Source: an uncultured Erysipelotrichaceae bacterium (lineage in GTDB: Bacteria; Bacillota_I; Bacilli_A; RF39; UBA660). From it: a DNA stretch of 37,639 nucleotides. The stretch covers positions 1-37,639 of the forward strand of contig CADALJ010000008.1 of NCBI GenBank assembly GCA_902788735.1. The letters are read 5' to 3'. Numbering within the stretch: the stretch's first letter is position 1; each line of letters begins with the position of its first letter. Under the pieces are notes generated by a model that was not told the origin of the DNA, ran no database searches, and saw only the letters and a program-made list of their open reading frames with translations. This document shows positions 1 to 37,639 of this stretch, one piece after another. The translations under genes were made by a program, and so were the position numbers.

Positions 1-28
1 GATAATTAACATTGCTAAATGCCCATAA

Positions 29-136
29 AATAAGGAAATTATACATAGTACTATATGTACCAAGAATTGTATAAATATTTCCAAATGGTTAGCATGTGGC
101 AGTGGTAAGAAATATAAACAATGTCACGGTAAATAA
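29..136 (+). pseudogene. Decayed 3' end of a SEC-C motif protein
   Basis: The last in-frame codons before TAA at 134-136 read ACGSGKKYKQCHGK, a good match to the SEC-C zinc motif (CxCGSGKKYKxCHG) found at the C terminus of SecA and several other bacterial proteins. The first cysteine of the CxC pair is lost (Leu), and a TAA lies in the same frame at 26-28, so the open stretch is only about 35 codons. It is either the damaged end of a gene lying mostly outside the window or a remnant. A similar, more damaged copy lies at 3054-3101, after the YfhO gene. Confidence 0.5.
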
Positions 137-138
137 TT

Positions 139-176
139 AAAAGCCCGTAAAATAAAGTTTTGCGGAGCTTTTTTAT
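139..176 (+). terminator. Rho-independent terminator after the SEC-C remnant
   Basis: An AAAAGCCCG arm pairs with CGGAGCTTTT (one bulged A), followed by a T-rich tail. It lies just after the stop codon of the SEC-C tail, as expected for the end of a transcription unit. Confidence 0.65.
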
Positions 177-202
177 TGCCAAGATTTATATAGATACGCT
201 TT

Positions 203-228
203 AAAAGACTTGAAAAAGTCTTTTTTTT
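203..228 (+). terminator. Second hairpin terminator upstream of the YfhO gene
   Basis: A perfect AAAGACTT / AAGTCTTT stem with a GAAA loop is followed directly by eight or more T. No gene lies between this and the terminator at 139-176, so it may back up that one or end a short untranslated transcript. Confidence 0.7.
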
Positions 229-321
229 GATATGATAAAACTAAATTAGGAGAATTATGATATAATTGATATAAAGATAAATGATAAAAACAAATAATCT
301 ATGATTGATTGGAGCATTATT

Positions 322-2952
322 ATGTCAAAGAAAAATATTAAGTACTATGTTATAACAGTTTTAACAACAAGTATAATATTGTTTATTATATTTTTTTTAA
401 AACATTTGTACCCATTTGGAACACATTCATTGTTAACAGGTGATTTGTTGCAGCAAAATACCCCTTTTTTGTATAATTTTTATGATGTAATTACAGGAAA
501 GACAAACATTTTCTTTAATCAATTAATTTCAAGTGGGAGTAACAATTTCTATGAATCAATAGTTGAAATTGTAAATCCTATTAATTACATTTTACTATTA
601 TTTGGTAGAAGTAAAATATATTTAAATATTAATTTATTATTTATTATATATATAGTTTTAACTGCGCTTACGTGTAATATCGTATTAAATAAACTAAATT
701 CTAATAATCATTATATAAATATTGCATTAAGTATTTTATATTCATTTTCAGCATATACGGCATATATGTATCAAGTAATTAGATGGATGTATTTACCTTT
801 ATTATTTCCTCTTTTTATACTAGCCTATCGACAGTTACTTACTAAAGATAAAGGAATATATTATTCATTATTAGTGGGATATTTCTTTATTTTGGGGACA
901 CAAAATGCTTTTTCTTTAATGCTTTTTGTTTTATTTTCTTCATTTATATACATTTTTTTATTTGTTGATAAAGAAAAACGAAGAAAGAAATTTTGCTTAC
1001 TTGGTATATATACTTTTCTAGGAGTATTATTTTCATCAATTGCTTTAATCCCTAATATTGATAATATTTTAAATTCCACAAGATCTATTTATAATAAAGG
1101 ATATATAGATGCTTTAAAAGATTTTTCTTTAAATGATTTATTCGAAAGATTTTATATTATATTTAATCCAATGGTTATAATATATATGGTTTTTAATTGG
1201 AAAAACAAAAATAAAACATTTAAGTTTTTAAAATATTTACTAATTTTTTTATATTTTACTAGTTTATTTTCGGCAACAAATTTTTTATGGCATATGGGAA
1301 GTTATATGTGTTTTCCACTTAGATATGGTTATATAATTTCCTTCATTAATACATTGTTTTTAAGTTATATTATTGACAAAAAGCAAAAAATTATTATTCA
1401 AAATAATAATTTATCAGTTATTTGCAGCATATTATCTTTTATCTTTTTAGCGTGTATTTGTTTTCTTGCTATTAGATATGGAGTTTATATATCAAAAAAA
1501 TTTACTAGTCTAGCGATTTTTATTTATAGTAAATTTTCAATATACATTATTGTTATTATGATGATCCTAGCATTTTTATCTGCATTATTAATATATTTGA
1601 TAAAAAACAAAAAGATTTTCATATACATGATATTAATATATTCTATAGTTATTGGTTTTTCTCTGTTTTATATTTCCGTGTATAGCAGAAGTAACAATAA
1701 CGAATATATTTTATTGAATGAGTTATATTTAAAAAATGATGATAATAATGATAATAGATTTATCGATGCACGAATGAAAGATAATGGTATCTTCAATTTA
1801 AATAGTGCAATGGTTTCAAGATACAATTCTATTGCTGGATATTTACCATCAGGTAATTTGAAATATTATACATTTATGAAAAAAATAGGATATAGTGAAA
1901 ACTGGGTCAAAAATACTTCGATTGGCGGAACCATTGTATCAGATGCTCTATTTAGAAATAAATATTATTTTGTTCCAAATTCAAAAATTATTAATAAACA
2001 ATTATATAATAAAATTAATTCTTATGATGATTATACTTTATATGATACAGAATATATTTTACCTTTTGGATTTACAATTAATGAAAATTCACATAAAGTT
2101 GATGATAATATTTCATTAAAAAATCAAAATACAATGAGTGAACAAATATTAAATCAATCTTTTGATTTTTATGAAGAATTTAATACAATAAATTCAAATA
2201 TTGATTCTGATAATAAAATTATCAAGACAGATATTAATAAAGAATCAGGTATTGAATATAACATATATATAAATAATTCAGCTATTCTTTATTTTGAAGG
2301 TAATAACGATCCTTTCCATTATAAAATTTACGTAAATGATCAATTATTTGATAATACTACTAATCTTACTATGTTTGATAGTAATGCTATTATTGAACTA
2401 GGGACATTTAAAGAAGAGTATATTAATATTAAAATAATTATGAATGATGTAGATAGTATTTTTATACCTTCAATAGCATCAATAGATGTGAATAATTTTA
2501 TAGATTCAATCAATAACTATTCTAATAATAATTTAAAGTTAAAAGGTAATACAATAACAGGAACAATTAATGCGAAGACTGATAATCAAACATTACTAGT
2601 TGATATAGCAAATATTGCAGGTTGGTCAGCTACAAAAAATGGTAAAAAAATTGAAATTACTAACGCCTATAATGGTTTGATTGGTATTAAACTTAATAAA
2701 GGCAAAAATAAAATAGTAATAAAGTTTGTTCCTAAAGGTATTAAACTAGGATTTATTGTTTCACTACTTTCTATTGTACTATTAATATTATTTTCTAATT
2801 ATAAAAAGTTAATAGATAAAATATCTAAATTTAAAATTATTTCTATCACGTATTATGCTGTATTTAGTGTATTTACATTGATTTTATATGTAATACCAGT
2901 GCTGTTTAGAATTATATATATTTTGAAATTTATAATTAAAAAAATAATTTAG
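322..2952 (+). CDS. YfhO-family multi-spanning membrane protein
   Basis: The protein is 876 residues from this start. It has about a dozen hydrophobic segments over the first 480 residues, a long hydrophilic outward-facing region, and two more membrane segments at the C terminus. The N-terminal FGTHSLLTGDLLQQNTPF and the C-terminal stretch around NKGKNKIVIKFVPKG before the last helices fit the YfhO family (PF09586). These are large membrane proteins linked to glycosylation of lipoteichoic or other wall polymers, probably as GT-C-like transferases. I chose ATG 322 rather than the in-frame ATG at 301 because TTGGAG at 309-314 sits at the right distance from 322, whereas 301 has no Shine-Dalgarno. 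A TATAAT-like box lies at 261-266. The substrate cannot be read from the sequence. Confidence 0.85.
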   Translation: MSKKNIKYYVITVLTTSIILFIIFFLKHLYPFGTHSLLTGDLLQQNTPFLYNFYDVITGKTNIFFNQLISSGSNNFYESIVEIVNPINYILLLFGRSKIYLNINLLFIIYIVLTALTCNIVLNKLNSNNHYINIALSILYSFSAYTAYMYQVIRWMYLPLLFPLFILAYRQLLTKDKGIYYSLLVGYFFILGTQNAFSLMLFVLFSSFIYIFLFVDKEKRRKKFCLLGIYTFLGVLFSSIALIPNIDNILNSTRSIYNKGYIDALKDFSLNDLFERFYIIFNPMVIIYMVFNWKNKNKTFKFLKYLLIFLYFTSLFSATNFLWHMGSYMCFPLRYGYIISFINTLFLSYIIDKKQKIIIQNNNLSVICSILSFIFLACICFLAIRYGVYISKKFTSLAIFIYSKFSIYIIVIMMILAFLSALLIYLIKNKKIFIYMILIYSIVIGFSLFYISVYSRSNNNEYILLNELYLKNDDNNDNRFIDARMKDNGIFNLNSAMVSRYNSIAGYLPSGNLKYYTFMKKIGYSENWVKNTSIGGTIVSDALFRNKYYFVPNSKIINKQLYNKINSYDDYTLYDTEYILPFGFTINENSHKVDDNISLKNQNTMSEQILNQSFDFYEEFNTINSNIDSDNKIIKTDINKESGIEYNIYINNSAILYFEGNNDPFHYKIYVNDQLFDNTTNLTMFDSNAIIELGTFKEEYINIKIIMNDVDSIFIPSIASIDVNNFIDSINNYSNNNLKLKGNTITGTINAKTDNQTLLVDIANIAGWSATKNGKKIEITNAYNGLIGIKLNKGKNKIVIKFVPKGIKLGFIVSLLSIVLLILFSNYKKLIDKISKFKIISITYYAVFSVFTLILYVIPVLFRIIYILKFIIKKII

Positions 2953-3101
2953 ATACTTTTCGGTCAAACTCTGGGCACTGTCAGAAACTACCAAGTGTAT
3001 TCAATAGCCAAAAAGGACTATAAAATGCTAACAGATGCTTTCAAAAAATTACAAGCCATGTAGCAGTTGAAAGAAATATAAACAATGTCATAGGAAATAA
3101 A
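2953..3101 (+). pseudogene. Degraded coding remnant with a second SEC-C-like tail
   Basis: The gap after the YfhO gene holds no intact ORF, but 3054-3101 aligns with 91-136 at roughly 40 of 46 positions. Translated in the matching frame it gives PCSS, a stop, then KKYKQCHRK, a broken SEC-C motif. A different frame upstream reads about 30 residues (ending DAFKKLQAM), so the region looks like coding sequence worn down by frameshifts. As with the first copy, a terminator follows at once. Confidence 0.4.
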
Positions 3102-3125
3102 AAGATTCAAATTGAATCTTTTTAT
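3099..3125 (+). terminator. Hairpin terminator before the HD-domain gene
   Basis: AAAGATTCA / TGAATCTTT with a 3-nt loop is followed by a short T run. It lies after the decayed SEC-C copy and before the promoter of the HD-domain gene. Confidence 0.65.
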
Positions 3126-3126
3126 A

Positions 3127-3155
3127 TTGAATTATGATTATTATTTTAATATAAT
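3127..3155 (+). promoter_or_regulatory. Sigma-A-type promoter for the HD-domain gene
   Basis: TTGAAT at 3127-3132 and TATAAT at 3150-3155 are separated by 17 nt, followed by GAGGTGG and the ATG at 3177. Confidence 0.6.
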
Positions 3156-3176
3156 AATAAGTCAACGAGGTGGATT

Positions 3177-3890
3177 ATGGAAAAGACAGAAAAAGAAAAA
3201 ATAGAAGATGCATTAAAATGGTATCTTAGTATGTCAAAATTAAATGATACAGAAAGACAAGGATGGCTTGATTGGAATATAAAAAGAGAACGTATCGAAA
3301 GTGTTGGAGAACATACTTTTGATACTATTCAGTTAGCTATTGCTATTTGGAGTGAATTTGATGTTCCAGTAAATATAGATAGAGTAGGAATGATGCTTAA
3401 TGTTCATGAAACAGAAGAACCAATAATTGGTGATATATCACTAGTTCATAAATTAAAAGAATACAAAAAAGAAATAGGAAAAATTGCTGTTGAACATATG
3501 ACATCATGCCTTACTAAAAATGCATATGTCCGTGGATTAATAAATGAATACGAAGAACAAAAAACACCAGAATCAAAATTTGCTAAGTTTTGTGATAAAC
3601 TACAATGTGATATAGAATCTAAATTAAATGATGAAGAAAATACAATTGATTTAAATCACCAAGAGAATAATCTTTCATATAATCATCCATTAGTTCAAAA
3701 ACTTCTTAGTGAAGGGAAATCATTTAGTGAAATGTGGATGGAATTTGGAAGAACTGTGTATAATTATCCAGAAAAATTTAATAATATTTCAGAATATGCT
3801 GAAGTAAATGACTTACATGAATTAAGAGATAATAATATTAATAAAGGAAAACAAAAAGTAAAAGAATACTTAGATGAAATTATAAAATAA
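3177..3890 (+). CDS. HD-domain phosphohydrolase (YfbR/HDDC2-like)
   Basis: The protein has 237 residues. The motif order fits the HD_3 branch (PF13023) that includes the 5'-deoxynucleotidase YfbR and HDDC2: SVGEHTF with His46, then HETEEPIIGDIS at 77-88, and a later CDKLQCDIE segment that should supply the last metal-binding Asp. The family hydrolyses phosphate from deoxynucleoside monophosphates or related substrates using a divalent metal. The usual His-Asp pair appears here as His77-Glu78, a conservative change that could still bind metal but is worth noting. It is alone in its transcription unit, with its own promoter, a GAGGTGG ribosome site and a terminator overlapping the stop. The substrate is unknown. 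Confidence 0.75.
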   Translation: MEKTEKEKIEDALKWYLSMSKLNDTERQGWLDWNIKRERIESVGEHTFDTIQLAIAIWSEFDVPVNIDRVGMMLNVHETEEPIIGDISLVHKLKEYKKEIGKIAVEHMTSCLTKNAYVRGLINEYEEQKTPESKFAKFCDKLQCDIESKLNDEENTIDLNHQENNLSYNHPLVQKLLSEGKSFSEMWMEFGRTVYNYPEKFNNISEYAEVNDLHELRDNNINKGKQKVKEYLDEIIK

Positions 3891-3912
3891 GTCCAACAAC
3901 TGGACTTTTTTT
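3889..3912 (+). terminator. Terminator of the HD-domain gene
   Basis: AAGTCCA / TGGACTT stem with an ACAAC loop starts in the stop codon and runs into a T stretch. A TATAAT at 3915-3920 follows at once and may serve the next gene. Confidence 0.8.
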
Positions 3913-3938
3913 GATATAATAGATTTAGGAGGAGTAAA

Positions 3939-4550
3939 ATGGAAGAAGATTTAAAAAGATTAGTAGGAAATAATGAAAAAATATTATATGAAGGAAAACC
4001 TAGTAAAAAATGTTTTATATTTGAAAGTATATTTAATCCATTAATGCCATTTGCTATACTTTGGGCTATCATTGATTTTGGTTTCATTGGAGGAGCATTT
4101 GTTTTTGGAGAAATGGGTGGATTTGGATTTTTTATAATTCCATTTATGCTATTACACTTAATGCCAGTATGGATTTACTTAGGTGGAATAATATTTACTT
4201 TTAGGAGATATAGAAATACTTACTACATAGTAACTGATAGAGGTATATATATATCAGGAGGAATATTTACTAAAACATTTAATAATAAACCATTTGCAGA
4301 ATTATCACATGTAGACCTACATAGAGGTATATTTGACCAAATGTTTAATGTAGGAGATATTGTTTGTACTTCAAGTAATATGGGTCCTAATAATGTTAGC
4401 GCAGCTATAAAAATAGATAGTATTGAAAATTATGTTGATGTTTATAACTTAGTTAAAAAACTACAAACTGATATATATACTGATGTTATGTATCCAAATG
4501 ATAAAAGGCCAAGTGAGAATCACGGATATAATACTGAATATAAAGGATAA
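3939..4550 (+). CDS. Membrane protein with bacterial PH domain (bPH2, YdbS/YdbT-like)
   Basis: This 203-residue protein starts with NEKILYEGKPSKK, has two hydrophobic segments (about 30-58 and 61-88), and then a YYIVTDRGIYISGGIF stretch followed by PFAELSHVDLHRGIFDQMFNVGDI. That is the usual layout of the bPH2 family (PF03703): two helices and a small beta-sandwich on the cytoplasmic side. Members are poorly characterised and some affect envelope stress or competence. A strong AGGAGGAG at 3927-3934 places the start. It is a single gene between two terminators, with a -10-like TATAAT at 3915-3920. Confidence 0.75.
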   Translation: MEEDLKRLVGNNEKILYEGKPSKKCFIFESIFNPLMPFAILWAIIDFGFIGGAFVFGEMGGFGFFIIPFMLLHLMPVWIYLGGIIFTFRRYRNTYYIVTDRGIYISGGIFTKTFNNKPFAELSHVDLHRGIFDQMFNVGDIVCTSSNMGPNNVSAAIKIDSIENYVDVYNLVKKLQTDIYTDVMYPNDKRPSENHGYNTEYKG

Positions 4551-4577
4551 GGAAACATTTTATATGTTTCTTTTTTA
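4551..4577 (+). terminator. Terminator of the PH-domain gene
   Basis: GGAAACAT / ATGTTTCT stem (one G-T pair) with a 5-nt loop is followed by six T. Confidence 0.7.
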
Positions 4578-4611
4578 TATAAAAAATAAAAACAAAATTC
4601 GACAAATCTTA

Positions 4612-4639
4612 TTGACATCTTGTTGCCACATGTTATAAT
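4612..4639 (+). promoter_or_regulatory. Strong promoter of the fibre locus, unit 1
   Basis: TTGACA at 4612-4617 and TATAAT at 4634-4639 are 16 nt apart, with an extended TG motif just before the -10. This is near consensus and the strongest promoter seen in the window. About 80 nt of leader follow before ATG 4727. Confidence 0.8.
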
Positions 4640-4726
4640 ATAGTTGTATTGTAAAAAATATGATAATAGGAGTGTGTAGCATAGTGTGTAACTCTGATAT
4701 ACATAGATATAAAGGAGTAGTCAGAA

Positions 4727-5425
4727 ATGGATAATAAAAGAATTGCATTAACTACTAATAAACTCAAAAAAGAAAAGAAGATAAAAAGGATAGTTAGAAT
4801 TGTTTTATTACTCATTTTATTATTACTAGCTATAATATATTCAGTTGTCGGTATTGTTTATAATAATAGTAATTTTAGTATAACGTTGGATAGAAACCTT
4901 TATTATGAAAAAGGATTAATTGTATATGATGATCCTGACTATAAAGTGTTTAGATCTGAACTATATGCATTATCCCCTGATACTTTCGATAACATATCAT
5001 ATAGATGGTTACCAGAAAATATACATGATTCAAGGGGTGGCTCACATAATGGTCAAAATTATTTAGCATATACCTTTTATGTAGAAAATCAAGGAAAGGA
5101 TACAGCAGACTATTATAGTGAAATAGAAATAGTAGACGTTATTAAAAATGTTGACGAAGCAGTTAGAATTCGTGTTTATAAAAATGATGTTCAAACTACA
5201 TATGCTAAGAAATCTGCAAGAAATGAGCCTGAGAAGAACACAACTCCATTTCTAGAAGATAAATTAATAGCATTAGATCATGTCGAAAATTTTAAACCTG
5301 GAGACATTGATAAATATACAGTAGTTTTGTGGTTAGAAGGGTCTGACCCAGAATGCAACGACAACATTTTAGGTGGAGAAATTAAAATTGTAATGAGTTT
5401 TAATTCTGAATATGTAGATGATTAG
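4727..5425 (+). CDS. Membrane-anchored TasA-fold-like surface protein, first gene of the fibre operon
   Basis: The protein has 232 residues: a basic cytoplasmic start, one hydrophobic helix at about 21-45, and an extracellular domain. Near the C terminus it carries VLWLEGSDPECND, which matches the WLEGQD/WVEGQD motif near the ends of the three following fibre paralogs, so it probably shares their beta-sandwich fold. It lacks the Thr-Tyr-Ala-Trp-Phe signal end of the paralogs, so it may stay anchored in the membrane, perhaps as a base or initiation subunit. AAAGGAG precedes the ATG. The next gene starts 14 nt after its stop. Family assignment rests on the shared motif only; the function is inferred from context. 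Confidence 0.55.
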   Translation: MDNKRIALTTNKLKKEKKIKRIVRIVLLLILLLLAIIYSVVGIVYNNSNFSITLDRNLYYEKGLIVYDDPDYKVFRSELYALSPDTFDNISYRWLPENIHDSRGGSHNGQNYLAYTFYVENQGKDTADYYSEIEIVDVIKNVDEAVRIRVYKNDVQTTYAKKSARNEPEKNTTPFLEDKLIALDHVENFKPGDIDKYTVVLWLEGSDPECNDNILGGEIKIVMSFNSEYVDD

Positions 5426-5439
5426 AAAGAGGAGTATGT

Positions 5440-6670
5440 ATGAGAAAAAGAAACAATAAGCATATTAAAAGAGCAAGACGAATGATTCTAGCAGTTATTT
5501 TAATGGCATTTATATTAGCTGCAGGAACATACGCATGGTTCATTGGTATGAAAACAGTTAACGTATCAAGTTTTGATGTAGAAATAGCTGCAATCGATGG
5601 ATTGTCACTTTCATTAGATGGTGTTCGTTGGTCTGATACAGTTACTATAAATAAAGAAAACTATGCATCAGTCAATGAATCAAATAATACAAATAGCTGG
5701 GGTGGAAGTGGATTATATCCAATGTCTTCAGTAGGTATTATTGATACAACTGCATCAAGAATGATATTATTTGAAAAAGGAAGTTTCACAACTACTCCTG
5801 GTGGATATAGAATTATGGCTAGCCAAGTAGCTAATACAGTAGCAGGAAATACAGAACAAGATGGATACGTAGTATTCGACTTATTCGTTAAAAACCTATC
5901 TGGTCATGAATATTACAAAGCATTAGATGTAAGAAATGAAGAAGCAATTTATTTAACACCAGATTCAAAAGTTACAGTAGCAAGTAATGGTGGTGTAGCT
6001 GGAACTGGTATTGAAAACTCAGTAAGAGTTGGATTTGCACAAATTGGTCGTGTTGAAGCGTCCTGCACAAATCTGGGAACCAAATGATAGATACCATGTA
6101 CAAAATGCAATTAACTGGTATTCAACTTCATGTTTAAAAAGAACTGGAGCTGATTTAACTCAAGCAACTTCATTTGGCGGAGCATGTAAGACATTAACAG
6201 ATGGTACTTATGTACAAACAAATGCAATTAGTGGAGTAATTGATTATACTGATCAAGTAGATGTATATGATGGAGCAGATTACAATGGTTATACAGCAAG
6301 TATTTCTGCAACACCAGCAACTGGTAAATTATATGCATACGATTATTTCACAGATCAAGAAAAATCATTAACAGGTGTTAATAGACCAACATTTATTACA
6401 TTAGCACCAAATAGTATTACAAAAGTTAGAATTTATGTATGGCTTGAAGGTCAAGACGTTGATAACTATGATTTTGCATCATTAGGAAAGAAAATATCTG
6501 TAGCATTTGGATTAACTAAGGAAAGATTCTTCGATGAAGATATCAATTATGTTAACCCAGAAGGAGCAGAATTACCAACTGACGTTCAAAGAGAAGAACA
6601 TCCAGCATATGATTATGAAGCACCAGCAAATAACAATAATAATGGTGGAGGAGAACCACAAACACCATAA
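5440..6670 (+). pseudogene. Fibre-subunit paralog 1, broken by an internal deletion and frameshift
   Basis: Two overlapping frames together make one protein closely related to the next gene. The first frame (from 5440) has a SipW-type signal segment at 12-36 ending GTYAWFIG, then runs to GRVEA. The second frame resumes at PAQIWEPND (about 6059) and ends at TAA 6668-6670 with the tail GGGEPQTP. Aligned to paralog 2, about 31 residues between GRVEA and CRQAQIWEPND, including two cysteines, are missing and the frame shifts at 6058-6062. Without rescue the product stops after 215 residues. The C-terminal frame keeps RIYVWLEGQDVDNYDF. Lack of other lesions suggests the break is recent, strain-specific or an assembly fault. 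Confidence 0.75.
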
Positions 6671-6699
6671 CAAAATGGTGAATATTAAAAAGGTTATTA

Positions 6700-6726
6700 C
6701 ACGTAAGGGAAACATCCCCTTACGTG
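6700..6726 (+). other. Intercistronic hairpin between fibre paralogs 1 and 2
   Basis: A perfect 10-bp stem (CACGTAAGGG with CCCTTACGTG, 7-nt loop) lies between the stop of paralog 1 and the AGGAGG of paralog 2. There is no T run, so it is more likely an mRNA-stability or processing element than a terminator. Confidence 0.6.
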
Positions 6727-6751
6727 ATATAAAATTAGGAGGGAAAATTTT

Positions 6752-8143
6752 ATGAAAAATAACAGACGTAGAAAGAAAATTAGAAACCTTATAATAATTT
6801 GCTTTATCTGCGCAATAATCGTTTCTGTTGGAACTTATGCATGGTTCATTGGTATGAAAACAGTTAACGTATCAAGTTTCGATGTAGAAATTGCAACTAC
6901 TGAAGGTTTGTTCTTATCAATGGATGGAGAACATTGGTCATATCAATTAGATGCCAAAAATGCAACACCTTATACAGGTAATACTAACACATGGGCACCA
7001 ACAGGTTTAATACCTATTTCATCAGTAGGAGATTTAGATGCAACAGTATCTAGATTACAACTATATGAAAAAGGAAGTTTAACTACTACAAAAGGTGGTT
7101 ATAGACTATTAGCTAGCCGTGTTCATAACTATGACAATACTGAAACTGGTAAAAATGGTACAAGTGAAAGTAATGGTTATGTTGCATTCGACTTATTTAT
7201 TAAGAACCTTTCAGGAACTGAATATTATGCAGAAAATAATATATTAAATGAAGAAGATATTTATTTAACTACAAATTCAGCAGTTACAGTAGCTACTAAT
7301 GGTGGTGTAGCTGGAACTGGTATTGAAAACTCAGTAAGAGTTGCTTTTGCACAAATCGGACGTGTTGAAGCTACAGATGGAGTTGCAAGTGTTGATAATA
7401 TTACTGGTATTACTTGTACAGATGTAGCTGCAGGAACTGGTCAAGCACAAGTTACTGGTATTTGTCGTCAAGCTCAAATCTGGGAGCCAAATGATAAAGC
7501 ACATGTACAAAATGCAATTAACTGGTACGAAACAAGTTGTAAGATAAGAAAAGAAACTGGTACAGATGTTACTTTAGCTGCTTCATATGACTCAACTGCA
7601 TGTTCAGGAGTAGCAAATAATGCTGCAAACAAAACATATGCTATAAGTAGAGTTATTAATATAGCTGATAATGTTGATATCTATGATGGAGCACAATATA
7701 ATACTTATGAAGACAATACAATTGAATATGCAACATATGATGCTGCAGTAAATAGAAATGCAGCTGCATTAGCACAAACAGACGATGCAGAAAAAGCAAC
7801 TGCTGCTGAAGCTGCTAAAACAACTGCTCGTGCAGAATATAAATTAGTTGATTTTCCTTATTTCACAGATACAATGAAAAACTTAACAAGTACTGAAAGA
7901 CCAACATTCATGAAATTAGCACCAAACAGTATTACTAAAGTAAGAGTTTATATTTGGATTGAAGGACAAGATGTTGATAACTATGATTTTGCATCATTAG
8001 GAAAGAAAATTTCTATTAACTTCGGATTTACTAAGGAAAGATATACTGAAGATGATATCGATTATACAGGACCAAGTACTGATATCACTCCAGTTGAAAA
8101 TAATAATCAACAACAAGGTGGAGGAGAACCACAAACACCATAA
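6752..8143 (+). CDS. Major fibre-subunit-like secreted protein, paralog 2 (TasA/camelysin-like, SipW-type signal)
   Basis: This 463-residue protein has a signal segment at about 10-32 ending GTYAWFIG, typical of substrates of SipW-type signal peptidases, then a long beta-rich exported part. It shares with paralogs 1 and 3 a GTGIENSVRV block, a cysteine pair before QAQIWEPND, and WIEGQD at 402-407. An Ala-rich insert at about 331-368 is absent from paralog 1. The tail is NNNQQQGGGEPQTP; no LPXTG sorting motif is present, so sortase anchoring is unlikely. A strong AGGAGG precedes ATG 6752 and hairpins flank the gene, as is common for highly expressed subunit genes. The homology to TasA/CalY is by signal form and context rather than clear sequence identity. 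The fibre role is inferred. Confidence 0.65.
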   Translation: MKNNRRRKKIRNLIIICFICAIIVSVGTYAWFIGMKTVNVSSFDVEIATTEGLFLSMDGEHWSYQLDAKNATPYTGNTNTWAPTGLIPISSVGDLDATVSRLQLYEKGSLTTTKGGYRLLASRVHNYDNTETGKNGTSESNGYVAFDLFIKNLSGTEYYAENNILNEEDIYLTTNSAVTVATNGGVAGTGIENSVRVAFAQIGRVEATDGVASVDNITGITCTDVAAGTGQAQVTGICRQAQIWEPNDKAHVQNAINWYETSCKIRKETGTDVTLAASYDSTACSGVANNAANKTYAISRVINIADNVDIYDGAQYNTYEDNTIEYATYDAAVNRNAAALAQTDDAEKATAAEAAKTTARAEYKLVDFPYFTDTMKNLTSTERPTFMKLAPNSITKVRVYIWIEGQDVDNYDFASLGKKISINFGFTKERYTEDDIDYTGPSTDITPVENNNQQQGGGEPQTP

Positions 8144-8164
8144 TATAAAGGTGATTAAAAATAA

Positions 8165-8186
8165 TATACTAGTCGACACTAGTATA
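8165..8186 (+). other. Intercistronic hairpin after paralog 2
   Basis: A 9-bp perfect inverted repeat (TATACTAGT / ACTAGTATA, CGAC loop) lies just after paralog 2. It has no T run. Confidence 0.5.
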
Positions 8187-8195
8187 ATGGCATAG

Positions 8196-8234
8196 ATGAA
8201 GAGTAATGTTATTATACTTACTCTTCATTTCTTT
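8196..8234 (+). terminator. Possible attenuating hairpin before paralog 3
   Basis: An 11-bp stem (ATGAAGAGTAA / TTACTCTTCAT) is followed by a weak T-rich stretch that runs into the ribosome site of paralog 3. It could lower transcription of downstream genes relative to paralog 2. Confidence 0.5.
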
Positions 8235-8253
8235 ATGAAGGAGGTGAAGAGAT

Positions 8254-9288
8254 ATAAATTTCTATAAAAAACATAAAAAAATAGTAATAATAGTTTTAAT
8301 AATATTTTTAGGAGTCTTATTTATCTTTTCATCATATGCATGGTTCTCAACAGCGTTAAATGTTAAAATCAAACAATTTAATATGGTTGTTGCTAAAAAT
8401 GGAGGACTATCAATCTCTTTTGATGCAGTAAATTATGATAGTGCTGTTGAAATATCAAGAGATATATTAATAAATGAAGTAACTGAAACTTATCCAAATC
8501 ATATTAATCAATGGGCATTAAATGGATTAACTCCTATATCTTCAAACGGTATATCTGAAGATAATAGTTATTTCTTTGATATATTTGCTACATCAGGCGT
8601 TAAATACAAGAATCGTAGACATGAAAATGGTTTTATATATACAACAAAAGTGAAAGATACAAAGCCAAGATCATATAATAGTTATATTGCTTTTGATGTA
8701 TTCTTTAAAAATGTTACAGGTTCACCTGTAGCAGATAATTTATATTTTGATGAAGAAACAGCCATTACTATGACTTCTGATGGTAATGATGAAATGAGAG
8801 GATTAGTAAATTCATTACGAATAGGAATTGTTAAAGTAGGAAGTGTTCCACATAATACAGATCCAACAATTATTCAAAATCTACAATGCCAAGGAAAGTG
8901 TGAGGCAATTATATTTGAACCAAACAGTGAAAAACATACAGATCTTTCTATAGAAAGAGCTATGAAATATGACATTAACCTAATTAATGGAAAAAGGTTC
9001 CCTACATATGCCATGATAAAAGAAGGGGGCCCTATATACGTAAAAGATAATATATCAGGATCACCTAATTTAGATCTAAATTATTTTTCACTACAAAATA
9101 CAATTCATGAAGAAGATTTTGATAGGCCATTATTTGAAATACCTGATGGTATTACAAAAGCAAGAATCTATCTATGGGTTGAAGGACAAGATATTGATAG
9201 TTTGGAAACAGATTCTGAAGGAGCAGAGTTATATGTAGATATCAATTTTTCAAAAGATACTACAGGTTATAATACATTTAATGAATAA
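8254..9288 (+). CDS. Fibre-subunit paralog 3, with apparent AUA start codon
   Basis: The first ATG in this frame is 8383, but the frame is open back to TGA 8245-8247 and encodes a full SipW-type signal (basic NFYKKHKK, a hydrophobic run, then SSYAWF) before it. AAGGAGGTGA at 8238-8247 lies 7-9 nt before ATA 8254-8256, and no ATG, GTG or TTG lies between. I therefore place the start at the ATA, giving about 344 residues. Either AUA is used at low efficiency, as AUU is in infC, or an ATG has been lost by mutation or base-call error. The mature part matches the paralogs: cysteine pair followed by AIIFEPN, and WVEGQD near the end. It lacks the Gln/Gly-rich tail. Probably a minor subunit. Confidence 0.6.
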   Translation: MNFYKKHKKIVIIVLIIFLGVLFIFSSYAWFSTALNVKIKQFNMVVAKNGGLSISFDAVNYDSAVEISRDILINEVTETYPNHINQWALNGLTPISSNGISEDNSYFFDIFATSGVKYKNRRHENGFIYTTKVKDTKPRSYNSYIAFDVFFKNVTGSPVADNLYFDEETAITMTSDGNDEMRGLVNSLRIGIVKVGSVPHNTDPTIIQNLQCQGKCEAIIFEPNSEKHTDLSIERAMKYDINLINGKRFPTYAMIKEGGPIYVKDNISGSPNLDLNYFSLQNTIHEEDFDRPLFEIPDGITKARIYLWVEGQDIDSLETDSEGAELYVDINFSKDTTGYNTFNE

Positions 9289-9302
9289 AAGGGGTGAACT
9301 AT

Positions 9303-9446
9303 ATGGTAAATGAAAAAGTTGATTTTGATTTATCACAGTTAACTTTAGAAGATTTAATTGAAGTTTATAGTAAAATAGAAGAATTCATTGGATTTTTAGA
9401 TAGTAGTAAGATTATTACGGAAGAAAAAGGTGATACTGATGAATAA
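9303..9446 (+). CDS. Small acidic protein in the fibre operon
   Basis: ATG 9303 is preceded by GGGGTG, the frame runs 47 codons to TAA 9444-9446, and the stop overlaps the next start by 8 nt, a sign of translational coupling. The peptide begins MVNEKVDFDLSQL and looks helical and acidic, resembling a small regulator or docking subunit. No known family is recognised. Its tight spacing on both sides supports that it is a real gene. Confidence 0.6.
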   Translation: MVNEKVDFDLSQLTLEDLIEVYSKIEEFIGFLDSSKIITEEKGDTDE

Positions 9447-11022
9447 CTTTTTAGATTTTATTAATAATGATATAGAAGTTAAGAAAACACTTTTATCATC
9501 ACTTCCAGTAAAAACAAAAACTAATATTAAAAAGTTTAATACTACAATAGATGAATTTTCTTCTAAATATGAAACTTATAGAAAAAGTGTCTATAAGTAT
9601 ATAAATGCTAAAAACAAATCAATTAAAATAAAAGCTAGTGAAAAAGATAATAAAGAATACATTGATAAAATAAATGCCTTACAAGAAGTGAGAAGAGTAT
9701 TTAATCCATATAATACTTATTATGAAAAAATGGGGTTTGATGAACTTATATATCATATAAGTAATTACTATGTATTTAATTTTGACTCAGTTGATAAAAT
9801 TATTCATGATTTTATTGATAAATTTGAATTAGCTGGAATAAAACTAACAGAAAGAGATTTTGATTATACTTATTATGTTAATAAATATATGAAAGTATTT
9901 TTAAATGTTAGAGAAAATAAAGCTGATATTGATAGTTTAAATAAAACGTTTGAAGAAATATATTGGGTGAATCCTGATTTAATAGGACACATAGAATTAA
10001 ATTTTAGAAAGCTAATAAGACAAAATAGTAAGAAGTTTGAAGATTATGTTAGAAGATTAAGAAAAAATTATGAAAAAGAGTATGGTATAGAGACATATAA
10101 TGATTGTATAAAGAAATTAGAAGAAGTTTATGAAAATCTAAAAAATGCTAATGAAGAAGATATCTCATCTATTACTGCCAAAGCATTAAAAAATGAATTT
10201 GATATATCTCAATATTTACCTACTAATAAATTTCGCCAATCAGCATATTCTTCATTTATATCTCCTGATGTATCATTAGAAGATAAAACTACTATGAGTA
10301 AAATATGTATTACTTTAGATAAATTAGGAGCAAACTTAAAAGAATACCAAGAGTATTTAGAAATTGCCCCTATGTTAGATGAATTTAAAAATCAATATGA
10401 AAAAATAGCTACTCAGAATCCTACAAATAATACAGAAATGAAAGCATTAGAAAATGTTATTAAAAAACAAGAAACAGAACTAGAAAAGATAAATAAGAAA
10501 GTATTTAAAAGAGATGATAACCGTTCCTTAAAAATAGATTCTGTAAGTAGAGCTAAAAAATTATATTCATTGTATAAGAAATATGATGAAGAATATATTA
10601 AATTTCATGTTCTTCAAGTACTAAATATTAATATGACTATGTCTGAAGTATTAGATTTATATTATAGTTTTGATTATTTTAAAAAACTAACTATTCAAAA
10701 AGTATATTCATTAAATTTATATAATGATATTATAGAAAAAAGTAAATTATTTGATTCCTTTGCAATGAATCCAACTAACGTTATAGTTAGAGGATTATCT
10801 ATATTTGAAGAAAATAATATACCTAGAATAATAGCTAATAAATATAAATTAAATAATATTCAAATAAATGAAGAAGATATAGAAGGAGACAATATTAGTG
10901 TCTTAAATAGTAAAATACAGCTTATTGATCGTATAAATAAAATAGAAGAAAGTGGAGCTACTGTAGACCAAATATGGTTTTTAGTAAAATCACAAAATAT
11001 ATTAAATAAAGAAGGCAAATAA
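9439..11022 (+). CDS. Unknown cytoplasmic helical protein in the fibre operon
   Basis: The protein has 527 residues, no signal peptide and no membrane segment. It is rich in Lys, Glu, Asn and Tyr, with predicted helices throughout and coiled-coil-like stretches at about 190-245 and 330-370 (the latter around KKQETELEKINKKVFKRDD). I do not recognise a family. An in-frame GTG at 9430 is possible, but ATG 9439 has GGTGAT at a suitable distance and overlaps the upstream small gene. It is the last gene of unit 1, with a terminator starting in its final codons. A cytoplasmic partner for export or assembly is plausible from position alone. Confidence 0.6.
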   Translation: MNNFLDFINNDIEVKKTLLSSLPVKTKTNIKKFNTTIDEFSSKYETYRKSVYKYINAKNKSIKIKASEKDNKEYIDKINALQEVRRVFNPYNTYYEKMGFDELIYHISNYYVFNFDSVDKIIHDFIDKFELAGIKLTERDFDYTYYVNKYMKVFLNVRENKADIDSLNKTFEEIYWVNPDLIGHIELNFRKLIRQNSKKFEDYVRRLRKNYEKEYGIETYNDCIKKLEEVYENLKNANEEDISSITAKALKNEFDISQYLPTNKFRQSAYSSFISPDVSLEDKTTMSKICITLDKLGANLKEYQEYLEIAPMLDEFKNQYEKIATQNPTNNTEMKALENVIKKQETELEKINKKVFKRDDNRSLKIDSVSRAKKLYSLYKKYDEEYIKFHVLQVLNINMTMSEVLDLYYSFDYFKKLTIQKVYSLNLYNDIIEKSKLFDSFAMNPTNVIVRGLSIFEENNIPRIIANKYKLNNIQINEEDIEGDNISVLNSKIQLIDRINKIEESGATVDQIWFLVKSQNILNKEGK

Positions 11023-11036
11023 AAGCCTTTTTTATT
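11008..11036 (+). terminator. Terminator of fibre unit 1
   Basis: AAAGAAGGC pairs with GCCTTTTTT (one G-T pair) across an 8-nt loop, starting within the end of the upstream gene and running into a T tract. Confidence 0.75.
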
Positions 11037-11054
11037 TTAAAAAAAAATATTATA

Positions 11055-11063
11055 TGCTATAAT
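11055..11063 (+). promoter_or_regulatory. Extended -10 promoter of fibre unit 2
   Basis: TGC followed by TATAAT at 11058-11063 forms an extended -10. No clear -35 is seen at the expected place. It lies between the unit 1 terminator and ATG 11100. Confidence 0.5.
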
Positions 11064-11099
11064 TGATATGATAGGGAAAGTAGAAGGTAGGTGATAATT

Positions 11100-14000
11100 A
11101 TGCGAAATAGAAAACTAGTAATTTCTGTAGTTTTTTCTTCTTATTTAGTACTAGTTTTAATATTTTCAGTAGTAATACCTACATTCTCAAGATTTAAAAG
11201 TGGAATAGATAATCAAGAATGGGATGGATTAATAGCCAGTGGTTTTAAAAGTGGTACTGGTACAGAACAAGATCCATTCATAATATCTACTCCAAATGAA
11301 TTTGCTTACTTTGCTAATAGTATGAATAATAATAATTATGAAAATCAGTATATCAAACTAACTAAAGATATTGTAATAAATAAAGGCGTATTTAAAAATA
11401 ATACATATATTTATGATGATGTTACATATTACTTAGGTAATAATAACAAATACTATGAAGAAGATACTTTACAAACAGAAGCAGGTAGTATAAAAATACT
11501 TCCAATCATAGAAGGATTCAAAGGACATTTCGATGGTAATTTTCACACTATTTATGGATTATATGAAAAAGATAATAATAAGAATGCATTATTTGTAGAT
11601 TTTAATGGAGAATTAAAAAATTTATATCTTGATAATACATATATAACTGGTGGATATATAACTGCAGGAGTAGTAGCTGATGCTAATAATGCTACTATAA
11701 AAAATGTATTATTTAATGGTACTGTTATAGGTAATACTAATACTAAACAAGCAACAAAAACTGTTCAAGTAAATGATTTTAATGTAGTAAATCAAACTAC
11801 TAAAACTATTGATATACCTATGATATCTAATATATCAACAAATACTTTAACAGGTACTTGTAGTGGTACAGATACATTTACATTAAATAATATAGAATAT
11901 AATTGTACTAACTTTGAAATAGAAACACCAAATGTATTTGAAATAAAAGTATCAAGTGAAGCATCTTTTGAAAATGTTGAATACACTTTAACATACACTG
12001 AAAATAAAACAGCTGGAATAGTAGCTCTTTCTAAAGACAGTAACTTAGAAGGATTAGTAAATAAAGGAAATATTACTGGAATTTATACTTCAGGTATTAT
12101 AGGTACTATAATAAACTCCAATATTAAAAATAGCTATAATATGGGAACAATAACTGGAGAAAAATCTTCAGGTATCGTAGATACAATAATGTATTCTAAT
12201 AGTTTATTAGAAAATGTATATAATAATGGAATTCTACAAGCAAATACTAAATATGGGTTAGCATCTAATGTATATAATTCCACAATTACTGTGGAAAAAG
12301 TATTTAATACGCAAGATGTATATATGCTTAATAATACAAATTCCACAATTACTGTGGAAAATAGTTATAATGTAAGAAACTATACTACTAGTGATTTTAG
12401 ATTATTGAACTATCAATCAATAAACCCTTTATATCCTAAGTATACTAATGATCAAAACATATCAAATGGAAATATATGGATAGGAGAAGAAATACCTATA
12501 CTATACTTTGATGATATTAAAAATAGAACTGTACAAATAAAAATAGATAATACAATATGGGATACTTATAATGAAAATATTAGTGACGTTAGATATAACA
12601 ATGAAGTAGAACTTTTAATTACCACAACTGATATGTATAAACCAATTAAGAATGTTTGGTATTATGCATCAAATGAAGTAATAGATTATGAAGATTTAGA
12701 TGATGTTTCATGGACAGAATATAATGGTATTTTTAAATTAAATAATAATGTTTATATCGTTTATGTTAAATATGAAGATTATAATGATAATGTCTATTAT
12801 ATTAATACCGATAAATTAATAATAGGCACAGTAAGTTTAAATGTTAGTATAAGAAGTGAAACTACATCATGGAGTGCTTATCATGACCCAAATAATAAAT
12901 TTTTAAATAAACCAGCTACATATGAAATATTAAATAATGGAGCATCTTTAAGTGTATCAAGAATAGATTATCTAATAACAAATCAAAAAATGACTAATGA
13001 AGAATTAGAAGAAGCACAATGGACTAGATATACAACAGCTATATCACCACAAGGTGATTCATATATAATCTATGTTAAAATTACTAATGCCGATTCATCG
13101 GTAACATATATAAATACAGATAAAATGATTAATATGTCATATCAAATAAATGATTTAAAATCAGGTAATAACCAAACATTCTCAAGTAATATGACTTATA
13201 AATCATCATTTAATTTTAATGTATCATTAACACATAAAGTAAATATAACAAACTTTAAAAGATACATTAAAGTAGATAAAAAGTTACCAAACAACACTTT
13301 AATTACTTTAAAGGATAACAATGGAGAATATTTTGAATATAAGGTAACTACTCATGATTATGATGGTAATTTAAATGCATATTTATATCCATTATCTAGA
13401 TTTAAAAAAGTTGGTAAAATAACATTTGAAGAATACTTTGATGATGATGATTATAATAATTCTAATGAATTATTTAATGTATTTATTGATTTTAAAAATA
13501 TTTCAGAAACAACAAACAACTATACAATAAGCTTTATTGCTAAAAATAATGAAATAGTAAATACAGCAAATAATCAAGAAATTACAATTAATTTAGTTAA
13601 TGTAGATACTAATACATTATCAGTAACTAGTAATTATACAAATACAATAGATTATGGAATAGAATCTACTTATACAATTCCAATAACTACTAGTTTATCT
13701 GATACAATTCAAAATGGTAATACTATTAAAAATACTGATTTTGAAAATTTATATGAAGGACTATTCATAGAAGTATATGATACAAATAATAATATAGTAT
13801 CTAGAGATGTATTTAAAAATTTAAGATTAATGTACAATAACACAATATATGTATTTGATAATAATAATAGAGTTAATATAAATTTAGGAAATAATCATAA
13901 TCAAAATATAAATATTCAAGTATTAACTTATAATGATATGACAAATATAAATGATACATATACTATGAAAATTAAAGGATATCTATCAGTAGATGGAATA

Positions 14001-14414
14001 AATAAGAAATATCAAAGCTCTAATACTATATCTATACCATTAAGATTTAAAAGTAGTACAGAACTAGATTATAGTTTTGATGTTAATCTATCCCAACCAA
14101 TTATTAATAAAGGCAATAGTTTTAGTTTTGATGTAGATTATGATGGAGACTTAGAAGATCCAATATTAAAAGTATCTTTATATAAGAAAAAAAGATTAAC
14201 AGCATATAATCAAGAATATGAATTAGTTGATTTAAAGAACTATGTATCAAATAAGTTAACTACTTCAAATAATTATATCTATGAGATTAATTTAGATGAT
14301 ATTGTATTTAATATAAAAAATAATATAGAAAGTAATGGTTATAAATTCGTATTCACTCTTTACGATGGTAATAATAAAGTAAACGAAGTTGCCATAAAGA
14401 CCATAATAAGATAG
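11100..14414 (+). CDS. Large surface adhesin-like protein with GLUG-type and Ig-like repeats
   Basis: The 1104-residue protein begins with one hydrophobic segment (about 6-30) acting as signal or anchor. It continues with a GTGTEQDPFIISTPNEFAYF module, common at the start of beta-helical surface proteins. Residues about 150-430 carry repeated short motifs of GLUG/beta-helix type. Two related modules follow that end in YVKYEDYNDNVYYINTDKLI and YVKITNADSSVTYINTDKMI. The rest is beta-rich and ends without LPXTG or a C-terminal helix. I chose ATG 11100 over GTG 11091 because GGTAGGTG sits correctly for the ATG. A 23-nt exact repeat inside the gene encodes NSTITVE twice. It heads unit 2, so a fibre-tip or adhesin role is likely but inferred. 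Confidence 0.65.
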   Translation: MRNRKLVISVVFSSYLVLVLIFSVVIPTFSRFKSGIDNQEWDGLIASGFKSGTGTEQDPFIISTPNEFAYFANSMNNNNYENQYIKLTKDIVINKGVFKNNTYIYDDVTYYLGNNNKYYEEDTLQTEAGSIKILPIIEGFKGHFDGNFHTIYGLYEKDNNKNALFVDFNGELKNLYLDNTYITGGYITAGVVADANNATIKNVLFNGTVIGNTNTKQATKTVQVNDFNVVNQTTKTIDIPMISNISTNTLTGTCSGTDTFTLNNIEYNCTNFEIETPNVFEIKVSSEASFENVEYTLTYTENKTAGIVALSKDSNLEGLVNKGNITGIYTSGIIGTIINSNIKNSYNMGTITGEKSSGIVDTIMYSNSLLENVYNNGILQANTKYGLASNVYNSTITVEKVFNTQDVYMLNNTNSTITVENSYNVRNYTTSDFRLLNYQSINPLYPKYTNDQNISNGNIWIGEEIPILYFDDIKNRTVQIKIDNTIWDTYNENISDVRYNNEVELLITTTDMYKPIKNVWYYASNEVIDYEDLDDVSWTEYNGIFKLNNNVYIVYVKYEDYNDNVYYINTDKLIIGTVSLNVSIRSETTSWSAYHDPNNKFLNKPATYEILNNGASLSVSRIDYLITNQKMTNEELEEAQWTRYTTAISPQGDSYIIYVKITNADSSVTYINTDKMINMSYQINDLKSGNNQTFSSNMTYKSSFNFNVSLTHKVNITNFKRYIKVDKKLPNNTLITLKDNNGEYFEYKVTTHDYDGNLNAYLYPLSRFKKVGKITFEEYFDDDDYNNSNELFNVFIDFKNISETTNNYTISFIAKNNEIVNTANNQEITINLVNVDTNTLSVTSNYTNTIDYGIESTYTIPITTSLSDTIQNGNTIKNTDFENLYEGLFIEVYDTNNNIVSRDVFKNLRLMYNNTIYVFDNNNRVNINLGNNHNQNINIQVLTYNDMTNINDTYTMKIKGYLSVDGINKKYQSSNTISIPLRFKSSTELDYSFDVNLSQPIINKGNSFSFDVDYDGDLEDPILKVSLYKKKRLTAYNQEYELVDLKNYVSNKLTTSNNYIYEINLDDIVFNIKNNIESNGYKFVFTLYDGNNKVNEVAIKTIIR

Positions 14415-14422
14415 GTGATAAT

Positions 14423-14962
14423 ATGAAGAAAATAGTAATAATAGCCATATTAGTAGTATGTATACTCATAGGAGTAGGAATAACATATTCAATGTATATA
14501 AGTGAAGCTAATACCAATACAAGTATTGCCTTGGCATCATTTGTTTTTGATGCTGATAGAAAAGAGAATATTAATATACCAATCTCTAATATTAATCCTG
14601 GAGATGACTTGGAATATGCCTTTTCAGTAAGTAATAATTCACAGAATAAAAGAAGTGATGTTACAATCAAATACAATATTATTATAAAAACAATGCATTT
14701 TATACCATTAGATATAGAATTATATGATGGAGAAGATAATTTAGTTTTAACATGTGATGAAACTTCTCAAAGAAATTCATTAAATGAAATAGAATGTCAA
14801 ACTTATGATATTACTATGTCATATATAGAAAATATAAAAGATGATTATTATCTTAAAGTAACATTTCCAGAAGAATATAATACAATAGAATACTCATCAT
14901 TAGTAGATTATATAAACTTAGAAATTAATAGTAGACAAAAAATAGATGAGGAGGATATATGA
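14423..14962 (+). CDS. TasA/camelysin-like secreted protein
   Basis: This 179-residue protein has a hydrophobic signal at about 4-21 ending GITYSMYISEA, then FVFDADRKENI, ISNINPGDDLEYAFSVSN and a SDVTIKYNI segment. This order (signal, FxFD, NPGD, FxVSN) is that of small TasA/CalY-type fibre proteins exported and trimmed by SipW. The stop TGA at 14960-14962 overlaps the next ATG as ATGA, so the two genes are probably translated in a coupled way. It lies in unit 2 behind the large adhesin-like protein. Likely a minor fibre or adaptor subunit. Confidence 0.65.
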   Translation: MKKIVIIAILVVCILIGVGITYSMYISEANTNTSIALASFVFDADRKENINIPISNINPGDDLEYAFSVSNNSQNKRSDVTIKYNIIIKTMHFIPLDIELYDGEDNLVLTCDETSQRNSLNEIECQTYDITMSYIENIKDDYYLKVTFPEEYNTIEYSSLVDYINLEINSRQKIDEEDI

Positions 14963-15711
14963 GAAAAAAGATTATAATTATAGTTTCAATAGTAATTCTT
15001 ATACTACTCATTGGATATGGTTTTACAAAAGCCTTATTTACTTCTAATTCTATAAGAGATTACTATTTAAATTCAAAAGGATTCTACTTTGAAACAGATT
15101 ACGATACAAGTACTAATGTATATAACTTTTGGGATGGTAGTATGATAGAGTATAATGTATCAAATATAAAAGATGATAAATATACAATAGATGACATCAA
15201 TTATGAAGTTAGATGTATAGTGCCAAATGGTGTAGTTTGTAAAATAAATAATAAAACTACTAAATATGAATCAACACTTAAAGGTGGAAAAGAAAGTACA
15301 GAAAAAATATATTTAGATGTAGAAACAAACAATAAAGATGTAGAAGTACAAGTAGTAACAAAAAGTCTTTCACCATATACAAAGACAATTAGAAACACTG
15401 TGTTATTACATAAAGATGAAACAATTGGAAATTTTGATTATGAATTAGTAAATTATAGTAATTATAGCTTACTCAATATAAGTAATTATTATAATCAAAA
15501 TAAATGTTTTAATGTAAAATGGAATGAAAAAAATTTGTTAGTATCAGTAGAAGATGTTACAGTTGTTGCCTCAGATAGTAAAGGATATGTTAATGAATTT
15601 ACAAAAGATGTTCCAAAAAATGATACAGTAAGTATTAAATTTTACAATCAAGGAAATACAACATATGATAAAACAATATTTCAAATAAGTGAATGCTCAC
15701 TTGAAAGTTAA
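14959..15711 (+). CDS. Second TasA-like secreted protein of unit 2
   Basis: The 250-residue protein has an N-terminal hydrophobic helix (about 4-23) followed by TKALFTSNS, then YYLNSKGFYFETDY and a WDGSMIEYNVSN stretch. The signal form and the NVSN-type beta motif resemble the preceding gene, though the two are not closely similar. GAGGAGG lies just before the start, inside the end of the previous gene. Four cysteines in the mature part could form disulphides. The fibre role is inferred from neighbours and signal form. Confidence 0.6.
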   Translation: MRKKIIIIVSIVILILLIGYGFTKALFTSNSIRDYYLNSKGFYFETDYDTSTNVYNFWDGSMIEYNVSNIKDDKYTIDDINYEVRCIVPNGVVCKINNKTTKYESTLKGGKESTEKIYLDVETNNKDVEVQVVTKSLSPYTKTIRNTVLLHKDETIGNFDYELVNYSNYSLLNISNYYNQNKCFNVKWNEKNLLVSVEDVTVVASDSKGYVNEFTKDVPKNDTVSIKFYNQGNTTYDKTIFQISECSLES

Positions 15712-15748
15712 TGTTATATATGATATTATGATTAAGATAGGTGGTTAT

Positions 15749-16279
15749 ATGAAGGTTATAGAAAAAATTAAAAAAGTTTTATTAGGAATAGTAATAGTAG
15801 TATTTTCTTGCTTTGCAATATTTATGACAATACTATTATTGAATTATAATGATTATGGAGTAACAGAATTTGGTGATACATCACTTATAATTATTAAAAG
15901 AGAAATATCATCAGAAAAATATAAAAGAGGAGATTTAGTACTTGTTCAAAAAGTAGCATTTGATGCTATTAAAGAAGGCGATGAACTATTTGCATATAGC
16001 GTTAATAGTAAACAACAAGTAAATGTTGAAGTTGGTATAGTAAAAGACTTATATCCAAAAGATAAAACAATTGCATATAAAAATGGTGCAGGTTTTTCAG
16101 AAGATTATATAGTAGGTAAAGCAACTAAAACATATAAAGGTATAGGTACATACCTATCATTTATTGAATCTAAATGGGGATTTTTATTTGTAGTATTAAT
16201 TCCATGTTTTATAATTTTTATCTATGAAGTATATGCTTTAATAGTAGAAATCAGATATGGTGAAGACGAAGAAAAATAA
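15749..16279 (+). CDS. Signal-peptidase-like membrane protein lacking the catalytic motifs
   Basis: The 176-residue protein has an N-terminal helix (about 9-31), a small extracellular domain and a C-terminal helix (about 145-168) ending in a charged tail, as in archaeal/SipW-type signal peptidase I. It keeps the KRGDLVLVQK turn, but the usual SGSMEP with the nucleophilic Ser is replaced by FGDTSLIII and the ITH histidine motif is not found. It is therefore probably inactive and may bind substrates or partner the active peptidases encoded in unit 3. ATG 15749 was chosen because ATAGGTGG lies at 15737-15744; the frame extends upstream to 15689 within the previous gene. Confidence 0.55.
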   Translation: MKVIEKIKKVLLGIVIVVFSCFAIFMTILLLNYNDYGVTEFGDTSLIIIKREISSEKYKRGDLVLVQKVAFDAIKEGDELFAYSVNSKQQVNVEVGIVKDLYPKDKTIAYKNGAGFSEDYIVGKATKTYKGIGTYLSFIESKWGFLFVVLIPCFIIFIYEVYALIVEIRYGEDEEK

Positions 16280-16302
16280 TAATAAAAAATAAAATAAAAA
16301 AA

Positions 16303-16333
16303 TAGACCAAAATTGTATTTTGGTCTTTTATTT
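16303..16333 (+). terminator. Terminator of fibre unit 2
   Basis: A perfect 10-bp stem (AGACCAAAAT / ATTTTGGTCT, TGT loop) with A-rich and T-rich flanks follows the last gene of unit 2. Confidence 0.8.
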
Positions 16334-16336
16334 ATA

Positions 16337-16365
16337 TTGTAAAATATATACCTTTATGTTAAAAT
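16337..16365 (+). promoter_or_regulatory. Promoter of fibre unit 3
   Basis: TTGTAA at 16337-16342 and an extended TGT-TAAAAT at 16360-16365 are 17 nt apart, between the unit 2 terminator and ATG 16402. Confidence 0.55.
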
Positions 16366-16401
16366 TATTATTAGGTAGAATAGAAAGAATGGAAGTATAT
16401 T

Positions 16402-18354
16402 ATGAATAATAAAGTATTTAAAAAAATATGTAATATTTTCTTGGATATTTTAATTGGAGTATTCGGTGTGATATTACTAATTACAATATACAATGATATA
16501 CAAGTAAAGGTATTAAACAAGAGTTATGCCGATTTTTTTGGTTATTCTACATTTGAAGTACAAACAGGTTCAATGAGACCTACAATAAATATTAATGATT
16601 TAATTATTGTAAAAAAAGAAGATTCACCTAAAATAAAAGATATAATTACATACAAAAAAGGTAAAGAATTTATTACACATCGTGTAGTTGAAGCATATAA
16701 AGAAACATATGTTACTAGAGGAGATGCAAACAACACTAAAGATGAAGCAATAAAAAAAGATCAAATAGTTGGAAAAGTAATTAAAGTAATTCCTAACTTT
16801 GGAGCATTTAGAAAAACCCTACTTAATCCAATAGTACTAATAACTTTAATCGTTAGTATTTATATAATTAGTAGAATGTTTAGTAATAAAGAATCAATCT
16901 TTACAAAACTATTAAAAAAGAAAAAAGAAAAAGTAGAAGAAGAAAAACCAGTAGCAGTTCCTATAACTGATTTTGTTATTAATGATAAAGATGAAGATAA
17001 CTTAGTAAGAGCATCAATTGATGAAGAAGATGAAATATTAGAAGAAAAAGAAGAACCAAAACTTTTAGATGAAGATGCTATAGAAGAATTAAAACAAACT
17101 ATAGAAGAAGAACCTGATGAAGAAAAAACAATATTCTTTAGAACAATATCAGTTGATAGTAGTGATATTAATCCAGTAGTTCCTGTTCCAAGACTTATTG
17201 AAGAAGGAGAGGAAGAACCAATTGTTATAGATGAAGAGATTAAAGAAGAAGATGAAGAAGTAAGACTTAAAAAACTAAAGAAAAAACATAAGAAGTTTAA
17301 TAGTATAATTGAAAAAGCAATATCTATTAAAGAAGAAGAATTAAATGAAATAATTAATATCTTTGATGATCCTAAATTAAAATCAAATGAAGCGACTATT
17401 AAAGAAAACTTCCTAAAAATATATATGGAAGGAAAATACTATAATTATGGTAATGAAAATAATTCTAAAAATACATGTTCAAAATTAGAAGAAGTATTAA
17501 CAGAAGAAACAGCTAAAATGATAAAACAATATAAAGGTAATGATGTTAAGTTTGATACTAAAGTATTAAAATATAAAGCATTATTTATTGTATTAGCTAA
17601 TATAGAGTATGCTAACTCTTCATATGAAGATATTGATACTAAAATAGCAGTATATAAAAAGAAAATATCAAAATACTTAGAATATGAAGATAAAGAATTA
17701 AACAATAAAATAAAAGAAATAATTAATATTCAAAAAATATATAAAAAGATATTTAATGATACAGTAAGTATTGTAGATACTAATACATTCACATTAAATT
17801 ATAATCAATTAACTACAAAGAAAAATATTTATGGATTAGTATTAGATCATAATATTACATTTAGTAAAGTATATAGTAACTATATTATTTCTAAAACATA
17901 TGATGAAGGAGTAGTTGCTGAAGATAAAGTATTAGTAATATTAAATATATTACTTAGTAAGATTGCTAAAGATATGATAGATGGTAATTTTAAAAATAAA
18001 TATTTATTATATCTACCAGCATCAATCTATGAAAAACAAAATAAATTAAATAATATATTAAAACTATTGAATAATGAATTTGTTAAAGAAAGCGTATTAA
18101 TACTAGTTAAAAGTAGTGTAATAGTTAACCAAAAGCAAGTATTTAAGGATATCAAAAAAGAAGGCTATCAAATAGCAATTGTTTATGATAACATAGCAAT
18201 AAAAGAAAAAGATAGTTCAATACTAAGTATAGCAACATATTTGTTTATTGATAAAAAAGTAGCAAAAGAAGTAAAATTTAATTCAGTTGATGATAAAGCA
18301 ATTGTATTAGAAAACATTTTAGCTAAAGTTGATATACCAGGAGGTGAAGAATAA
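16402..18354 (+). CDS. SipW-like signal peptidase fused to a large cytoplasmic domain
   Basis: Of 650 residues, the first 160 form a complete SipW/archaeal-type signal peptidase: helix at about 12-32, TGSMRPT with Ser57, FITHRVV with His93, TRGDANNTKDE with a likely Asp114, and a second helix at about 141-160. Then comes a charged Glu/Lys linker (170-300) and a 350-residue domain that must be cytoplasmic. Its C-terminal part (LLYLPASIYEK, VLILVKSSV, KKEGYQIAIVYDN, YLFIDKKV) follows the spacing of EAL phosphodiesterase blocks but without the catalytic acids, so a degenerate EAL-like fold is possible. SipW proteins are normally under 200 residues, so the extension is unusual. The stop overlaps the next ATG by one base, indicating coupling with the AAA+ gene. 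Confidence 0.7.
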   Translation: MNNKVFKKICNIFLDILIGVFGVILLITIYNDIQVKVLNKSYADFFGYSTFEVQTGSMRPTININDLIIVKKEDSPKIKDIITYKKGKEFITHRVVEAYKETYVTRGDANNTKDEAIKKDQIVGKVIKVIPNFGAFRKTLLNPIVLITLIVSIYIISRMFSNKESIFTKLLKKKKEKVEEEKPVAVPITDFVINDKDEDNLVRASIDEEDEILEEKEEPKLLDEDAIEELKQTIEEEPDEEKTIFFRTISVDSSDINPVVPVPRLIEEGEEEPIVIDEEIKEEDEEVRLKKLKKKHKKFNSIIEKAISIKEEELNEIINIFDDPKLKSNEATIKENFLKIYMEGKYYNYGNENNSKNTCSKLEEVLTEETAKMIKQYKGNDVKFDTKVLKYKALFIVLANIEYANSSYEDIDTKIAVYKKKISKYLEYEDKELNNKIKEIINIQKIYKKIFNDTVSIVDTNTFTLNYNQLTTKKNIYGLVLDHNITFSKVYSNYIISKTYDEGVVAEDKVLVILNILLSKIAKDMIDGNFKNKYLLYLPASIYEKQNKLNNILKLLNNEFVKESVLILVKSSVIVNQKQVFKDIKKEGYQIAIVYDNIAIKEKDSSILSIATYLFIDKKVAKEVKFNSVDDKAIVLENILAKVDIPGGEE

Positions 18355-19877
18355 TGAATACATTTTTTAGATTTTTCTATGAATTTGTCTCAATATTTTT
18401 CGAAGGTATAGCTGAAATATTTAAAGGAATAGGAAAAGGCTTTGGAAAAATGTTTGGATTCAATGAATATTCAAAAGTAGTAGATTCCTATAAAGATCAC
18501 TTTACTGGTGGAGATTGGGTATTTGTTGTTTTATCAATAATACTTGTAGTAGCACTTGTTGGTTTAATAATATTTTTAATAATTATGTTTATTAAAAAAA
18601 TGATTAGAAGAGCATCTACTAATGTTAGTAAAGATGAACTTTTAGAAGAAGTAGCTAACTTAAATGATCAAGTAGTTAAATTAATGAAAGAAAAAGAAGA
18701 ATTAATGGCTATGAAAGTATCTCAACTTGGATTAAAACCTGGAGAAGAATCAGCTGATGAAAATAATAAAGAAAAAGAAGAAGAAGTAGGAGAAACTGGA
18801 ATAAGATTCCCTAAATTAACAATGATAGATGAACAATATGCAAAATATACTCCTAAAAAATATGAAAACAATTTTACACTTCCAGGATTAATTGATGACT
18901 TTAGATGCTTTGCAGCTTCTAAACTACATCTATATTATGACCCAGTACTTTTAAGACCATTTATAGCCGGACTTGCTTGTGGTAAACTAATTATCCTACA
19001 AGGTATATCTGGAACAGGTAAAACTTCCCTTGCTTATGCTTGGGGTAAATTTGTAAAAAAAGATTCATGTGTATCTTCAGTAGAACCATCATGGAGAGAT
19101 AAATCAGACTTCCTTGGATACTTTAATGAATTTAGTAAAAAATTTAATGAAACTAAAGCACTAGGAGAAATATATGAAACTGGATATGATGATGATGTAC
19201 ACACAATCATTCTAGATGAAATGAACTTAGCTCGTGTTGAGTACTATTTCGCAGATATCTTATCAATTCTAGAAATGCCAAATACAGATGAATGGTTAGT
19301 AGATATAGTTCCATCTGCTTGGCCTAATGATCCTAAAAAAATTATTAATGGTAAGTTAAAATTACCACCAAACCTATGGTATATAGGTACAATCAATAAC
19401 GATGAATCTACATTCATGGTTACAGATAAAGTATATGACCGTGCAATGCCAATAGATATTAATACTAAAGTAGATCCATTTAAATGTAGAGAACAAGAAG
19501 CAATTGATATTAATTCAAGTTATTTATATACAATGTTTAATGAAGCAGTTCAAAAATATCCTGTTTCAGAAAAAGGTTTAGAACAAGTAAAAGAAATGGA
19601 TGATTATATAATTAATCACTTTAGAATAGCCTTCGGTAACCGTATTATGAAACAATTAAACATATTTGTTCCAGTATATGTAGCTTGTGGAGGAAAAGAA
19701 GTAGAAGCTATAGATTACTTCATAGCTAAAAAGATATTAAGAAAATTTGATGCACTAAGTGTAACATTCATAAGAGATGAATTAGATCCTTTTATAAGTT
19801 ATTTAAATAAAAAATATGGTAAAGGAACTATGAAAGAATGTATTTATTACATAGAAAATCTTAAAAAGAATATATAG
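18354..19877 (+). CDS. Membrane-tethered McrB-like AAA+ ATPase
   Basis: The 507-residue protein has an amphipathic start, one transmembrane helix at about 54-82, a coiled-coil linker (92-122) and an acidic stretch, then an AAA+ module. Walker A is GISGTGKT (217-224), Walker B is IILDEMNLARVEYYFADIL (285-303) with the extra NLARVE segment typical of the McrB/MoxR-related branch, sensor 1 lies at GTINND (345-350), and Arg363 in VYDRAMP is a candidate arginine finger. McrB is normally soluble and partners the nuclease McrC in restriction of modified DNA. Here no DNA-binding N-terminal domain is visible, and the gene lies between signal peptidases, so a role in moving or remodelling surface proteins is more likely. 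AGGAGGTGA precedes the ATG. Confidence 0.75.
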   Translation: MNTFFRFFYEFVSIFFEGIAEIFKGIGKGFGKMFGFNEYSKVVDSYKDHFTGGDWVFVVLSIILVVALVGLIIFLIIMFIKKMIRRASTNVSKDELLEEVANLNDQVVKLMKEKEELMAMKVSQLGLKPGEESADENNKEKEEEVGETGIRFPKLTMIDEQYAKYTPKKYENNFTLPGLIDDFRCFAASKLHLYYDPVLLRPFIAGLACGKLIILQGISGTGKTSLAYAWGKFVKKDSCVSSVEPSWRDKSDFLGYFNEFSKKFNETKALGEIYETGYDDDVHTIILDEMNLARVEYYFADILSILEMPNTDEWLVDIVPSAWPNDPKKIINGKLKLPPNLWYIGTINNDESTFMVTDKVYDRAMPIDINTKVDPFKCREQEAIDINSSYLYTMFNEAVQKYPVSEKGLEQVKEMDDYIINHFRIAFGNRIMKQLNIFVPVYVACGGKEVEAIDYFIAKKILRKFDALSVTFIRDELDPFISYLNKKYGKGTMKECIYYIENLKKNI

Positions 19878-19889
19878 GAGGGGAAATAA

Positions 19890-21011
19890 ATGGGTAAGTT
19901 TTATGATAATATCGATCAAGAACTTATTGAAAAACGTGATTCTTTTCTTAAAAAGATTGAATCCGATATGCATTATACCTTAAATCGTAAAAGTGATACC
20001 CTATCATTTGATTGGCTTGATGAAATAGAAAAAGCATGCCCATTTATTGATAATATAGTAAGGCATCCAAAAGTAACATTAATAAAAGATGAAATGGTAG
20101 TAGATCCCGCTAGAGCTAAAAAAATAACTGTAGATAGTGTTAAAGATTTAGCTAAACACTCTGATTATATAGATAATATTGATGAAAATGATGAAGTTCA
20201 ACTATCAAAAATATTAGATATTAGAAGTGAAGAAACATATAACATTTATGAAAATAGATTTTTATATACACTGTTAAAAGATCTAGATACATTTTTATAC
20301 AATAAAGAAAAAGAACTTGAAGATTTAGATTTAGCAGATGATAAGGTATTAGAGTATTCTTCATCAACAATAAGTAATGATGAAAAAATAGATATAGAAC
20401 TTAGAGTAGCCGCAACTAAAGATACTAATAATAATGAAAATAGTTTAAAATCTCTAATAGATAAAGAAAGAGATAGGATAAAAAGAGTAAAAGAATTTGT
20501 TACTAGTTGGATGAGAAGTGAATTAGTTAAGTCATTAGATCGTATACATACACCACTAATTAATCCACCAGTAAAACCAACAAACGTAATCTTAAAAAAT
20601 CCTAACTTCCAAGTAGCAGTAAAACTATGGGAATACATAAGAAACTATGGAAGAAATGATGGTTTAATCAAAAAAGAAATGGAAAGTGAAGGTAATCAAG
20701 CATTAATTGGTTACTTAGATGATGCTTTCTTAACTTCGTATTTTGTATTAGACTCTATTTCAAAAAGAAAAAAAGAAGAAAAAGAGAAAATACTTAAGTA
20801 TGCAATTATATTACTTTCAGAAGAAGTTTATAGAACAATGACACTACTACAAGCAAATAACATTGATATAACAGAAGATGAATTATTAAGTGCCCTATCT
20901 AAACTAGTACAAAAAGAAAGTAGTAATAGATTGGTTGGTATAGAAGATATTAAAAAGAAATTTCAATCAGAAATAGATGAGTATTTAGAAAGGACAAGAA
21001 AAAACTTGTAG
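19890..21011 (+). CDS. DUF2357/McrC-like partner of the AAA+ ATPase, without nuclease domain
   Basis: The 373-residue soluble protein carries EETYNIYENRFLYTLL at about 114-129 and PVKPTNVILKNPNFQVAVKLW at 227-247. These resemble the conserved blocks of DUF2357 (PF09823), a domain found next to McrB-like ATPases and often followed by a PD-(D/E)XK nuclease. Here the protein ends with helical sequence soon after and shows no such nuclease motif. In McrBC the N-terminal part of McrC plugs into the McrB ring and stimulates hydrolysis, so this protein may do the same for the upstream ATPase. It starts 12 nt after that gene with AGGAGGGG. Family assignment is from motif memory and should be tested by profile search. 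Confidence 0.6.
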   Translation: MGKFYDNIDQELIEKRDSFLKKIESDMHYTLNRKSDTLSFDWLDEIEKACPFIDNIVRHPKVTLIKDEMVVDPARAKKITVDSVKDLAKHSDYIDNIDENDEVQLSKILDIRSEETYNIYENRFLYTLLKDLDTFLYNKEKELEDLDLADDKVLEYSSSTISNDEKIDIELRVAATKDTNNNENSLKSLIDKERDRIKRVKEFVTSWMRSELVKSLDRIHTPLINPPVKPTNVILKNPNFQVAVKLWEYIRNYGRNDGLIKKEMESEGNQALIGYLDDAFLTSYFVLDSISKRKKEEKEKILKYAIILLSEEVYRTMTLLQANNIDITEDELLSALSKLVQKESSNRLVGIEDIKKKFQSEIDEYLERTRKNL

Positions 21012-21019
21012 GTAGTATT

Positions 21020-21568
21020 ATGAAAAAAATTATTTTAAACATATTAAAGTATTTCTTTATCACAATCTTTGTATTATTTATTTTAATGGTATGTTTACAA
21101 AGATTTAGTAATAATAGAATATCAATATTCAACTTTAGATTATTCACAGTTATATCTGGCAGTATGGAGCCTAAATATAAAATAGGAGATGTATTAGTAG
21201 CAGTAGAAACAGATCCAAAAGATATTAAAGTAGGAGATGCAATTAGTTACTTAGGAACTAGAGGTAGTTTTAAAGATAAAGTTATTACCCATGAAGTAAT
21301 AAAAATAGAACAAGATAAACAAGGAAAAAGATATTTCCATTCAAAAGGATTAGCTAATGCTATAGAAGATCCAATAGTAGAAGAATCACAATTATATGGT
21401 GTAGTAAAATATAAAGTAAAAACGCTATCACTTATTTATAAAGTAGTAGGTACACCAATTGGATTTATAATCTTTGTAGTAGTACCTATACTATATACAA
21501 TAGGTTCAGAAATGCTAACATCTTTATTGGAAAAAGAGGAAAAAAGAAGAAATAAAGCAGAACAATAG
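21020..21568 (+). CDS. SipW-like signal peptidase I
   Basis: The 182-residue protein has the standard layout of archaeal/ER-type signal peptidase I: helix at about 8-27, ISGSMEPKY with Ser48, GDVLVAVE, VITHEVI with His91, FHSKGLANAIED with a likely Asp117, then a C-terminal helix at about 145-168. The use of His in place of Lys marks the SipW rather than the SipS type. In Bacillus subtilis, SipW trims TasA and TapA. It starts 8 nt after the DUF2357 gene and precedes a secreted TasA-like gene, so these proteins are its likely substrates. Confidence 0.8.
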   Translation: MKKIILNILKYFFITIFVLFILMVCLQRFSNNRISIFNFRLFTVISGSMEPKYKIGDVLVAVETDPKDIKVGDAISYLGTRGSFKDKVITHEVIKIEQDKQGKRYFHSKGLANAIEDPIVEESQLYGVVKYKVKTLSLIYKVVGTPIGFIIFVVVPILYTIGSEMLTSLLEKEEKRRNKAEQ

Positions 21569-21582
21569 AGAGGGTGATATTC

Positions 21583-22767
21583 ATGCTTTCTAGGAAAAAG
21601 AAGGTATACTTAAAAATAAATATCGTCTCGATTCTATTTGCTGTTGTCTCACTTATATCAGTAACACTAGCATGGTTTGCTTATAGTGGACTAGCAGCTG
21701 CTAGAACAGAAGTTGATGTAAAAGCATGGTATATAGAATTTGAAAAAAATAATCAATCAGTATCTAATAATATTGTTATATCCCTAGATGATATATATCC
21801 AGGTATGGATCCTAAGACAGAAGTAATTAATATAAAAAACTTAGGAGATACAGAAGCTAAATTAAAATATAAAATTAGTAAAGCTCGCATATTAGATTCA
21901 AATGATGATTATTATGAAATGAATAACAATACTACTAGTGATTATATAGAAGATGTTATATCTCATAATTATCCGTTTCATATAGATATAGCTTTAGATA
22001 AGTTGTATATAGATGCTAAAGAACAAGCAGTTTTTAAAGTAAATGTAACGTGGCCTCTAGACTCTGGAAATGATGCTTTAGATAGCCTATGGGGACGAAA
22101 AGCATATCAATATGACCAAGCACAAGAAGAATTAGAAACAAATGAAAAAGCCCCTTCTATAGAGGTTACAATCAATGTAACAGCAGAACAAGCTATAGAT
22201 GATTTAGATAGTGTAGATATAAATTATTTATTAGGTAAAAAAATATATTATAATCCAGTAAATGATACAGTATGTACTAGTCAAACAGGAAATTGCTTAG
22301 AAACATATGTTATAGATACATTTAATAAAGTAGAAGATACAACTGTTAATCTATTACCAACAACAGATTTAGGTGATGGAACATTTCAAGAGTATCAAAA
22401 TATAAATCCTAATTGGACTACAAATTATAGATTATTAAGTAGTAATGATCTATTAAAAATACTATCATTGGATATAGAAAATTCAAAAATAAAAATTAAT
22501 GGTATATCAGATAGAGTAATTGGTAAAATAATAGATAATAATAGGGCTAATAATATTATAAATAATATAATAAGTAATAATGGATATATTGAGTATAGTA
22601 GTTTTACATATCTACAATCAGTAAAATGCATATGGACAAATACTGAATATAATAGTAACTTAGCTTTTGCTTTAGATAGGACAGAACTATATGGGGAAAA
22701 TAAAAATACTGAGTGTCGAATGATCCCAGTATTAACAGTTCAAAAAAATAAATTAGCAGTTGAATAA
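21583..22767 (+). CDS. Secreted TasA-like protein at the end of unit 3
   Basis: The 394-residue protein has a signal helix (about 13-31) ending SVTLAWFAYSGLA, the SipW-type form, and then EVDVKAWYIEFE, DIYPGMDPKTEVINIKN and a beta-rich domain up to about residue 210. A second domain from about 215 carries four cysteines and ends VLTVQKNKLAVE. ATG 21583 is chosen over GTG 21574 because AGAGAGGGTG is placed for the ATG. It follows the SipW gene by 14 nt, the same pairing as sipW-tasA in Bacillus. The last part is not recognised; it resembles the variable, surface-exposed region of such proteins. Confidence 0.6.
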   Translation: MLSRKKKVYLKINIVSILFAVVSLISVTLAWFAYSGLAAARTEVDVKAWYIEFEKNNQSVSNNIVISLDDIYPGMDPKTEVINIKNLGDTEAKLKYKISKARILDSNDDYYEMNNNTTSDYIEDVISHNYPFHIDIALDKLYIDAKEQAVFKVNVTWPLDSGNDALDSLWGRKAYQYDQAQEELETNEKAPSIEVTINVTAEQAIDDLDSVDINYLLGKKIYYNPVNDTVCTSQTGNCLETYVIDTFNKVEDTTVNLLPTTDLGDGTFQEYQNINPNWTTNYRLLSSNDLLKILSLDIENSKIKINGISDRVIGKIIDNNRANNIINNIISNNGYIEYSSFTYLQSVKCIWTNTEYNSNLAFALDRTELYGENKNTECRMIPVLTVQKNKLAVE

Positions 22768-22780
22768 CTGCTTTTTTATT
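22755..22780. terminator. Bidirectional terminator between convergent fibre genes
   Basis: AGCAGTT / AACTGCT with a GAAT loop is followed by a T run on the plus strand and preceded by an A run, so it can serve both unit 3 and the minus-strand gene that ends at 22786. Confidence 0.75.
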
Positions 22781-22785
22781 TGTTA

Positions 22786-23361
22786 TTAATCAATTTTTTG
22801 TTCAAATGATAAATTAGTAGTAATAGTTATTTCTTCATTGGCATTAACAAATGAAGTATCATCTTCATTGCTCATTTCACTATTACTATCATCAACATCA
22901 TACCATTCAAAGTATATTCTTATATTGATAGTTTCTAAATCTTCGTCATAATCAAATGATTCATCTATTTGACCATCTTCTATTTCAATTTCTTCTCCAT
23001 CGTTAATAGAATATCCACTAATCCTTAAATCAGCCATATCCTCGTTATCTAATGTAATATGCATATCAAATGAAGTTTCAACATTAGAAACATCTATTTC
23101 AATGTCATAATAACCTAAACTAGAAGGTGCAAGTTTACCTGAAGCAACATTATCATTTTCCACAATAGTAGGTGTAATATCAATAGATTCAACATTACCA
23201 CTAGTAATATCTTCATTGTTAATTAATATTTGCCACTTAGCGAAAGTTAAGGCAACATCCCCATTAGCATCTGCAACATATCTAGAATAAGTAGTACTTA
23301 TAATAGAAAGTGAAAATGCTAAAGCAACAAAAACAATTAGTATTTTAACTCTTTTTTTCAT
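22786..23361 (-). CDS. TasA/camelysin-like secreted protein, monocistronic
   Basis: The 191-residue protein has a signal helix (about 5-22) ending ISTTYSRYVADA, then TFAKWQILINNEDIT, an NVASGKLAPSSLGYYDIEID stretch and a C-terminal TTNLSFEQK. These are typical of small TasA/camelysin-type proteins. It is transcribed opposite to the rest of the locus and has its own ribosome site (AAAGGAG, read on the minus strand at 23371-23377). Its very acidic mature part (many Asp/Glu at 120-175) differs from the other subunits. Separate expression suggests a distinct role or regulation, for instance a subunit made under other conditions. Confidence 0.65.
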   Translation of the reverse strand: MKKRVKILIVFVALAFSLSIISTTYSRYVADANGDVALTFAKWQILINNEDITSGNVESIDITPTIVENDNVASGKLAPSSLGYYDIEIDVSNVETSFDMHITLDNEDMADLRISGYSINDGEEIEIEDGQIDESFDYDEDLETINIRIYFEWYDVDDSNSEMSNEDDTSFVNANEEITITTNLSFEQKID

Positions 23362-23385
23362 GTGCAGACACTCCTTTCACTTATA

Positions 23386-23417
23386 ATTATATAATAATTA
23401 TACACTATAAGTGTCAA
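23386..23417 (-). promoter_or_regulatory. Candidate promoter of the minus-strand TasA-like gene
   Basis: On the minus strand TTGACA lies at 23412-23417, followed by TTATAT at 23389-23394 (17-nt spacer) or TATAAT at 23386-23391 (20-nt spacer). An inverted repeat ACACT-ATA-AGTGT at 23402-23414 overlaps the -35 and could be an operator. Confidence 0.45.
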
Positions 23418-23843
23418 ATGGTGTGTAATGTAGTGTAAATAAAAAGTAAAGTTGACACACTATTTGTAAAGTATACACATATAAACAAAATATGAATATA
23501 GATCATATAAAAACAATATTTACCAACAATAAAAAAATAGTATAAATAATTATTTAGTTAATATATTAATTTTAATCTAAAAAAAACAAAATTAAAAATC
23601 TTATAAGAAAACAATACAAATATCTAAAAAACAAAAGAAAAAAATAAGATACAAATCATGCTTTTTTTATTGAAATAAAAGCAATTTGTATAATTTGTGT
23701 AAAAACAAAAAAACATACTGTAAATCGAACAAATTAAGAAAAAACGCGGAGAATGTTTTTTTATAAAGAAAAAATAAAAATGGCATTTACACAAGAAATA
23801 AAAAAATAAAAAAATTAGTGTAAAAAACATTTACTTTAGAATT
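23418..23843. other. AT-rich non-coding region between the fibre locus and nrdD
   Basis: No credible gene is seen on either strand; the open frames here are low-complexity Lys/Phe runs. The region holds several TAGTGT/ACACTA words near 23430-23460 and a hairpin at 23650-23690 (outer TACAAAT / ATTTGTA, inner GCTTTT and AAAAGC arms). It appears even richer in A and T than the genes around it. It may contain the regulatory sites of both divergent transcription units or an undetected small RNA. Confidence 0.5.
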
Positions 23844-23864
23844 AATTTAATATAATATTAAATT
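23844..23864. promoter_or_regulatory. 21-bp palindrome over the -10 of the nrd operon
   Basis: AATTTAATAT and ATATTAAATT flank a single central base, and TATAAT at 23851-23856 lies inside. A weak TTTACT-like -35 sits near 23830. The overlap of palindrome and -10 suggests an operator, though AT-rich sequence makes such matches easier by chance. Confidence 0.45.
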
Positions 23865-23890
23865 AGCAAAGGTCAAAGGAGAGGTACAAA

Positions 23891-26090
23891 ATGGATAGAG
23901 AGATTTTAAACGAACTAGTAGTAGTTAAAAGAAGTGGTCAAAGAGTTAACTTTAATGATACTAAAGTAGCTTTAGCCATTAAGAAAGGATTCGATAGTGT
24001 ATACGAAGACTATGATGAAAAAAACGTTAATAAAGTAAAAGAAAACGTTATCAATAGTATTTGTAAAAAGTATAAAGATAGAAAAACTATCGGAGTAGAA
24101 GATATTCAAGATTTAATTGAAGCAGAATTAAAAAAACAAAAATATGATGAAGTATATGAATCATATAAAGGATATAGAGAGAGAAGAACTGCTTCTCGTG
24201 AAGCATTTGTTGAAAAACAACAACATAAATTTGTTAAAGCAATTGAGTCACTTGGATTAAAAAGTGCTGCTGAAGAAAATGCTAAAAGAGAAAATGCTAA
24301 TGTTGATGGAGATGGACCAATGGGTACAATGCTACATTTTGGTTCAACAGTATCAAAAGAATTTGCAAAAGCCTATTTAATGGATGCTAAATATGCAAGA
24401 GCTCATGATGAAGGAGCAATTCATATTCATGACTTAGATTTCTGGGCTATGGGTACTACAACTTGTACTCAAATAGATTTAGATAAACTATTTAAAAATG
24501 GTTTTTCAACAGGACATGGATATTTAAGAACACCAAATTCAATCGCATCATATGCATCGCTTGCTGCAATTGCTATTCAATCAAATCAAAATGAACAACA
24601 TGGTGGGCAAAGTATTCCAGCATTTGATTATTATATGGCACCAGGTGTACTTAAAACATTCAAAAAAGAATTTAAACAAGAATTATCTGAATTATTAGAT
24701 TTTGAAGGATTTAGTGAATATATTAATTTCGATAAAGTAGTAGAAACTATTAATAAATTAGAAAGTATTGAATTTGATTTAAGCTTATTTGAATCATTCT
24801 ATTCTAAGAGTAAAAAAGTAGAAGAAATATTTAAAACTGCATATGAAAATGCAATAGCTAAAACAGATAGACAAACATTCCAAGCAATGGAAGCATTTAT
24901 TCATAACTTAAATACAATGCATTCAAGAGCTGGAGCACAAGTACCATTCTCATCTGTTAACTTTGGTACTGATACATCACCTGAAGGAAGAATGGTTATT
25001 AAAAACTATTTGTTAGCTACTGATGAAGGATTAGGACATGGAGAAACACCAATATTCCCAATCTCAATCTTCAAAGTAAAAGAAGGAGTTAACTATAATA
25101 AAGAAGATCCAAGTTATGACTTATTTAGATTAGCTTGTAAAGTATCTGCAAAAAGATTATTCCCTAACTTCTCATTTATAGATTCAAGCTTTAATAAAGC
25201 TATGTATGATCCAAAAGATTTCAAGACAGAAGTTGGGTATATGGGTTGTAGAACAAGAGTTCTTGCAAATGTTTGTGGGCCTTCAGTTACTCCAGGTAGA
25301 GGTAACTTAAGCTTCACTTCAATCAACTTACCAAGAATTGGATTAAAACATGGTATAGCTTTAGGAGAAAGAAGCAAGGCTGATATGAAAGCATTCTATG
25401 AAGAATTAGATGAGGTAATGGACTTAGTAAAAGGACAATTACTTCAAAGATTTGAATGTCAATGTTCTAAATCAATTAGAAACTTCAAATTCTTATTAGG
25501 AAGCCATGTATGGTTAAATAGTGAAAACTTAACACCTACAAGTAAAATAAGAACAGTATTAAAACATGGAACATTATCAATAGGTAGGACTTGAAATAAT
25601 TGGTCATATGAGAAAGAAATGTGATGAATATACAAAAGAATATAACTTAAACTTCACATGTCTTGCTACACCAGCTGAAGGTCTATCAGGACGTTTTGTA
25701 GGAATAGATAGATCAATCTATGGAAAAATTAAGGGTATTACCGATAGAGAATACTATACTAACTCATTCCATGTACCAGTTTATTATAAAACTAGTGTTA
25801 AACATAAAATGGAAATTGAAGGACCATACCATAAATTAACTAATGCAGGACACATTTCTTATGTTGAATTAGATGGAGATACAGTTAATAATGTAGATGC
25901 ATTTGAGCAAGTTGTAAGAATCATGCATGATAGTGATATTGGTTATGGAGCAATTAACCATCCAGTAGATAGAGATCCAGTTTGTGGATATGTTGGTGTA
26001 ATTAAAGATGTATGCCCTAAATGTGGAAGACATGAATGTGAAGGCGTACCAATGCAAAAACTAAACAGTGATGAATTTTGCTGTATGTAA
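23891..26090 (+). pseudogene. nrdD: Anaerobic ribonucleoside-triphosphate reductase, broken by an internal deletion
   Basis: Two frames together encode a class III ribonucleotide reductase, which makes dNTPs from NTPs without oxygen. The first 567 codons contain an N-terminal ATP-cone (about 10-97), TTTCTQIDL, GYMGCRTRVLANVCGPS with candidate active-site cysteines, and end at KHGTLSIG then RT and TGA (25592-25594). The second frame resumes as GLEIIGHMRKKCDEY from about 25587 and ends with DPVCGYVG and CPKCG, a zinc-site-like segment. The roughly 20-25 residues expected between them, normally including FIGLAE and HHGES, are absent and the frame is shifted at 25585-25587. The fragment start ATG 25608 has no Shine-Dalgarno. 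As written no full-length enzyme can be made. The glycyl radical segment is on the next small ORF. Confidence 0.8.
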
Positions 26091-26114
26091 TAAATAGAAA
26101 GAGAGGTAGAAAAT

Positions 26115-26264
26115 ATGGAAACAAAGAAAACAAAAGTGGTTGGAGAAGGCGTAAAATTTGAACGAATTAGAAGAATCACAGGATACTTAGTTGGAACTCT
26201 AGATAGATTCAACAATGCTAAAAAAGCAGAAGTATCAGACAGAGTAACTCATGGAACAAATTAA
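26115..26264 (+). CDS. Small protein carrying the NrdD glycyl-radical segment
   Basis: This 49-residue ORF has GAGAGGTAG before its ATG. It reads FERIRRITGYLVG, then RFNNAKKAEVSDRVTHG. This matches the very C terminus of ordinary NrdD (in E. coli RRVCGYLG, then PFNAGKQEEVKRRVKH), where the Gly of RVCGY bears the radical. The preceding nrdD ends 24 nt upstream with its own stop and no such motif, so the radical-bearing segment is encoded separately. The stop overlaps the nrdG start by 14 nt, showing coupling. It presumably docks on NrdD in the way YfiD/GrcA replaces the radical domain of pyruvate formate-lyase. I believe similar short ORFs occur in other Bacillota but cannot confirm it here. 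Confidence 0.7.
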   Translation: METKKTKVVGEGVKFERIRRITGYLVGTLDRFNNAKKAEVSDRVTHGTN

Positions 26265-26757
26265 TTCAATAAGATTAGCCTCAGACCTACAAAGTGATAG
26301 TATCGTTGATGGGCCAGGATTACGCACAGTTATTTGGACTCAAGGATGCCCTCATAAATGTAAGGGATGTCAAAATCCACAAACATGGGATTCCAATGGT
26401 GGTGGAGAAGTTCCACTAGAAATGGTATATGAAGCAATCGATGAATTAGAATGAATAGCTAAATACTGTAAGAAAAAAGGATATAATATCTGGGTTTATA
26501 CAGGATTTACTTATGAAAAACTAATGGAAATGGCTAAAAAAGATAAAATTTATTTAGAATTCTTAAAGTACGTTGATGTATTAGTAGATGGACCATTCAT
26601 TTTAAAAGAAAGAAATTTAAATTTATTATTTAGAGGATCTGCTAATCAAAGATTAATCGATGTACCTAAATCATTAAAAGAAAATAAAGTAGTTCTTTTT
26701 GATGAACAAACTTATTTAGAAGAAGATAAGTTAAAAAGAAAGAAAACATATATATAG
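26251..26757 (+). pseudogene. nrdG: Anaerobic ribonucleotide reductase activase, missing its core glycine motif
   Basis: The gene encodes the radical-SAM enzyme that generates the glycyl radical of NrdD. The start shows SIVDGPGLRTVIW and the iron-sulphur motif GCPHKCKGC (Cys33, Cys37, Cys40). At 26452-26454 an in-frame TGA follows AIDELE; the same frame then continues IAKYCKKKGYNIWVYTGF and ends at TAG 26755-26757. Between these two parts, family members have about 20 residues including the SAM-binding GGDP motif (around SGGDPF), and none of them is present. The site thus looks like a small deletion leaving a TGA at the junction rather than a simple nonsense mutation. A second ATG at 26524 has no ribosome site. 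Together with nrdD this makes the anaerobic pathway non-functional as assembled. Confidence 0.8.
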
Positions 26758-26778
26758 GAGTATTAAATACTCCTTTTA
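26757..26778 (+). terminator. Terminator of the nrd operon
   Basis: GGAGTAT / ATACTCC with a TAA loop and a short T run starts in the nrdG stop region. Confidence 0.7.
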
Positions 26779-26805
26779 TATAGATTATAGTAGTAAGGAG
26801 AATAT

Positions 26806-27426
26806 ATGGTTACATATCAAAAAACAATTAAAATAAATGATGAAAGACTAATAAAGTTTTATATACATGAAAACTATCATACAAAGTATGGAATAGAAGA
26901 ATATTTTATTGAAGATGATGAAATTAAAAAAACATATAGAATAAATATTGGTGATGATTATTCTTTTGAAGGATGGGTTAATGAAAATATCTCTAAAAAA
27001 GAAAAAAGAACTAAATTGTCTTACAATTTTGATATGTATCATCCATTTTATACTCCATTAAATAATCTATTAGGCAAAAAAGAAGAACTAATAATAGAAG
27101 ATGATGAAACTATTGGTTTAAATAATAAATATATGTCTGTTAAAAGAGAAGAAGATAAAATAATATTGAGTTTTATAAATACATTAGAAAATGATGAGAT
27201 AACAACAAAATTTAGAACATATATGAAAGATGCTGGTACCAATGATATAAGTAAGATTAAATATTATAGAGAAGATATTAATGATAAATTAAATAATTTT
27301 TTTAATGAAATTATTAATAATATTTATCAAATAACTTTAGAGGAATACATAATAAATGAAAAAGGACCAGAAAATCAAGAAACAAAAAAATATATGAAAT
27401 GTATTAGACCAGTATATAGTCATTAA
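26806..27426 (+). CDS. Hypothetical protein
   Basis: This 206-residue soluble protein has a clear AAGGAG before ATG 26806 and its own terminator downstream. It is acidic, with alternating charged and hydrophobic residues, and has no signal peptide or membrane segment. Motif-like stretches such as YHPFYTPLNNLLGKKEEL do not match a family I recognise. It sits alone between the nrd operon and the LysM gene, and the context does not suggest a role. Confidence 0.55.
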   Translation: MVTYQKTIKINDERLIKFYIHENYHTKYGIEEYFIEDDEIKKTYRINIGDDYSFEGWVNENISKKEKRTKLSYNFDMYHPFYTPLNNLLGKKEELIIEDDETIGLNNKYMSVKREEDKIILSFINTLENDEITTKFRTYMKDAGTNDISKIKYYREDINDKLNNFFNEIINNIYQITLEEYIINEKGPENQETKKYMKCIRPVYSH

Positions 27427-27428
27427 AT

Positions 27429-27450
27429 AAAGAGCAGTATTGCTCTTTTA
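27429..27450 (+). terminator. Terminator after the hypothetical gene
   Basis: AAAGAGCA / TGCTCTTT with a GTAT loop and a T tail lies just after the stop codon. Confidence 0.75.
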
Positions 27451-27461
27451 TAATGTAATAA

Positions 27462-27490
27462 TTTACAAATAAGATAATTTGTAGTATAAT
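27462..27490 (+). promoter_or_regulatory. Promoter of the LysM gene with an internal palindrome
   Basis: TTTACA at 27462-27467 and TATAAT at 27485-27490 are 17 nt apart. The spacer and -35 overlap an inverted repeat, TACAAAT-aagata-ATTTGTA at 27464-27483, a possible repressor site. Confidence 0.65.
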
Positions 27491-27520
27491 ATAAAACTAA
27501 TTTCCAACAGAGGTGGTACA

Positions 27521-28885
27521 ATGGCTGAAATACAAATTATAAAGAAGAAAGATGGATACGCCTACAAATATAACATTCTTAATGAAGAAAATAAAATGAT
27601 TTACGTTACAAAAAGTGGGTTTGAAACACCAGAAAAAGCATTAGAAATGGCTAAAAAATCTTATGATTATCGTATTAATAAGAAAAATAATAGTATAAAT
27701 CCTATTCATGTATCTAATAAAAAACATTTCAAAATAAAGAAACTACATATAACAAATGATGGATATAAACTACTTAGTTTAGGAATGGCTTGTCTAGTTA
27801 TAACAACATCTTTTCTTGCTGCTAAAAAAGTAATAGGTGATATAAAATCAAAATTACCAGAAAAATCAGATACCACTACAAAAATGGATATAAATATAAA
27901 TAGAGAATTAATAACTGTAAAAGACTGTGATTTTAGAAATCTTCATGTAATTCTAAGAACAGCACAAAAAGAAACTATTGGAGTAGGTGCTGCTACTTCA
28001 GATATGCTTACAAGAATAGGAGTATCTAATGAAATAGTTGATAAAGATAGTAATTTATCAGAGACTATATCTAGATATTTTAATAATTATAAAAATGATA
28101 ATATAGTTGTAATCAATTTAGAATATGGATATGAAAATTCAAATAGTAATAGTACTATTATTATGGGAGACTCTTCTAATAAAAGAAAATATTCATCAGA
28201 TGTATTAGCAGCATGTATTAATGAATCATTAGAAGAATATTCTCTAGACCCCATTATTAAAAGTGGACAAGGTTCAAATATTTGGAGATCACAAACATAT
28301 CTAGAAAAAGAATTAGCTAATTCGCAATTAATAAATAATGTAAGCCAGTTAACAATAGACTTACCACTAGAAGTAAGTGAGAACCAAATAATTAAAAATG
28401 ATTCGTCTGCATCTATAGTTGAGGGAATAATGCGTTGGACAACTCTTGATACAACAGAAAGATATAAAAATATATATTACACAGCACAATATGGAGATAC
28501 TTTAGTATCAGTTTCTGATGGACAAAATATTTCTATAAAAAGTATAGAAGAAAATAGTGATGTTAATATGAATAAAGGAGTAAGAGTTGGAAATACTATT
28601 TTAGTAGGAAGTATTCCTGAAGTAGCTACAAGTAATACAATCGTCTATAATCCTTGTACAACAACTAATTCTAATGATATAAAAGAAGTTACAGTTAGTT
28701 ATGTAGTACAAAATGGAGATACAGTAACAAAAATAGCTAATATGTATGGAGTTAAAAAAGAAGATATAATAGTACCAAGTGGAAATTTAAATAATATATA
28801 TCCAGGAGATACTTTATATATATCTACATATAACTTATATGAAACCAATAAAAAAATAGTACAAGAATCAACAAAACAATTATAA
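27521..28885 (+). CDS. LysM-domain membrane-anchored envelope protein
   Basis: Of 454 residues, the first 75 are cytoplasmic and basic, a helix lies at about 84-106, and the rest is outside. A C-terminal LysM domain (about 390-435) reads VSYVVQNGDTVTKIANMYGV and ends NIYPGDTLYI; a second, weaker LysM-like unit lies at 322-365 (YYTAQYGDTLVSVSDG). LysM binds N-acetylglucosamine polymers such as peptidoglycan. The middle part (130-310), with VVINLEYGYENS and VEGIMRWTT, loosely recalls an amidase-like or chitinase-associated domain, but I see no catalytic set. It probably works at the cell wall, in spore-like or division processes; the specific role is unknown. Confidence 0.65.
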   Translation: MAEIQIIKKKDGYAYKYNILNEENKMIYVTKSGFETPEKALEMAKKSYDYRINKKNNSINPIHVSNKKHFKIKKLHITNDGYKLLSLGMACLVITTSFLAAKKVIGDIKSKLPEKSDTTTKMDININRELITVKDCDFRNLHVILRTAQKETIGVGAATSDMLTRIGVSNEIVDKDSNLSETISRYFNNYKNDNIVVINLEYGYENSNSNSTIIMGDSSNKRKYSSDVLAACINESLEEYSLDPIIKSGQGSNIWRSQTYLEKELANSQLINNVSQLTIDLPLEVSENQIIKNDSSASIVEGIMRWTTLDTTERYKNIYYTAQYGDTLVSVSDGQNISIKSIEENSDVNMNKGVRVGNTILVGSIPEVATSNTIVYNPCTTTNSNDIKEVTVSYVVQNGDTVTKIANMYGVKKEDIIVPSGNLNNIYPGDTLYISTYNLYETNKKIVQESTKQL

Positions 28886-28913
28886 AAAGATATAGATATA
28901 TCTTTCTTTTTTT
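28886..28913 (+). terminator. Terminator of the LysM gene
   Basis: AAAGATAT / ATATCTTT with a 4-nt loop is followed by a long T run. Confidence 0.75.
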
Positions 28914-28921
28914 GCTATAAT
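28913..28921 (+). promoter_or_regulatory. Extended -10 for the Pr6Pr gene
   Basis: TGC followed by TATAAT at 28916-28921 sits 15 nt before ATG 28937, directly after the terminator; no good -35 is visible. The very short distance implies a near-leaderless mRNA. Confidence 0.4.
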
Positions 28922-28936
28922 TAGGATGGGATAGAT

Positions 28937-29536
28937 ATGAGTAAGAAAAAAATAGCATTAATAATTAATATTATCATACTAACATTAACATTACTTTCAT
29001 TTGCAAAAACTTTTTTTCTAGAACATAGTATTGCAGTAGAGTACTATACAAATGATAGTAATATACTTGCATTAATAAGCTCATTATTATTTATTATATT
29101 TTATAAAAAAGAAAAAGACTTTGTAAAAGATATAAGATTTTTAGCTACAAGTTGCTTAACAGTAACATTCTTAGTAGTAGTATTTGTATTATGTCCAATG
29201 TATAGTTTTAATTATAAATTATTAATGTTTACTGATATTTATCTAGTATTTCACACAATAGTACCTATACTTAGTATATTTTCATACATAGCACTAGAAA
29301 ATGGAAGCAGTAAAAAATATTTATGTTTAATATTTACTATGATATATGCAATTATTCTAATAATACTAAATATATTAAATTTAATAAAAGGACCATATCC
29401 ATTTTTAATGGTAACTACCCAAAATCCATTAGTAACTATTTTATGGGGAATAATTATAATAGGTGGAAGTCACATAATAGAAATACTTGTAAATAGATTA
29501 AACAAAAAAATAAAAAAAGGGGCTAACAAAGTGTAG
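28937..29536 (+). CDS. Pr6Pr-family membrane protein
   Basis: The 199-residue protein has six hydrophobic segments. The features VEYYTNDSNILALISSLLF, a conserved LVFHTIVPILSIFSY in the fourth helix region, and KGPYPFL fit the Pr6Pr family of six-helix bacterial membrane proteins related to eukaryotic AIG1/FAR-17a hydrolases. No activity is established for the bacterial members. It is a single gene with a hairpin after it. Confidence 0.6.
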   Translation: MSKKKIALIINIIILTLTLLSFAKTFFLEHSIAVEYYTNDSNILALISSLLFIIFYKKEKDFVKDIRFLATSCLTVTFLVVVFVLCPMYSFNYKLLMFTDIYLVFHTIVPILSIFSYIALENGSSKKYLCLIFTMIYAIILIILNILNLIKGPYPFLMVTTQNPLVTILWGIIIIGGSHIIEILVNRLNKKIKKGANKV

Positions 29537-29596
29537 CTCCTTAATCTATATACAGAGGATCTTCACATTATACAGTGAACCTTCCTCTAATATAAT
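29518..29596 (+). terminator. Hairpins after the Pr6Pr gene
   Basis: GGGGCTA / TAGCTCC (one G-T pair) at the gene end is followed by a longer imperfect hairpin at about 29562-29595, with AGAGGA / TCCTCT outer and TTCAC / GTGAA inner arms. T runs are weak, so termination is likely but not certain. No gene is seen between here and prfB. Confidence 0.45.
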
Positions 29597-29670
29597 ATAT
29601 GTAATTATTTTAAAATGATACCAAAATATGATAAAATAAAAGAGAAAATAAAAAATATAAAGGAGAACAT

Positions 29671-30769
29671 ATGGATACAAGAGAAGAAAAGAAAATATTA
29701 GAAAATAATTTAGAAAAAATAAATGATTTATGGAGGTCACTTTGACATTCCAAGTAAAAAAATAGATATTGATAAACTACAAAAAGAAACAGAAGATAAT
29801 AATTTTTGGAATGATAGAGAAAAATCTGAGTCTACATTAAATGAATTAAAATCATTAAAAGAATTAGTAAATAGTATAGAAACATTAAAAAAAGAAATAG
29901 AATCAACATTAGAAATAATAAAATTATTAGAACTAGAACCTGATAATAATTTATATGAAGAAATAAAAGAATCTACTAAACAAATTGAAGAAAAAGTAGA
30001 AAAACTAAGTTTATTATTAATGTTAAATGGTCCATATGATAAATGTAATTGTATATTAGAAATACATCCAGGTGCAGGAGGAACGGAGTCATGTGACTGG
30101 GCTAGTATGTTATATAGGATGTATTTAAGATATTGTGAGAAAAAAGGATATAAAGTGGAAATATTAGATTATCAAGATGGTGATGAAGCTGGAATTAAAT
30201 CAGTTTCAATTAGAGTCAAAGGATTAAATGCCTATGGATATTTAAAAAATGAAAAAGGTGTTCATAGACTCGTACGTCTTTCACCATTTGATTCAAATAA
30301 TCGAAGACACACTTCATTTGCAAGTGTAGAAATAACACCAGAAATAGAACAAGATAATACTATTGAAATAGATGAAAAAGATTTGAAAATTGATGTGTAT
30401 CGTTCAACAGGAGCTGGTGGACAAGGAGTAAATACAACAGATTCTGCAGTAAGAATTACTCATTTACCAACAAAAATAGTAGTAACTTGTCAAAATGAAA
30501 GAAGTCAAATTCAAAATAAAGAACAAGCGCTTCGTGTATTAAAAAATAAACTTCTCTTAAAGAAAATAGAAGAACAAGAAGAAGAATTAAATAGAATAAA
30601 AGGAATACAATCTAACATTGATTTTGGATCACAAATAAGAAGTTATGTACTTCATCCATATTCAATGGTAAAAGATCATAGAACTAATGCTGAAACAAGT
30701 AATGTATCTAAAGTATTAGATGGAGATATCGATTTATTTATAGAAAGTAATTTAAAAAAGGGGTTATAA
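29671..30769 (+). CDS. prfB: Peptide chain release factor 2, with programmed +1 frameshift
   Basis: RF2 ends translation at UAA and UGA. ATG 29671 (AAGGAG upstream) opens a 24-codon frame that ends CTT TGA at 29740-29745. The main frame continues one base forward as DIPSKKIDIDK and runs to TAA 30767-30769, giving 365 residues, the normal length. A Shine-Dalgarno-like GGAGG lies just before the CTT TGA C slip site. The main part has HPGAGGTESCDW, the RF2 recognition motif SPF in RLSPFDSNNRR, and the catalytic GGQ in GAGGQGVN, where the residue after GGQ is Gly, not the more usual His. The site senses low RF2 levels, so the gene regulates itself. It also shows that UGA is a stop codon in this organism. 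Confidence 0.95.
29731..29746 (+). promoter_or_regulatory. RF2 programmed frameshift site
   Basis: GGAGG at 29732-29736, three bases of spacer, CTT (29740-29742), TGA (29743-29745) and C form the conserved autoregulatory slip site of bacterial prfB. Confidence 0.95.
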
Positions 30770-30770
30770 T

Positions 30771-31640
30771 ATGAATTTGTTTTCGAAAAACAAAAATATC
30801 ATAGTAAAAAAAGAACCTCTAGTAACAAGAATTTTAGAATTCATACTAGGGTGTTTTGTTGTGGCCTTATCTTATAATCTATTTATAGCGCCTAATGGTA
30901 TAGTTCCAGGAGGAGTTGGAGGTTTAGCTATTATTGTTAATAAAATAACTGGAGCAGATAATGCTATTACTATTTTCATATTAAATATATTTTTATTGTT
31001 ACTAAGTTTAATATTATTAGGAAAAGAAAAAACAAGAGCTTCTATTTTAGGATCTATACTATTTCCTATAATGGTAAAACTAACAGAAAATCTAAATGTA
31101 TGGTTACAAATAGATACATCAAATGTTTTACTATCATCTGTAAGTGGAGCAATACTTTTTGGCCTAGGAGCAGGATTAATATTTAGAGCAGGTTTCACTA
31201 CAGGAGGAACAGATATTATAAATCAGATAATATCTAAATACTTAAAAATTACTTTAGGTAAAAGTATGTTATTAAGTGATGGATTAATAGTAATAGGATC
31301 AGTATTTATTTTTGGAATAAAACACATGCTATATTCAATGTTAGCACTATATATAATTAGCCTAATATCAGATAGAGTAGTATTAGGAATATCTGATAGT
31401 AAAATGTTCTTAATAGTGACAGATAAAGATGAAGAAGTAAAAGAATATATCCTAGAAAAATTAAATCATGGTGTAACAATCTTTAAAGGAAAAGGTGGAT
31501 ATAAAAGAGAAAATGAAAATGTCTTAATGGCAGTGCTTCCTACTAAAGAATTTACTTTATTAAGAGATGGCATAAATAAAATAGATAAAAATGTATTTTA
31601 TATAATTACAGATACATATGAAGTTTTTGGAGGTGAGTAA
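30771..31640 (+). CDS. YitT-family membrane protein, copy 1
   Basis: The 289-residue protein has five or so N-terminal helices with SYNLFIAPNGIVPGGVGGLA and FRAGFTTGGTDI, then a soluble C-terminal DUF2179 domain (from about 215) with MFLIVTDKDEEVKEYI and ending ITDTYEVFGGE. This is the standard YitT/DUF161 layout. The family's function is not settled. It starts 1 nt after the prfB stop and is followed 2 nt later by a paralog, so the three are probably co-transcribed. Confidence 0.85.
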   Translation: MNLFSKNKNIIVKKEPLVTRILEFILGCFVVALSYNLFIAPNGIVPGGVGGLAIIVNKITGADNAITIFILNIFLLLLSLILLGKEKTRASILGSILFPIMVKLTENLNVWLQIDTSNVLLSSVSGAILFGLGAGLIFRAGFTTGGTDIINQIISKYLKITLGKSMLLSDGLIVIGSVFIFGIKHMLYSMLALYIISLISDRVVLGISDSKMFLIVTDKDEEVKEYILEKLNHGVTIFKGKGGYKRENENVLMAVLPTKEFTLLRDGINKIDKNVFYIITDTYEVFGGE

Positions 31641-31642
31641 AA

Positions 31643-32479
31643 ATGAAAAATAAAACAAGAATATATAGAATATTTTTAATAACAATATCATTAATACTAA
31701 GTGCTCTTGTATATAATTTATTTTTACTACCACTAAGCATAGTATCAGGAGGAACATCATCAATAGGAACTATAGTATATTACTTATATAATATAGATCC
31801 AGCTATAACTATATTTATAATATCTGGATTATGCTCTATTTTAGGATTTATGTATTTAGGAAAAGAAAGAACAATGGGAACAATATTAGCCTGTATTGCA
31901 TATCCAATTATAGTAGAAATAACTTCAAAATTAGTAGGACATATTTCTATAGATACAACTGATACGTTATTAATAGTTTTATTTGCTGCTGTATTAGGAG
32001 GAATTGCTAACGGGCTTATGTATAAAAGTGGTTATAGTAGTGGGGGATTACCCACAATATCTCAAATATTATATGAAAAATTTAGAATATCAGTAGCAAA
32101 ATCAAGTTTTGTAATGAATTTAATAATAGTATTAATAGGTGCCTATTTCTTTGGATTAACAAATGCCTTATATGCAGTAATTTACTTATATATTTATAGT
32201 ATGATTACAGATAAAGTATTATTAGGAACATCTAATAATAAAGCATTTTATATAATTACAGATAAAGAAAAAGAAGTAAAAGAATATATAATAGAAAACC
32301 TAAAACATACAGTAACTACTTTTGATGTAAAAGGTGGATTATATGAAAATAAAAGAAAAGTAATGCTAACAGTAATTCCATCAAGAGAATACTATCGATT
32401 AACAGAAGGTATAAAAAGTATAGATAAAGATGCTTTCTTCGTAGTAACAGACTCTTACCAAGTGGAAGGGGCTAAATAG
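31643..32479 (+). CDS. YitT-family membrane protein, copy 2
   Basis: The 278-residue protein is a tandem paralog of the previous gene: YNLFLLPLSIVSGGTSSIGT, YKSGYSSGGLPTISQI, then the DUF2179 domain with FYIITDKEKEVKEYI and a VTDSYQVEGAK end. YitT proteins often occur as two adjacent, diverged copies, which suggests a heteromeric complex. GGAGGTGAG precedes the start inside the end of the first copy. Confidence 0.85.
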   Translation: MKNKTRIYRIFLITISLILSALVYNLFLLPLSIVSGGTSSIGTIVYYLYNIDPAITIFIISGLCSILGFMYLGKERTMGTILACIAYPIIVEITSKLVGHISIDTTDTLLIVLFAAVLGGIANGLMYKSGYSSGGLPTISQILYEKFRISVAKSSFVMNLIIVLIGAYFFGLTNALYAVIYLYIYSMITDKVLLGTSNNKAFYIITDKEKEVKEYIIENLKHTVTTFDVKGGLYENKRKVMLTVIPSREYYRLTEGIKSIDKDAFFVVTDSYQVEGAK

Positions 32480-32480
32480 T

Positions 32481-33902
32481 ATGGTTGATTTAACATTAAT
32501 AGTATTAGGTGATATAGAAGAATCTATTAATAATAATCTAGAAATACTTCCAGCTAAAGAAGATAATATAATAGATGTTATTAATAAGTCTAAAGGTAAA
32601 TACATATCTTTTCTATCAGATAAAGATTTTATTACTGAAAATTATGTAGAAATTATTACTAAAAAAGCAAAAGAAGAATTTGATTATTGCTTTATTAATT
32701 ATGATTATCAAATACAAAAAAATAATAAAGTGTTAAAAAATAAAGAAGAATTAAAAAATATAAAACCATATTATAAAGAATATATATTTTCATATATATT
32801 TAGAAAAGAAAAACTACAAAAACTAATTAATATTAAAGATATATCTAAATTTAATGAAACAGTAGATAAAGAATTTACTAATAATACAGCAATTGAAGAA
32901 ATAATTTACTATCATAATCCTGAAGAAGAAAAAAGATTAGATTTTATATATAGTGATGTTAAGTCAATTAATACCTATAAAAATATTATTTATGTGGCTA
33001 ATGGATGTAATGGTATATTTAATGGATATATTAGTTGGATAAAACAATTAGGTAAATGTTATAAAGATAAATATGATGTAGTAATTTTATATGATGAAAT
33101 AAATGAAAAAACTAAAAAATCTTTTGAAGAATACTTTAAATGTATCAAAAGAGAAACAGACAAAATATATTTATGTAATAGATTATTAGTAACATATTCA
33201 AGTTACTTTTATCCAAAAAATATAGTTAATTTAGATAAAAATTATTTGTTTATTCATGGCAATATGTCAGATTATGAAAATGCTATGAAGTATTATGATG
33301 ATATATATACTAATTATGTAGCTGTATCAAAAGTAGCATCTATAAAAGCTAAAGGATATTTTCCAACAGACGAAATTGAATATGTATTAAATCCATATAA
33401 ATTAGATAGAGAAGTAAAGAAAAGAATGAAATTAACTTCTACATTAAGATCTACTAAAGTAAAAAGAATAGATAGAATAGAAAAAATGGCTAAATTAATG
33501 GATGAATTAGATATTCCATATACATGGGAAGTATTTACAGATAAAAATGAAAATACTAATATTAAAGGATTAATATTCAGAGAAAGAATTCCTGATCCAT
33601 TACCATACGTAAAAGATAGTGATTATTTTGTATTATTAAGTGATTCAGAATCATTTAGTTATTCAGTAATAGAAGCATTATCAGTTAATACTAAAGTAGT
33701 AGTTACACCACTTCCTGTATATAATGAAATAGGTGTAATAGAAGATGAAAATGCTATAGTAATACCATTTGAATATTTTGATGATGAAAATACTGATAAA
33801 CTAAAGGATGTAATACTATCAATGTATGAAGTAATGGATAAACCTATAGAGTATAAACCAAGTGAAGAATTAGAAAACGGTTATAATGAAATATTTACGT
33901 AA
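32481..33902 (+). CDS. Glycosyltransferase-like protein, GT4-type C-terminal domain
   Basis: The 473-residue protein has two parts. Residues 1-150 begin LTLIVLGDIEESI and contain KGKYISFLSDKDF, like a shortened GT-A (GT2) domain. From about 170 on it resembles GT-B family 4 enzymes, with a Rossmann-like C-terminal half: LRSTKVKRIDRIEKMAKLM, PLPYVKDSDYFVLLSDSES and VIEALSVNTKVVVTPLPVYNEIG, the nucleotide-sugar site. It follows the YitT pair by 1 nt and is the last gene before a terminator. It probably adds a sugar to a surface polymer; donor and acceptor are unknown. The combination of GT2-like and GT4-like parts is common in glycan gene clusters. Confidence 0.65.
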   Translation: MVDLTLIVLGDIEESINNNLEILPAKEDNIIDVINKSKGKYISFLSDKDFITENYVEIITKKAKEEFDYCFINYDYQIQKNNKVLKNKEELKNIKPYYKEYIFSYIFRKEKLQKLINIKDISKFNETVDKEFTNNTAIEEIIYYHNPEEEKRLDFIYSDVKSINTYKNIIYVANGCNGIFNGYISWIKQLGKCYKDKYDVVILYDEINEKTKKSFEEYFKCIKRETDKIYLCNRLLVTYSSYFYPKNIVNLDKNYLFIHGNMSDYENAMKYYDDIYTNYVAVSKVASIKAKGYFPTDEIEYVLNPYKLDREVKKRMKLTSTLRSTKVKRIDRIEKMAKLMDELDIPYTWEVFTDKNENTNIKGLIFRERIPDPLPYVKDSDYFVLLSDSESFSYSVIEALSVNTKVVVTPLPVYNEIGVIEDENAIVIPFEYFDDENTDKLKDVILSMYEVMDKPIEYKPSEELENGYNEIFT

Positions 33903-33918
33903 AAATAAAAAAACTAAA

Positions 33919-33945
33919 AAAAGGAATTAAACATTCCTTTTTTTC
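33919..33945 (+). terminator. Terminator of the prfB-yitT-glycosyltransferase unit
   Basis: AAAAGGAAT / ATTCCTTTT with a 5-nt loop is followed by a T run. Confidence 0.8.
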
Positions 33946-33957
33946 TATATAATTTTA

Positions 33958-33966
33958 TGTTATAAT
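33958..33966 (+). promoter_or_regulatory. Extended -10 of the ftsEX operon
   Basis: TGT followed by TATAAT at 33961-33966 lies 28 nt before ATG 33995; AAGGTGGTG is the ribosome site. Confidence 0.5.
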
Positions 33967-33994
33967 GAAATAGTTAAGGTGGTGAATAAAATAG

Positions 33995-34684
33995 ATGGAC
34001 TTAATAAGAGTTAAAAATGTTGAAAAGAAATATAAAAATGGGGTAACAGCCATCTATGATTTAAACTTAGCAATAGAAAAAGGATCATTTGTATTTGTAA
34101 TTGGTGGATCAGGTAGTGGTAAATCTACTTTCATTAAATTATTATATAGAGAAGAAAAACCAACTAAAGGACAAGTAATAGTTGGTGGACTAGACGTTGC
34201 TAAATTAAAGAATAAAAAGGTATATAAACTAAGAAGAAAATTAGGAATAGTATTCCAAGATTATAGATTATTACCAAAACTTACAGTATATGAAAATGTA
34301 GCTTTTGCATTAGAATGTATTGGAGAAAAGAAAGATTCTATAAGAGTAAAAGTATTAAAAGCATTAGAAGATGTAGGATTAAAAAATAAAGTTCATGAAT
34401 ATCCTGATAACTTATCTGGAGGAGAACAACAGCGTGTTGCTATAGCTAGAGCTATAGTAAATGATCCTAAATTACTATTATGTGACGAACCTACTGGAAA
34501 TCTAGATCCGGAAAAAAGTATGGAAATAATGAAAGTCTTAGAAGATATTAACAAATCAAGAGGAACAACTATAATCATGGCAACACATGATAAAGAAATA
34601 GTAAACAAAATGAAAAAACAAGTTATTACTTTAAAAGATGGACATCTAGTAAAATTTAAACAGAAAGGAACGTATGCAGAATGA
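33995..34684 (+). CDS. ftsE: Cell-division ABC transporter ATP-binding protein FtsE
   Basis: The 229-residue ATPase has Walker A GGSGSGKST (37-45), a Q-loop VFQDYRLLPKLT, the signature LSGGEQQRVAIARA, Walker B LLLCDEPTGNLDP and an ATHD switch histidine. FtsE works with FtsX to activate peptidoglycan hydrolases at the septum or along the wall. The stop TGA at 34682-34684 overlaps the ftsX start as ATGA, the usual arrangement, and TGA here is clearly a stop. Length is normal. Confidence 0.95.
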   Translation: MDLIRVKNVEKKYKNGVTAIYDLNLAIEKGSFVFVIGGSGSGKSTFIKLLYREEKPTKGQVIVGGLDVAKLKNKKVYKLRRKLGIVFQDYRLLPKLTVYENVAFALECIGEKKDSIRVKVLKALEDVGLKNKVHEYPDNLSGGEQQRVAIARAIVNDPKLLLCDEPTGNLDPEKSMEIMKVLEDINKSRGTTIIMATHDKEIVNKMKKQVITLKDGHLVKFKQKGTYAE

Positions 34685-35580
34685 AGCCAATAAGAATGTT
34701 AGGAAGAAGCGTTAGAGACGCTGTTAAAAGTGTAATAAGAAACTTTTCATTATCATTAGCTTCTATTTCTTGTATCACAATTACTTTAATAATAGTTGCA
34801 GTAGCAGTAGTAGCATCATTTAATGTTCAAAACTTTACTAAAGCAATAGAAAAAGATATGACAATAGTTGTATTTGTAGATAATGATGCAGAAGAAAAAG
34901 ATATAGAAAATATAGAAGATGAAATAAAAAGAATTGCTAATGTAGAAAAATATACATTTCAAACAAAACAAGAAGTAAAAGAAATGATGCAACAAGAAAG
35001 TGAAGTATTTAAAACAGTATTAGATACATGGACTGATGAGGAGTCACCTCTAAAAGATACTTTCCAAGTAAAAGTAAAAAATGTAGAGAAAATTAAAAAA
35101 ACAGCCTTAAAAATAGAATCTATTGATAAAGTATCAACAGTAAGATATGGAGAAGGCATGGTTGATAAAATGGTAAAAGCTTTTTCATCAATAGAAAAAG
35201 TAACTTATATTATTGTTTTAGGATTAGTACTAGTAACAGTATTCTTAATAATTAATACAATTAAATTAACAATTTCAGCAAGACGTAAAGAAATAGGAAT
35301 AATGAGATTAGTAGGTGCAAGTAATATTACTATTAAATTACCATTTATAATTGAAGGTATGATTTTAGGATTATTTGGTTCTATTATACCTGTAATTTTA
35401 ACTACATATGGATATCTTGCTTTCTATAAGCATTTTGATGGATATCTATATTCAAGATTAATAGAATTAATAGTACCAGAACCATTTATATATCAAACAT
35501 CTCTTATAGTAGTTGGAATAGGTATATTAGTAGGTATGATAGGTAGTGCTAGTGCCGTAAGAAAGTATTTAAAGATCTAG
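34681..35580 (+). CDS. ftsX: Cell-division protein FtsX
   Basis: The 299-residue protein has a first helix at about 22-46, an extracellular domain (50-170) with MTIVVFVDNDAEEKDIENIE, and three C-terminal helices with the SARRKEIGIMRLVGAS loop that contacts FtsE. It has the normal four-helix layout. The extracellular loop normally binds the hydrolase it controls, and the next gene encodes such an enzyme. Confidence 0.95.
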   Translation: MKPIRMLGRSVRDAVKSVIRNFSLSLASISCITITLIIVAVAVVASFNVQNFTKAIEKDMTIVVFVDNDAEEKDIENIEDEIKRIANVEKYTFQTKQEVKEMMQQESEVFKTVLDTWTDEESPLKDTFQVKVKNVEKIKKTALKIESIDKVSTVRYGEGMVDKMVKAFSSIEKVTYIIVLGLVLVTVFLIINTIKLTISARRKEIGIMRLVGASNITIKLPFIIEGMILGLFGSIIPVILTTYGYLAFYKHFDGYLYSRLIELIVPEPFIYQTSLIVVGIGILVGMIGSASAVRKYLKI

Positions 35581-36794
35581 TGAAAAATAAATTATTAATA
35601 GTAACTTCAATTATTTTGTTATTAGTATCTTTCATAGCACTACCGATAGATACTAGTGCAAAGACTATACAAGAATTTGAAAATGAAGTTACAAGATATA
35701 CCAAAGAATTAGAAGAAAAGAAAGCTAATCTTGCTAAAAATGAAGCAGAAGTTGCAGAAATAAAAAAGAAAATAGCTAATATAGAAAATCAAATAGAAGA
35801 AGCAGAAAATGAAATCAAGCGTCTAGAAAAAGAAATAGAAGAAAGTCAAAAAGAAATAGAAAGAAAAAGTGAAGAGAGTAAAAACATCATTTCTTATTAT
35901 CAAATTTCTAATGGAGAAAACGCTTATTTAGAATATGCTTTCGGAGCAGAAAGTATAACAGACATGATTTATAGATTATCTATAGTTGAACAATTAACTG
36001 AGTATAATAATAAAATCATGAAAGAATTAGAAGAATTGATTAAAAAGAATCAAGCTACTCAAGAAGAGTTAAAGAAAAAGGAAGAAGAGTTAAAAGAATT
36101 AAAACAAGAACTAAAATCTGAACAAGCTCGTATTGAAGCAGATTCAGCATATATAAAAGAAAGTATGCCATCTATTCAGGAACAAATAAACTCTGCAAGA
36201 GATAGTGTTAAATACTATAAAAGTTTAGGTTGTGGAAATACTGAAGATATTCAAAGTTGTGAATTCCGTGTAGCTCAAGCATCAGGTGGATCACTTCCAA
36301 GTGTAGGATTCTTCTCAAGACCAATTGATTATGGATATTATGTCAGAGGTATGTGGGATGGACACATGGGTGTTGATATGAGTAGTGGTAATAGAAACAT
36401 TGCTGTTCACCCAATTGCTGCAGGTAAAATTCATGCCATATATACAGATGCATGTACTACTAGTTATTGGTGTAACTATTGGTGTAACGGAAATGCTAAA
36501 ATAGTAGTTGTAAAACATAACTACAATGGAAAATATATATATTCATCATATGTTCACTTAAGTAATTATGGTAATATTTGGGAAGGACAATATGTATCTA
36601 AAGATACAATAATTGGATACATGGGTACTACAGGATGTTCAACAGGAGAACACTTACATTTAGAAATAGCTGATTGTCACTGGAAAAGTGGTGGATGTAG
36701 TTACTATGGTGATAGATGGAGTGCAGGTTATGTAGATCGATTAATTAATCCAGAAAACTTAATAAACTTCCCAGGTAGTTGGTCTAATAGATAA
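35580..36794 (+). CDS. Coiled-coil M23 peptidoglycan hydrolase controlled by FtsEX (PcsB/EnvC-like)
   Basis: The 404-residue protein starts with a signal peptide (about 1-25, ALPIDTSAK), continues with long Glu/Lys-rich coiled coils (about 27-105 and 145-225), and ends in an M23 peptidase domain. The zinc motifs are visible: HMGVD (His262, Asp266), SYVHLS and HLHLE (His358, His360). Coiled coils followed by M23 is the layout of hydrolases and activators regulated by FtsEX, such as EnvC; PcsB has the same coiled coils with a CHAP domain. The start is GTG 35580, which shares its G with the ftsX stop, showing tight coupling. The intact metal ligands suggest it is itself active. Four cysteines around CNYWCNGN may form disulphides. 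Confidence 0.85.
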   Translation: MKNKLLIVTSIILLLVSFIALPIDTSAKTIQEFENEVTRYTKELEEKKANLAKNEAEVAEIKKKIANIENQIEEAENEIKRLEKEIEESQKEIERKSEESKNIISYYQISNGENAYLEYAFGAESITDMIYRLSIVEQLTEYNNKIMKELEELIKKNQATQEELKKKEEELKELKQELKSEQARIEADSAYIKESMPSIQEQINSARDSVKYYKSLGCGNTEDIQSCEFRVAQASGGSLPSVGFFSRPIDYGYYVRGMWDGHMGVDMSSGNRNIAVHPIAAGKIHAIYTDACTTSYWCNYWCNGNAKIVVVKHNYNGKYIYSSYVHLSNYGNIWEGQYVSKDTIIGYMGTTGCSTGEHLHLEIADCHWKSGGCSYYGDRWSAGYVDRLINPENLINFPGSWSNR

Positions 36795-36817
36795 AAGAGT
36801 AGAAATACTCTTTTTTT
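36793..36817 (+). terminator. Terminator of the ftsEX operon
   Basis: AAAAGAGTA / TACTCTTTT with a GAAA loop and a T run. A second, weaker inverted repeat (AAAATGTAA / TTACATTTT) follows at about 36825-36853. Confidence 0.8.
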
Positions 36818-36897
36818 ATTAATAAAATGTAAACCACTAGTTGATTACATTTTTACTCATACTTTTATACAATTATATAGGTTAGGAGTAATGAAGT

Positions 36898-37639
36898 ATG
36901 GATCCAGAGAAAATAGGAAAGTTTATTTGTCAATTGAGAAAAGAAAAAAATTTAAGTCAGTATCAACTAGCGGATATGATACCAATATCAAGACAGGGAG
37001 TATCTAAGTGGGAAAGAGGAGTAACTACACCAGATCCACAAACATTACTTCAATTAAGTGAAATGTTTGATGTAAGTATAAATGAATTATTAAAAGGTGA
37101 AAGGCTACAAACTAATACAATAGAAGACTTAGAACAAACAACTTTATCAATCTTAGATCAAAGTAATAAGAAAACTAAAATGATCAAAAGAATAACTGCT
37201 ATCTCAATCATAATAATCACAGTATTATTATTAGCTTTCTTATCATATTATTTTATTAATTCATATAATTCAACAAAGGTATATACAATTTATGGTTCAA
37301 GTAAGAATTTCTCCACAGCAGATGGACTAATGATTATCACTAAGGAAAAAATGTATATGAAACTTGGTTGGTTAAAAAATAGAAATGAATATGATATTAA
37401 AAATATTAGATTATATTATACAACGAATAATAAGACAACTACCATGGTTGAAGATAGTGACATAGGTAACATAATAATAAAAGAAAATATAGGTTATTAT
37501 GAAAAAATAAAAGAATCGCAACTAGACAATATTTCAAAAGACATATATTTAGAAATTACTTATGATGATGATAAAACAGAAGTAATAAAACTTAAATTTG
37601 TACAAAACTTTTCTAATAATAAACTATTCTTTACGAAAC
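36898..37639 (+). CDS. HTH (XRE-type) membrane-anchored regulator, cut by the window end
   Basis: ATG 36898 is preceded by AGGAG at 36884-36888. The first 66 residues are a Cro/C1-type helix-turn-helix (KIGKFICQLRKEKNLSQYQLA, then ISRQGVSKWERGVTTPD and INELLKGE). A membrane helix follows at about 100-122, then an outward-facing domain without a stop before the window edge, at least 247 residues in all. Such proteins may sense a signal outside the cell and control neighbouring genes. It stands alone after the ftsEX terminator. The target is unknown. Confidence 0.8.
   Translation, partial: MDPEKIGKFICQLRKEKNLSQYQLADMIPISRQGVSKWERGVTTPDPQTLLQLSEMFDVSINELLKGERLQTNTIEDLEQTTLSILDQSNKKTKMIKRITAISIIIITVLLLAFLSYYFINSYNSTKVYTIYGSSKNFSTADGLMIITKEKMYMKLGWLKNRNEYDIKNIRLYYTTNNKTTTMVEDSDIGNIIIKENIGYYEKIKESQLDNISKDIYLEITYDDDKTEVIKLKFVQNFSNNKLFFTK

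Follow-up and report, generated by a model that had tools for sequence, protein, structure and literature searches.

Gene Content and Organization of the Locus

The window, which is the whole stretch of DNA analyzed here (37,639 nucleotides), belongs to a genome of 1.02 Mb (88% complete); its named relatives are MAGs assigned to Bacilli and Mollicutes. On its forward strand, a gene encoding a membrane-anchored McrB-type AAA protein of 507 aa (18354..19877) and a gene encoding an McrC-type DUF2357 partner of 373 aa (19890..21011) were located between two genes for SipW-type signal peptidases (16402..18354 and 21020..21568). The end of the first peptidase gene overlapped the start of the AAA gene by 1 base, and the gaps downstream were 12 bases (AAA to DUF2357), 8 bases (DUF2357 to the second peptidase), and 5 bases (second peptidase to the exported-protein gene at 21574). 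An earlier note on this DNA had described the pair as lying between two SipW-like peptidase genes, with overlapping or very close starts; its coordinates, motifs, and order were borne out, and both flanking peptidases scored above the TIGR02228 cut-off.

The forward strand upstream of the pair encoded a large exported surface-type protein of 1107 aa (11091..14414, motif TFSRF), an exported protein resembling camelysin/TasA (14423..14962, signal shape TYSMY), an exported membrane-tethered protein (14959..15711) whose position in the operon is conserved in 29 loci, and a SipW-like membrane protein (15749..16279). Further upstream, a cluster (4727..9288, forward strand) encoded exported proteins that belong to a single family (signal shape TYAWF) and are candidate peptidase substrates. 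Downstream of the pair, the product of 21574..22767 (forward strand) carried the signal shape TLAWF, and its place is conserved in relatives, while an exported protein with the signal shape TYSRY was encoded on the reverse strand (22786..23361) and is conserved beside the operon in relatives. The SipW-type signal shape, namely, a hydrophobic stretch followed by T[YFL][SA]x[FYM], was found in six genes of the cluster. The 14423 product scored 20.8 bits against Peptidase_M73 (cut-off 22.5), the 21574 product had no family match, and the only N-terminus to reach TIGR04088 scored 10 bits (cut-off 19). In related loci, two proteins matched the Peptidase_M73/SipW-cognate signal criterion at E 0.001 or better (best 3e-6). 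The gene that follows the second peptidase gene had been called TasA-like; it does encode an exported protein with a SipW-type signal shape, but the likeness to TasA did not reach the family cut-offs.

Within the TYAWF cluster, one exported-protein gene (5440-6670) was split into two overlapping frames relative to its neighbor at 6752-8143, a split explained either by a deletion or frameshift or by the collapse of two paralogs during assembly. The frame at 8383-9288 extended upstream without ATG, GTG, or TTG to a hydrophobic SSYAWF signal located after a good ribosome site, and an ATA codon near 8253 may be where translation truly begins. A 530-aa protein encoded at 9430-11022, which is conserved upstream of the operon in close relatives, could not be assigned to any family, nor was a membrane stretch noted in it. 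At 33995-36794, roughly 11 kb farther downstream than the operon, inspection of the translations by eye suggested an FtsE/FtsX-like pair together with a coiled-coil, M23-peptidase-like gene.

The McrB-Type AAA Protein

The 18354 product contained a single strong TM stretch (residues ~54-80) followed directly by KKMIRR, a charged linker (residues ~92-125) that by eye resembles a coiled coil, and an AAA domain from residue ~190. Its Walker A motif is GISGTGKT, its Walker B motif is ILDEMN followed by NLARVEYYF, and the sensor GTINNDES includes an NxD-type motif (N348-x-D350). The alignment of AAA relatives indicated that Walker A, Walker B, the NLARVE region, the GTxN-D sensor, and an FGNR block are conserved, and N-x-D-[DE]-S-T was detected by a simple pattern in 87 of 92 relatives. 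Pfam barely detected the window protein and its relatives, and single-sequence PDB searches with the AAA protein and its partner returned nothing useful; only profiles and models were informative. A PDB search with a profile of 20 AAA relatives recovered exactly three sequences, all of which were E. coli McrB (E 3.7e-6 to 9.1e-6, over the AAA domain). The AAA+ motifs with an McrB-type NLARVE insertion that had been read from the DNA are thus present, and McrB was the sole PDB identity by profile.

A strong hydrophobic stretch N-terminal to Walker A was found in all 92 AAA relatives. The membrane helix and linker occupy the place of a DNA-binding domain, none of which was detected in this protein by Pfam, in agreement with the replacement that the earlier note proposed. 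Pfam searches of the N-terminal parts of 20 members yielded weak and mixed matches, including one to FtsL (E 0.006), and family searches found no protease domain in the AAA protein or the DUF2357 partner. Because the positive residues come after the helix, the ATPase ring is predicted to be cytosolic.

The McrC-Type DUF2357 Partner

PF09823 (DUF2357) matched the 19890 product at E 1e-8 and was also matched by all 25 partner orthologs. The AlphaFold model of the partner was of good quality at residues 40-140 and 190-250 but became poor near the C-terminus, with low confidence at residues 256-373. When this model was compared using VIA, four McrC chains ranked first (6ut5_G, Z 8.3, rmsd 4.8 over 140 residues; 6ut6_G, 6ut7_G, and 6hz4_M, Z 7.7), and the later rows were unrelated. 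Foldseek's own ranking included no McrC among the matches listed, whereas VIA on the same candidates gave McrC. Partner residues 33-258 constitute the part aligned to McrC, and on E. coli McrC the alignment ends at residue 180; the best match of the model is the non-nuclease half of McrC. A Z near 8 is middling on its own, yet it agrees with the Pfam match, and both point to an McrC-type fold. The DUF2357-like blocks noted earlier were accordingly recovered by family search, in the orthologs, and by structural alignment. The comparison of both proteins with McrB and McrC, which had been suggested as a check, gave only McrB for the AAA profile and McrC through VIA for the partner model.

After residue 176, the partner model consisted of helices only and contained no beta strand, so no PD-(D/E)XK core was seen; family searches also gave no match to such a nuclease, although the C-terminus of the model is of low confidence. 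A hidden nuclease was rejected on these grounds of sequence and model, and, in agreement with the earlier note, the partner has no recognizable PD-(D/E)XK nuclease. The C-terminal third of the protein is helical.

SipW-Type Peptidases and a Degenerate EAL-Like Domain

The 16402 product (E 1e-17) and the 21020 product (182 aa, E 7e-21) both exceeded the TIGR02228 cut-off. The former retained the catalytic serine (TGSM) and histidine (THR), and both residues are conserved in the family alignment of the latter. The 15749 product matched the SipW model only weakly (E 0.0015), and the catalytic serine and histidine are absent from every aligned ortholog, thus indicating that it is probably dead.

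In the 16402 product, the signal peptidase (residues 1-160) is followed by an acidic linker, a cytosolic helical bundle, and an EAL-like domain (residues ~459-642; 17776..18327, forward strand). Structure models were built on alignments ten deep, and the domain after the linker was modeled with a pLDDT of 84 and a pTM of 0.83. Its second half adopts the EAL fold, as all 50 VIA rows were EAL domains (best match, Z 13.6, rmsd 3.4 over 179 residues). The catalytic motifs of EAL phosphodiesterases (EAL, NxS, E, and DDFGxG) were missing in all ten aligned members, and by these motifs the domain is catalytically dead. In related genomes, the same domain was encoded by a gene of its own, immediately upstream of the AAA gene, and the AAA proteins of loci with the peptidase-EAL fusion formed one group (support 100/100). 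The EAL-like profile matched 15 genomes, every one of which carried the AAA gene.

Distribution and Conserved Linkage

AAA orthologs were present in 39 of 99 related genomes. DUF2357 was found in 38 of these 39 genomes and in none of the 60 genomes without the AAA gene, and the only genome that breaks this pattern (G087) falls in a diverged AAA branch. At the level of the wider class, an AAA relative at E 1e-20 or better was present in 135 of 395 genomes, and a phylum-level search gave matches in the same class only. A SipW-type gene was located within 6 kb in 70 of the 85 loci examined (38 of 51 outside the family of the window) and was absent nearby in 15; these loci were taken from the top of the match list, mostly one per genus and not at random, and some (L036 and L088) stem from a single genome that bears two names. 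In ten genomes, SipW-type genes were found within 6 kb of 9 of 16 DUF2357 loci, compared with 0.41 expected from random placement, a figure usable only as a contrast since the genomes were chosen for carrying the AAA gene and related loci were treated as independent. Each of the nine loci contained two or three SipW-type genes and the remaining seven contained none, thus indicating two kinds of locus. Chance co-location of the pair with SipW-type genes was rejected on the basis of the locus survey and genome co-occurrence, and the gene order with SipW-type and exported-protein genes was conserved across many genera. A survey of this kind had been proposed as a test of the association, and the co-occurrence with SipW-type genes that it revealed is strong. 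Of the two outcomes that the earlier note would have taken as a refutation, a nuclease in the partner and a lack of such co-occurrence, neither was observed.

Among 115 neighbor genes of ten SipW-type loci from other Bacilli families, the commonest Pfam families were EAL (11) and GGDEF (11), followed by Peptidase_S26 (8). Restriction, methylase, HEPN, or other nuclease families were not among the 25 commonest of the 76 neighbor Pfam families in these ten loci. In three genomes, 9 of 17 EAL matches were no more than 10 kb away from an AAA gene belonging to the group (0.43 expected). Five loci of one branch were grouped as SipW-less (L112, L115, L117, L125, and L139), and all five harbored giant surface-type proteins (1838-2055 aa) upstream; the one scanned, from L115, contained eight cadherin-like stretches. 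A GGDEF-EAL protein was encoded directly before the AAA gene, above the cut-offs in L112, L115, and L125 and below them in L139, and the corresponding gene in L117 had no Pfam match. The only GGDEF match in the genome of the window was to a protein whose motif reads DGNEF, and a Pfam-family search of this genome detected no EAL or PilZ match. An identity of its GGDEF protein with GdpP was rejected; by eye, the translation looks like solute-binding/TM/GGDEF.

Relationship to Known Systems

A group named CoCoPALM is described in one paragraph of the main text of Bell et al. (eLife, 2024; PMC11090510), with an NxD McrB-like domain, an FtsB-like N-terminus with a TM helix and coiled coil, and linkage to the signal-peptidase family. 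In that paper, an NxD sensor followed by E or D distinguishes a single branch of the McrB-like GTPases, which includes the CoCoNuTs (PMC11090510). The category is therefore not new, and the window pair belongs to CoCoPALM by its NxD motif, N-terminal membrane helix and linker, DUF2357 partner, and adjoining signal-peptidase genes. On the other hand, the main text of that paper (PMC11090510) does not mention EAL domains, GGDEF, di-GMP, TasA, or camelysin. The fusion to a dead EAL domain, the EAL/GGDEF neighbors, the giant surface proteins of SipW-less branches, and the twin AAA genes treated below are likewise absent from its main text. No later paper on CoCoPALM was found in a literature with few subscription journals, where the group is named and otherwise undescribed. 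The EAL link of the group appears to be new, and the operon structure makes the role of CoCoPALM directly testable.

The pair shares with E. coli McrBC the AAA domain of McrB and the DUF2357 half of McrC. It differs in that no DNA-binding domain was found and the nuclease is missing, in its membrane anchor and surface-gene context, and in its sensor (NxD here, NxxD in E. coli); by these defining parts, it is not a type IV restriction system. CoCoNuTs have the same NxD McrB-like branch and an McrC homolog that often lacks a nuclease, whereas the pair studied here has a membrane helix and exported-protein neighbors. As in the SipW/TasA fiber systems of Bacillus, SipW-type peptidases and small exported proteins with the SipW signal shape occur in one operon, although the exported proteins here fall below the TasA and camelysin cut-offs, and we know of no McrBC-type pair in the Bacillus system. 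The degenerate EAL receptors FimX, LapD, and YdiV similarly combine an EAL fold without catalytic motifs with a tie to surface structures; in one clade, the domain described here is joined to a signal peptidase, and c-di-GMP is a putative ligand.

Proposed Role and Alternative Explanations

Judged from its context, the AAA/DUF2357 pair is probably a membrane NTPase machine dedicated to a SipW-processed surface fiber. This reading draws on the McrB and McrC identities, the inseparability of the pair, its linkage to SipW, the conserved exported neighbors, and the membrane stretch common to all relatives. It is also based on the EAL-like domain, which is either fused to a SipW-type peptidase or placed directly before the AAA gene, on the SipW-less branches that adjoin giant surface-type proteins, and on the lack of restriction, methylase, or HEPN families among the commonest neighbors. 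The AAA subunits would be anchored by the N-terminal helix and form a putative hexamer, with the ATPase ring facing the cytosol, and the DUF2357 protein would switch the ring on, as McrC does for McrB. With the nuclease gone, the helical C-terminus of the partner could be free to contact something else. The ring would work with the SipW-type peptidases, presumably by direct contact, and the dead EAL-like domain on one of them could serve as a cytosolic adaptor between ring and peptidase. NTP hydrolysis may then be coupled to the delivery, processing, or assembly of the surrounding exported fiber-type proteins. Weighing against this reading, the fiber nature of the neighbors is below the family cut-offs, and 15 of the 85 loci have no SipW-type gene nearby. 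To our knowledge, the known SipW/TasA systems, e.g., that of B. subtilis, also require no such NTPase. The earlier suggestion that an McrBC-type pair is reused at the membrane for surface proteins therefore stands in part: the pair is membrane-anchored, nuclease-less, and tied to SipW, but its category had already been named and the TasA likeness is below the cut-offs. Its role as a motor for export, folding, or fiber assembly is inferred.

The strongest rival, which we regard as rather unlikely, is a purely regulatory role, in which the pair and the EAL-like domain switch a SipW-type peptidase or its membrane placement without moving any substrate. FimX and LapD are known examples of degenerate EAL proteins with a regulatory function, and the fusion of an EAL-like domain to the peptidase, together with the prevalence of EAL and GGDEF proteins beside the loci of other families, would suit such a switch. 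However, the SipW-less loci keep the pair beside giant surface-type proteins, and the peptidase therefore cannot be its only client. Less likely than regulation, and improbable in our judgment, is that the pair retains a defense function of the CoCoNuT kind, with membrane damage or a neighbor gene as the effector and an incidental location among surface genes. The AAA protein does match the PADLOC candidate-defense model PDC-M26A (E 9e-37), and CoCoNuTs fall within the same NxD branch (PMC11090510). Nevertheless, the partner is nuclease-less, the other PADLOC results for the eight operon proteins scanned were negative, and the order with surface genes is maintained in many genera. Nuclease-less CoCoNuTs always have a linked nuclease according to the main text of PMC11090510, and Pfam and PADLOC scans of the window operon revealed neither HEPN nor another nuclease. 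A membrane-anchored AAA architecture adjoining exported proteins is also consistent with a membrane chaperone or quality-control unfoldase, which would retrieve misfolded or stalled exported proteins rather than build fibers. Such a function is very improbable, as no protease domain was seen in the AAA protein or its partner, and we know of no DUF2357 partner in systems of this type.

Beyond the dedicated fiber machine, we tentatively put forward a broader view, in which a restriction-type McrBC engine may have been converted into a membrane machine that assembles surface fibers and giant adhesins, controlled by an EAL (c-di-GMP-type) adaptor that is fused to the peptidase in one clade. If the proposed role at the cell surface is right, an immune engine has been domesticated for building the cell surface, the SipW-processed fibers of Gram-positive-type bacteria have an energy source, and EAL-type domains are tied to such fibers. 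We know of no SipW-processed fiber for which an energy source has been described.

Seven loci (L120, L128, L132, L135, L144, L142, and L145) formed a twin-AAA branch with the order AAA-DUF2357-AAA. In the first five, ~1.1-1.2 kb spanning the ATPase domain was 98.8-100% identical in DNA between the twin genes, and the identity was 79% in L142 and 75% in L145, whereas the membrane N-termini differed between the twins. Near-identical ATPase parts with differing anchors look like the result of gene conversion that keeps these parts alike, as would be expected of a ring with two kinds of anchor. The neighbors of this branch included proteins with transglutaminase, AgI/II-type, and WxL-binding domains. 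A separate, diverged AAA branch comprised L053, L119, L137, L141, and L146, in which the DUF2357 gene was not detected by profile, and in L146 the AAA gene is immediately preceded by a gene with a type IV pilin-like N-methylation motif.
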